A stretch of 64,000 nt of DNA from Deroplatys truncata (Eukaryota > Arthropoda > Insecta > Mantodea > Mantidae): positions 213,753,290 to 213,817,289 of the forward strand of contig CM060990.1 in NCBI GenBank assembly GCA_030765065.1. The letters run 5' to 3'. Shown here piece after piece: positions 1 to 64,000 of this stretch; the stretch's first letter is position 1, and the number at the start of each line of letters is the position of its first letter. A program made the translations under genes and the position numbers. The notes beneath the pieces are model-generated. The model worked only from the letters and a program-made list of their open reading frames with translations, was not told where the DNA came from and ran no database searches.

Positions 1-344
1 GAAATTGCTGCCATTTCTCAGAGGGAACTGGAGCGTGTAATGGTCAATTTCCTAAGAGGTGTCAGAAATGCTTAAACAATGAAGGGAGGCACTTTGAACA
101 TCTTCTGGCTTGATATATGTGAGCACAAGTGATTAGTTTTTGTTTCTTTGTTAGAAACAACTTACGCGACAAACCGTAGTATATTTACTGCGAACGTGCT
201 GTCACCCACTCCTCATGCACAGCAAGTAGTACTGCTGGCTGGCTAAGAGCCACGAAACCTGTTCTGCTTTATTCCTTTGATATGTACTTTCTTATTAGTA
301 TGGTAATTTTTTTAATGTGGCATATAGAAATTTAGGATAGTTCT

Positions 345-835
345 TTTGTCTTAACCTCTCAAACAGATGAGGCCACTATAAATTATCAAAGGCACCAGAA
401 ATGTCCACTAAGATTCCAATACTTTATTCAGCTTTTTAAGTTTTAACTGTACTTATCAGTTGATTTAAGACATCCTCGGATGAAAAGCCCCTTCTAAAGC
501 CAAATTACTTTTCATTTAAACCTAACATAATTCTATATTCTCTTGCATGTTAGTTGTTGAAATATTTTTCCCAAGGTGTTCAACAAACATATTTGTCTAT
601 ATGATTTAGGTTCTTTAGGAACTTTATCTAAATTTTTCTTCAAAATGATAGCTCTGACCTCCTTCCAGCTGAGTGGAAAGTGACTTTGCCATATACAGTC
701 GAGTAATTTAAATAAGAATGGTGTGATTTTATCTTCTAAATGTACTAATACTTCACTGCTAATACCAACTGGACCAGCGCCTTATTCTTCTTTAAACTTC
801 TTATGACAAGTTTAAGGGGGGATGATGGGTGAAAT
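345..835 (-). mobile_element. Decayed LINE reverse-transcriptase fragment (R1/I/Jockey-like)
   Basis: Read on the minus strand, the stretch carries remnants of the amino-terminal part of a LINE reverse transcriptase. AGPVGI near 769-782 corresponds to the usual APGPDGI motif. SYRQICLLNTLGKIF lies near 600-640. A decayed FGFRRG-like block follows near 490-520, and DISGAFDN near 375-400 covers the first catalytic aspartate region. The DISGAFDN wording is typical of the R1/I/Jockey group. Several frames are needed to follow it and stops are present, so it is dead. No endonuclease, tail or target duplication was found. It lies in the intron downstream of the last visible Rpn7 exon. Confidence 0.7.
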
Positions 836-840
836 TTCTA

Positions 841-3800
841 TTTTGCACAATTTTAAAGGTGCATACCTAATTTTTGTACACACATGAAATTCATTCCACA
901 TTTTCTTTTTAAAAAAAAGGTTGAAATTTTCGTTAGAAAACCAGAAACTCATTTAGAAAAACTTTACACATGGGTTTTGTAATATCTTAACTGTAAGGAA
1001 AATTAAAAAGAAAAATATGACCTGCATAACAAAAATTTCAATATTTTTGCAGTCACTACACACATTTCATTTTTTATCTAAAAAAGTACTAAGTTAATCC
1101 TGAATTCCATGTTTTTTTGTTATGCCTTATACAATGTACAGTAAAAATTTCAGCCCTCTAACACATCTTAAGCAACAGCCCAGTAACCAGTGTCAGTGAG
1201 CAGTTGCTAGGGAGAAGGTTGAGGAAAACTATTTTTTATTTATACAAAATTGAGTAAATGCTTAGAATTGCCAAGTTTTGAGCAACTGCTTGCTTTCATT
1301 CACACCAACCATTAATCCATATATTAATTATGTATTAATCCATACTTATGCAGAAATAACTTTACATCAATTAGGTTTTCATAAATTAATTTTAATTATT
1401 AAACTACAAAATGGGAAACCTTTGTAAGGCTACTGTTAAAGATCAAGTTTGGCTCATTTTTGCTTCTATTTTATGAATGAAATGTGCCATTAAGGAAGTG
1501 AAGCATGAAATCCATTTGGAATTTACACTTCTTCATTACTATTTAAAAAAGGTAAATTGAAGAATTTGTTTTTTCTCTGCACCCTCATTGTAAGGTACTT
1601 TTGGTGTCCCTCATGAAGCTGTCCAGCTCTGCTTAAAATACACATAATTTTGAAAGTAAATTAAACTTCTGAGATTACTTTACTATGCAGGGCCAACTCT
1701 CCAGTGCAATATCTAGCCTTAATTAGGAGGAAGTATCAGTGTAGAGAATATTCAACCATATGAGAATGAGTGTAATTGTCCTAAAACACCTTTGAATATC
1801 CTCCTTTCTTTTGCATCATAACATAACACATTAGCAGGAATGGCTTCCTTTACATTATTTTATAGAATATTACTTGGGTTTAATACCTGCTATTATTGCT
1901 GAAATACAGTCCACGAATGACATGGATGATTAATAACACGGAATAGAGGCCCACATTGGACACTGTCTTTAAATTGAGAGGGGGAGAGAAGTCTTCATCA
2001 CTTCTAAATGCATTTATTCTACAACCTTCCAACATTAGTTTAACATTTTGATGCTTACTACAAATGCACACACTATAAGTGCCACTTACACTGCCAGGAC
2101 ACAGTTCTTTGGTCGCAATTTACGGAACTTGGATAGTCCTATTTTCAACTCTTTAATGGTTTATACACTTCTTTAAGATTTCCTTAACACCAAACGCTTC
2201 TGTTTATGAACTTCCATTTTCCTTCATAGAAACAAAATCCTTTCTCCCGGTCAAACAGCAACTAATGTCTGCTATAGAATTCTTTCACACAAATCATGTG
2301 CGTCTTCATGGTTTGCCCAGGAGTAGGATTAGGTTGCTAATATACCACTTTCCTTTCCTAATTGTTTGCTTTTTGCACTAAATAGTTTGAAAATCCATAT
2401 TCTTTTTCAATCTGTCAAATGCTGCAACTCTTTGGCAGAACTGTCAATATTTGAATTTTTTCACTATTTATGAGACTGGTTTGAAATCTATCTTTCGGTT
2501 GGTTCATAATTTCTTATTCAACACTTATTCCACAATTACCTTCCCTTTCCTGATTGGGAGATAAATAAAGTTGCTTTAGTATCTCAGTAACTTATGAAGT
2601 CAATGAACTAGGTTACTGTCCGTGCATATAGTTCTTTGCTTAGGACAAACTTGAAACCGACACATCTGTTATTGGCCCTCATATTTGTGATAGTATTTTC
2701 CTACACTTACCACATATTTTTTGTCCTATGTTTATATCACTAATCTTCTGAACCATTCATGTTTGGACATTTTGCAAATCTTTCTTAGACCTCTTATGTC
2801 CATCTTCCTCAACAGGATTACAGCAATAAAGTATATTTATGAAATCCATCTCTTTGACAACTCTTTTATAAGCAAAAATATTATCTCAGAGGTATTTTCA
2901 CTCAAAATATTTACATTACCTTAAAGTCTTTTAGCATACACATAGTAAATAGCAGCACTTCACTTATAGTCAATTAATTTCTATGAGTTGCATAATCATA
3001 TACTGTGATTGATTATAAGAATGCATGCTATTTAATTGGTCATAATATGAAATGTGCTTTTGTGATTACAAAATGTTTGGAATATTCTATACAGTGACTT
3101 CAATTTATGATTTTAAATTTGCGACTGTTAATGGCAGAGTGGCCTAAATAATGTTTAGATAAAAGTACATTTGATCAAAATCGATTATTAACCAATTGAA
3201 GGAATCTTTAAAATGAAAGCTCAGATGTTTATGTATGGAACAATTAACAATATCTCATATTTCCTGAATCTGAATTTGATATTCTGACAAACAATAGAGA
3301 AATATTAAAATCAATTTCTTTTTTCAGATATTTTTGAGATTACATGTTTTGAGTAATTCAAGTTCAAAGGTTAAACCATATGACCTTGAAAGCTATAAAA
3401 GTAAAAATATAGTTGTGTTATCATTTGAAAAGTACTCTTACCAGCTTGCGATGAATACCACTCTCAACTCTGTGAAACAATTAGCACAAAAATTACGTTC
3501 ATTAATGGAATGGGTTTGCAGGAATTTTTCTGTTTTCTGCTACACGGTGAACTACTGTACCTCATAAAGTAGATAGCTTAAATGACTACAATTTGGTACA
3601 TTTCATATCTCTATAGTGTCTATACACTCATCAAATTTCATGGAAGTCAAAAGGGGTAAGGTTGAAAATTGTGCTTACTGTATTGATTTGGTATGGAATG
3701 ACTCTCTTTAGACATTAAGATCAATGAGCTCAGAGATAAACGGCATCAACCACAGTAACAGGGGTCCTGGCTACGAGTTATTTGGAGAGTAATATAGGAG

Positions 3801-4627
3801 AAGGAAGGTATGAGGTAAAGAGGAAAATTAAAAAAGGCATTATTCACTTCCACCAGATGGCATACCAGGCCTTCTATCTGTGAGTCTTGGTGAGAGCTAT
3901 GCCGCTAATGACTTTTGGGTCTTGCCCACTTCCCTTTATACTGCGAAATGGGGCTCATAGTCAGAAGGCATGACCAGAGCACAGTGGCACCATCTCTGTT
4001 TTACTTCTTTAACTATCTGTACACTGGTGCCTTTGAGGACTTTGTTTACGAAACTGACTACACTATAATTCACGACAATTACAGATAATCTGCAACAGTA
4101 AGCATTTCTACCAGCATACAGGGTGATGCCAGCTGGCACTTCCAGGTGTAATGTTCGCAGCCAATGAATTTGCCTTTGATGGATTTTAATTACTGACCTA
4201 CTATATAGCCTTTTCTATTGTTTCAGCATCACCACTGGCTCCCAGTATTTGCTACGCTACAGTCCAACAAACTTTAAGAAGTTATGCTCAATGAACTTAA
4301 TTTACATGGTTTCCTTAATTATATTATCCCAATAACCATTAGCTCTGTCAATGATGGCAATCTATTCAAAGAGAATTCTGTGCAATTACCTGATGCAATT
4401 TTTATAAGAATTCCTTTCAGTATATTATGTCTCACCTTTTTTGGGTGATGTGTGAGTGGAAGGCCATGGATTCATATTAGTTAAAAGCTTGACTTTGTAC
4501 CATGGTCATGGGATTATAATTAAGAAAATAAAGCAATCAACAGTAGTTTTTATAACAAATGACTTCTCAACTCCATACAAAAGCAACTTGTAACTAAATA
4601 TAACAATGCTATAAAATGCATACCCAC
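841..4627. other. Intronic DNA without recognisable genes
   Basis: AT-rich intron of Rpn7 downstream of exon 4628-4736. I searched the minus strand for the next Rpn7 exon (the part equivalent to VVEQEMKKDW and the PCI domain) and did not find it. A minus-strand open stretch at 3936-4139 reads as unassigned sequence and may be chance or an unknown repeat. Confidence 0.5.
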
Positions 4628-4736
4628 CAAGATGTTTGAAGAAATCTGCATACTGACAATTGTACAGAGAAAAAAGATAATCCTTAACATCCTGGTTTGT
4701 GTGAAGAACTTCTAATATCTCTGAGCCTTTTATTAT
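4628..4736 (-). CDS. Rpn7: Rpn7/PSMD6 proteasome lid subunit, internal exon
   Basis: Internal exon of the 26S proteasome regulatory subunit Rpn7 (PSMD6), a scaffold protein of the lid that helps place the deubiquitinase Rpn11. It reads [20 protein letters not shown], then [16 protein letters not shown], matching human PSMD6 roughly residues 240-275 (VIKGAEILEVLH...FFQSL, from memory). The acceptor is a good tttccctttcag at 4737-4748 and the donor is GTGGGT starting at 4627. It is 109 nt long, begins in phase 0 directly after the previous exon's LRDK and ends after one base of a codon. The previous exon is 35 kb away at 39981-40200. The rest of the PCI domain is not in the window. Confidence 0.93.
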
Positions 4737-5132
4737 CTGAAAGGGAAACAGAAAAGGAATATAAAGCATCAAAGCATAAGTATCAAAATTGGAAGTAATA
4801 CTGAGAAGTGGGATATACTCAAATTAATATTGCCTTTGACAAGCATCTGGAGATAAAGTAAACTTAGTTACCACTGGACATATAAGGCTAGATCTATCTA
4901 ATACTTTGCACAATCGTCTTCAGATGTCAGCAGTATGCAAAGATGCCATTTATAGCCAGTTAGAACATGTTTAATGGGAATTCTCAGCCACAAGTTTATG
5001 AGATTGTACACATGTGCGAGTAGTTCCACTTTTTTAGAATTGCTTGTATGATATGGAAAGGTGGCATCGAAACGTAAACTGACAGATGTTCAATGGATTC
5101 AATGATGATTCTTCTTACTTCAGTTATTTGGC

Positions 5133-5133
<1 letters not shown>

Positions 5134-5163
<30 letters not shown>

Positions 5164-5178
5164 AAGAAGAAGAAGAAA
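5134..5178. repeat. (AAG)15 microsatellite
   Basis: Uninterrupted trinucleotide run of about 45 bases. It produces poly-Arg and poly-Phe shadow reading frames on the two strands that are not genes. Confidence 0.97.
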
Positions 5179-5870
5179 TCAATATATAAAGCAGATCTGC
5201 AAGCTGGGTGCAACAACGGCTCAAGTGATGACAATGATAAGCAACCAAATTTGTAGGCATTGCATGCTGTTACAGATGCCAGTACTTTGACAAGCCCATT
5301 TCCATCCAGATAAGTATTTAAAACTTTATCCCACAAAGAAAACCTCTGTAGAGTGAATCTGTGAATACGTAATACCAATGTTTATATGTACACAAGTTAT
5401 AGCACACAGATCCTTTTTGCACACAGCATCTTAATGATTTTCTTCAAAATTAGCATTAAGTCTAGTATGATAGCTTATATTTATACAATATTAGTTATAA
5501 TGTGCACGAGTAAGTGTAAACATACATGATTTTCAATCTTTATGTAATTTTTTTCAACTTTGCTAAATCTATCCCAAAACTCTTCTCTGCAGGGGAAGGA
5601 TTAATAGTTGAGTATACACTTGATTGCTTCACTCAACATTTTATGTAGTAATGCTTTCTAGAAATGCTCTGTGTTTCCAAAGCTGTTTTCCACTGCCATA
5701 AGTCTTAGTGGTGTTTTGCATGGACTCTCTGAGATAACTCTATTGGAACTCTGATAAACTTGGGGGTCAGAACTTCAAAGTTCAGCAACACTGCATCATA
5801 TTCCATGCAAGTATTGTCTCATATATCAAATTGTTTAGGTCATATGAATTTTATTATACTGATGTTTTCT

Positions 5871-6117
5871 TTGTCATAGTCTTATATAATGGTTTCAGCA
5901 GAGAGATAACCACTGTGTTGAAGCTTGCTGGAACCAAGGATAGGTAGGCAGCAACTCACAGGTTGGGAGTTATTGCAATCAGGATAAAAGAATCTGTAGT
6001 GTTAACAAGTAGGTTAAGGGTTAGTAGTAGAGCTGACTGAATGTAATTATACTATGTATATGTATTTTGATAGATATGGTGAAATAAATTATCTTATCTT
6101 ATCTTGTCATAGTCTTA
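5871..6117 (+). mobile_element. Short non-LTR retroinsertion with 14-bp target duplications
   Basis: The 14-mer TTGTCATAGTCTTA occurs at 5871-5884 and again at 6104-6117. Between them lie 219 bases ending in AAATAAATTATC repeats, a (TTATC)n-type tail. This is the signature of a 5'-truncated LINE, or a SINE using its machinery, inserted in the plus orientation. No coding part survives, so the family cannot be named. The exact duplications suggest a fairly recent insertion. Confidence 0.8.
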
Positions 6118-6644
6118 CTCCTTAAGAGTGCTGCTAATGTTGATCTTTCAATTTATTTGTATATGTTTTACTTAAAATGCTCTTTTAACTGGATTCCTTC
6201 TAATTTATCCTATGTAGATTCAGTTGCAATTTTCACCACCGATATTGTATAATTATTGTGGATTTCTCGGAGGGTGGCACTTTTTCTAACTTATGAATCT
6301 GTTATTTGCTTTATGCAGTGTTTGTTCTGTGATGCTAAAACTATGCCAGTATTCTCTGAAGGATTTTTTGAAATTCATGATAGCCCACGCATGTTGAGAA
6401 TTATTCCCTAGGTTGCAAGTTGTTTATCTTCGCTGAAGAGAAACTGAATATGAGAAAGAATCTGCACAAATATAAAAAGCACAGAAAATAATGACCAGCA
6501 CATAAATACATATGAAATTACAGATAAAAGAAACACACACTGCAACTGTAACTGCACTTGTAACTAAGAAAACAAAAAAATTTAAAACTATTTACTTACT
6601 ACTTACAGAGTAAGCAGAAACTCCAAAGCGCTAACAGATTACAT

Positions 6645-6965
6645 TTATTTTTGTGGGGCATCACTGCCAAGTGATTAGACCGCTTGCCTCTCACTACGGC
6701 ATCCCTGGTCCAATCCCAGGAACCCACATGTGGAATTTGTGGTGGACAAAGCAGCATCTGGGCAGGTTTTCTCCAGGTTCTCCAGTTTCCTCCGCCATGT
6801 TTCATTCCATGGTGCTACGTCATCACCTTCCTATCTTTCATCTGCATCTATCATCCACTTCCTCACTCATTCCAGGCGTGTGGCCTACCACCCACCCTGT
6901 CTCTCACTCTCTGATCCATAGGCCCTCTGCCCCCCCCCCAACAAGGCATCTGCCCCGGGCATTGA
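6645..6965 (+). mobile_element. tRNA-derived SINE (probable)
   Basis: The left end looks like a tRNA-type pol III promoter. An A-box-like stretch (AAGTGATTAGACCGCTTGCC) near 6669-6688 is followed 20-30 bases later by GGTCCAATCCC, close to the B-box consensus GGTTCRANYCC. A body rich in TTCTCCAG and TTTCCTCC follows, GC-richer than its surroundings. A run of nine or ten C bases lies near 6931. The 3' end and target duplications were not resolved. Long open frames crossing this region are not genes. Confidence 0.6.
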
Positions 6966-7273
6966 CGTATGTCCTAGAGAGTGTGAGTTCTCAGTTCAAG
7001 TGGGCGTTAAGGAGGGAAGGCTCTGACCCAGTTGGATTGTTCCCGCCTTGTAGTTTTAGTGTTATTTTTAACACCATACAGTATAAACACAGTGTAAAAA
7101 CCTCAGATCCAACAAGTCAGGAATGTACTGCCATCCAAGAAATGCAGAATATACAAAATCAATTTAGGACTGCAACAAAATCTAAGTTAGAAAAACTGAA
7201 GAACACAATAACTTGGTTAAAAGAACACCTAGGCACACCAGATACACAAAAATTGAAGTATCAGAGGAGCAGT

Positions 7274-7480
7274 GCACTTCTGGAACAACAAAGAAAATTA
7301 AGTCTACTTAATAAAATCATTACACTGAACTAATGAACTGTATACCTGGGAGAATATTTATATAACAACATATGAAGCACTTCTGGAACAACAAAGAAAA
7401 TTGAGTCTACCTAAAAAATCGTTACAATGAACTAGTGAACTGTATAGATGGGAGAATATTTATATAATGATATATGAAGC
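7274..7480. repeat. Direct tandem duplication, about 103-bp unit
   Basis: Two adjacent copies begin with GCACTTCTGGAACAACAAAG at 7274 and 7377 and run through GGGAGAATATTTATATAA. They differ at scattered positions, so the duplication is not new. An upstream plus-strand open frame ends in the first copy. It is lysine- and glutamine-rich, and I do not recognise it as a gene. Confidence 0.85.
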
Positions 7481-7841
7481 AGTGTAAATGAGTTCTGAGG
7501 TTTTCACTAAAGACAATCGGGTATAAGAATTCATCAATGCCCAAGAGAGAGATTTGATTTTAATGCCTGCACAAAATATCTAAAACACGTCTGGCAGTTA
7601 CGAAACAGCTGAAGATACAGACATGTCTATAAAATATGTTGTATGCAATTAATGGGTTTAGTGAAGCAATTAAATGCACATTCAATGCATAATTATAATT
7701 AACAATGCTTTAAAGTAATACATGGTCAATTTTGGAAAGTGCTCCAAAACTTTCAGAGGCTGCTAACCTGCAGCTGTTTGCTGAGCATAATTAGCTCTGA
7801 GCAGGTGGGGAGACATGAAACGAAGCATACTGTGAAATGTA

Positions 7842-8274
7842 CAGTACACAAGAACCTTGTTTATCCAGCCCTTGTTAATCAGGATTTCTGGATTATCCAG
7901 ATTGATTTTTTGCTTACTTTTTCACCGCAAAAATATGTGCATTCTTTAATACATATGAATGTATATGGCTCTAAAGTTGGCACTGCAGATAGCAAAGAGA
8001 TCGATGTGGATTGTGTGCTTCAATATAACAATAAGTACTGTTACCGTAGTCAGCATCACAGAACAATAAATCTAAACTGTGTAAGATTAAGTTTTATTTG
8101 TTTTTATAGCAGTTCTGATAGTGATTGTAGATGTCTCATCTGAATGGTTTTCAATTCTTTCCTCTTCTGCTTTTGCAGTGATACCAATTTCACTATCACA
8201 TTCATTTAATAGTTTGTTTGTGGATTATCTAGATTTTTGTTAATTCAGATTATCTCCGGTCCCACCTAGTTCTG
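7842..8274. mobile_element. Pogo/Tigger-like non-autonomous element (MITE)
   Basis: Both ends carry the GATTATCC-type motif typical of pogo-family termini in inverted orientation. The left end begins CAGTACACAAGAACC, then TTTATCC and GGATTTCTGGATTATCC. The right end, reverse-complemented, begins CAGAACTAGGTGGGACCGG, then AATCTGAATTAAC and GATAATCC. Each is flanked by TA (7840-7841, 8275-8276), the pogo/mariner target duplication. The 433-bp body encodes no transposase; the long open frame across it is a shadow. Confidence 0.6.
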
Positions 8275-8289
8275 TATAAATGAAGTTCT

Positions 8290-8760
8290 TGTATACTTAG
8301 CTCCTACAGCAGGTGCTTGTAGTCCCTTAACTTGTCTGTGCTTAAAATTCCAATGACTCTCTGCAGTTCGTCTTCAGAAATTAATGCTATTTTGTGGTTT
8401 TTTTTGTTGTTTGTTTTTTTAAATCGTTCTTCAGGGTAAATGTGTAATCTGAACACACCATCTTTCAACTTTCCACAGAGATAAAGTTGCTACACTTCTA
8501 CCACCTTCTGTTAAGATGTATGCAAGCACAATGCATTTCATAACATGCTTTCCTTTATGCCAGCCCATCTGTCCAGAGAAGGGGTCTGCATTTTAGTGAA
8601 AACAACTGGCCATGACTCAGCTAGCTTCTTACAGTTGACCATCGAAGTGAATGTGCAGAGAATTGCATACCCATCAGGCTCAGCTTCTTTGCTCCCTTGT
8701 TTCTCTGTCCGAAGCACTTCTCTTGATCGAAAGCTCAGTTGACTTGGTTTCCATGGTTAA
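8290..8760 (-). other. Unassigned protein-like minus-strand stretch
   Basis: Several minus-strand segments read as plausible protein in shifting frames, for example VFTKMQTPSLDRWAG near 8580-8630 and ISEDELQRVIGILSTDKLRD near 8310-8390. I cannot name the family. It may be a decayed retrocopy or transposon gene adjoining the pogo-type MITE. Stops interrupt it. Confidence 0.3.
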
Positions 8761-8936
8761 CCGTAGGTAAATCAGCAGACACGGCTAGTCAGAACAATGA
8801 TGGTGCCTGGACTGTATAGGTGAATGAAGCAAAGGTGATGACTGAAGAATGGTTAACTTTTTACTTGCTCAGTAGCAAATGTGCAGCCTTTTTCAGCTAG
8901 ACTCCATTACTTTTGACAGTTATTTTGGGCTGCTCA

Positions 8937-8940
<4 letters not shown>

Positions 8941-8988
<48 letters not shown>
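8941..8988. repeat. (AT)24 microsatellite
   Basis: Perfect alternating AT run of 48 bases. Confidence 0.98.
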
Positions 8989-8991
<3 letters not shown>

Positions 8992-9214
8992 ATTACTATC
9001 TCTACAGCCTTCCTATGATAGGTAAAGGAAGTATTGTATTCCATCCAAAAATTTCATATTGAAGTTTTACTGGAAATACATATTTTGAGGTCTCTGAATC
9101 CAAAGAAGAATTTTAAGAGGAGGGTTATGGTATGGTGGGGTGGAGTGGGGTGGGGTACATGCACAGCATAACAGTAAAACGTAAAGTCGGATACCAATAT
9201 TTTATTTAAGACTA

Positions 9215-9445
9215 ACGTCTTCCAAGGATGTAACACTAAGGTTTTCATGAAATCCCCCCCCCCACGCCCAAACTACTCTTTACTTGGAAGAACAGATTTA
9301 TTTTCTCAAAAACTGTGATTTTGATTAAAAAGCCATATGCTTGAGATACCAACACAACAAATAACATGTATATCTTGAATTTTCTGGAAATAGCTTATGA
9401 ACTCCACTTTACTCTTAGTGGATTGTATGTTAACTTGAAAACAAG
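9215..9445 (+). repeat. Poly-C-bearing interspersed repeat, copy 1
   Basis: Contains a run of about ten C followed by GCCCAAACTACTCTTTAC, then TTTATTTTCTCAAAAA, TTTTGATTAAA and ATATCTTGAATTTTCTGG. The same ordered blocks recur in reverse orientation at about 26975-27250, and partly at 27330-27550. A short open frame through it resembles the frame in the other copies only because the DNA is shared. I cannot assign it to a known family. Confidence 0.65.
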
Positions 9446-9889
9446 AGAGGCAAACAACTGGTTACAGAAAAAAAAAAAAAAATGTAGGTCTACAAAAGAA
9501 TATGTAATTTGTCTGAAATATATTTCTATTTCTACAATGTCAACAATTCCTTTTAAATATTTCATGTGGTGAGCATTTTAAATTTTGTGATACTCTTTTC
9601 TTCTTCTCACAGAAGCTTGGCGACAAAAATAACATCAGTTGAGTGGCTGTTCTACATTTTGCATCTAGGTGGTAATAGTTGTAGTTGTATGGGTAGTTTT
9701 TATAGTAGTGGCATTATTAATAATGATAGCAGCAATATATTAATATGTTTCATTATCATTAATGTTTATGAATATGAATATCATCTTTGTGTATGCAGAA
9801 CATATAAAAACAGTTATATCTCTTGCTTCTGTGCTAAATTACATAGAATGTGCACCATAAAATGCATTTCAACATAAGTCTTTTGGCTC

Positions 9890-11500
9890 TAGTATCTTGG
9901 AAAGGTTAGTATCGCAATATAGATGGGAGAATTATGGCAGAGGAAACATTAAAGCTGAAATTAGAGAGAAGCTCAATGAAATATTAATTTTGAAACAAAA
10001 TAATAATTCTAAAAGGGTAGTGTGGAGCAATTTCATGTTTGTGGTGAGCCCAGAAACACAGAAATCTGTAGAATACGTACAATGGACATTTTGTGAACCT
10101 TTCTCATTCTTCAAGTACTTCAGAAATGATAAGATACTGTAAAGTGGGTTGTAACAAAACAATAAATAAAGATGTGGGGCCCCCAACAAGTAGCAAGAAA
10201 CTTGTACTAGAAAAACTTGTGGATATGTGTGGAATGGATTTATTACGTTTCAATGTCTATGCTAAGCTGGGGTTTAAAATGTACACATAGGAAATGATAA
10301 ACATTGGAATGACTTACGGGAAGGTGGATGCAACTTCTACATTGCCGTATCCAAAGATAGCATCTAGAAAAATAAAAATACAGATAAATCTGTGCTGTTG
10401 TTATTCCAACTTTAATCAATTCAATGAAATAACATGTGTGCGCTTTGGATGCTGACCCATGGACCCATGGAACAAACACTTTCTGACCGTCACATAACAT
10501 TCCATAAATGAAGAATAGAATATAGATATAAATGTTATTACGATGGAATTTCCAGACATTTCAAAATCTGGAGAAAACATACGGTTAGAAATGGAGATCA
10601 GAATGTGTGGCATTGGCATTGAGAAGGAATATATGCAGTAGTGTGTGTTTGTTAGTAATCAGGGAGCAAACATAAAGAAGGCTCTTCAAAACTAACAGCA
10701 AATTCCTTGCCTTGATCACTACTTAAATACTGCACTTCAAAATACTTTCGATGAAGCCAAGTTTTTGCAACCTGAAGTTCCAGAGTTCTGCCCCTTTAAT
10801 ACAAGCAGCCAGAAGAGTGGCAGAATATTTGAAAAGGTCTGGAAGTTATTCATCTAAACTTAAATATGCACTGCATCATGAAGAAGTGATGCAGTGGAAC
10901 ACTGTGGTTTTGATGTTGCAAACAATCCAGTATCAAATTAGGAAGATAAAGTATCTACTAGAACCAAGGAGAAAGTCTATCTTCTCGAAAACAATGAAGA
11001 CAATATCTATGAACTTATATGTTTTTTATGCTTATTCAAGGAAGGTATTATAAATTTGGAGAGTGATATGCACACCTCTATTGAACGAGTGATACTGTGG
11101 CATAAATACATGTTGGGACATTGTGATTGTGAACCGACCAGCACTGACGGTGACAGTGAAATAATGACTAAGACAAAAGAAACAGCCAGGTTTTATGTTA
11201 CAGAAAAATGTAAGAATATATTTTTCTATATCAGGACTGTGACCTTCTCATTGCCATCTCAAGAAATTGTCAAAGAAGAAAAATCTAGGGGATATGATTA
11301 AGTCCAACGACTGTGCTCAGAAGTCTTATGCCAGGTTTCACCAACCATCATCAAGGCATTTGAAGATCGTCAAGCTGTTGAGCCACAAAAGCCAAAGTTC
11401 CGTTTCACCAATGTGTGTTATCATTTTGACTGTCAAATTTCTCAAACTTTTGAAGCACCATTTTCCTGCCTTCAAATCCTTGACGGTCTGTCAATTCTAG
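9890..11500 (+). pseudogene. hAT-superfamily transposase, decayed but nearly full length
   Basis: Successive plus-strand segments follow a hAT (hobo/Hermes-like) transposase in the right order. A BED-type zinc finger comes first at about 10015-10160 (VVWSNFMFVVSPETQKSVEY, then a Cys-X2-Cys pair and VGCNKT). The MCGMDLLRFNV block is near 10225-10255. The start of the catalytic core has INIGMTYGKVDATSTLPYPK at 10302-10361. VSNQGANIKKAL lies near 10650-10690, and CSDHYLNTALQNTFDEAKFL near 10710-10770. RRVAEYLKRSG and WNTVVLMLQTIQ fall at 10815-10935. ETARFYVTEKCKN, near the insertion domain, is at 11180-11220. At least five frame changes or stops break it. The C-terminal WW-type dimerisation block is missing here. 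Terminal repeats were not found. Confidence 0.8.
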
Positions 11501-11579
11501 TTTAAAGGTTATGTAAGCACTCCGAGAAACAGCATTGCTTTTATTTTCCTTTCAAGTGAACAGTGGATATTTATGATAT

Positions 11580-12540
11580 TGAAATGTTGTTCATCGAATT
11601 TATAAAAAACGTCCAGAATGTGCTGTTCAGGATAGAAATAACCATTTCTACGAAATGAATGATGTACAATTTGTGACTCGATACAGGTTATTAAAGGAGG
11701 TGGTACTGAAATAATTAAAAGAAACTGAACCGAGACTGGAATATCCTACGAAGAAATCTGCCTCTTCCACCGATCCAGTCATCTATAACACTAAGATATT
11801 TCAACACAGGGTCATTCCACATTGTTAATGGTGACTGCAACGGCATTTAAAAACACATGGTTTGCAGATACATGAAGAAAGTATCAGAAACAATTGCTTT
11901 TCTATGGTCACAGTATTTCAAGTTTCCAGAAGGTGAAGAGGCTACAGCAGGGACCCAAGAATGTTGTGAAATTGCAAATTTCCCTGGCATTGTAGGCACC
12001 ATTGACTGTACCCATGTGCCCATCGTCACCTGATGGGCATAATGCTGAGGTATACTGAAACAGGAAGTCATATTTTTTGCTTAATATTCAGACAGTTTGC
12101 AATGCAAGCTTACTAATTACTAATATTGTGGCATGCTGGCCCGGTTCTGTCCATGACAGATTTATATTTGACAATAATCGATTGAGGATGTTGCTTGAGA
12201 CAGGGAGACTACATGGTATTCTACTTGGTGACAATGGTTATCAATTGACTCAATAACGCCTTTCCTGAACTGCAGAAACTACAGCCACAATAATTACAAT
12301 CAAGGCCATATTGGGACTAGAAACACAATGGAAAGGCAATATGGAGTCTGAACTGTTGAAGGTTCCCAATATTAGCTTTAGGGCTGAGAATGGCAATGGA
12401 AACTTGGCTTGGTGTGATAGTAGCCACTGCTGTGCTCCATAACATTGGAATGCAAACTAAAGAAACTGAGTCACCATAGGATCTCATCTTACAGGAATTT
12501 CTGCTAAGAAAAAGGGAGCAGGAGAGGAATTAGCTTCTCT
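11580..12540 (+). pseudogene. PIF/Harbinger transposase (HARBI1-like), decayed
   Basis: Plus-strand remnant of the DDE nuclease of a PIF/Harbinger transposon. Segments in order: NDVQFVTRYRLLKEVVL near 11655-11710; KFPWHCRHH-type sequence, which in the adjacent frame reads FPGIVGTIDCTHVPI (first catalytic Asp) near 11981-12025; MLRYTETGSH at 12041-12070; SVHDRFIFDNNRLRMLLETG (second Asp region) near 12150-12210; LLGDNGYQLT near 12225-12255; ERQYGVW near 12330-12350 (third acidic residue region). Several frameshifts and stops break it. It is convergent with a spliced Myb/SANT-like gene on the minus strand (12811-18100), the usual two-gene layout of Harbinger elements. Confidence 0.85.
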
Positions 12541-12810
12541 CTGAAAATTACCAGTATTACATGTAGCAGTCCTAGTTGGTGCTCCAGCAGTTGCAAGGGA
12601 AAGAACTATACAAAATCATTTTAAATAGAAGGCATGTATCAGGATCAATAATGATCCATATTCAAACAAATTTTATTCTTAAAATGTAAATAAGTACATA
12701 TTACATAGCAAAATAATTACACAATAACATTACAAAAGCTTCTTGTTTACAATGCACTTTATTTATAATGGAGTATTTTTGACCTGTACATTTCCTGTTT
12801 CTCTTTTAAT

Positions 12811-13137
12811 TTAAATTAATCCTAATTCCTCTTCATAGCTTTCTCCCATCAATTGAACTTCAACACTAAATAGCTGCTTTCTGTAATCAGCAACCTCACA
12901 CAGCTTTTCTCTAGCTTTAGCTATCATCATTTTTTTTTAATAACAGGTTGATTTCTTGAAGACCAATGGGCTGCTGCATAATAGGGAATTGAGGTTGATG
13001 GAATTTTGCAGGTTTCTGCTCCTGGTGGACTAGCAGATAAAGGCAGCTCCACTTCCAGCATTACTGCTTCACCATAACCTTGCTGATCTGCACGGCTTGG
13101 TGCTTTTCAGTGGGCTGGTCTTCAATTATCTCTACAA
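12811..13137 (-). pseudogene. Myb/SANT-like Harbinger partner, last exon, 3' part
   Basis: Minus-strand continuation of the exon that starts at 14605, after the LINE insertion 13138-14577. It reads EDQPTEKHQAVQIS, and ends MIAKAREKLCEVADYRKQLF then SVEVQLMGESYEEELGLI, with stop TAA at 12811-12813. The charged, helical C-terminus suits Myb/SANT-like partner proteins, which bring Harbinger transposase to DNA and the nucleus. Two or more frame changes lie between the blocks. The 16-base target duplication of the LINE is 13122-13137. Confidence 0.6.
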
Positions 13138-14593
13138 GTGAAAGAAAAAAAACCTGCACCGTCCCATAATAGCAAATATAGAGTACCAGGTTTACTGTAT
13201 GCGGATGATCTTATGGTTGGGGCTATAATGGTAATTGGGCTACAGAAAGCAATCAATGGAATACAGGAATTCTGTGTAGAATGGGGAATTAAAGTAAATA
13301 TAAACAAATCAAGAGTTATGGTATTTACAAGAGGAAATAAATTAAAAAAGAAGAGAAATGGCAGATGGGGGTTTAAAGTTAGAAGTTGTCAAGGAGTTTG
13401 ATTATTTGGGGGCAAGGATGAGCAGTAATGGAGAATGGTTGGCACACAGTAGGAAGGTTATCGCTAAAGGAAAGGCGGCAATGACAGGAGTAAGGATGTG
13501 CAAATATAAATTAGAAATGCTGACTAAATGGATAGAAAGAATGTATGAGGCATTGGTAGAAGCAAGAATGCTATATGCAGTTGAAATTTGGGGGGGGATC
13601 TGAATTAAGCAGAAAAATAGATTAGAGCTACAGAATGTTTTGTAAAGAACTTTTGGGGTTATCAAGGTCAGCACCAGGGGAAGTAGCATTAGTGGAATTA
13701 AGAAGAATAAGAAGAAAAGCAGTAATATTGGAAAGGATACTGAAATTTTGGTTTAGATGCTTGAACAAGGATGGAGGAAAAATTTTAAGGATGTGTATGG
13801 ACCAACAAAGGAGTACAAAAAATAAAAATAGCTGGTAGACAGGGGTAGAAAAAAGTATGGAGAAGATCAGAATGGGAGATATTTGGAGAGCAGGAGAAAG
13901 AAATAGCAATGGCTTCTGGATAACAGTAAGAAACAGAGTGGAGGACACAGAAAGACAACAGATCTGGGGAAGCTTAGAGAATAAAATATCACTAGGGCTC
14001 TGTAGGCTAGTAAAAAGGGAATGGGGAAGAGAAGGGTATGTGGATTGCTGTAATAGAGCAGAAAAGAAGCATTTGCATGGATGAGAACAGGATCAATGTA
14101 CGAGAGGCTTAAGAGGCAGAAAAAGTGGAGTATGTGAACTATGCAGAGGCAGTGAAAGCGCAGAGCATTATATGATAGAATGCAAGGAATTAGCGGAATG
14201 GAGACAAAAAGTATGGGAGGAAAAATGGGAAAAAGTAGATGGAAAAATGGCAACAATTAAAATGTTGACAGGAAAAAAAGAATAAGAATATGGGGGAGTT
14301 TTTAAAAAAAAGGAAAGGAGAAATGGGTTAGAAAAGTAAGGGAGATAAGAAAGGTAGAAGGGCAAACGGAGGAGGGAGAGGATGGATCATAGGTGATTAA
14401 AGGTAGCAAAGGGCTGCTCAGTTGAGCCATAAGGCCAGGGAGCCAAGCAAAATGAACAGTACAGGCAGAACATAGCTGGCCAGAAAATTTGTACATAGGT
14501 TAAGTTAGTTTACAAATGAAATATTGTAAAAAGGCATTGTGTATAAAAATATGTACAAATAAAATTCATTCATTCACTCAATTATCTCTACAA
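13122..14593 (+). mobile_element. 5'-truncated LINE (family A, copy 1) with 16-bp target duplication
   Basis: The 16-mer TCAATTATCTCTACAA is present at 13122-13137 and 14578-14593, bracketing a 1440-bp LINE insert. The insert starts inside the reverse transcriptase: GLLYADDLMVGAIMVIGLQK (13191-13250; YADD is the catalytic motif), then WGIKVNINKSRVMVF (13285-13323). The thumb and C-terminal part include FDYLGARMSSNGEW, LLGLSRSAPGEVALVELRRI (13652-13711) and a zinc-binding-like CELCRG...H...C near 14134-14185. The 3' end is a (ATTC)n tail at 14563-14577. Stops and frameshifts make it inactive. It splits the last exon of the Myb/SANT-like gene. Related copies lie at 36.1-39.7 and 41.2-57.4 kb. 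Confidence 0.9.
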
Positions 14594-14605
14594 CTGCTGC
14601 TGTGT
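14578..14605 (-). pseudogene. Myb/SANT-like Harbinger partner, start of last exon
   Basis: Starts after a pyrimidine-rich acceptor (TTTTTTTACATGTTTAAG). It reads AC plus TAAVVEIIE, continuing past the LINE at 13137. The two leading bases complete the codon left open by the exon ending at 17323 (G+AC), so the splice phase fits. Confidence 0.55.
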
Positions 14606-14639
14606 CTTAAACATGTAAAAAAACCTTAGATTTAATGCT

Positions 14640-15940
14640 AGATTAATTCTGTTGGCCACTGGATTGCATAATATGGTACATAATACTACCTGCCCATTCA
14701 AAGTGAATTTGCATGTTCTCAGAAAAACTAAAAACCAAAGATATTATAAAACAAAATGCTTTAAGTCCATAACTGACAGCTGTATGTTTCTTCTCAGAAA
14801 GATACTCATTCTCAGATATATGCAAACTGTACATTATAACAGCATTCGGACCAACAAGTCATTAGTTTATTGTTCAACAGTCATCTGCTCACATAAATCA
14901 ACTTTTGTAGTTGTTTGGTACTTCACACTAAACCATGAAGGAACAAGTTTCTCCATTGCTAAACAATTCTGTAAAGTTTTGCTGCACTGCAACAAAGAAA
15001 TTGGTAAACAATTTCTTACATGAATACCAATATAAATAAATGAATTTGACAGGCAGCATAAGCATGAAAGGTTATTAAACTTGTAAATAAAGATTGTAGA
15101 ATATAAATCATCTGTTGGGGACAACTGTGGATTTATTACAAAGTTATTTATCTCTTATTGCATATATAACTACTAGTGTGCGAAGATTTCAGCTACAAAG
15201 CTTAAGAAAAAGCACATTCTTGACCTTGATCTGCAAATATTTAATGTGTTATTACTCAACACGAATTTTAGTAATGTAGACAGGGAATCAAAATTTCAAA
15301 GTTCTTAACAGCAACATAACATTTAAGAAGAACTTCTTAGTGGTCTGTTTTATTATTTCTGAGCATTTTATTTTATTTTATTTATTTATTTTTTTGCACT
15401 TACCAACTGTCAAGTCATAACATCACTGTCATATTTTGTCCAAGTACGGGAAATTCATAATATTAAAGAATTAAGTGCTAACTCTATGTATTAAGCAAAA
15501 GGAATGCAAATATTTAATTAATGATCATTTATAAAATATATTTGGGCTCAAACAGAATATTCTATCAGTTCTTTGCTATAAATTAGGAGGGGAAGGGAAA
15601 ACATTTAACATACTTTTGGTTTCTAAAGATATTCTGCCTCAAACATACAATAAATCAGTTCAATGTGGAGAAAAAATAAAATTATAACACAAATCTTTGG
15701 TTGCAGTATACCCCCAAAATTTGTCAATTGTATATTATGTTAACACGTGAGTGAGCATGCGCTTCACATGGAATTAGCACATCAACATTATTACTTCATA
15801 AGCATAAACCAAGGGGGAATATGTTGGACTACCCAGAAGAAAGTGGAGTGACCAGCTTACATACACAAACAGTTATAATTCAAGAAGAAACAGGCCAGCT
15901 TTCTTAAACAGTGAATGCAATATACAAAGAAGGGAAAAGG
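14640..15940. other. AT-rich intron-like DNA, no genes recognised
   Basis: Between the Myb/SANT-like exons 14605 and 17323. A few open frames occur on both strands but none resembles a known protein. Confidence 0.4.
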
Positions 15941-15949
15941 AGCAATTTA

Positions 15950-16260
15950 ACATGATTTTGTTGCAACAGGCATTATGCCCAACCACAATCTTTTATCCAC
16001 TCTGTGCAATAAATAATGAGGAAGAAACAAAACATTTTTACACAATGCGATTGTAAAGATATTACACTCAAATCACAATATTTTGTTAAAACCATGCAAT
16101 AAATATGCAAAGAAAATGAGAATGTCCAACAAACTTTATTTGCAATAGAAATTTGGTCCAAATCAAAATATTTTGTAAATTATACACAATAAATAAGACT
16201 GGAAAAGTAACTACACATTTTGTTAATTTTGAGCAATAAATATGGGGGTGGGTGGGCAAT
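15950..16260. repeat. Degenerate tandem array with recurring CAATAAATA
   Basis: Four diverged units, spaced roughly 60-90 bp, share an AATCAAAATATTTTGT-like block followed by CAATAAATA (near 16008, 16097, 16186 and 16229). The spacing is irregular and identity is low, so it is an old array. Confidence 0.45.
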
Positions 16261-17322
16261 AATCATTTTAATATAACTCTGGCCTGCATAGATGTTTTTT
16301 CGACAAATTAAAGCAGGCACGCACCATTTTGGATTTTCACATATGCAAAATCTATTTCAGTAAGTTAACTATTAAAAACATTCACAACCGAATAAAGAAA
16401 AAATAAAAATGCATAAAAATGGTGCATCATATTGTTCTATTTCTGTAATGCATACAGAGGTTACTGCAGTCAACACTTTGCTACAGTGAAATATGTATTA
16501 TTTTATATTATGGTAATGCATCAGGATGCAGTAATTGTGATTCTAAAAGTATGATCTTGGTGAAACCTAGCAAATAAATAGGGTTAACTCTTCCTTTTGT
16601 AAGGTCTGTAAACCACCTGCCAGAATGTAGCTAACAGTCATACCAAAGTTTTGTTATAAATGCAAGAAAGTTTTCAAATAGCTTAGATCTGCCTCTATCT
16701 CTCTCTTTTAAGCATACACATTAGAAACACACACAGAGGGAAAGAAAAAAATGTATACTTGCTACTTCTTTTTAAAATAATGTTTGATTCTGTTGTATCA
16801 TTATGTATAAGGAGGTACATGATATGTAGGAGGAAATAACATTTTAAACAACTATCTTTGAGGAAGAGGTGTCACATTTTTACAATGTATTGTGCAGAAC
16901 TGGGTCTTGAATTTTTACATCTAGCACATACCATTTTCAATGTTGGTTAGTAATGACTTTCCAATTTATTCTCCATGGAATCTGAGATCTCTCTAAACAT
17001 ACACTAAGCTCTACTCATCCATCAATATCAATAAACCATTTGAAATACTTCCTACTTGCAAAACATGCTATACTCCAAATGCACGCACATATGTTCATGA
17101 AAACCACATTGAAGACAGCTTTGAAGCTGCATGCTCTAAGATTCTGACCTATCCCTATGATAAACACACAGATATTTCTGATACTCCATTGCCTTCTTAT
17201 ATTAATCTTTTACAATCCCAATAGAGAAATAAAAAAACAACAAAATTAATTAGTTCTGAGAAGCAAACAAGTATGTTGTATACCCTATTGCATACCTGTT
17301 GCAATAGAGCAGTTTTACATAC

Positions 17323-17436
17323 CAAAATGATAATCAGCATCATCAAATGAGTTTACATTAGGCTCCACCTGATCTTTAATTATTGACAGCAGTTGTATAG
17401 ATGTTTCATCCAGCAGAGGAGCTGCCCATCCACCAC
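17323..17436 (-). pseudogene. Myb/SANT-like Harbinger partner, internal exon
   Basis: A 114-nt open exon with acceptor AAAACAG and donor GTATGT. It reads GGGWAAPLLDETSIQLLSII, then KDQVEPNVNSFDDADYHF. This matches the linker of Myb/SANT-like proteins that follows the DNA-binding domain (TGGG..., then a FDxDADYH-type block). It ends after one codon base, completed by AC of the exon at 14605. I first considered it an alternative Rpn7 exon; the Rpn7 exons join perfectly without it. No stop lies inside this exon. Confidence 0.6.
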
Positions 17437-17900
17437 CTGTTTTATGAGAGGTTAACAATAAATATTACAGCTACTGTAATGCATTATATATAACTACTTA
17501 ACATTATCCCAAAGCACTGAAAGCTTAAGATGCAGCAGGCATGTAACACTGATATTAGCTAATTATCAAAACAGGTGATTTTGTTTACTGTTTTCATATG
17601 GTAAGTTGTGATAAATCACATTTAAAATGCTGAAGGCTAATGTAAACATGTATACCCATCCATATTTAATTATTAAACCAAATATTCAGCATTGAATACT
17701 ATGTTGGGTTAGGAATGGCTATATTTGCAAGATTTACGTAAAAGGGTATGTAATGGGAATATTTGTTGCTTTACAGCTTTCAACATTTACTACCAATATT
17801 CCCTACAATAACTTCCATTAGAACTACAAAAACATTAATATTCAAAATTATATTGATGTATAGCTAAATAACAATTATGGAAATAAACATATAACCCACC

Positions 17901-18100
17901 TGGAATTGCTGCTGAACTTATTGGTCACAATCTTCCAAGCCATTTCTTTCTCCTTGGTTGTGACACCACCGGTCCTTTTAGTTCAGTTATATCTTTATTC
18001 TTCAACAATCAATCTCACAACCATTGCTTTTTCTTCTAGTCCTTTGTTTGGATCCTTCAATCCTTTCCAAAAATGTTTAAACAGCTGAACTTGACAATGC
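17901..18100 (-). pseudogene. Myb/SANT-like DNA-binding domain exon (N-terminal helices)
   Basis: On the minus strand it reads EEKAMVVRLIVEE and GGVTTKEKEMAWKIVTNKFS, then SNS and a GTGGGT donor at 17895-17900. This is helix 1 and helix 2 of a Myb/SANT-like domain (Trp in AWKIVTNKF). The third helix (the QLKxxWxNLK block) was not found before the next exon at 17436, and the phases of the two exons do not fit directly, so an exon is missing or decayed. There is at least one internal stop. Confidence 0.55.
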
Positions 18101-18170
18101 AACGAGGAAACAAGGCACAGAGGAAGCATGAGGTAGAATGGCATTGCTCGAGTTTAAACATATGCATTGT

Positions 18171-18324
18171 ATATTAATCAAATTCATGTGGCAACACACT
18201 CTAACTTCACTCTTACAAGATAATTACCTTGAACGTGTTATGAAGACGTCTTCATAACATGTTCAAGGTAATTATCTTGTAAGAGTGAAGTTACAGTGTG
18301 TTGCCACATGAATTTGATTAATAT
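18171..18324. repeat. Near-perfect 154-bp palindrome (2 x 77 bp, no spacer)
   Basis: The left arm 18171-18247 and right arm 18248-18324 are reverse complements with two mismatches by eye and no spacer; the centre is GAAGAC/GTCTTC. Outer ends read ATATTAATCAAATTCATG and its complement. It could be a foldback or palindromic MITE, or the scar of hairpin-mediated repair. It has no coding capacity. Confidence 0.93.
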
Positions 18325-18599
18325 TTTAATTACTTCACTGTGTTTCCCATTAATTTTTATGTTAAATATGCATTGTGCTTATCTTTTGTTTTCGAAGCCA
18401 AAATCTCAGCCAATGAAAATAGATATAGCATACATTACTGTTGCCAACCTTCACAAACTTATGTAACACATTGTCGTAGTTGACAAATTTTTAATTCATC
18501 ATTTTGATGTGATTATCATTGACAACATGGCAAAACTTGACAAAAAGTTAGTTTGACACCCCTTAAGCTAAATTTTCCGATGGTTGGTGTAACCCGGCA

Positions 18600-18840
18600 T
18601 TTGTTCATGAGGTAAACAAAGAAGATCAATTGTCTGAAAATATAACTGCAACAAAACAAGCTATGTTGAACAGGAGCTCTGATGAAGATGAAGGCATCTA
18701 TCAAGAGGAGTTACACAGACATTTAGCCTTTACTAAAAGGGAATGTTTCTGTCAAGAAGGCGAACTTCTCAAATGGTGGAAAAAGCAATAAAACAAGTTT
18801 TCCATGGCTATTGAATGTCGCATGAAGAGTGCTATGCGTT
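18600..18840 (+). pseudogene. hAT transposase C-terminal fragment
   Basis: Plus strand, shifting frames: EVNKEDQLSENITATKQAM, YQEELHRHLAF, GELLKWWKKQ (18758-18790), then FPWLLNVA and RVLCV (18800-18838). The ELLKWWK...FP.L..VA.RVL series is the conserved C-terminal dimerisation block of hAT transposases. It could be the displaced tail of the hAT at 9.9-11.5 kb or a separate insertion; I cannot tell. It ends in a hairpin at 18819-18864. Confidence 0.6.
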
Positions 18841-18864
18841 ACCACGCATAGCACTCTTCATGCG
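18819..18864. repeat. Perfect inverted repeat, 20-bp arms, 6-base loop
   Basis: Arms 18819-18838 and 18845-18864 are exact reverse complements, with spacer TTACCA. The left arm is in register with a hAT coding block (VA.RVLCV), so the right arm looks like a secondary inverted copy, as made by template switching. Confidence 0.95.
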
Positions 18865-18869
18865 ATGGG

Positions 18870-21165
18870 ATGGCAAGTGAACCAATTTTGAAAGAGCAGA
18901 TTATCTTCTGCTTCCCAGAAGATCCTGTCTCGATTCTGAAAATGTAAGCAATCTTTTGTTTATTCATAACAAAATAGCTAACAACTAGAAATAAAGAAGT
19001 TTTATTTCAAAATGAATCTAGGTAAACGGCCAATTAAATTCTAAAATGTTCATTTGCAATGTAATGGGTTCACTTGTTTATTTTAAATTATTGCACTGAA
19101 ATTGACTATGTGCTTTTGCTTTTATCATTATCACCATTGTTTTTCTTCTTCTTCTTGATTTTTTTAAGCTTTTAGGCATGAAAGAAGAGTGCAAGTTCAT
19201 TTAATATATTTATAACTACACAATCTATGATCATAAATGTAGTTTAATTATAAGAGTGACACTTAAGTATTGGAGAGTCCATTTTATTTGTAATTAACAT
19301 AAATGATCTACCTGTTGCAGTAGATTCCACAAAAAGAGGTATTCATTTTTGTTTTGCAGAATCCTTCCATAAAAATTACTACCTATTACAATTAATATTA
19401 CCCAAGTAAAGTTTGTGCCTCAGCCTTTTCTGTTACATTTTCCTTGTTTATTTCTGTTTGTACATATACACAAGTAGTATAAATACATAATATTTTGTGC
19501 TATTATGCTCATGGCCATTATTGTTAAGGTTATTCTAAAGTCATATATAATGTAATAAAGTACTCTTTCTTTATTTATAGTAAGTAATACTGCAATATTA
19601 CCAACACTCGATGGTATCGAAAACTGCAGTTAAATATATAGATACTATATAATACGTTTATTTAAAATCTTATAAATACAAACTGTATTAATGGGAACAA
19701 TAAGAATTATTTCTATTATTACATTATTTAAAAATGAAAACTTTTATTTTAAAATCAATCCTTTCCGCATCACCTGATGTAACAAGACTTTGTTCCAGCT
19801 AATTAATTTTATTTCATTGCAGCAAAATGAGTAATTTGCTCAGATTTTGAATCCCCTAAATAACTTCATTATAGATGTGATTTCTGTAAATTTGGGTATA
19901 TAATAATGTTATAATTAAATGATTCGCTGCAGTTTATAAAATAATGCAACTGTTTTATAATTCACCACCTCCAGTAAAATCACTAGTTTTACGGTACATA
20001 TCTACTCTTAAATGTAGTATTGTATTAGTGCCTCATTCTTGTAACCTATGACTTGACAGCAGTTGTATTACAACTGGGATGCACCAGAGAGCGGCAGCAT
20101 TACGGTTGCTTGCAAGTGACTGAGACTTTACCATAATCACTTGGCTGTCTCTGCTTGGCTAAACTTGACTCGGCTGCCATATGTGAAAACCGAAGATGTC
20201 CCAGTGAGTCATGGTCGGTCGTTTTCATGAGAATGCAGACCTCTAGTCCAGAGCTGGTAATGCAGCTTCATTTTGGATTTGTAAACTGATACCAAGATCT
20301 ATAATGAGCTATCCTGAAGCCAAAAAATCACATTTTTAACTTGTTTGTATCAGATTAGTTGCATATAGTTGAAAGGTAATGGGCTGAAATGACTGCTGTG
20401 AAGTTCTGTATATAAAGTACTTTAGGTCCCAATAAGAGAATAAGATACATGGCTTCTTTATTACTTTTCCCAAGGGAGGAAGGGAGGGTTCTAATGGGGC
20501 AAGTAAAAGATCAAAGTATCTTGCCTGTTTATAGACTGTAAACATGGTGCATAAGAGAAGCTTATATACATAATACTTATGACAAGTTTTATTATTTATG
20601 ACATTTCAATACGCTGAGTAAGTCAAACAAATACTTTTTTTTACTAATATTAGAGTTCATAACCCAGTTAAATGGATTATAATTCTGTATCTTTGTATCA
20701 TTTTTTGGTTACGATGGCAAAGAGTATGATTCTAATTATCTAACAAGCATAAGGAACATATACAAGTTAATGTACTATTAAACCATTTACTTAGCGTTTA
20801 GTGTTATTAACTTCCCATGAAAAGTAGTATTATTACCAGTCCAGTTTTCAGAACATTCCACGAAATGTACATTGCACCGGGAGAGGAAAAGGGGGATAGG
20901 GTAAGGAGATGGAGTGGGAGAAGAACTACTGCAATTAATCTAATAATGCAAGCAGAGCTGTAGGTTCCACTAGTAGGTGATAAAACAGTGAGGATAAGTC
21001 AAAGGGCCAAGCAAGTTCTACTCTACCTTGTGAAAATCAAAGTTTATTGTACCAGTTGGTGGTGTATAAAGTTGGACAAATGCATTCCTACTAAAACTGA
21101 GGTTTATGTATGTTTTCTACGATTTTCAGTAACATATTGATCTCTGAAGACATTTTCAATGTAAT
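18870..21165. other. AT-rich intronic DNA, nothing assigned
   Basis: No coding or repeat family recognised. A GC-richer patch at about 20040-20260 stands out but has no reading frame or terminal repeats I can identify. Confidence 0.4.
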
Positions 21166-21170
21166 TTATA

Positions 21171-22781
21171 CAGGTTGTAACAAAAATGTATAGCACAAAT
21201 TGCAGGACACATTCCTCAAACGTAGACGAAGAAATTATGTTATATGAACATGAGTCTGGAAACACTTTGTTACCATGTTACAACTCACTAATCATGGGAA
21301 ACACACAAGAATAGAACGTACAGCATACCACATGCAACTTTTTCTCACAAGAGATGTTCAATATGCCCTCCGTGAGAATTGATACATGCATCAACCTGCC
21401 ATCATAGTGAATCCTGGATGCGTTGATGTATCCCTGGAGTACTGCATATGGTTTCACAGCCTTCCATAATATGGGCATGGAGACACTGAACATCTGGTAC
21501 TGGGGTTCAATAATCAAGTGCTTTCAAATGCCACCACAAATAAAAGTCCAGTGAGTTTAGGTCCGGGGAGCATGGAGGCCAGGCAATTGGTTCACATCTA
21601 CCTATCCATTTGTCACCGAATCTGTTATTTAGAAGCGGACGGACATTAACACTAAACTGAAGAGGTGCTCCATCGTGCATGAAGTACATGTTTTGTCACA
21701 CAGCTAAAGGCACATCTGCTAACAGACCAGGTAGAACATTCTCTACGAAATTATGGTAACTTTGTCCGTTGAGCCTGGGTGGAAGAACGTGAGGCCCTAC
21801 CAAACAGTCATCAACAATGCCAGTCCAAACATTTACAGAAAATCTTTATTGATGACTTGCTTCAACAGTTGCGTGAAGATAGACGTCAGCCCATACATGT
21901 CAATTGTGATAATTTACAATCTGATCTTGTTGAAATAAGCCTCATCTGTGAACAGCACCGTTGCACTAAAATTAGGTTTGACACTTTGTTGCATAAACCT
22001 TTCACAGAAGCGTACCCGTGCAGGAAAATCAGCTGCTGATAGTGCCTGCATATGCTGTAAATGGTATGGATACAGCCAGACCTTGTGTAACACTCGCCAG
22101 ACAGTGATGCGGTCAACATTATTGTTGCAGCTACTTGTCTTGTACTGACACTAGGGTCATCGTCAACTGCCTGAAGAACTGCCGCCTCCCGTTGCAGTGT
22201 CCTCGTCCGTCTAGGCCTTCCCCGGCCATGAGTATCAGACTGAAATGCCTCATGTTCCTTAAGACAATTATCAATGGCTTCAAACGTTTTCCTGTCAGGG
22301 CACCTTCGTCCTGGAAATCTCTCCCAGTACAAACGTTTAGTGCAAGCGCCATTGCCATCTGCTAATCAATATATCAAATGGGCATCTGCCATCTCTGCAT
22401 TTGTGTACACTGCAATTGCACGAGCCAAGTCTGTGATCAACTCTACTAGTACATAGTAACCCATGTGCTTGCCAAGGTCCTACTGCTCACCGGAACAGTT
22501 GATGTTACGTGTAAACAAGCAATGACGTAAGTCGCATAGCAACAGGGACATGTAAAACAAAACACTGACGGTGCACCTACGATAATGACAATGTAACCAA
22601 GAGTGCATGTTCCCCATTTTTCTAACGTTCTGTTTGTGTGTGTTTCCCATGATTAATGAGTTGGAGAAAATGAGTTGTGACATGGAAACAAAGCGTTTCC
22701 AGACCCACATTCATATAATTTGTTCATCTACATGTGAGGAATGTGTCCTGCAATTTGTGCCGTACACTTTTGTTAAATCTG
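21171..22781 (-). mobile_element. Mariner-type element with DUF4817-like transposase
   Basis: A complete copy with ends. Inverted repeats of about 90 bp start CAGGTTGTAACAAAAATG on the left and CAGATTTAACAAAAGTG on the right, and share GCACAAATTGCAGGACACAT. TA duplications flank it (21169-21170, 22782-22783). On the minus strand the transposase shows an N-terminal DUF4817-like head (RLYWERFPGRRCPDRKTFEA, 22280-22335) and a helix-turn-helix region (GRPRRTRTLQ...VLQAVDDDPSVSTRQVAA). The catalytic domain follows: LFTDEAYFNK near 21935-21960, MHDGAPLQFSVNVRPLLNNR (21626-21685) and CSPDLNSLDFYLWWHLKAL (21510-21570). At least three frame changes break it, so it is inactive. Confidence 0.92.
21510..22340 (-). 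pseudogene. Mariner transposase remnant (IS630-Tc1-mariner, DDE)
   Basis: Coding part of the element 21171-22781: HTH head at the right, DDE core at the left. First catalytic Asp in FTDEAYF, second in MHDGAP, third acidic position in SPDLNSLDFYLW. The element would cut and paste itself at TA sites. Stops lie between FTDEAYF and MHDGAP. Confidence 0.85.
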
Positions 22782-23018
22782 TATAAGTTCACCATTATGG
22801 CCATTTAAATGGATCTCATTGTCTTGTCATTTCATAATGCCATACTTTTCAACAGATATTACTTAAAAGTTGTTTCTTGGTACCTCAAGTTCTCTTAATT
22901 TAGTTTAATATTATGCAGCCCTTAATGAACTTTACACATTTCACATGAATGTGGATGGAAGTTTTAAATATTTTTGGATGGTAGGTTAAATTTTGCTTCC
23001 ATACTTAAACATTTATTT

Positions 23019-24205
23019 TGAAGAAGGTTGTTGTTTGTTACGTAATTATTTTTTTACGTAAACTTGAAGATTGTTATTTAGCTCCACGCTTGGGAAGCCA
23101 ACTTGAAGGTTTATTGTTGCGTATTGTTTAAACTTGAAGAAGGTTATGTTATGCTGCTTTTGTTTTGTTTGGTTACGTAATTTTAACTGCCCCACGTATG
23201 GAAGCCAACTTGAAGTTATGTGCTTACGTAATATATTTAACTTGAAGGAGATGTATGCTTACGTAATTGTATTTTACGTAATATTTATTTAGTTGCATTT
23301 AAGGAGTTCCTGGAACACGCTTTGGGCGTCGGTTTGAATTTGTTGATTACATAATAGTTACTGTTATTACGCAATATGTTGCTACGTACGAGAAGCTGAT
23401 TTCAAGATGTGTTTTTGTTATTACACTCCAAGTTTTACACTATAATATTTAACTTTATTAACACTGCTTCTATATATTATTTATGTTTGAATTTGCCTCA
23501 GCTGCATCAGTAATGTTTGTAGAGTCATGTGTCTTAGGCAGGGCGCAGTATGACAATGATTGTAGACATCACAGAATTTAAGTTTTTAAAATTAACTTCT
23601 TTTATTAATTCTTGCACATTTTTATAACGCACTACACTTTTTAAGAACTGTGAGAATCTTCAATACTTTCACTTAGCGCGTATACAAATTTTACGATTCA
23701 CACGTAGAGAACACATCTTCCATCTGTTCACTACCAAGGCTTGCCAGCAAATGAGCAACTGTTAACGGTTAAAAATCGTAAGCTTTGGTATTTCAAGTCT
23801 CTGATTGGCTAATTCTAGTCCAATAGAATATCTGCATTTTACTTAAACTTTTTCCTTGCTATTGATTGGCTAATTTTAAACTGTTACTGAATTTACCTTA
23901 TCTTTGATGTAATCATGACTGGTAACTTTTCAAACTCTTAAACTCATTATTGCTACAAGGTTACCTCATTACCACCTCATTGTTAGGAACTTAAAACTTA
24001 TTATTCCCTCAGCTCTTGCATTATTAAAGTATATAATGTATTCACATAACATTAATCAAACATGTTTACAATAAAAATAAGCATATGCAATGACTGTTAC
24101 ATACAATTCAAATAATTATTATATACTTATTGTTTCAAGGCGGGCTGTTGTTGAATTTATTATATAATACAATTGAAATTATTTAGGTATTAAAATACTG
24201 CCTCA
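23019..24205 (-). repeat. 3' LTR of the fossil LTR element
   Basis: Direct repeat partner of 32347-34449. It keeps the uninterrupted sequence ATTAAAGTATATAATG near 24025-24040, which is the empty site of the mariner found in the other LTR. Confidence 0.88.
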
Positions 24206-24220
24206 AATTGCCCCCTTTTA
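24206..24220 (-). promoter_or_regulatory. Polypurine tract of the LTR element
   Basis: On the minus strand TAAAAGGGGGCAATT lies immediately before the 3' LTR start TGAGGCAG, the usual place of the plus-strand primer. It fixes the element's orientation. A similar purine run lies at 28957-28972. Confidence 0.7.
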
Positions 24221-24459
24221 GAAATATTTAAAATTTATTCTTTTTTTGTTTTGTTCTTTAAATTTTTTAAATATTTTCTAAAAGTCTCCTGAAAGAAAGA
24301 AACATAACTTCTATTATTGCACTTCCTATCTTTCACTGTCATTTTCTCACTTTTTCTTTTTCTTTAACTCTCACTGGTTTTTCACTACACTCGTATATAG
24401 CAGAACACTTCATATACACTTGTTTGACACCTTCCAAGGTTAATGACCTGGTATAAGAT

Positions 24460-24665
24460 TAATGGGTGGTATAAATAAAAGCAAGCATTAGCTCATTTCT
24501 CACTAATTCCAAGCATTTGCTTGGTTTCGTATAAATGAAACTTTTCTGCTCAACCTCCTCGCGAGCAAAAGCTTGCTGACCTTGATCGCTGAGCTATTGC
24601 TCGCGATATGATATAAATAAAAACAAGTCCTGCTCGCCTTTAGTAAGCTTTTGTTTGCTGTTTCT
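24460..24665 (+). mobile_element. Short repeat with TATAAATAAAARCAAG motifs, copy 1 (MITE-like)
   Basis: Starts GGGTGGTATAAATAAAAGCAAGC and holds AGCAAAAGCTTG, GAGCTATTGCTCGCG and a second TATAAATAAAAACAAG. The same blocks appear reversed at about 28490-28655. Ends and target duplications are uncertain. Confidence 0.4.
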
Positions 24666-25099
24666 TGAGGTACCTCCGTAAGTACCTCAGCTTGCTCAAC
24701 TGCATTTTAATACATTGGTGGAGTTCATGATCATGGTTGCAGAGAGGAAAATAAAAATCACACGACTTTCTCCATCACTCTTTTTACAAACAATTCTTAC
24801 AAAACCTTATTCTTGGTAGCTACTTCTTGTTAATCGAGATAAACTATCATTGTAGGAATAGAAGAATGCAGTAAACTAAAGGGATAGTCAAATATTTTAA
24901 ATGTGGGTCGCCCTTTGATGGATTTGAAATTCTGTTCTTTTCAAATGATTGCGGAAAAAAAGAAAAAAATCCTGATGTTCTAATTCACATGGCTTTCTCT
25001 AATCATTCTTCTACAAACTATACTTACAAGAGATTATTATTCCAGCTTCTTCTTGTTAATCCAGATAAACGTTCAATTTACAATAAAGAGAGTTGAGGG

Positions 25100-26527
25100 T
25101 TGTTACACTACATCACTATAATATTCTTACTTGAACGCGTTTCGGGAGACGGTTTGTTCCCACCGTCAGCATGTCCTCATCTGATAAAAAATTCATTAGA
25201 ATTAACCAGTCACCTTTCAAATATAAATATATCACCCACAGACATGATGGTATCATTTGATGTCACTGCACTCTTCCCAAGCATACCAAAAGAAGAATTA
25301 TTACCACTCCTAGAAAATTGGATATTAAACAATGGCACACCTAGAGCACAAACAGAAGATTACCTAAAACTAACAAAATTATGTTTGGACCAAAATTTCT
25401 TTTCATTCCATCACAAAATTTTTAAACAAACCTCAGGTCTAACTATGCGAAACCCCCTTTCACCATTTTTAGCAGAACTATATATGAGCCATTTTGAATG
25501 CCATATTACTAAATCTTTCCCACATCTATTCAAAACCTGGTATAGGTATGTAGATATTTTTGCTATTGTTCCAAAAAAACTTTCAGAAGATGCTTTGAAA
25601 TTATTAAATTTACAAAAAAGATCTATTAAATTCACAATAGAAAAAGAAGAAAATGGCCAATTACCTTACCTAGACATCAGGATCATCAGAAATAATGCAC
25701 ACAACAAACTAACGTTCGGCATTTACAGAAAACCAACGCACACAGAAAATTATATTAAAAACAATAGCTACAATCCTACAAGCCACAAACATGCAATTTT
25801 AAATAGTATTACAAACAGGTTAGTACATATACCAATGGAGAAAGAGGAGTACCAGAAAGAATACCAACACATTATCAACATAGCCACTATGAATGGATAC
25901 CAGAAAAAAACAATAGATAAGAAGATAAAAAGGTTTGAAGGACGGAAATACATCCAACAAATGACTACGTTACTCAGACAACAAAAACCACAAGCATATA
26001 GAAAATTCACTTATCACCCTTGGACACATCATAAATTTCAAAGGATTTTCAAAAAATACATCACCACCCTGTCTCCACAGAATAACCACAACATACAGAA
26101 ACTACCTTGCAACAGAACAAAAGATCCTATCCCCAACGATAAATCAGCTGGTATATATCAAATTGATTGTAATGAATGTAACCTGATATATATAGGAAGA
26201 ACAAAAAGAAATCTTGAAATAAGACTTAAAGAGCATATGAGATGCATTTACCAAAAGCAGCCAGATAAATCAGCAGCAGCACATCATTTCTGGTCTTCAA
26301 ACCATGATATCACTCCAAACATAAAACTCTTAAAACCGATCAACAGCAGTAATGAATTGGACATCTGGGAAAAAATACATATTGTCAAACACAAGAATCA
26401 CCTAATGAATTTCGAACTGCCGCCACCCAACAGCCTTTGGAGGTTCATCAGCCCAGCACCAGAGAACACCACTAACCACACACATCCCCCAGACGATGAC
26501 CAGCAAAATCAGATGAGGACATGCTGA
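25100..26527 (+). CDS. Penelope reverse transcriptase + GIY-YIG endonuclease, 5'-truncated
   Basis: A single open frame of 475 codons. The first 29 codons are translated from the inverted repeat and are not part of the enzyme. The fingers/palm start at FDVTALFPSIPKEE (about residues 54-67). SGLTMRNPLSPFLAELYM lies at about 112-129. The catalytic box reads WYRYVDIFAIVP (146-157), where the family has YVDD, so one Asp is missing and polymerase activity is doubtful. LPYLDIRI and GIYRKPTHTE follow. The C-terminal GIY-YIG domain has AGIYQIDCNECNLIYIGRTK (about 350-369) with an R...E pattern after it. Full Penelope proteins are longer (about 700-800 residues), so the N-terminal third is lost. The open frame is the best preserved in the window. 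Confidence 0.88.
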   Translation: MLHYITIIFLLERVSGDGLFPPSACPHLIKNSLELTSHLSNINISPTDMMVSFDVTALFPSIPKEELLPLLENWILNNGTPRAQTEDYLKLTKLCLDQNFFSFHHKIFKQTSGLTMRNPLSPFLAELYMSHFECHITKSFPHLFKTWYRYVDIFAIVPKKLSEDALKLLNLQKRSIKFTIEKEENGQLPYLDIRIIRNNAHNKLTFGIYRKPTHTENYIKNNSYNPTSHKHAILNSITNRLVHIPMEKEEYQKEYQHIINIATMNGYQKKTIDKKIKRFEGRKYIQQMTTLLRQQKPQAYRKFTYHPWTHHKFQRIFKKYITTLSPQNNHNIQKLPCNRTKDPIPNDKSAGIYQIDCNECNLIYIGRTKRNLEIRLKEHMRCIYQKQPDKSAAAHHFWSSNHDITPNIKLLKPINSSNELDIWEKIHIVKHKNHLMNFELPPPNSLWRFISPAPENTTNHTHPPDDDQQNQMRTC

Positions 26528-26611
26528 CGATGGGAACAAACCGTCTCCCGAAACGCGTTCAAGTAAGAATATTATAGTGATGTAGTGTAACAACCCTCAA
26601 CTCTCTTTATT
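26508..26611 (+). ncRNA. Penelope pseudo-LTR with hammerhead-ribozyme-like core (candidate)
   Basis: Within the inverted repeat, CTGACGA at 26524-26530 fits the conserved CUGANGA box. GGGA/TCCC (26532-26535 with 26546-26549) can pair as stem II, and GAAAC at 26550-26554 fits the second box, followed by GCGTT that could close a minimal stem III. Penelope elements are known to carry small hammerheads in these repeats. One extra U sits beside stem II and stem I is weak, so this is a candidate only. The other repeat has CTGACGG instead. Confidence 0.4.
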
Positions 26612-26974
26612 TTAAATTATGACACATCACTGTTACTAGCTTCTAAATCTTCAAAATTAGTTCAATTTACATTTACAATTTTGTTATACGATACAGTAGG
26701 TAAAGTGAGTCAGCTTTTTAAAGAGTGTCTGGCTATATGAGGGCTTTGAAATTCGATGCTCTTTGCATGATGACCACGAGAAAATATCGAATACCGACTT
26801 CCCATTTGAGAGAATTATAAGTAGTTATTTGAAAGTTTCAACCAATAACAAGGAATATCTCAGGAATGATTAAGTTAAAAAAAGAAAGTAAAGAAGAAAT
26901 GCTTTGACATAAATTGTGTGCTTTAACGAGAACAATTTTCTTTTTGTAGTAAGATTTTTTGTAGACAGATTTGC

Positions 26975-27560
26975 CATTTGCCTATGGTTTACCAATTGTG
27001 CAAAAGTTACTGAGAAATAAGAGGACTTCGGAGGATATTCCCAGGAAATGCAATATATGCATTTGACATGAAAACATTTTAAACATGTCGTGTTTAATCA
27101 AAATTGTTGGAGTCCTTTTTGAGAAAATAAAAAGCTTTTGGGAAAAGTTTTCATGTAAAGGGTAGTTTGGGCAGGGGGGGGGGGGGGGTAAATTTCTTGA
27201 AAATCTTCCTGACGCATGTTTGGAAGGTGCTGAACTTAAAATACCAAACTTGTTATTTAACGACTTTTCCTTTCTGAGTTTGCTGTTCAGACACAGATGC
27301 GTAGTAGGACTCTTATAGTATAATCTGTTACAGCTTAGTGTTACATAAAAGTCAATCAGAATGAAGAGCACTTCACTGGCTATTCCCAGAAAATTCAAGA
27401 TATACCTAATTATATTTGCCATGAAAATATCTTAAACAATAGCGGATTTTAATCAAAATTGTTGGAACCATTTTTGAGAAAAGGGATAGTTTTGGGGTAG
27501 AGGAATTTTCTTGAAAATCTTAACACATTTGAGGATACTAAGTTTGAACTATTTTTTTTA
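26975..27560 (-). repeat. Poly-C-bearing interspersed repeat, copies 2 and 3 in tandem
   Basis: Minus-strand copies of the repeat at 9215-9445. Copy 2 (about 26975-27250) includes a run of about 15 G on the plus strand (27174-27188) and the TTTATTTTCTCAAAAA, TTTTGATTAAA and TGCATTTCCTGGGAATA blocks. Copy 3 (about 27330-27550) repeats TTTTGATTAAA, TTTTCATGGC and TTTTCTGGGAATAGCC. It is probably an unnamed repeat family. Confidence 0.6.
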
Positions 27561-28489
27561 TTTATTTATGCTGTGCTCACACACATTTGCTAAAGATGAT
27601 TTTTAGTTCAGGCACTCTCAAAACGTGTATCTCTGATGAAATCTTGGTATCGAATTTTTGCATAGAATGCAATACTTCCTCTACTTGCTATACGTAAGTG
27701 ATAGTGAAATTAAAAATTGTTTCAAGACGCAAGGACTCGGATGTGTGCTGATATAAACAGTTATTTAAAAGAGAAAATGTAAAAGGTTGCGCAACATTTT
27801 CCTCCAGAGGCAAATGAAACACAAGGTGGACCTTCTAACAATGCTGAAAAGATCCTGAGGTGTTTTCATCTGGGTACTATAACGCTAAACAGAATGTGAG
27901 TAGGTCACAGTGAGCCGCTTTTATTACCGGAAGACTGGTAATATAATCGAAGCATATACAAATAAACACTTACATAGAGCAGAATGTTCGCACAAATCAA
28001 AACCGGATTATAACTAAAGAATTTCAATTAAAACCAAACTTATATTTAACTTTCAAATGAAACTCTTTCATCCAATTTAACTTTAATTCATGGTAACATC
28101 TTATAAATTCTTGGAATTACGTCGTGATATTTTATATAGATGCAGAGGATATCAATATAAAGGTGCAAAAACAGAAATACAAATAACCTACTTTCAATTT
28201 ATCAGTTGGTGACACGTTTGTAATACTATCAAATAAGGAAATGAGGGATTGGATTTAGAAAAGGCATGAGCGTTATCTGTTGAAAGTTGGGTGAATCTCA
28301 ATGTCTGTTTCATTTGCGAAATCTTTAATTATAATTGTGTTATATAAAATTTGCATCTCTATTAGGTTTCATAAATGAGAGTATGATTAACATGAATGAG
28401 TATATGAATATTTAAGTGCAGTAAAGATTTAAATTGCCTGCTGACAGAAGAATGGGCGTGTTTGTTTACTCAGATGATTTGTCGTGGTG
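27561..28489. other. LTR-element interior, AT-rich, nothing assigned
   Basis: No conserved pol motif (protease, reverse transcriptase, integrase) was seen on either strand. Confidence 0.4.
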
Positions 28490-28655
28490 AAGGTCACTGA
28501 GCAAAAGCTTGGTAGGTGATAGCAATAGCTCATCGAAGAGGGGAAATTTTTATTTATACCAAACCACAACCTGATGCTCGTTTCTCAACTTGCTTGGAGC
28601 TACAGCTCACAAGCTTTTGCTTGTTTTTATTTATATCACCCAATGATCTGAGCGA
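28490..28655 (-). mobile_element. Short repeat with TATAAATAAAARCAAG motifs, copy 2 (MITE-like)
   Basis: Reverse-complement relative of 24460-24665: GGGTGATATAAATAAAAACA at the right end, then CAAGCAAAAGCTTG, GGTATAAATAAAA and GAGCTATTGCTATC. Both copies lie inside the LTR element. Confidence 0.4.
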
Positions 28656-29029
28656 AGTTTGCTCATTCACCATCACATTCGCTATTAAGCATTTTATATG
28701 CTATACATATTACATAAAATTAGACACATTAATACTTGTTACCCTTTCTTTACAATTAATTTCTTAAATATTTAAACATTTCTTACAATTTCTAACTTAT
28801 ACAATATAAATGTAGTTGCTATTCAGTTTTTCTTACTAACAATGGATTTTTATTACTTCTCTTTATCTAAACTTTCCTTTGTTATTAACCATTTGTTACA
28901 TTTAGTAAAAATATTATTTTTTTAAATAGTACTATACATTTTTTTTAAATTACATTGCTTTCCCCTTTTAAGTTCCAGATACATTATTTTCTTTCTCTTC
29001 TTGTGCGACATAAAACCTGCATACTTTAC

Positions 29030-29290
29030 TTTACTTTTCTTTTTGTTCCACAGATTATTTACATTTATTTTCTCTTTCTTTTTGTTCCACACATTAACTT
29101 AAATATTTTCTTTTTGTTTCTCAGACTATTTAGATTTATTTTCTCTTTCTTTTTGTGCCACACATAACCTAAATATTTTATTTTCTTTTTCTTTTTGTTC
29201 CTCACGACTGTTTACATTTATTTTCTTTTTCTTTTTGTTCCTCACGACTGTTTACATTTATTTTCTGTTTCTTTTTGTTCTTATGCCACA
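29030..29290. repeat. Pyrimidine-rich tandem array, 40-bp unit
   Basis: Five to six units of a TTTATTTTCTTTTTCTTTTT-containing repeat. The last two are nearly identical and exactly 40 bp apart (CTCACGACTG at 29201 and 29241). On the minus strand it adds Lys/Gln-rich sequence to the end of the gag-like region. Confidence 0.85.
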
Positions 29291-29524
29291 GACTTTTTAG
29301 CTTTACCCTAATCTTATGTTGCACAGAATAATAGTTTGACATCTGATTTGGTACATGTACATGTGTGTCATCATTATTGTTGTGTGTTTGAGAGGCTGAT
29401 GCTATAGAAAAAGCAGTAGCGTCTCTTGTGTTGTTAGTTAACAATGGTGATGCACTTCTTTCTGTACTTGCATTATTGACATGCATTTGGTTAGCATTCA
29501 GCGAATGAGGTGCATTTGCGTGCT

Positions 29525-30822
29525 CAGTGTTGCCACCTCGTTACCCCCACTCTTTTCATATTTCCCTCTCACTCACACATCGGCCTGGTGCTAGAATGGT
29601 CGATGTAAAGCAACCCAAACTGAATTTTCTAAACTTTTATAATTCTCCTGGTATGTAAATTCATAATTGGGAATATACTTGCATGTTACATACATATTTT
29701 TTAAGTGTTATATAATTATAGGTTATGAATTACCTGTGCTTTTAATCCAATGGAACTGCCAGTGGCTCATCCGTATCGCTGTCATCAGTTACGTGAAGAG
29801 GCAATTTGTCACTGTCACTGTCTTCATCGTCTGAGTCTTGCAAATTTATGATGATAGGTTCCAAACGATATTTTAGTTCTAAGGACACAAGTTATTTTCT
29901 GTATTGTTGGGAATTCACCTTGGTCATAAAACTCTAACACAGTCCTGCGTACAACATCCTTGTCAAAGTCAGTTAAATTTGTAATCCTCTTCGGAGGTCC
30001 AATGTGTTTTCTAGGCGATACAAACACTGGAGCACCACTGGGAATAGATTTTCTTGCCTCTCCGCAAATGCGAGACACACTTGCTTTACCGACACCACAC
30101 ACTTTAGCAGTAAGCTGTTGAGGATTTTTGAAATCAAGTTGATTTCTGTGTTCCTCATTGTTGCATTTTTTAAAAAACGAGTAGACCCCAAATATAATAC
30201 TTCGAGCCTGACTTCGCAATACCTGCCTCTTTGACTCGCCACTAAATTCACCACAATAAGCCATTGCACTATTTTACTCTTGCTGCTTGCTCTCTGAACA
30301 ACTGCATACTGATATTAACTGTATAGGGTAAATAAACTCCAACCCAGATTTAGAAACAACACACAATAATAAACATGTGACAGCTCACGTTCTGCAGATT
30401 CAGCATTCTACAAGTAACACAAGTGAGCTGGGTGGGCTGATTGCTCTCTCTCTCAGCTTTAACAAACGCCTTCGTTTTTCAACATAATTCTTTATCACCA
30501 TCAAGTCAGTAGTTCTGTATAATTACAAATATATATACATAATGTATACAATAATGCATACATACAAATAATGTGACCATTACAGTGCTTACGTGGTTAT
30601 GATATAACATATGGGTATGTTTATTCGTTTGTATTATGAAAACTATTTGAGCTAAAAATATGTGGTTTTTACGGTTGTGTTACGAAAATTACTCCCTACC
30701 TTCTAGTGGGTTACTTTTTGCAAAATTTGAATTTTGTCTTAGCGCAAATTATATTTATTAGAAACAGATTCGCTTAGCGCGCGTCACGCTTAGCTTACGG
30801 CAAATGCAATATGACAACACAG
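29525..30822 (-). mobile_element. IS630/Tc1-mariner-related element, internally deleted
   Basis: Interrupts the gag-like region of the LTR element. Likely ends are CAGTGTTGCCACC on the left and, reverse-complemented, CTGTGTTGTCATA on the right, an imperfect short inverted repeat; a target duplication was not found, so the ends are approximate. It encodes the head of a transposase (30264-29824) and an acidic C-terminal tail (near 29745-29850), with the DDE core missing between them. This is the usual structure of a non-autonomous deletion derivative. Confidence 0.65.
29824..30264 (-). pseudogene. Transposase N-terminal region (helix-turn-helix) of IS630-like family
   Basis: 146 codons from MAYCGEFSGESKRQVLRSQA. 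An HTH region follows (LTAKVCGVGKASVSRICGEA, about residues 51-70), then FVSPRKHIGPPKRITNLTDF and DKDVVRRTVLEFYDQGEFPT (about 100-119). This pattern (HTH, then FDxxVVRRTVxxFY...PTxxKI) belongs to an arthropod transposase family related to IS630/Tc1-mariner. The DDE catalytic part is absent. The downstream frame reads an acidic tail (INLQDSDDEDSDSDKLPLHV) near 29770-29850, as at the end of such proteins. Confidence 0.6.
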
Positions 30823-32321
30823 CGGAACTCCGATTGGGCGCCGCTCTGGCCGCGCTCAAGGACAAACATCATCCCATTTGAAAATCACAGTAGTTGTACT
30901 CGCATTTACCCTTGGTACATTTGTACTTAAATTTTCAAAACTATTTCTAAGTTTATCAATTTCTTTACTACTTTCCTGTACTTTATCTTTGATTTCATCT
31001 ATCATTGACTTTACTTGTCCTTGCCCTGTATTTGCTTCTTTTACTGTATCTGCATTTGTTTTTACCATTTCATGCATTTTATTAATTTCCCCAGTTAAAT
31101 CTATTTGTACCTGTACAAGATCTGCATTTGTATTTTCTACCATTGTTTTCAATTCTTCACCCTGTTTATCTAACTTGTAACAAATACCCTGTTTAGTATC
31201 AGCGAGTTTTAACATCATTTCATTGACATTTTTGTCAATATGACTTGACAATTTCTGTTCTAGCTGCTTACAACCTTTGTTTACTTTTAAATCTATGACT
31301 TTTTGAAGTGCTTTGGAAGATTGTTCTAGCTTTATTTCTAACCTCTTGCTTTCAGCTTTGCTTTCTTTTGTTTAGCTAGATCAATTTTAATACTAGATAG
31401 CTCTGCATTAGTTTCAGTTAATTTATTACTTAACTCTGCACTAGTTTCAGTTAACTTATTATTAAATTCTCTACTTAACTCTACTCTCAGGTCTGTATTG
31501 GTTTCAGGTATCTTATTACTTAACTCTACTTTCAGCTTTGTATTATCTTATTTTAACTCTTTTCTCAGTTCTGTACTAGGTTCTTTTAACTCTCCTCTCA
31601 TTTCCTCTATCTTATTATTTAAGTCTGCATTACTTTCTGTTACTTTTCTCAGCTCTGCTTTACTTTCAGTTATTGCTTTTAGAATGCACATTATTTGTTG
31701 TGATAAGTTTTCTTGCTCTTTTTTGCAAGATGTCTGAGGGATAGCATTTCCTTCTGTTGTTCCTTGCACTAACATGTGTAAAGGTGATTGACCTTGCATA
31801 CTACTGCTATCTCTTTCAACATCTACCTCTGAATTTTCAGATAACTGCTCTTTTACATCTAACTTATCTGTTTTCTTTAGCCCTGATTGTAAATCTACAT
31901 TGCAATCTGTAATGGTTGACCTAACCTCAACTACTTCCAAACTTTCATTATTTTCAATTTCCATCTTATTTTGTATATTTGCCTTTGAATTGCTTAATTT
32001 TACTTTTCCACTTCTTAATAACATGAATTTTGCTCAATAACAATATATTTTCTAAACTTGACAATTATTATAATATACAATGGAATTTCCTGACCTTTTG
32101 TTCTGGCTGTTATTAAACTTTTATACTCAGTGTTCCCGCACAGTTTGTTGTTGAGATGTTAACCATGTGCCCCTTACTCCTGAAGAATTGTTGCTGTCCT
32201 TGGACTTTGTTGACGATCTTGAAATTCTGAGATGTAGTCTCGTGGTTTCGTTAATTCTGGTCATTCCATTGATCTTTTCTTCTCTGATGTCACAAATTCT
32301 TGTCGATTCTCGCTGTCCATT

Positions 32322-32346
32322 CATGCCCCACAGTTGGATGCCAACT
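32322..32346 (-). other. Primer-binding-site-like sequence of the LTR element
   Basis: Directly after the 5' LTR end (CTTCA) on the minus strand: AGT then TGGCATCCAACTGTGGGGC. It resembles the TGGCGCCCAAC-type primer-binding sites of insect LTR elements. The tRNA was not identified. Confidence 0.55.
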
Positions 32347-33375
32347 TGAAGTAGTTGTTTTGTTACGTATTGTTTTTATGTAAACTTGAATATCGTTATT
32401 TAGCTCCACGCTTGGGAAGCCAACTTGAAGAAGGTTTATTGTTGCGTATTGTTTAAACTTGAAGAAGGTTTATTGTTGTGTATTGTTTAAACTTGAAGAA
32501 GGTTATGTTATGCTGCTTTTGTTTTGTTTGGTTACGTAATTTTAACTGCCCCACGTATGGGAGCCAACTTGAAGTTATGTGCTTATGTAATATATTTAAC
32601 TTGAAGAGGTATGCTTAAGTAATTGTATTTTACGTAATATTTATTTAGTTGCATTTAAGAAGTTCCTTGAACATGCTTTGGGCGTCGGTTTGAATTTGTT
32701 GATTACGTAATAGTTACTGTTATGCAATATGCTGCTACGTATGAGAAGCTGATTTCAAGATGTGTTTTTGTTATTACACTCCAAGTTTTACACTATAATA
32801 TTTAACTTTGTTATTAACACTGCTTCTATATATTATTTATGTTTGAATTTGCCTCAGCTGCGTCAGTAATGTTTGTAGAGTCAAGTGTCTTAGGCAGGGC
32901 GCAGTATGACAATGATTGTAGACATCACAGAATTTAAGTTTTTAAAATTAACTTCTTTTATTAATTCTTGCACATTTTTATAACGCACTACACTTTTTAA
33001 GAACTGTGAGAATCTTCAATACTTTCACTTAGCGCATATACAAATTTTACGATTCACACGTAGAGAACACATCTTCCATCTGTTCACTACCAAGGCTTGC
33101 CAGCAAATGAGCAACTGTTAACGGTTAAAACTCGTAAGCTTCGGTATTTTAAGTCTCTGATTGGTTAATTCTAGTCCAATAGAATATCTGCATTTTACTT
33201 AAGCTTTGTCCTTGCTATTGATTGGCTAATTTTAAACTGTTACTGAATTTACCTTATCTTTGATATAATCATGACTGGTAACTTTTCAAACTCTTAAACT
33301 CATTATTGCTACAGGTTACCTCATTGTTAGCAACTTAAAACGTATTATTCTCACAGCTCTTGCATTATTAAAGTA

Positions 33376-34273
33376 CGAGGGCTGATCAATAAAGACAGAC
33401 TGATTTTTTTCTGTAGTTTCTTTGATAGTTTTATGTCTATACCACGAATACTTGAAAAGAGCAGGGTTTCATGTATAATGTCCATAAGCGACAGCACTCT
33501 TGTAAATGTAGGTTGGTAGTAATGCTGTATATTGTTGACCCTACTTCAATTTCGCATACCACAAAATGAAGGCGACACGAGAGGAGCAATAGAGCGCAAT
33601 AAAATTTTATTTTCGTTTAAATCATACAGCCTTGAAACTTTCGAAAAGCTGAAGCAAGCATACGGAGAAGATGCACTATCTCGTGCAACGGTGTTTAGGT
33701 GGTTCAAGGACTTCAAAGAAGGGCGAGTCCTCTGTGCTAAGCAAGGTGGGCCTGGTGTTTCGAAATGGAATGATTTACCAGAATGCAGTTCCCCCCCTCA
33801 CACTACTGTTACAGCAGCTACTACACGTCAGTATTGGCTACACTGAGGAAGCACATTATAAGGAAACGTCCAGAACATTATCGGAATGGGTGGCGACTTC
33901 ATCACAACACGCGGCCTCACGTCGCAAATCAAGTCCAGGAATTTTTGGCTAAATTCAACATTACCTGTGTGCCGCATCTGCCTTAAAGCCCCGGTCTTAC
34001 CCCCTGTGATTTCTTTTTATTCCCATTACTAAAGGCAAAGCTCCGGGGCATTCAATTTGAGAGCACTGCAGCAGTGCTAAAGAAAAGTGAGGCGATTCTC
34101 AAAGACCTGACAAAGAATGGCCTGCACCATGTGTTCGAGGACTGGCAGAGACGGTATAAAAAGTGCATTCAGTTAGGAGGGGACTACTTTGAAAAAGATC
34201 ATGTCAAAATTGAAATGGAGTAATAAATATCTGTGAAAAAAAATCATTCTCAGTCTTTATTGATCAGCCCTTG
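33376..34273 (+). mobile_element. Mariner element, internally deleted, in the 5' LTR
   Basis: Ends CGAGGGCTGATCAATAAAGA and, reverse-complemented, CAAGGGCTGATCAATAAAGA; TA at 33374-33375 and 34274-34275. It is 898 bp against about 1.3 kb for a full mariner. The paired LTR at 24.0 kb still has the empty TA site. Plus-strand coding: HTH part (YGEDALSRATVFRWFKDFKE, 33664-33720), then, after a deletion of the middle with the first catalytic Asp, the LHHNTRPHVA region and SPGLTPCDFFLFPLLKAKLR (33990-34050), ending VKIEME at 34222. Consensus LHHDNARPHVA and YSPDLAPCDFFLF are both damaged. Confidence 0.93.
33580..34224 (+). pseudogene. Mariner transposase remnant
   Basis: Coding part of the 898-bp mariner. 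The N-terminal HTH domain is mostly readable (EDALSRATVFRWFKDFKEGR). The segment holding the first catalytic Asp is deleted, and the remaining catalytic blocks are shifted in frame and altered. No function is possible. Confidence 0.85.
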
Positions 34274-34459
34274 TATATAATGTATTCACATAACATTAAT
34301 AAAGCATGTTTACAATAAAAATAAGCATATGCAATGACTCTTACATACAATTCAAATAATTATTACTTATTGTTTCAAGGTGGGCTGTTATTGAATTTAC
34401 TTATTATATAATACAATTGAAATTATTCAGGTATTAAAATACTGCCTCAATTTTCAAAA

Positions 34460-35930
34460 CACTAAATATTCAAAAACAACCAGGAGTGACTGATTTGCTA
34501 TTAAAATTGTATGTATCCAGATTATGTTAATTAAAACTTAACTGGTCTTAGTATTTCTTTTCCTTTCTTTCTTCTTTATGACTTTCCTTAACACATTTCA
34601 ATACAGAAAGTTATAAAAGGCATATTTTCAGATGTAGTCCTGTGCTGGATGCGTCTTTTGCTATTAAATACCCATTAAACAAAGTCTCTCTCATTAACTG
34701 TTAACAGCAGTTTTATTATTCTTGAAAAGCATAAGTTTGAAGTACACTTTCTCAAAATAGCAACTCTCTGATCCTTAAAGGGAGCAGTTTATTCTAAAAT
34801 TGCTTAACAGGATGATTATCTAGCAAATTGGAGGAAAAAATTGCAAGACTGCCAATGTTTGTCTGAATTTAAAATGATTATGTAACGTGAAAATATGAAG
34901 CTTTAAAAGAATGTGTGACATCAATTACTCCAGTTGCTTTCAGCCACATACATAGTACAGGCACTTGTGCACATTTCAGTGTTCAAATCATGCTGGTAAA
35001 ACACAACTAGCTTATGAAATTGTGCTAACATATATGCAATTGTTATTTACTTTCTTTTAAAAAAACAGAAAGTTTGGTACACATTTCATTTTATGGCAGC
35101 TAAATCCAAGAAAAGTTCCACTAGGTTTACAGTAGCAGTTTCTTAACTTTTCTTCACTAATAGGGTGTCAAGGCATTATTCTTACGGCCAGCTGCCATCC
35201 ATGAATTCATTTATTTCATAAATATTTTTGTATCAATAAACTCCACATTTCAGGATTTTGGACATCTCATATTTAATACACATTTCTTTTTAGAATTGTT
35301 AGAATTTATCACTGAGCTAAGTTGTGCTATATTAAGCACTTCTGTATCAAGAATCAGTTTATCAAATAAATGAACAGCAGTTGCACAAATCATGTTTTCT
35401 CTTTTCTTTAGAGTTTGGAACTTATGACAAGACATGTTTTCAGTATCAGTTGACATACAAATGCAGTTTCCACATTTACACCATCAAAAACCGCTAATTC
35501 GCCCTAATATAACAATTTCTTTATGAAATGGCAGTTTTTCACTGACTATGTAAAGCTTTTATCAGCTTGAAACAAATGGTTTTAATTTACTTCCATTAAT
35601 GTTAACAGGTACTTTCCGTACATCCAAGTTGTATTTTTATGACATGCTCATACTACACTCATTAGTTGATACTTTAGAATCAAGAAAAAATATACTTAAA
35701 ATGAGCTGATATTAGCTGGCATCATAAAACACTTGTGTAGAGGAAATAAAATTTGGAAGATCCGCCTTTTACACAAAGAGTGGGTACTGGAATTCTTTTC
35801 AATGAAGCCTTTACAGACTTTCATTGCCCTTCTTTATTAAAATATAAAAGTAATCGGGTGTGAAATTTTTGAAGCACATCATCTTTATTTCAGAAGGTTT
35901 AAAGTGCTTTAAACAATTTTTGTTTAAAGA
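34460..35930. other. AT-rich intronic DNA, nothing assigned
   Basis: Between the LTR element and a CT microsatellite. No recognisable gene or repeat family. Confidence 0.45.
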
Positions 35931-35933
35931 AAT

Positions 35934-35987
<54 letters not shown>
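35934..35987. repeat. C10 tract plus (CT)22 microsatellite
   Basis: Ten C followed by an uninterrupted CT run to 35987. Open frames with Arg-Glu or Ser-Leu repeats across it are artefacts. Confidence 0.97.
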
Positions 35988-35990
<3 letters not shown>

Positions 35991-36252
35991 ATCCTGCAAC
36001 AGTCACTGTCCAAAGAGCTACAGAAGTTTCACTACATACAAGCTCCTGCTTGGCAAAGAATTATCTAACTGTATAATCAGTAGAAATGACATCACAATGT
36101 TTGAAACTGAACTGTGTATCTTGAGGAACAGGTGGAGTGTGGAGTGAGCAGTGGAGGGAGAAAGCTGTGTGTGCAAGGAGCTCTCTCATTGAGAAGAAAA
36201 GCGAAACAAGTGACAATGGGAGTAGAACTTGCTGTAAGCAGAAAGGCTATTT

Positions 36253-36540
36253 ATGATAAAGAAATTTATGAAAGGTAAAATGGAGCAAAACATAATCATA
36301 AACTGGTTAGTGCTTGTAAGCGTAATATTTATGTTATTAATGATAGGCAGGATTGAACTAAACCCAGGACCTGAGCAAATACAAACAATGCTAGAGAAGC
36401 TTGAAGAAAAACTGAATAAGACAGATGGAATGGAAGAATGCATAAAAGACAACCTGAAGCAAGTAGCAAAAGAAATAAGAGGTGCTAGAAATAAGGAGCG
36501 ACTTAGACGGGATCAAGGTGAAAATAGAAAGAATGGATAA
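36253..36540 (+). CDS. LINE N-terminal fragment with 2A-like motif
   Basis: 95 codons. A hydrophobic stretch (WLVLVSVIFMLLMI, about residues 17-30) runs straight into GRIELNPGPE (31-40), which matches the 2A consensus D(V/I)ExNPGP except for Arg in place of Asp. A charged coiled-coil-like segment follows (MLEKLEEKLNKTDGMEECIK). 2A-like peptides that make the ribosome skip a bond are known at the N-terminus of some LINE proteins in invertebrates. The rest of the protein continues in other frames, so this is a piece of a broken gene. Confidence 0.6.
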   Translation: MIKKFMKGKMEQNIIINWLVLVSVIFMLLMIGRIELNPGPEQIQTMLEKLEEKLNKTDGMEECIKDNLKQVAKEIRGARNKERLRRDQGENRKNG

Positions 36541-37358
36541 GAGGAGGAAAAGATTAAATTTGGTGTTCATGGGTGTGGAAGAGAGAAGAGGTGTTTGGAA
36601 AATGTAACGAAAATTCTAACGGACAAACTAGAAATGGATCTGACCGATGGGAGATTGTGGAGGCATATCAAGTAGGTAGGCAAAGTAGGAAAAGACCAAT
36701 AATACCAAAATTTGCAACATCCAACTTAATTCATGAAATTTTAAGAAGAACAAAGATGTTAAAAGGGAGCAACATACTTAAAAACAAAGACCTGATAAGT
36801 AGAGTTCAGAAATTCTGTGAAGAATGGGGAATCAGAATATAAACAAGTCAAAAGTTATGGTTTTCAAAAATGGAACTAAACTGAGAAAAGTGGGTACTAA
36901 ACGGGAAAGGATTAGAAGTGCTCAAAGAATTTGAATATTTAGAAGTGAGACTGAATAACAAAGGGGAATGGGAGGCACATAGAAAAATAGAAGTAAAAGG
37001 GAGGGCTGCAATGACAGAATAAGAATATGTAAATAAAAATAGAAATGACAACCAAGTGGCTGAAAAGAATGTACAAGGATCTAGTGGAATAAAATAATGC
37101 TTCATACAGTAGAAATCTAGTGGGGGGGGGGCCCCACAGGTGTAAGCGAAAATGTAGATCATATGTACAGAATGTTCTGTAAAGAACTATTAGGATTACC
37201 AAGATCAGTGTCAAGAGAAGTAGCTTTAGTAGAACTAGGAAAAACAAGGAGAGGAATAATGGGAAGAATAATAAAATTCTGGTATAAATGTTTGGTTAAA
37301 GAAGAGGGAGAAATCTTCAAGTTATGCATGAAGCAGCAAAAACGCTTGGAGAGACAAA

Positions 37359-38988
37359 GGGCAGCGCGCACCACGTTGCAGTAAACTGCTTCGGAAGTAA
37401 CGTTTACTAAAGAATCCGTACTAAGGAAGTAGGTTACTACGGGAGGAATTTACTCCGGAAGTAATGGAGAGCTCAATTACAATTTACTCTTTATTACAAC
37501 TACGGAAGTAAGGGCTCAATACTCCCGGAGGTATTGTTTTGCTTGCGCAATTTACTTGATGCGATCATGGGTAAGGTTATGTGCGAGAGGAAAAAGCAGG
37601 TGAAACGTCAGCGAAAGAGATAAAGAAAATCCATTTAAACAATATGAGTGTAAAAACGTGTTATAAGAAGAGCATCTGCTGGAAGAGAAATGCCGAAAAG
37701 TAGTGACGGACGAGTTTAATGCTTTGAGCGACAGGAAGCGTACTAAAGAGCAGCTTAAAATTCTAGAACCAATGTTTCTAATCTTCATTTTGCATCGCAG
37801 ATCTTCTTGCGTGTTGGAGAAATACCCCTTCAATTTCGGAAAAGTTCACCATATTCATGGATGGGCACAAAATAGAAACATGTGTGCAGTCAATTCCACC
37901 CACAATGTGTGGGAAATCTGCAAAAGCGAAGAAGAATTGCTTTTTATTTTCTGAACACTCATATATATATATTTATATGTGTAGATATGTACCTTGCTCT
38001 TAACCTCAAATGTGCTCTAAGAATGCAGTGAAATACATGAACAGCAGACACATGGTGAATGTTTATTTATAAGATCGCCTGTAATGCGGGATTATGATGA
38101 ACTTTACTTAACGTGACATGAAGTTAAGAATTGATGTAATGTAAAATAAAGGTCTAATTGACATGCACTTAACATAATGGGAATGACTCTTGATTGATAG
38201 TTCTTATTATTTCGAGCTAGTGCTTCATGACGATTGGTTCTAATTACCATGCGACATCAAACTTGATGTAACAGGAAGGAAAAGTTTGACATTGCCAAAC
38301 TCTTAAGTTACGCCGCGTTAAGTTAATTCTAAATATCATTTAATACAGTGTTAAACTGTCATGTTACGTTAAATTCATCATAATATCAGCTTAAGTATCT
38401 GAAATGTACTGCTACAAAACACTTGTATGATGCATAACAAGAATTGCAGTTTGGGTTATAGAGATGAATTCCTGTCTGAGTTTTGTTGTCAATGCTGTCC
38501 AAGCAGGTTAAAAAGGCATGCAGAAGATTCTTTCCTAATACCGAAACATTCGTTGAACACTCTCTCTCTGTGTATAAGTATCATATGGTTCTCGCATACC
38601 ATTATAGCATTCCCGATTTCTTCGTTGAGATCAACGTAACCTAAGTAATCGCTGTTTTCTTCATCGAGATCATCAGTGTAATCTAAGTAATACATGAACA
38701 CGTCAAAATGTGTTCCTCCAAATACAATATGGTATTCTAGTTCAATCAACAGGTTGGTTACTCCATCCAGGTCGCAAGAGTAAATTCTAACCTATATTTG
38801 TGCTCTATTTAATTCCGTAGTAATATACTACATGACGGTGCTCTCCAACATTTACTTCTGCAGTAATTTAATCTGGGAGTATCTGAAAAGAGTAAAATGC
38901 TTCACAAGTAGTTTATTCTCATATGGAAGTCGCCGAGTGTTGACTTGAATAGTAGGTAGAGCTTACTCTAGGTTGGTGCATGCCACCC
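37359..38988 (-). mobile_element. PIF/Harbinger element (parent-type of the MITE at 60.1 kb)
   Basis: Ends are GGGCAGCGCGCACCACGTTG and, reverse-complemented, GGGTGGCATGCACCAACCTA. About 260 bp at the left and 130 bp at the right match the two ends of the 436-bp MITE at 60058-60493. The interior carries minus-strand HARBI1-like fragments (below). It sits between LLGLPRS... and CEMCGEKES... of LINE copy 2. The 3-bp target duplication expected for this superfamily is not clear (AAA versus ATG). Confidence 0.88.
37840..38770 (-). pseudogene. HARBI1-like transposase fragments
   Basis: Minus strand. From 38600 down: RERVFNECFGIRKESSACLF, then NLLGQH and SDRNSSL, the N-terminal helical region of HARBI1-type proteins (normally RFRLSK...V..LL...L...TDRN..LSP). 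An acidic leader (YLDYTDDLDEENSDY) precedes it. From about 37940 down: FFAFADFPHIVGGIDCTHVS, the FPxxVGxIDCTHV block holding the first catalytic Asp. The middle and the rest of the DDE core are lost. Different from the HARBI1-like remnant at 11.6-12.5 kb. Confidence 0.75.
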
Positions 38989-39980
38989 ATGCATTTGGTG
39001 GGCAGGGATAGGAATAATTATGGGGAAAATAGGAATGGGACACACATGGAAGCTAGAAGAAAGGAATGAAAGTGATGTAGGTAAACTTGGTAAAAAGCAA
39101 ATAGAAGGCATAGAAAGGCAGGAGGTATGGGAGGTTTATAAAAAACAAGAAATCATTGCAATTCTATAAACAAATAAAAAGAGACTGGGGACAAGAACCA
39201 TATGTAGATTACTGTAACAGATAAGAAAAAGGAGGGATAGCTTGGATGAGAACAGGAACAATATTTCTAAGAGGGATAAGAGGTAGAGATAAAGGAATAT
39301 GTGAAATGTGCGGTGAAAAAGAAAGTGTAACACATTCCAACACATTATATGATGGAATATAAGCAGTTAAAGCTATGGAGAAAAAATGGGAAAAAAATAG
39401 AGGGGAAAATTGTAGATATACAAAAATGTTAACAGTGAAAGAAGAAAGGAAGATTAGAAGCATGGGTGAGTTTTCACAGCAAGCAAAAGAAAAATGGATA
39501 AGGAAAGAAGACAGGTAAGGAGGGGGATAACTTAAGATAAAAGGGAAGGGATAACATGAGCTACCAGGCGGAGCAAAGGGCCTGGGTGCCATGCAAGCTA
39601 AGGTAGCAACAAGGTTAATTCAATTTGTACATAGTTTATGTTACACAAATAAAAACAAAATCATAAAAGCTATGGAAAAGAAGTCATACAAATAAATTCA
39701 TTCATTCATCTTCATGTACAAATGCTTGAATTTTTACATAGAGAATGCTGATATATTTCTTTATTCAATGCCCTTCCTTTCAAGCTTTTGTGATTTGACA
39801 CCTGACTACACATTTAATTGAGATGTGTGAATATTCTTTCTATGAATAAATCAGCTCAATGATTTTTTTTTCTGAAAGTTAAGGCAAAGCCGCTCAATGC
39901 AGTTCATAAAAGCTGGTAATACTATAAGGCACAAGTTTCCTGAAACAATGGTATACCAAAAACTGATTTGAGGTACCTAC

Positions 39981-40200
39981 CTTATCTCTCAGTTCATTGC
40001 GAGGAAGAGAGATCATACTGATGTAAACTGTATACCGAACAAAAGTTTCATAATCCATGAGCTCATATGATGTAAATGTAGAAATTGTGTCAAGGAAGAA
40101 GTTAGCTGCAGATTTGAAGTCTCGTACAACAATACAATATGTTCCTTGGTAAACCTTAAGCCTGTTTCTCCTGTCCCAATCCCCACCTTCTTCAATTAAG
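39981..40200 (-). CDS. Rpn7: Rpn7/PSMD6 proteasome lid subunit, internal exon
   Basis: 220-nt exon reading (S)[20 protein letters not shown], then [20 protein letters not shown] and [13 protein letters not shown]; nearly identical in spacing to human PSMD6 about residues 166-239 (from memory). This is the TPR-like helical part of Rpn7 leading to the PCI domain, which packs against neighbouring lid subunits. The acceptor is TTTTATCTTTTGCAG and the donor is GTAGGT. Its first base completes the serine codon left open (AG) by exon 62163-62308, and it ends on a codon boundary, as exon 4736 requires. No stops. It lies just right of LINE copy 2. Confidence 0.97.
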
Positions 40201-40209
40201 CTGCAAAAG

Positions 40210-41220
40210 ATAAAATAATTTATCATTAAAGGTAATTTATCAACATATAAAGGTTTAAAATGCACATCACTACCATTATGATAAACATTCTGTATGTTGG
40301 ACTATTCAACAACTGGAAACTGTTCTTCCAAGCAATTGCAGAAACATTGCACTTTGTGCATGGCTCATATCACAATAGATCCTGGTCCCCCTGGATGTCA
40401 ACCTCCTACACATGTGTTACCAAGTGTTGTAAAGAGTACATGGAAAAGGTAAACAAAGTGAAGAATTAATTCTATGTGCATTTATGTTCTGGCCAGAATA
40501 AATACATGGGTGTATAGTTTGAAGTTGTTTTATTTGAAAATAATTAAGTAAATGTAACTATTCTCTAATTCAGGTACTCACTTTAAATATGATTAAGAAA
40601 ACATCGGGTAACTATACTCACAAAAACAAATTCCTGACGTGTATTATAGAACTGAGTGCAGAGTCAATGTAAACTTGTTGAAAGAATCATTTTGTGGACA
40701 AATTGTATAACACAAATTAACTAATGAATCGGTTATTTGCAAAAGCTCATATTATATCCAGATTTTTCCTAATTTCATTTTATTACAGAAATGAGTTCTC
40801 TGAAGAGGTGTGCTTATACTGTGAAAGAGCCATTTCTATATGCCTCATATAACTATGCATTATAATGGTAGGAAATGTGTTTGTTTGGAAAGGGCCATAT
40901 CTCTAGATATATGGCTTTTCCAACTACCTGTGTAATGTTCCCCTAGCAATTTCTTGGACTCAATGTTGCCTTCATTTTGTCAATGACTTGTTCTGTTCCT
41001 TGTGAGTACTGGTGCTGTGTTGAAAATGAGTGATTCAGATAAGTCTGATTTAATAGTTAAAAAAAAATTAAAAAAAATAAATAAATAAATAAAACGAAGA
41101 AAGGTGCAAGAAATGTGCATCTCTACAAAACTACAAAAATGAAATAATAAAATGAGCAAGAGTCAAAGGTGATAACTAACACAAGTCACAGCAGAAAATG
41201 AGTGATTGAAAAATAAAGAG
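40210..41220. other. Rpn7 intron, nothing assigned
   Basis: AT-rich. A simple A-rich run (AAATAAATAAATAAA) lies near 41075-41095. Confidence 0.4.
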
Positions 41221-43519
41221 ATTTGACGTGTGCTATTTAAGGGAAAAGGGGATTTGAATTGTCCAGGGAACTATAGAGGAATCAGTTTGTTATCTATTTA
41301 GGTAAAATTTATACTGACATATCGGCTCTCAGATTACAGGAAACAGCTAGAAGGGAAATCGAGTGAATATCTCCAGGATTTAGAAAATTCAACAGATAAT
41401 CCAAACTACAATAAGTATTTGAGGAACAAAAGAGGTAGAGTGTATATGTTTTATGCCGATTTTGAAAGGCATTTGATACAGTTAAAACAGATGTACTGGT
41501 GTATAAAATGACTAAGGGCATAAGTGAAGGGTTTATTTCAGAGGTTCAAAAGTGGTATGTTGGAGTTAAACTCTTGTGTTAACCCTCTTAGGGCTTGTAT
41601 TATGACAGTTACTGCTACCTGTTGGTTAACAGGAGTGCCCTGTATTATGAACACAAAGTAATTGTAGCGTAGTTAACCTGAAGTTTAACAATTTGGTATG
41701 GTTGGCAACACTTTCATGTGCAATTTCATGCCACCTAGGTGGAAACTTTTACATTTTATGTTTAGAATAAGCTTTCTGCTGTAATTTTCTTGAGTTAGCT
41801 ATCTGATTTCCATATATAATGAAACCTAAAGTTTGTATTAAATTAGTTTGAGGAATTTCGTGATTAATATCGACTGTTTCCGATGACTGGATGCAAAAAG
41901 GAACATAATAAAGCATACTTGTTAATATTGCAATTTGTATAGGTTAGGTAGCAGCACATTTCTAATGCCGTTAGTTCACATTGGAATAGGTTAAGTCATT
42001 TTGATATGTTTAAGAAGAGTGATTTGCCATTAATAAAGTTCTTGGAGGTAGTGTAAAATAGGATAGCTATACATGTAGCTAGTTTGAAAATAAGTTACAG
42101 CTTTTCAGAGTATTAGGTTATGTGGGATTTCACTATAAATATGATTTAGGTTAATGGGAAAGTAGATTTTGTATATAATATAAGAATGCGTTGATAGCGG
42201 AGAATGTCGGAGTCTCTCTTGATTCTAACATACGCTAACACATATTGCATTAGTGTTGCTGTTAAAACATCCGAAACTGATTAGAGCAGGAATGAAATGG
42301 TTTACCTGATGTATATTAGTATCGTACTTGTTTCTGCCAGGTGCTTGATGACACAGAGGTATTAGCCGTATGGCTTACTCCACTACATTGAAATTTGTGA
42401 CCATTACAGTTAAGAAACAATTTCGACAAGTGTGTTAAGTTAAAATAGACCATAAACTCAAGAAGAAGTGGTGATGCTGCTACAAATTATTACAGAGCAT
42501 AAGTGTGATAGAAAGTAGAGCATAGTGAATTTTCATAAACCTGAATTATTTCCCCAACTTCCTCATCGCTCTCCTCGAATTTACTTTTCCGAGATCTTAT
42601 TCCTATTATATAAATAATGTCTGAGCATTCACCTCGGCATCGCTACATGAAGAATAATGTAGGGCTTTCGCTAGATTAAAACATTTCAGAATATTAAATT
42701 ATACAGCTTTCGCTGTTAACATGCTCTGTGTGGTGTGAATGAAGTTATTAATAAATGCTTACATTTAGAAGAAAACCCCCACAAACAAACAAAAAATGGA
42801 AAGCCTATATTAAATACCTAGGATGTCACCGTTAATATACCTTTTGTAGATTAGTGTGGGAATATATTGTATGATTTTGGAGTTTTGTTTTCGCCTTCCT
42901 ATACATTAGTAGGAAAATAGGACCTTATGGAATGTAAGGTTAAGTTTCGCTGTTATTTCATAAAGGTTACTTGCAAAATAGGTTAGACGCACGAATATTG
43001 GATTAATATAAGTTACATTATATATTTAAGCAAACTTTGCGGACATTCACATTAAAAAAATAAAAATAAAGCAATGTGCAAACTTATATAAGGAGGTATT
43101 ATGCACCATAATTGAAGACATGAGTGCAAGAACTAGATAATAACCAAAAGGATAGTTTTGAGAAAAGTGAGAAAAACTTTTAACACTGTATTATATTTAC
43201 ATTTCATAGTTTATATTGATTTAGTATGAAAATATAAGTTAAAGTGCACCAGTCTGACAATTTTCTAGCTACTAATTAACCAAGAAATATATAAAATCAA
43301 GAAAAATATATGCTGGAATTATCCATTTCTTGCACCCAAGTTTCATGGAATGCATGAACTACGATAATGCAAGATAAAAACAGTTTTCATAGAGCAATTT
43401 TTGATGTCAACATACAATAATATTGTAAGATCCATGTATGAAGGCTTCTTTAATAGAAACTCAACAAATACTACTTCAGTAGAGGTGATAAGAGTGGAAG
43501 ACGCTACACTTTCAGCTTC

Positions 43520-44350
43520 AGAATCTCCATTCCCATCTTCTTGCCTGTGTCTGTACCTGTACAGGAGGAATGTATTTGTGAACCAAATTCATCATATCAC
43601 AGTACTTCTTTCTTTTCGGTGGCAATGATCCCCTGATACAGCTCATGGGCATATAAGGTAGGGATTTGCTATGTCTGAAATATGCAAAATTTAGAGTGAA
43701 CCGGTGTGTCCTGAGCAACAGAACAGATACTTACTTCCTTTCATAAATAAAATGACGATATTTTACTGATGGTAAATGATTAATTATTATTCCTTATTGT
43801 TTTCTTTAATAATGAGTGAAGATGTCCTTTAAGGTACAATATGATTTTCTGATCTATTTTCACTACCGTAAATTTCTTTGATGCCGATGTTGCAGTATCA
43901 TATCATATATATACATATATATTCTTCGGGCACAAAGACATACTCTTTCTTTTGCTCGATCTTCTCAATTTGTGCAAATGCTCAATCACAGGGCATGAAT
44001 GAATGTCCCCGTTGTGGGAAATGGTGATATATTATACTAAATCTTTCCAAAGCAGCAAGTGTTTAAATACATCAACATATTCTTGTTATGCCCCGCACAG
44101 TTGTCACAAAGAGATGCAGGGTTTTAACTTTCTCATCATCTTATCAACATAGTTCTCTATGTAATGTTTCAAAATTTAAACATTTTCATTGGATGCCTTC
44201 CTTTCGCAAGTTTCAACATACATGTACTTCTCGACCCTCCAGTTGTACAAGAAAATATACCCATGTTGAACACCCAAAGTTGTCTCTTATAGAACAGCTC
44301 ACCTGTAATTACTACAGGAACTAGACGGTTTATAAACATAATACAGTACA
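43520..44350 (-). pseudogene. Transposase-like C-terminal half with CDNCAGHNKN motif
   Basis: Minus strand: KRQLWVFNMGIFSCTTGG (near 44235-44290), then LCDNCAGHNKNMLMYLN (44050-44110), and PFPTTGTFIHAL in shifting frames. Farther left, GSLPPKRKKYCDMMNLVHKY (about 43560-43620) is followed by IPP. I recall a large arthropod family of uncharacterised proteins with LFxDNCxGQNKN...HFPxTGHSFMPxD...K...LPxxxxKYxDLxxLC..xIP. The order and spacing fit that family, and the first block looks like a DDE-type Asp region. The superfamily is unknown to me. Confidence 0.55.
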
Positions 44351-44362
44351 CTGAATAATATA

Positions 44363-45520
44363 CAGTAGAATCTCGTTAGTACGTTTTTGCAGGGACCTAA
44401 GTATTTGGACGTCATAGGCGGGAAAACGTGTTAACGAAAATGCAAAATCTGCAATTTAAGAACATAGGTAATAAAAATCTAATAATTACTACGTCTCCAT
44501 GGGCAATTTAAATCGATTTTGAGTACAATTTCATACTGAATACGATCCGCGTTTCCATGTTAAATTCAATATGTTTAAATGGATTTGGATACACAAAGCT
44601 TGAGAATAAATAATTTAAGCTTTTATTTTGGTCAACTTGGATTTTTTAGGTTATGAATGTTTTTGAGAAAATAAATTGCGAATTGTGGAAGCGGCAATAG
44701 TGGTTTTGCTGTGTGTTTTATTACACACGTGATAACAATTTCTGCTAAAAAAGAAAAAATTATGAGCGTGCATCGTGTTACGAGTACAATAGACGATATT
44801 ATCTTTGGTGTATACAAGACGATTTGAATACGGAGGTGTTTCCATGCAACAAATTTCGTTCTGGTCCTCTTCTGATCCTATTTTCCAAGAGAAAAGTTTT
44901 GTTTTAGTATTTTTCCCTTCTTTAAAAGCAGTTTCAATCAATTTAGGTTTGCTTACAATCGTGTTTAAGGTTGATGGAACTTCCGCACTATATCGACATG
45001 TTTTATATTTGGATTGTGATTACATCAAGGATTTTCAGCTTTTCACTGTTGGTTATTTACCTACTACACTTTCTTTTTTTCATTGTAAATGAAAAGTTAA
45101 AATACAATCTACGGTTGTTTGGTCATCACTCAACATTAGAAACTATCGTTAGCGTTTACCACGCCAAGGTAAAGCATTCTCTATCCCGCCCACAGAAATC
45201 GTGTCACACAAGTATTTAAATGCATGCATGTGATTGGCTGCCGATATCCACCCCGTGACCAAGGATTGACCAAAGTAGCAAATGAGGACGTCAAACTATG
45301 AACGTGTTATAATAAACGCCTACTCCCACTGTACCGATCAAGGATTGGCCAAAACAGCGAATGAGGACGTCAAAATTCAAACGTAGTAGGCGGGACCGGG
45401 AAAACGCACTAAGCAAACATTATTTATTATATTTGGTGATTTGGTACCGGGACTTTTATAATTCAACGTAATACACGGGAAAACGTGTTAATGAGGAACG
45501 TGCTAACGAGATTCCACTGT
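44363..45520. mobile_element. Pogo-like non-autonomous element, TA-flanked
   Basis: Ends CAGTAGAATCTCGTTAGTAC and, reverse-complemented, CAGTGGAATCTCGTTAGCAC, each flanked by TA (44361-44362, 45521-45522). GGGAAAACGTGTTAA occurs near both ends. The 1158-bp body has no transposase. A block CAAGGATTGACCAAA...AATGAGGACGTCAAA recurs twice near 45258-45375. It is nested in the TTA-flanked element. Confidence 0.82.
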
Positions 45521-45837
45521 ACCTATATTAGATGCTACACATTATTTCTATATAGGAATTATCTTGTATTTAAATGACGAAGCCCTGTATTTTACATTTA
45601 ACTGAATTTCATCTTCGCTTTCTGTACCATTCCTTCCGGTAACCAATTTCGTATTTTTCCTCAATTTCAAAATGAGATCAGGATGCCTGCCATAAAAAAG
45701 TTCAACATTACAGGCATTTATGTACATATTTCGCTATTTATATGTTAGTACCAGTACTTTTTCATGGATATTTGAATGTAAAGTAATTCTGCTTCATTAA
45801 ACACTAATCTCTGAACATTATGACATATAATTAACCC

Positions 45838-46113
45838 CATCAAGTATGCATTCCGAGTGTTATCACTGAGATTATTGAAACGATCAAGGATTTTCTGCTT
45901 AATTTCATATGAGAATTTGGATGTGCATTTCGTTTACATGCACAATCATGAGCAATTGTCTTTACAGGAATAATTTTTCCTGATGTTGGAACATAAGTAC
46001 TCTTCTCCATGCAAGATATTCCTTTTTCTAACATTTCTACTCCAATTGTCTTCATTACTTGTCCTTTTCCTGAGCTTTGCCAGGGAATATTCAACAGAAC
46101 TTGGCACCGGTAC
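45838..46113 (-). pseudogene. Unclassified transposase, exon 2 (NW..N and Cys-rich motif)
   Basis: Follows a TTTTAG acceptor. Reads VPVPSSVEYSLAKLRKRTSN, EDNWSRNVRKRNILHGEEYL, then a Cys cluster and TKCTSKFSYEIKQKILDRFN. The pattern RKR..N..NW.RNV.K.....G..Y, a Cys-rich part, then K(F/C)(S/T)xExRxxIFxxF, is the N-terminal signature of the same unnamed family as 43520-44350. Two stops sit in the Cys region. Confidence 0.55.
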
Positions 46114-46235
46114 CTAAAATATCGCAATATTATTAACATTCAGATTACAACAAACCTGTTAAAAATAATAATCTTTAAATAGTAATAAAATTACTAATAA
46201 AGTGTATTTAGGTGATACATCTATTACTTACGTAC

Positions 46236-46295
46236 CTCTGAATCGAAATCTGAATTAGCATCCGCCAACATTGCTTCACTATTCTCTGTCATCAT
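46236..46295 (-). pseudogene. Unclassified transposase, exon 1
   Basis: MMTENSEAMLADANSDFDSE followed by a strong GTACGTAAGT donor; the next acceptor is at 46114. Short acidic start exon, 20 codons, ending on a codon boundary in the phase exon 2 needs. Confidence 0.5.
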
Positions 46296-46891
46296 TTTGT
46301 CAGTGACAATGCAAGATAGCAACTGAATGCAAGAACTGGATACTTCCGGTTATTATCTACTTCTTGCACTCAAAGCAGGCTCAGCTGAAACTTAAAACTC
46401 CATCTAATGAGGAAAGTAGCTGTAGTTTGTTAAAATGCTTATAGTGAGAGATGGAGGGCACATGAGGCTTCAATTTGGCGTAAAAACCTAAACTTCACAA
46501 AAAGTGGTCATTATCTGGTTCTTGCACTCAGGTCTTCTATTGTATTAGAACTTAAAGGAAACAGTGCAACTTTCGACAATCTAATAACGCTTACGAAATT
46601 CACCCTCGTCACAAACCTGGAAATTACTCTTATGGAAGTCTAATTATTTCTGTTTTCCTCCTGTTATGTAAATATTGCTCTAATACTTTGCCTTGGAATC
46701 CTATCGACCATGAATCGAGGTATGCCAATGTTGTATAGTTACCTCCAAGTTAGTACTTAACCATTACCCGAGGTGGCTCGCTAAGAATAACTCCCGGTTA
46801 GCTGTTAACTGAAGGTTGTAATATGAAAATTTACACTGACTCCCAGTTAATTTCTAACCGGAACCTTAACCGGAGATCGTAATACAGACCC

Positions 46892-47640
46892 TTAGTGCTG
46901 TGTGGTAGAGCAGCCGCCAGCCCTTAAAGTGCCAGATATGAGCAGATCGGTTTGAATGTCCACTCCACTTAGTGCCAGAGTTGATCACTTGCAAAAGCTT
47001 TCATGGTAAAACTATTTTTCTGACAACCTATACTGGTGGAATTCACATCCTTGGAAAGATTCAACCTTTTTCCTTCGACTGGTTGGTTTATAACAGTATG
47101 CCTGGGATTCACAATAGTAAACAACCCCTCAGTTTATGATTGTATGATGTGCACTTCATTTGTAAAATGGCAATAATTTTACACAATAATTTTACAGCTG
47201 GTGTTGACGAGAAGCTGTTGCATTATTTCAAGCAATGGTTAATGCAGATGAGCTGATGTCAGATAGTGATAATCGTTCTGATAATGGTGACATTTTACCA
47301 GACATGCCCAGTGGTCCTCCACCACAAAAAAGGAGGCATTTCAGCAACTCACTGGAGATGATGCCGACATCATTATAAAAAATGTAGATTATGTTTAGTT
47401 TTCTGTTCCACTGTAGATTCCCTAAGCAAAGAATGGTGTCTATAAGAAATAGCATCTACACCGCTCTAATTACAGAGGATAGTGCCAGCAGACAAGTCTG
47501 CGGTGTCAGGTTGTTACCTGGAAAAAAAGAGACAGTGCATTGTGTTCCATTCACTGCAACAAAAGTGATAAAGGATTGCACACCAGGTGTACAGCCACTC
47601 ATAAGTGTGCACAATAAGTCTGTGTAAATAATTATGTATT
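46892..47640 (+). pseudogene. piggyBac transposase remnants
   Basis: N-terminal acidic piece (QAMVNADELMSDSDNRSDNG, DMPSGPPPQKRRHF) at about 47228-47345, then a jump to the C-terminal end: RQVCGVR, KKETVHCV and, in a shifted frame, HCNKSDKGLHTRCTATHKCA (47555-47615). The latter are the Cys/His residues of the piggyBac C-terminal zinc-binding domain. The catalytic core is missing. Confidence 0.7.
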
Positions 47641-48749
47641 GATTTTCTGAGCCACTTGAGTGCTATTAATTTGGTTATGTCTCAGTTTTTATTCAACATG
47701 ACTGCAGTTATTCATTCATTAATAATATTATCAGCTATTAGTGCCATTAGTGTTATTTTAATATAACCTGTTTCAGTGGAACATATTACACCTCTTATAA
47801 AATTAACACACATCTATTACTATTATAGATGGATATTATATTACGTGGGCCTTATGCTTGAAAAGTTTCCACCATTGTATTTCTTAAACGTAGCTATTTT
47901 TATACGATTTTTCATAATAGTTACTTCTCGCTTAAAATGCCATGGCAGTTTATGCCAGATAGGTGTGGTGGGCCTCTGTCTTTCTCTAGCTGGTTTGGGA
48001 AAGCCAATCAGATTGCCTCACGGCAGCAAGAGGATTAAATGTGCAGGAAATGGTGGATCAGAAGGTAGGTTTGAGACAAGGTTGCAAATTGCGTCCATTT
48101 TTGTTTAATTTATTCATTGATGATATGATGGAAAGGGATCTAAAGTGTAATTTACACTGTCCACTTGGTATAGGAAAGAATAAAGTACCAGGTTTGCTAT
48201 TTGCTGGTGATTTAATGGTAGCTTGCATTACAGTGATTGGACTGCAACGAACAATAGGTAGATTTTGTGCAGAATGTGGTTTAAGAGTAAATGTTAGGAA
48301 CATGGAAATAATAGTGTTTAGAAACGGGGGTATAAATTAAAGAGATGAGAGACGATATTTGAATGCTGAGCCTTTGGAAGTGGTTAATTAACTTGATTTT
48401 GGGGTGAGGTTATCGAGTGGTGGAATGTGGGAACTACAACGAAAGAATTTTTTTTTAGCGGTTTGAGTGGCGCAAAACTACGGCGGTCATCAGTGCCACC
48501 TTCTGGCTATAAATTTATTCAAGTCAGTACATAAGCAATAAAAACAAAACAAGTACAGGTTAAGCATCTCAGATTACAGAAGTAGAAAGAATAAACAAAA
48601 ATACAAAAGTTACACAAAACAGCTCACAAATTAAAAGATACCAGAACTAATACTCAGCAAACACAAGCACTTGAGTTTGTAATGACACAGTTGGAAAGGC
48701 AGTAACACACCAGAAACTACAAGATTAAATTTTATTTAGGAAACCACTG

Positions 48750-51700
48750 AATTTAATGTAGTGAAAAAGTTTGGCGATGGAGGCAGTCATCCCCTAAAAC
48801 CTCAAACTAGGAGAGAGTCCAACTCATTCGCGAAGGGCGGAATAGAAACAACACTGGGTACGGAAATGCTTCACTGTGAAGGGCATATTGCAGTGGAAAC
48901 AGCGAGGTGGGCATTCACTCCTAAGAAGGTAGCCGTGACTAAAATAACAATGGGCAATACGAAGCCTCGCAAGCACGGTCTCCTCACGACGTGAAAGACA
49001 AGAAGAACAATGCCAAGGAAGCGTTGTAGCCTTGACCTCTCTGAGTCTGGCGGTAGACGTAAGCCACTCTGCATGCCATTGAGAGAGTATCTGTCAGCAC
49101 AAAAAACCCTTCAAATCCATACAGAGGCAGCGGAGAACCCATTCATTGGGGTGTAGAATCGCAGCCTGATCTGCCAGTTCATTTCCTACAATGCCACGAT
49201 GTCCAGGAACCCAGACGAAGACTACCCGAAAGTCATCAAGATTGAGAGTGGGCACAACTGTTCATGGATTTTCTGAACAAGTGGGTGTTGGCTATAGAGA
49301 TCCCATAAACTAAGTAAAACACTGAGGGAATCGGCATAAAGGAAGCTAGAGCGCAGGGAAAAGGAGCAGATGAAAAATGTGGCTTTAAATATAGCATACA
49401 GTTAGGCAGTATAAACAGAAGCGCTAAAGAGTAAACAAGTCTTGCATACAATATGTGAATCAACAACCACAGCGCAGGCTACCCCTTAATCTGTTCGAGA
49501 ACCATCAGTATGTAGAAAATGGTATCCAGGAAAGTTGTGTTTCAAAGCCGCGAAATAGGCTGCATATATAGGAACGGCAGTAGTGTCCTTGGGCAACCGA
49601 GCCAGATCAAGACGATACAGAGGGGTGTGGCATATCCATGGAGGAAAAGCAAGGGAAGGACTACATCCAACTTTGACAGTAAGTCTGAAACCTACACTCC
49701 TCGGGAAGCAGTGCAGACGGACTATTGCGTTAACGATAATCCAGAGCAGCACCAAAGAATGTAGAATAGGCGGGGTGAGAAGGCAGTGCATGCAAAGCGG
49801 AGGCATAATTACAAAGAAGAATATCCGACGTATCCAAAGGGATGGTTCACCAGATTCCACATACAAACTACAGGTGGGACTAGTACGTAAAGCTCCTAGG
49901 GTTAATCTAAGGCCTTGATGGACAGGATCCAATTGATGCAGAATAGATGGCCAAGCAGAAGAATAGACCATAGACCCGTAGTCAAGTTGCGAACGTATCA
50001 AAGCCCGGCAGAGATGCAGCAAGAGGACACGATCGGCATCCCAAGAAGTGCCACTAAGGACACGAAGTAATTGCAGGGAACGAGCACAGCATCCGCGAAT
50101 ATATAAAATATGAGGTTCCCAGCAAAGTTTACGGTAAAAAATGTGACCGCGAAATTTAGCTTCAACAAACGGCAGTTCCACTCCACCAAGAGAGAGATAG
50201 GGAGCAGGAAACTCTTTACGACGCCAAAATTTAAGATAGCGGGTTTTCTCCGCTGAAAATTTAAGCGCATTCTCCAAACTCCTAATGTGTAAAATATCAA
50301 GAATGCACTGAAGGCGTCGTTGGATAAAGCGCATACGCCCAGAACTACAACAAATTGCAAAATCTACAAAGAGAAACAGCGTGATGTTCTTTAAAACGTT
50401 CGACACTATAGGAATAATGGCTATAGAAAACAAAAGAACACTCAACACCGAGCCCTGCGGCACACCGTTCTCCTGTCTTAAGATCAGGTAGAAGGAAGAT
50501 CCCACACGTACTCGAAAAGTACGGGCATCCATAAACTGCTGCTAAAAGACAGGAAGATGACCCCTGAAATTCCAATGGAAGAGCTGGTGGAGGATACGCC
50601 AAGGGGTATTGTAGGCCTTTTCTAAATAAAAAAAAAGACAGCGATCGTCTACTGTCTGCGCAGAAAAGAATTATAAATGTGAGTCGCCAAGGAAACCAAA
50701 TGGCAAAGAGCAGACCGCCGTTTACGAAAACCGCATTGTACAGGAAGAACAGAATATGATTCAAGACACATCAATCGCTTAGCGACCATATGCTCCATTA
50801 CTTTACAAACACAGCTTGATAGAGAAATGGGTCGGTAGCTGGTTGACAACCGTGGGTCTTTTCCACACTTAAGAATAGGAACAATAATGGAATCGAACCA
50901 CTGAGAGGGGAAAGCGCCATGTAGCCAAATATGGTTAAAGGTGTGTAAAAGAAAGAGCTGACTACTTGGAATCAAGTGTTTAAGCATTAGTGCATGAATA
51001 CCATCCGGGCCAGGGGCAGTATCAGGAGTGACCGACAAGGCTAAGTCCAATTCAGCTAATGAGAAGGACAGATTATTATCTTCACGATTCTGAGAGGTGA
51101 AATCAAAACTAGAGGACTCCACCGATCTTTGACAACCAAAAATTGGGGATCATAGTGGGAAGAACTAGAGGCAGAAGCAAAGACTCCACCCAGGGAATTA
51201 GCTATATAATGGGGATCAGTAACAATGTTGCCAGCCACAGATGAGGAAGGTTTACCACAAAGTCATCGGATTTTAACCCACGCCCAGGAGGAAGTGCAGC
51301 GTGACAAAGTGGAGACAAAATGTTCCCAAGAAGACTTCTTACACCACCGAATTATTTTCCGATCCTGAGCATGCAGCTTTTTAAAAGTAATCATGTTCTC
51401 TAGTGTCGGATGACGCTCGAACACCTTCAAGGACTTTCGGCGAGCTCGGAGAGCGGCACTACATTCCTCCAACCACCAATGTACCAAAGTACGTCGTCCA
51501 GTAAACAATATTTGAGGAATGGAAAGCTCAGCACTGTCCAGTATCGTGTCCTGAAGATATTGGACTCATGCACCAATATGAGGAAAGGAGGCAGTGTTAT
51601 CTAGGGCCACAAGTTCAGAATAAAGGGGCAGCATGCCCTACTAAACACCCACTTTGGTGGGCAAGTAGGGCTAACTCTGTGAACCACATGAAGCAAAACA

Positions 51701-52356
51701 GAGTAGTGGTCACTGCTGTATCAGAAACCACAAACCAGCGCAAAGAGGTAGCGAACTGTGGCGAACAGAAGAAAAGATCAAGACAAGAAACAGAGCCAGA
51801 AGAATCACAAACAAACGTGGGAAGCCCAGAACTGAGCGTAACTAAATCGTGGAGATCTGCAATTGCAGCAATCTGGGTACCCCTAGGACACTCACGGACT
51901 GAGCCCCATAAAGGATGATGGGCATTAAAATCACCTAAGATAACAAACGGTTGGGGGAGCTGGGAAAGCAAATCTAGAAAGCCCTCTGCAGCCCCAGAAG
52001 AATTAGGTGGGAGGTACAAAGAGCACAGTGTGAAAGAAAGAGATGGGGTAAGGTAATACGCAGAGCTACCACTTGTAAATCAGTAACTAACCTGGACCGG
52101 AGTGCAGTAAAGGTCCCAACGCACCAAGATACAAGTTCCCCATGGGCATGACCACCATCAGGGACGGGAGATCGTTACGAAAAGCCATATAGTGAAGAAA
52201 GTGCATATGATCTGCAGGGCGGAGTTTAGTCTCCTGAAGGCCCAAAGGCTGATAAGTAGAAAGCAGAAGGTTCAGCTCCTCCTTATGGGAACAGTAACCA
52301 CACACATTCCACTGCAAAAAGGCCATAAGAAATAGAGGAAAGGAAACTAGTAACAA
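48750..52356 (-). pseudogene. LINE ORF2: endonuclease, reverse transcriptase, RNase H
   Basis: Endonuclease: FLQWNVCGYCSHKEELNLLL (N-terminal strand and Asn), LQETKLRP (catalytic Glu), VILGDFNAHHPLWGS (Asp/Asn pair, 51895-51940). Reverse transcriptase: TPDTAPGPDGIHALMLKHL (51010-51070), STSYRPISLSS (50820-50850), VQCGFRKRRSALCHLV (50690-50740), GVPQGSVLSVLLFSIAI (50415-50470); the catalytic FADD box reads LFVDFA (about 50357). RNase H: HTDGSRTD (about 49490), DSLSVLLSLW and VPGHRGIVGNELADQAA (49160-49215). About five frame breaks; inactive. Confidence 0.88.
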
Positions 52357-52491
52357 ACCGGGAAAAAGGGCAAAAACCTTTAAAAGTCAGTCTGCCTTGA
52401 CAGTTCCAAACGATTTCGATACATGTTTGTTTTTGTGTTCATGAACCTTAGATGCAGAGTTCTTCTTTCTGGGGTTTGGCGACAAAGATGG

Positions 52492-54274
52492 TTAAGAAGG
52501 CTTTTGCTTGAAAGATTTATCTGTAGCGCTAACAGCAGTGGTGGACTTCACAGCAGCTTTGGACTTCTTCTGAGTCGGTAATTTAACACTGGTCACCGCA
52601 GATAAAACGTTTACTACAGAAATGTCGGTGGTGGCCTGGGACAGATCCACAGAAGCAGCCGCGCACGACTCATTGGAAAAAGGAGATGGCACAACAGGAG
52701 GTGTGGAAGAAATGTCCCTATCCATACCACTAATAGATGGAGAACGGATGTTCTCAGTGCTGCGAGAGACAGCGGGGAGTGAAGGCACAGCAGAAAGCAC
52801 TGGTGGATGAGAAACATCCATGGTGTCTAAATTTCCAGAATTGCTGGACATCGATGACGGAGTACCGGAGGTGGAACACCGTAAAGCAGTGACAGAAGGA
52901 GCACCCCTAACACACTTCAGAGGTTCCCGCTACAGTAAATGTGGTGAAAAGGCAATTCTCTTGAGGAAGCCAGGAGCAGCATCCTTCAGGTCGGTATCCA
53001 TAGATGGGTCTGCAGGATTATCCTAAGATAAGGAACCAAAGCGATTACCCACTTCAAGTGACGGTTGGAATGTCGAAGGTTCCCGACGCTGATGAACTGG
53101 CGGAGAAGTAAAACGCTGATGGGGAAGTCTTGGAAGATTTCAAAGGAGCGGAAACGGGGGAGGGCTGAAAAGGAAGGAGGGTAAGGATAGAACTGCCATT
53201 ATGGCTAGCTCGCGGAGTACAGGTACAAATGCAGGTACAGTTCAAGTTCGAAGACACAGGAGTAGTACTAGCTGCAGACTGAAGAACCTGACGGAAGCAT
53301 CCGCGAGTTAACCTCGTGGGAAAGAACAAGCGAAGTTTCTCCTTTGCCTCTCGATATCCAAGTTTTTTCTTAACTCTCATTTCTTGTATGGCGTATTCTT
53401 CTTTATACACAGGGCAGCTACGAAAGTATGCAGGATGGGCACCCTCACAATTCACACATTTGAAAATGGGGTTCAAGGAGAACCGTCGTGTCGATTTATT
53501 CCACACCAAGGACATAAAGGCTGCCGCTTACAGGATAATGCTCTATGTCTGATTCCTTGACAGGAGAAACAACATAGAGGGTTGGGAACATATTGACGAA
53601 CACGCAGTATCTCATAGCCAGCCTTAAGTTTGGAAGGAATCTGCCTTAAGGCAAAGGTCAAAAAAGACCATTCTGGTAGCTACCTGTTCTGCACCTTCCC
53701 GCTGCAGGAGCCGTTTAGCTGCACTCACCCCTTGGCTAGAAAGGTAGGCGACTACTTCATCTTCAGAGAGGCCGTCTAAGGCGGAGGAAGTCACAACACC
53801 TCGGCAGACATTCAAGGAAGCAGTGCCTCCAACAGTAACTTCTTGGGTTCCAAAGTGATGTACCTGGAGTAAACTAAGGGAATGTGGATCATCCTTAGTC
53901 AATATCAATAAAGACCCTTTGTGTTGCCGGGTACAGTTCTGAACTGGGCCAGCGATTTTGTCCAAAGTGGTTTGAACCACGAAGGGGTTCAAAGAGCTAA
54001 GCGGTGTTTGGTCTGGTGTAGCGGAGTGCATAATTAAATAACAGTGAGTGTCACACTTTCCTGACGTAGAAACATTTTTTTCTGAGGCAAGTTCAATCAT
54101 ACGTCTCTTTTTAGAGGCTACTAGACGAAAATCTTTAGTAGTGTCCATAGCTCCAGTGAATACCATGCACGGAGAGACGTCACTGGACTCCTCTATCTCC
54201 ATGCCAGGTCGAACCTCGTGGCGGTTCCGAATGGGGTCGACCTGAGATCCCGCGCCACTCCAGATACCCTCCAA
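52492..54274 (-). pseudogene. LINE ORF1 with three CCHC-type zinc knuckles
   Basis: Minus-strand ORF1 of the I/Jockey-type LINE. The N-terminal part (54274-53624, 216 codons) is largely open and contains VQTTLDKIAGPVQNCTRQHK, then SLLILTKDD and LSEDEVVAYLSSQGV, an RNA-recognition-like region typical of these ORF1 proteins. Zinc knuckles follow: PLCCFSCQGIRHRALSCKRQ, PLCPWCGINRHDG (53480-53580) and CVNCEGAHPAYFRSCPVYKE (53400-53465). The last 120 codons are low-complexity Ser/Thr/Val. At least two frame breaks. Confidence 0.82.
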
Positions 54275-54819
54275 GGGAGTGGTAACAGAGCCTTTTTACG
54301 GGCAGGGTAGTTAACCCTAACCCAACCCCCAAAACCCGGAGGACCGTTGGCTCGGGACCCCAAGAGCGCCAATCCCGTACTTATTGAAGTAAGCCCCTGG
54401 GGGAGGGGGCGAAAGAACATTACCACAGGTTTTAGACATGGCTTTAGGTTAAGTTAACTTCTATTATACTGGTAGTTTCTTTACAAGCGAGTGGAGTGGA
54501 GAGGGGCAGTAGTCTGGTGCACTACTGAGTTTGTCTGTGCTGAGTACTGTATACACTATAGGTATAGATGGGCACAGAATTAAGTATACAGTTCTGTACT
54601 AAACATAGGATTTTATTACAAAGTATAAACATGAACAAAATAATAAATCTAATCTGTGGCAGATGAAATAATCAGTTTTATGTATGATTTACATGCATGG
54701 ACAACTATTGCAATGGATTACAATATATTTTCTGAATGTATCAAAAGCAAAATGTCTTCTATTATAACTCAAATTTTATATCTTGAAAAACTGTTTCACA
54801 TCACATGACGTGACTGGTG

Positions 54820-56195
54820 CAAAACGAAACTGACCAATGGCGCACACACATCTATCTGAGAAACACATGTATTTTCATTATTTAAAATGGCATCCTTAAT
54901 ACGGCATATAATTGCATCTCCTGGGTTTTTATCTGAAACACTCTTCAGTTTTTGCTTTGCTATTTCAGCAGCAGAACATTTGTCTACTTATGTAAAATGT
55001 TGTGCCAAATTTTTGACAAGTTTCAAGGACTCTGGCATTGGCATCTGTGACGATTCAAGTTGTTTTATTGTTAAAGGAATATTCTTAAATATACTAACTG
55101 CAAATGTTCATACAGCTGTGGAAATATTTACGATTTTGCAATTTTAATAGCTGAACTTGCTTCATAGTCAAATTTGCTAATCACTTGAACAATCTGGTTG
55201 TAATGCTCAAAGTAGTGCAAAGCGGTCACCAACCAAGAACCCCACTGTGTCACAATAGGTTGAGGTGGCAAAGGAATTCCTGGTGCTAGTCCTTTAAATT
55301 GCCCTAGAAGGTGCCTTTAAATTTTTTTTTATATTTGAGATTAAATCATCTACATCAGAAAAATGTTTCCTAATCTGTTCTGCCACCCGGTGAAGACCAC
55401 GAGATAAACACGCCAGATGTAAAATTCTGGGATAGCATTCCTTAATTCTGGAAGCAGCTTTGACCATATAAGGGGCTGCATCCATCACAAATAGTAATAT
55501 GCTCTCAGTTTTTATACTGTTTGGCCATAGAAGAGACATTGTACTATCAAACAGCTTGTCAATGGAAGAATGGTTAACTTTGTTTAACACCTCAGATGTT
55601 AACAAGAATATTCAGGAAATTAATATCCTATGGCCACATTGACTATAGATCTCCCAGTAGCATTTGTGGTTTCATCTATCAAAATCCACATATTATGATC
55701 TCCCACAGAACATCTAATGTTGTTCAGAGTATCATAACCAGGAAACAAATAATATTTGCATAAAGTGGACTCACAAGGAACTTTCATAGCTGTATATCAT
55801 AACCAGGAGACAAATAATATTTCCATAAAGTGGACTCACAAGGAACTTTCATAGCTGTATATTTATCCAGAAACTTTTTAAAGCAGATTTTGCAACTTAT
55901 TAAATGGGATGTTTGCACTTACCATCATGTCACATAAATCCCTGTAAAATTCGGTTTAGCTACATGAGTTCGTGCTTTCTGATGTGGATAATATATCCTC
56001 ACCCCTCTAGGAAGCAATGTCATATTGTGCGAGCGATTTTTAGATTTACAGTGTCTTGCAATAAAAAACCTTCTCTCCCCTTTGATTTCAATGTGGCATA
56101 CTTTACAAAATATATTTTTCCCTCTTACATCAAAATACTCATGTCCATATTCACTTACAAGTAAGATACTCTTACTGGTTGTTTTCGGCATGTTT
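54820..56195 (-). pseudogene. hAT transposase (CGGBP1-like finger type), decayed
   Basis: Minus strand, in order. Finger: EYGHEYFDVRGKNIFCKVCH and CKSKNRSH (56080-56160). FNKLQN block near 55900. Catalytic start: ILIDETTNATGRSIVNVAIG (55640-55700). DKLFDSTMSLLWPNSIKTES (55510-55570) and FVMDAAPYMVKAASRIKECY (second Asp, 55435-55500) follow, with LHLACLSRGLHRVAEQIRKH next. Then FKGLAPGIPLPPQPIVTQWG (55225-55290) and ALHYFEHYNQIVQV. The tail is incomplete. Four or more breaks. This is a different hAT lineage from the one at 9.9-11.5 kb. The fragment at 60.9-61.3 kb belongs to the same lineage. Confidence 0.85.
55731..55860. repeat. 65-bp tandem duplication inside the hAT pseudogene
   Basis: ATCATAACCAGGA...TAGCTGTAT occurs twice head to tail, 55731-55795 and 55796-55860, with two differences. 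It repeats a coding segment, so it arose after the transposase lost function or killed it. Confidence 0.93.
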
Positions 56196-57479
56196 CGTCA
56201 ACTAACAACGGCCAGACTTCGTAACTTCAGAGCAGGCTGTACATGAACTGATCACTTGCTTAGAGTAAATGACTGGCAATGCTTGGGGAGGGGGAGGTCT
56301 CAGAGAAAACCCTGTGCACACGTAACTCTTTTCCAGTCAAAGTGCAACAAAACAGCAACTGTGTCCGAAGCCTAGTTATCACTAAAGGTAAGATAGCCGG
56401 AGAGCAATTAAAATATGTTTGAATAAGATTCCAAATATGTCAGTAAAGTGGTTAGAGAAATTTTATAAAGCAGCTGTGGAATCAAGAATGTGATATGGAG
56501 AGAAGTGTGGGGTCCTTCAAACAGATGGTTAAAATAGACTTAATTCAGAGAATGTTTTGCAGACAGATATTGGGATTGCCTCAAACTACACCGAAGGGAG
56601 TGGCATTGGCTGAGTTAAGAAAGGTAGGGAGGAAGGTTTGATGATGGAGAGAATTTTAAAACATTGGTACACGATTCTGAAATAAGGGAGTCACAATGTT
56701 CTAAAAGAGTGTACAAAATTCCAAATGGAAGTAATGGGAATTAACAGCTGGATGGGTGAAGTATGGAAAATTTACAAGAAACTGGGATGGGGTAGCCGTG
56801 GAAATTTGGAGATCAAAGAAGAGTAGATTTTGGGGGGAAGTTAGGCAAAGAATTGAAGATATAGATAGGCAAGAGATGTGGGCTAGTTTTATAAAGAGTT
56901 CTTTAAAATTATATAGAATAATTATAAATGATTGGGAGAGGAAGAAATGTGTGGATTGTTGTGATAAATTTGGGAGGGAAGGATCTGCATGGATGCGAAG
57001 AGGAACACCATTTTTAAAGGGTTTGAGAGGAGATAATGGTGAAGGGTGCATCATGTGTGGGAAGCTAGAAGGAATATTTCATTCTTTATTAGAATAAGAT
57101 GGGGTGAAGAGATAGAGGGAGGGTATATGGGAAATAAAATTGGAAAAATTACAGAAAGAAACTTTAGCACTTAAAACGCTAACTGGTATGGGGAAAAACA
57201 GAAATAAAATAATAGGAGAATATTTGGGAAAGGTAAGGAAGAAATGGATGAGAGCAGTTAAAAAGATGAGAGAATTGAGATATACATGGATGTTAGACTT
57301 AATAGATTATAAATTTAGGTTTAGTACTTTAGTTATAATTATAAAAATGTTTCTGTTGTTTTGCTTGCGTTTGTATATTTATGACATTGTATCAAGGGTT
57401 AGAATAAGTATTCAATTCAATTGGGGCTTGCAAAAATGGACTAACCATCAATTTCTTAAAAAATAAGTTACATGCTTCA

Positions 57480-57699
57480 ACCTACTGCAGAAACTTCAAT
57501 GCATCCTCCGAGTTCGGCTAACCTCAAGAAAATCTGTGAGATGAGATATAAAGCTTATAATTTTATGACATTTTATTGAAAACATGCCATTTTGTTTTGT
57601 TATAGCAAAACTGGGCCTACTTGACAATTATACAGGAGGCTGCACAGATGGCATGACTGTAAAATGGCTGTATTGCTACTTTATTCCCGTGTATACTAG
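57480..57699. other. Intronic DNA, nothing assigned
   Basis: No gene or repeat family recognised. Confidence 0.3.
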
Positions 57700-57960
57700 A
57701 ATCCATGGATGATTTGTTTTATTGGCATTTGCAAAGGTTCACTTTTCCTTGTTCTGATAAAATTGTGGTTAGTCCATTTTTTTGAGTACCCATTCAGCTT
57801 ATCTTATATCAGGAAGACGGGGGCAAGAAAGGGATCAATGAAGTTTGCTTATTTTATACCATTTTTTGAGAACCTCCCTGAAGGTAAAGAAGAAATCAAT
57901 TTGTTTTCTGATGGGTTATATTCTCCCATCATTTTATTCCTGTTTTCCTTATAAGAAGCA
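57700..57960 (+). pseudogene. Fragment of the same unclassified transposase family
   Basis: Reads MDDLFYWHLQRF, then in shifted frame ARKGSMKFAYFIPFFENLPE and GKEEINLFSDG. The family recalled for 43520-44350 has (W)HE..A.RGSNEV.S.L..FLE.LPE...L.LFSDxCxGQN, so this is the segment just before the DNCAGQN block. It is isolated and short. Confidence 0.4.
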
Positions 57961-57969
57961 GGTGGTAAC

Positions 57970-60050
57970 ACTTGAATCTGCAGGGCTTGATCGATAGAAG
58001 AAGAAAAGTTTTAATATATCCTATTTCAAGCTATTTAATTATCAGTTTCATGGTATAGTTAAAACTCGCTTATACATGAACACTATGGGTTTTAACACAC
58101 ATTTCACCTTTCAAAAAATATACTCTGTGCTGCACGATTCACCATGGACCTCCAAAAAGCTATCCTAATAGCACAGTGCCAATATAAAAAAATGGACATA
58201 AAAAAAAAGGCTTTTGAAAGAGATTAGAATGAACGAGACAAACTACTTTTAGCAAATTTATTGCATGGAATGAAGTGCAATTAACACTGATAACATAATT
58301 GAAGTGATATTTTAATGAACTTTTGATACTGAAATAATGTTTTGAATACTTGCCAACTTCCTGAAATTGCAACATTTAAAACTTACTCTTATCCAGCAAA
58401 GCGTAATAATTTTGCAATGAAATGAAATTCAGAATGCATAAAATACTCAGAGCAGTAAATGCACAAAAATTAGTTCTAAAATAAAAGGGAATTCTGTTTC
58501 ATAACCACCCTTGAAGACCTGGTAGCACTGCTGCTTTGTCACACATGCTAAAATTTTTCCTGGTACCACAATGAACATGTATTAAAGCAAAGAACACCAC
58601 TTCCTAGGCTATACACAGATTTCTACTCCATATTTTGCGCTTCATAACAAGAGTTATATAAAAAAAATGGAAACACATCCTGCAGTCACAGAATGTAATA
58701 AGATAAAGAATTTACGTAAGGGAGTTGACTTTACAGTTCATGTCGTCCATTACGAATGTTCAAGTCCATTTACTACTGGTTACTAGAGGTCACTAGTAAT
58801 GCAATCAAATTTTAAATCTGCATGCTATGCATTTTGTTGCAGGACAATGAAGGGGGACCATGATCATAATGAAAGCTAGGCACACAGATAAGCTCTGACC
58901 TACCATATCACTGTATACCAATTGGTGGGGTACATTCAGTCTGTAATCAATATGATTCAACACAATTTAATGCTTTGTTATGTCCACTGTGAAAATCTAT
59001 AGCACCTTGAATCTGCACACAAAGCATAAAGATGCCTCATTTGCTGTAAAGTCGTAAAAGGGCCTACCTCTACATTTTATGGTCAAACTGTCAAAGTTGA
59101 CAAGTATGGTTTTGCCTTTTTTTTTTAAAAAAATAGGTAGTTTTCAGTGATAACAGTTTTGAGTGTCTCAGAAAGCATAAATTTATGAAGATATTAATAT
59201 AAAATGACTGTAATGTAGATAAGCAGCACCTTCAGAAAACATTCAATGAACTCACAAAAAATGTATATGGGGAAAAAAAACAAATCAGACTGTTTTATCA
59301 GTAACTAAAAACAGGGAGATTTATTAAAATTGCCAAATAAGATACATATTTTGATGTGTCAACATTAAGAGGAAAGAAGTGAATAAGGGATTCAGTGGTA
59401 TTACACTGTTACAGTTTGATTTGTAGTATGTATATCAAGGGTAGAAGCCCTATTTTGTGAAGCATTAAAGTCTCCAAAGCAGTGGCAGTTCCACAAAAAA
59501 AAAATGCACTACAGCAGCATTTTTTTAACATCCTTTAAATGGGCAGTCCTACTGAATAAATCTATGTATAAAATGTATCAATAAGTCTGAAACATCTTGC
59601 ACCCTCAGAAAATATTGTTGCAATGGCTTTTGATTAAAAATACTAATTTTCTGAAGACATGACATATCTAAACTCAGTAACTCAAAATGACTCGAAATAA
59701 TTGCCAATTATGAATAAAGTTATCAACTGAAATATGTAATTCCACCTCCTCAATAGTTTTTCTCTTATATTTCAATGCACCCAGGTTTCATAGCGCTTTA
59801 ATTTGCATGACATTTGGCTTCTCAGGAAAACTTTGGAAATAATCTTATTAAATACTGAAGAGTAACAATGAATCCAACATAGTGTTTCAAATTACCTTCA
59901 AACATGTTTTGTAGGCATGTTGCCTCCACCAGCTGCGGTTTACTGACAAGGTTCTTAGTGTGGATGCACATGTTTCATTTCTTTGGATGTATCTAGAGAT
60001 GACATTTACACTTGGAGAGCTGAAATTTATACGTTGGTTTTTGTTTTTCC
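57970..60050. other. AT-rich Rpn7 intron, nothing assigned
   Basis: No exon of Rpn7 and no recognisable transposon on either strand. Confidence 0.4.
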
Positions 60051-60057
60051 ACATTTA

Positions 60058-60493
60058 GGGTGGTGTGCACCAACCTGGAGTAAGCTCTACTTTCGTAGTA
60101 AACTACTATTCAAGTCAACACTCGGCAACTTCTATGCGAGAGTAAACTACTTCTGAAGAATTTTAATCCTTTCAGATACTCCCACATTAAATTAAATTTT
60201 CTTTATTTCTATACCAACAAATATTTATATCTTTCGCTGACGTTTCTCACCTTTTCCTATAGCACATAACCTTATTCATCATTGCATCAAGTTAATAGCA
60301 CAAACAAAACAATACCTTCGGGAGTAATGAGCTCTTACTTCCGTAGTCGTAACTAAAGGAGTAAATTGTAATCGAGCTCTCCAACGTTACTTTCAGAGCA
60401 AATTGCTCCTGTAGTAACCTACTTCCGTAGTGGGGACTTCTTTAGTAAACGTTACTTCCAAAGCAATTTACTCCAACATGGTGCACGCCACCC
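60058..60493. mobile_element. Harbinger MITE, 436 bp, TTA target duplication
   Basis: Flanked by TTA at 60055-60057 and 60494-60496. Ends GGGTGGTGTGCACCAACCTG and, reverse-complemented, GGGTGGCGTGCACCATGTTG. Its two halves match the two ends of the 1.6-kb Harbinger element at 37359-38988, with the transposase interior missing. It has subterminal repeats of (G)GAAGTAA/TTACT type. Confidence 0.93.
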
Positions 60494-60869
60494 TTAGGGT
60501 GTCTAATGAATATCAGAAATCAAATTCAATTACTTTTTGGTTATCTTAAGAAGGAGCAATCCAATGTACTTTTTGCCAATAAACTGTTCACACAAATGTT
60601 TCTATTAATTTACAATGCACATAATGGATTACTCCTTATATACTCATTACCAAGGCCTGGAGGTTTAGCCAAAAATTAATGAGGTTAAAGGTGCACGATG
60701 TATAGACTATGGCTGTAAACACCAACTTGCACAGAGAGTGCGGGGGTCAACAAGAGCAGGTAGGTACACTCTCATAGTGTTGTGTGACTTAAGTGCAAGC
60801 TGATCATGACAATAATGGTGTAAAAATGCATAAGGACGTCCAAAAGCGGCCACTGCAAATGTAGTCTTA

Positions 60870-61340
60870 TCCAAATATGGCAGAAAGTATTTTGTCTCTG
60901 ATGTGGAGAATATGGTTTGTAAATTGTATAAAACCATACACAGTGGTTATCACAAATGCATTGAGCAACACCGCAGAACTAAGAGAGAGAAAAAAAACCC
61001 ACATTACAGTATATAAACTTAAGGATAAAGACGCAAATGTGCCTTCAACCTCAGAAACTAATTCAGACAGACACATTAACTTTTACCATGATCTATGCAA
61101 CTTGATGGTAAGCGCTGGCATTCCTTTCTGGAAACTCAAAAATAAATATTTCAAAGAGTTTGTAGAAAAATATACAGGTAAAATTCTCCCATCAGAATCA
61201 ACATCATGAGAAGACCATGTTATGAAAATGTTTTAAGTGACACTAGTAAAGCCTATCCAACAACAACATGTGAGGTTTCCATAAATGAAACTACAGATGC
61301 TGATAGAGAAGCTACAAGGCAAATCCTGTGTTCGATGCAG
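60870..61340 (+). pseudogene. hAT N-terminal fragment (CGGBP1-like finger type)
   Basis: Plus strand. VCKLYKTIHSGYHKCIEQHR and RTKRERKK (60915-61000) correspond to the C2H2/BED-like finger. NFYHDLCNLMVSAGIPFWKL and KNKYFKEFVEKYTGKILPSE (61078-61195) are the helical block before the core. CEVSINETTDADREA (61270-61315) is the first catalytic Asp region. The rest is missing. Same lineage as 54820-56195. Confidence 0.75.
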
Positions 61341-61629
61341 GAGTGAGCAAGTGGAAGAGAGAAGAGGCTGATTTGTGTGCCATTTACTCAAGTGCTATGT
61401 GCATGGAAACTGAACAGTGAAAAGAGGAAAAGTGGATGAAGTGACAATACGATAAAGGACACCTAAATGATAAAAGTAATGACTTTATTTTGGAACACGT
61501 TCACTGCATTACATGAAAAGTCACTGTTTAGGTAGCAGTTAGATAACTATGAATCATGTCAATGAAACAAAGCAGATTGCAAGACTGAGCCTCTCTACTC
61601 CTCAGTGAAAGAGAAATAAATGGTAGCCT

Positions 61630-61830
61630 GATGTGCAGGGATTTATTAATGTAGGCGCCCATCTGTTATATCCTGATGGCATGTATGTTTTCCAATCCAG
61701 AGTTCTCAAGTTCAAATCTCAGTTGGGGCAAGTTACTGGACAAAAGTTGGTAAATTATCAGCTCAATGAACCCTGGGCTCATTTCAATATCATTTCACCC
61801 ATTTTCAATCACTGTCTCTGGTAACTCAAG
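61630..61830 (+). mobile_element. tRNA-related SINE candidate
   Basis: GAGTTCTCAAGTTCAAATCTCAGTTGGGGC at 61700-61727 holds an AGTTCAAATCTC B-box-like core, about 55 bases after TGTAGGCGCCCATCTG-like sequence. Tail and duplications not found; weak. Confidence 0.35.
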
Positions 61831-62162
61831 TTGTTAAAAAGAACATTTAACACTTAAAAAAAGTGCATGTTGAAAATCTTGACATCTGACTGACCTCCTT
61901 GTTACAGAAAAGAATTCAGTCAAGAAAATGAAGTGATAGCTTTATTTAGAGGTATATCTTTGCCACACATGTACAGTTCAGCCCTATATTGTCTACATAT
62001 TTTGTATAAGTTTATATTACTTTCTCATAAATATTAAGAAAAAGAAAAGGCTGCAAAAGATTTACTTACTATTCATGCTGGTTAATCACTAAACTGCATT
62101 TACTTTAGAAAGCACTTGCTAATTACCGAACTGAAATGTGCAAATACATGATGCTCACTTAC

Positions 62163-62308
62163 CTTTTAGCTCTCTCAATATTTTTGGTAATAAGGTCATG
62201 ATCTAAATAGAACAGACCAATTCTGATTAAATGAAACACTATGTCGAGGCGATGTCCAAGTGAGACTGTCTTATCATATGTTTTTTGGAAGGCAGAAAGG
62301 GCAGCTTC
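62163..62308 (-). CDS. Rpn7: Rpn7/PSMD6 proteasome lid subunit, internal exon
   Basis: 146-nt exon reading [20 protein letters not shown], then [20 protein letters not shown] and TKNIERAK; human PSMD6 about residues 118-165 ([20 protein letters not shown], from memory). Acceptor TGTCTATTTAG, donor GTAAGT. It starts in phase 0 and leaves AG, completed by C of exon 40200 to give Ser. The protein is the PCI-family lid subunit that links Rpn3, Rpn5 and Rpn11 in the 26S proteasome; the segment is TPR-like helical. The N-terminal exons lie beyond 64000. No damage seen, so the gene is probably functional. Confidence 0.97.
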
Positions 62309-62818
62309 CTAAATAGACAAAACAGAAATCACTTTATGTAACTCATTTCTTCCTTTATCAAAATATTTGTGAGTGAATGTTTTAGAATAATGCCTTACTA
62401 CCCAAACTTTAAGTGTTCTAGGTTTGCTCCAAAACATATATCAGACTGTGAAATGGATGTAAACTGATTTGTGAAAAACTTAAGTTCTTAAAATTATTTT
62501 AGAGAAGCAAACAGTATTAATGAATCAAACTATTGTAATTTAAGAAACAGAAACATAACACCCAAACTAAATTAGAAACAAAATACAACCACAAAAAGCT
62601 GCTGCCATGAGGATAGAGGGGAACAGAGGTTTTAGTATTGTGTATTACATTGCAGTTCTTGATACATACCTTAAACAACAGCCTGAACTGGTTAAAGAAG
62701 ATTCAAGGCAAACAGAAAAAATTAGGCAAAAAAACGTGATGAATATAATCATAGTCACTACAGACAGAGATGATACTTGATGTTCATCATATACACCCGC
62801 AGCAACACTGCACTTATC

Positions 62819-64000
62819 TTAACCCATCATTTGTTGTTAAATGAGCATTTTGCTCACACTTTTGATTTTGATTTTATTTTTATGGTAACGACTGCTGATA
62901 AAATCTTCTCGCTCAATCTAGCTGATTTTTAAACTTTCCTGAAGCAGTTGTTTAAGTTATATTTAACAAAAATCACATTGAGAATGGTTTATGCGATCTT
63001 TGTCCATTTGCGGCACAGCTGTGAGCGGTTTGCTCATCAGGTGACAAACTGTGCTATTCAATTGTTGTGCAGTCCAGAATCATCCTGGCTTGAAGCTGAA
63101 ATGTAGAAGCCCTATTTTGTGTTCATTAAAAATATTCCTCCATATGAACTGTTTTCATTGATATTCAGTTAGGTTTTTACAATGAGTCGAGCAGAAAAAT
63201 CCTTCTGCTAGCCTTACAACAGGATGGAAGGGATTCTCAAGGTATGTTTATTTTTACTTTTTGTTATAATAAATGTGTATGTAATTACCAGATTTTTAAC
63301 GTTTCTTTCGACACAGGTTTGAACACTGCTGTTGAGAATCGAATTTAGGCCAACATTAGATGCCATAATCAATAGTGAAACATTTTCTAACATGATTTCT
63401 AACTACTTCTTATTTTATTATTATTTTATTTTAGGCATCCCTGCATGGTTGAGTGAAACTAGTACTTCTGTTGGCCTAGACAATGGTGATTTGAACCAGG
63501 AAGAAAGATTAGATGAACATGAATCTGATGCGCCCTCTGAACATAGTGATCATATAACTGATTCAGAACAATCTGCAGGAGATGACTCAGAAACCGAAAA
63601 TGATTTTCAGACACAGGTCTCTCATACATCGGAAAAGATAAAATAACAGTATGGTCCATGCATCCACCATGCCCCAATGTTCGAAGCCCTAGACATATTA
63701 TAGTTAGAACACATCGAGGCTGTAAAGGAGAGGCAAAAAATGCAACTTGAGTCGCATGAAATTTATTCTTTCCTGAAGAGACAATTTTACATATTACAAA
63801 CTGTACTAACATATATCTCCAAAAAATGCGTACTAAATATGCACGACCAAGGGACTGTCCTGATACAACTCCACACGAATTAACTGCTCTAATTGGTATT
63901 CTATACATGGCAGGCTTGAAAAAGGCTGCTCATATCAACATCCAAGAGCTTTGGGCTGATGATTGTACATCTGAATGTTTTCGTGCCGTGATATAAAGTT
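62819..64000 (+). mobile_element. piggyBac element, cut by the window edge
   Basis: TTAA at 62819-62822 followed by CCCATCATTTGTTG, a plausible piggyBac terminus, with an inner inverted motif (GAGCATTTTGCTC). A transposase gene follows on the same strand (63435 onward). The right end is outside. A different copy from that at 41.6-48.0 kb. Confidence 0.7.
63435..64000 (+). pseudogene. piggyBac transposase, N-terminal part
   Basis: After an intron-like TTATTTTATTTTAG acceptor: GIPAWLSETSTSVGLDNGDL, then an acidic region (EHSDHITDSEQSAGDDSETE), typical of piggyBac N-termini. In a shifted frame: KDKITVWSMHPPCPNVRSPR, EETILHITNCTNIYLQK, and TPHELTALIGILYMAGLKKA (63868-63927), AHINIQELWADD. This last block is the start of the piggyBac DDD core, just before the first catalytic Asp. 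At least one frameshift and one or two stops. Confidence 0.8.

What the first reader, a model, noticed from the sequence alone, without database searches (positions are those of the whole stretch)
41225..57440. Four-level nest: LINE > piggyBac > TTA-flanked transposon > pogo-like MITE
A LINE reverse-transcriptase reading is cut exactly at a TTAA by piggyBac (41583-48034) and resumes at 48035. The piggyBac is cut eight bases from its own left tip by a 5.3-kb element flanked by TTA (41591-46891). That element is cut at a TA by a pogo-like MITE (44363-45520). Each junction shows its own target duplication, so the order of insertion is fixed. The same LINE is cut again at 48447 by an I-type LINE.
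Basis: partly seen in the sequence, partly recalled or inferred. Interest (0 to 1): 0.75.

Follow-up and report, generated by a model that had tools for sequence, protein, structure and literature searches.

The report
Six jumping genes stacked together
An old, broken retrotransposon in a eukaryotic genome was hit three separate times by other mobile elements, one of which was itself hit in a chain of two more; such stacks are ordinary in eukaryotic genomes, but one layer may carry a gene family of unknown function that could be a transposase.

Summary
The reported nest is real. The TTAA (41579-82/48035-38), TTA (41588-90/46892-94) and TA (44361-62/45520-21) duplications are present. Removing the TTA element raises the match between the piggyBac-like tips from 9/21 to 15/21. 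The two LINE pieces match neighbouring parts of Pfam RVT_1 (18-93, then 115-191); joined, they align to human L1 ORF2p across the join.

The second interruption is larger than reported. It holds an APE-type LINE (48448-54409) with an 8-bp duplication, CGAAAGAA, found on the + strand of the 64 kb only at its two ends, and, 9 bp further on, a hAT-like element (54427-56374; DUF659). Two other copies of the old LINE in the window run across this junction, one clearly and one weakly. No copy found crosses the first one.

The TTA element shows no Harbinger transposase domain in six frames. Frame-stitched readings match Pfam DUF7869, and five 21-bp subterminal repeats flank that gene. This suggests, without proving, that DUF7869 is a transposase. 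Overall an ordinary nested-transposon locus with one lead worth following.

The parts
41225..41582 (+).
   Evidence: RVT_1 18-93; stitched 7-93, 30.3 bits
48035..48447 (+). LINE-A, middle piece, incl. second TTAA and first CGAAAGAA (48440-47)
   Evidence: RVT_1 115-191; paralogous to copy B 13157-13474
54410..54426 (+). LINE-A, 17-bp sliver between two inserts: second CGAAAGAA (54410-17), one base, left hAT duplication ATTACCAC (54419-26)
56375..57421 (+). LINE-A, right piece (RT tail, C-terminal region, 3' end with ATTCA-type tail), incl. right hAT duplication GTTATCAC (56375-82)
   Evidence: aligns to copy B from 13457 and to copy C; 3' limit read by eye
41583..48034. piggyBac-like element (1148 bp of its own sequence once the nested element and one TTA are left out); TTAA duplication
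   Evidence: tip restored 15/21
41591..46891 (-). TTA-flanked DNA transposon, ends GGGCTTGTATTATGA / GGGTCTGTATTACGA (12/15)
43919..44297 (-). decayed DUF7869-like coding region of the TTA element
   Evidence: Pfam PF25273 E 8e-8 on a 4-segment frame-stitched reading; 5.9e-6 with one frame shift; place
45805..46295 (-). upstream part of the same gene, by eye: ATG at 46295, GT-AG-like intron, WSRNVRKR...NAYLMGLI region (46101-45805)
   Evidence: no Pfam match for this part
43121..43338 (.). subterminal repeats TGAGTGCAAGAACYRGATAAT (43121+, 43318-)
46324..46530 (.). subterminal repeats (46324+, 46352-, 46510-); the first two can form a hairpin
44363..45519 (.). pogo-like non-autonomous element (1157 bp), TA duplication, ends 21/23
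   Evidence: no transposase domain
48448..54409 (-). I-type LINE (endonuclease, RT, weak RNase H), poly-A seen as T9 at 48448-56, 8-bp duplication CGAAAGAA
54427..56374 (-). hAT-like element with DUF659-like gene; imperfect 8-bp duplication 6/8; ends match 9/12 with a one-base offset
13157..14350 (+). LINE-A copy B: spans the 48447/56375 junction without the inserts
36801..39519 (+). LINE-A copy C: spans the same junction (more weakly); internally deleted and itself interrupted at about 37341-38989

Best explanation
An old non-LTR retrotransposon (LINE-A) received three independent insertions: a non-autonomous piggyBac-like element at a TTAA in the RT domain, an I-type LINE by target-primed reverse transcription (mechanism inferred from its family, poly-A and duplication), and a hAT-like element 9 bp beyond that. 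The piggyBac-like element was then hit 8 bp from its left tip by a DNA transposon that duplicated TTA, and that transposon was hit by a pogo-like non-autonomous element at a TA. The order along the first chain is fixed by containment; the order among the three hits on LINE-A is not. The TTA transposon carried a DUF7869-like gene between sets of subterminal repeats; that this gene was its transposase is inferred.
For: Target duplications at the junctions. The piggyBac tip match rises from 9/21 to 15/21 on removing the TTA element; across the junction 9/13 against 3/13, random-pair chance 0.002. RVT_1 18-93 then 115-191; the joined reading scores 61.2 bits against 30.3 + 26.4 apart and aligns to L1 ORF2p 529-745. 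Copies B and C cross 48447/56375. CGAAAGAA occurs on the + strand of the window only at 48440 and 54410. Endonuclease, RT, RNase H and DUF659 matches. Five 21-bp repeats confined to the TTA element.
Against: No copy found crosses 41582/48035, and no genome of the species is held. No transposase domain in the piggyBac-like or pogo-like elements. hAT duplication only 6/8, tips only 9/12 with a one-base offset, DUF659 below its cut-off. The grid against copy B has near-equal optima over about 25 bp; the empty-site model that keeps the left hAT duplication scores 89 against 97 for the right one. The tip evidence for the TTA and piggyBac-like elements would not be significant in a free search. No second copy of the TTA element's tips in the window: 9 matches with up to 3 mismatches against 8.5 expected.
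Confidence: 0.88

Rival explanations
1. The two LINE pieces flanking the piggyBac-like element are fragments of different LINE insertions or an assembly misjoin, and the TTAA pair is chance.
For: No in-window copy found spans the junction; TTAA makes up 0.9% of positions and any 4-bp match occurs in 0.6% of random pairs; a frame shift sits at the join.
Against: Same strand, neighbouring RVT_1 positions, an L1 ORF2p alignment that runs across the join, restored inverted tips; the LINE then continues in the order of copy B.
Confidence: 0.07
2. The TTA-flanked element is a PIF/Harbinger transposon (or a Harbinger that picked up a host gene), and DUF7869 has nothing to do with its movement.
For: TTA/TAA 3-bp duplications fit PIF/Harbinger (passages of PMC2836001; GGG-type ends recalled); a Harbinger lies in the same window.
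Against: No DDE_Tnp_4 match in any of six frames, while the same kind of scan finds it in the decayed Harbinger at 11300-13160 (E 1.4e-11); the subterminal repeats bracket the DUF7869-like gene.
Confidence: 0.35
3. The DUF7869 match is an artefact of choosing reading frames by eye.
For: Frames were chosen with the family in mind; all 4 single-frame pieces tried give no match, nor do the unstitched frames; about 8 million three-switch paths exist (my arithmetic), enough to offset E 8e-8. A weak second family (Gad1, 0.059 and 0.015) also turns up.
Against: One frame shift already gives 5.9e-6, just above the curated cut-off (26.4 against 26 bits), and a second one-shift piece gives 0.0083 at the neighbouring profile positions.
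Confidence: 0.12

Closest known systems
Nested transposon clusters of eukaryotic genomes
   Same: Successive insertions, each with its own duplication
   Different: Six elements of five kinds within 16 kb, three hits on one LINE; ordinary in kind (recalled; not surveyed here)
piggyBac superfamily
   Same: TTAA duplication; CCCTC left tip, one of the four 5' tip motifs listed in PMC10813416 (passages)
   Different: Only 1148 bp of own sequence, no transposase domain; shorter than the 1.23-9.51 kb reported there, where MITEs were left out
PIF/Harbinger superfamily
   Same: 3-bp TTA duplication, GGG-type tips (recalled)
   Different: No DDE_Tnp_4 found; DUF7869-like gene instead
pogo/Tigger superfamily
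   Same: TA duplication, short TIR (40 bp or less, PMC7386202 passages)
   Different: Non-autonomous, no transposase domain; tip resemblance recalled, not tested
I-group LINE (APE, RT, RNase H)
   Same: Domains in that order on the minus strand, poly-A, 8-bp duplication
   Different: RNase H match weak; clade not tested by a tree
hAT superfamily
   Same: DUF659-like gene, 8-bp-type duplication
   Different: Duplication 6/8, tips weak

Membership tests
piggyBac | TTAA target duplication | tested here: met
   41579-82 and 48035-38
piggyBac | CC-starting inverted tips (Kolobok, another TTAA family, has 5'-RR ends; PMC9587614 passages) | tested here: inconclusive
   Left CCCTCTTA.. met; right TCCTCTTG.. 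starts TC; 15/21 between them after restoring
piggyBac | piggyBac (DDE_Tnp_1_7-type, name recalled) transposase | tested here: not met
   No transposase match in six frames of 46892-48034; 0 PDB matches for a C-terminal-like piece; expected of a non-autonomous derivative
PIF/Harbinger | 3-bp TTA/TAA duplication | tested here: met
   41588-90, 46892-94
PIF/Harbinger | DDE_Tnp_4 transposase | tested here: not met
   0 matches in six frames; same-window control positive
DUF7869 (PF25273) | Profile match above the curated cut-off | tested here: inconclusive
   32.5, 30.5 and 26.4 bits against 26, on frame-stitched readings only
pogo | TA duplication and matching inverted tips | tested here: met
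   21/23; shared with other Tc1/mariner-type elements
pogo | pogo transposase | tested here: not met
   expected of a MITE
I-group LINE | Endonuclease + RT + RNase H | tested here: met
   Exo_endo_phos_2 1.8e-13, RVT_1 3.7e-7, RNase_H 0.011 (weak, below cut-off)
hAT | hAT-type transposase | tested here: inconclusive
   DUF659 3.5e-6, below its curated cut-off
hAT | 8-bp target duplication | tested here: inconclusive
   ATTACCAC / GTTATCAC, 6/8

The most novel reading that the evidence does not exclude
DUF7869, a Pfam domain of unknown function, is the transposase of a DNA transposon group that duplicates TTA, ends in GGGYYTGTATTAYGA and carries 21-bp subterminal binding sites on both sides of its gene: either an unrecognised superfamily or a branch close to PIF/Harbinger.
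Probability: 0.4. Interest if true: 0.55.

Novelty: new member of a known kind. Interest (0 to 1): 0.3.

Why it matters
As a nest it is ordinary: it gives a readable order of insertion and shows that a paralog in the same window can verify a junction. Its value is the TTA element. The insertion junction that fixes its ends is independent of its coding content, so it would tie a domain of unknown function to a transposon with known ends, target duplication and repeats, which makes a transposase role for DUF7869 directly testable in genome databases.

Tried and rejected
Searching for other copies: no whole genome is held, and the viral contigs gave no relatives of the DUF7869-like or LINE reading. 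A degenerate DxC[AG]GQNKN DNA pattern gave 0 viral stretches and 4 bacterial stretches, judged chance: by eye their translations show no further resemblance, and PF25273 matched in 0 of those 4 genomes, with a control silent in all 14 genomes, so that search shows nothing about the family's range.

Considered and rejected: that the 37-nt inverted repeats at 43110/46505 are the ends of a further nested element (no target duplication seen at the flanks by eye; they belong to a set of five repeats). A scan for more elements inside 41600-43200 and 46892-48034 gave 4 and 1 weak candidates, none convincing. Kolobok instead of piggyBac: disfavoured by the tips. PDB search with the DUF7869-like reading: 3 chance-level rows. 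Literature: 'DUF7869' in 0 papers; four wider searches listed 2, 1, 0 and 0 papers, none on this family as far as listings and, for PMC9587614, passages show. It may be in print under another name or outside this library. One search on pogo MITE tips found 0 papers. Of PMC8472432 I saw passages without use.
Full report
What the window is. It is taken to be eukaryotic: 35.8% GC, with decayed LINEs and DNA transposons and no whole genome held. The species was not identified. All tests therefore rest on the window itself, profile libraries and solved structures.

First chain. At 41579-82 and 48035-38 stands TTAA; at 41588-90 and 46892-94 TTA; at 44361-62 and 45520-21 TA. The pogo-like element has ends that match at 21/23 positions, which 0 of 300,000 random pairs reach. 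The TTA element's ends match at 12/15, then fall away (13/24). Left as it stands, the piggyBac-like element's tips match at 9/21 (reached by 9% of random pairs); with the TTA element and one TTA left out they match at 15/21 (4 in 100,000; 200,000 random pairs drawn); the 13 positions beyond the first 8 go from 3 to 9. This is the best evidence that the TTA element really inserted there. On their own, tips plus duplication would be significant in a free search neither for the TTA nor for the piggyBac-like element (and my arithmetic).

LINE-A. The left piece matches RVT_1 18-93 (15.4 bits, single frame) and the right piece 115-191 (26 bits); both are below the cut-off of 29.6. Stitched over a frame shift the left piece gives 30.3 bits (7-93), the right 26.4, the two joined 61.2 over 7-186. 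The gain from joining is thus about 4.5 bits; most of the rise over one search comes from the stitching. The joined reading aligns to human L1 ORF2p 529-745; there is no gap at the join, and a gap of 2 residues shortly after it. A frame shift lies at the join, as in other places of this decayed copy.

Copies of LINE-A. Two relatives were found in the same window: B at 13157-14350 and beyond, and C at 36801-39519, itself interrupted (whose translated list was cut at 80 of 277 rows). Both cross the second junction: B aligns to 48155-48445 (13157-13474) and to 56375-56700 (13457-13786); C, more weakly, to 48262-48382 (36812-36947) and 56400-56690 (37013-37310). Scoring all joins in a grid against B gives 99 at best (48438/56363) and 97 at 48447/56374; 1,773 random right flanks (227 of 2,000 draws near LINE-A pieces and copies were dropped) give mean 22, highest 75, that one at 36338 in the ORF1-like part upstream of copy C's RT tail. 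Neither copy reaches the first junction: B meets a Harbinger on its left (DDE_Tnp_4), C seems internally deleted, and the left RT piece has no other match better than E 0.047.

Second interruption. It holds two elements. The I-type LINE lies on the minus strand with endonuclease (Exo_endo_phos_2, 1.8e-13), RT (3.7e-7) and a weak RNase H match (0.011). It is bounded by T9 at 48448-56 and flanked by CGAAAGAA at 48440-47 and 54410-17; that 8-mer occurs nowhere else on the + strand of the window, and once on the minus strand. One base beyond the second copy stands the left duplication of the next insert, which has a DUF659-like gene (3.5e-6, below the family cut-off), ATTACCAC / GTTATCAC at its flanks (6/8) and tips matching 9/12 at a one-base offset (chance 0.001). 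With the inserts left out the sequence reads CGAAAGAA-C-GTTATCAC-TAAAGG, where copy B has AGTAGGAA-G-GTTATCGC-TAAAGG; keeping the left instead of the right hAT duplication scores 89 against 97. The order of these two and of the piggyBac-like element cannot be told.

What the TTA element is. Its duplication fits PIF/Harbinger, yet no DDE_Tnp_4 match appears in its three minus-strand or three plus-strand frames, though the same library finds it in the decayed Harbinger next to copy B. On the minus strand a broken gene can be read by eye: an ATG at 46295, a GT-AG-like intron, and a coding region that crosses several frame shifts and the MITE. A reading stitched from four segments matches DUF7869 (PF25273) at 8e-8, 32.5 bits; three other readings of the element in the same call gave nothing. 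A longer stitched reading gives 3.3e-7. With only one frame shift a 69-residue piece gives 5.9e-6 (26.4 bits, cut-off 26) and another 0.0083; the four single-frame pieces give nothing. As I picked frames with the family in mind, these E-values are too good. Independent of that choice, a 21-bp motif TGAGTGCAAGAACYRGATAAT occurs five times with 0-2 mismatches, all inside the element and outside the gene on both sides; the next best matches in the window have 5 mismatches, and 10 shuffles hold 1-10 matches with up to 6. Two of the five can form a hairpin (z -4.3, 0 of 200 shuffles as good). Subterminal sites around a gene are what a DNA transposon with its own transposase looks like (established knowledge, recalled). 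The step from there to 'DUF7869 is the transposase' is inference. The tips have no further copy in the window beyond chance. The library holds 0 papers naming DUF7869.

The piggyBac-like and pogo-like elements. The first has only 1148 bp of its own; its left tip CCCTC is among the four 5' motifs reported for animal piggyBacs (PMC10813416, passages), and neither tip has Kolobok's 5'-RR (PMC9587614, passages). No transposase domain was found. The second is 1157 bp, with none either. Both are best called non-autonomous.

Verdict. Nested transposons are ordinary, so interest is modest (0.3). The lead worth keeping is DUF7869.

Noticed in passing
window 36280-36390 (+): LINE-A copy C carries a hydrophobic stretch followed by a 2A-like motif (MEQNIIINWLVLVSVIFMLLMIGRIELNPGPEQIQ), resembling the signal-plus-2A starts described for some non-LTR elements (recalled; only the listing was seen); the usual D of the motif is R here (recalled).
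   Followed up: no
window 25075-26618: A Penelope-like ORF (RT plus a GIY-YIG-like end, by eye) is enclosed by 111-bp inverted repeats that are 98% identical.
   Followed up: no
window 18171-18324: A 154-bp stretch that matches its own reverse complement at 97%.
   Followed up: no
window 37341-38989 and 60058-60495: LINE-A copy C is interrupted by an element parts of which recur inverted at 60058-60495 (82-85% identity).
   Followed up: no
window 11300-13160: A decayed PIF/Harbinger (DDE_Tnp_4, E 1.4e-11) abuts LINE-A copy B.
   Followed up: partly
window 23018-24209 and 32346-34453: Two stretches that recur at 91-92% identity, together about 1.2 kb, split by some 0.9 kb in the second place.
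   Followed up: no
window 55730-55859: A 65-bp tandem duplication (97%) inside the hAT-like element.
   Followed up: no
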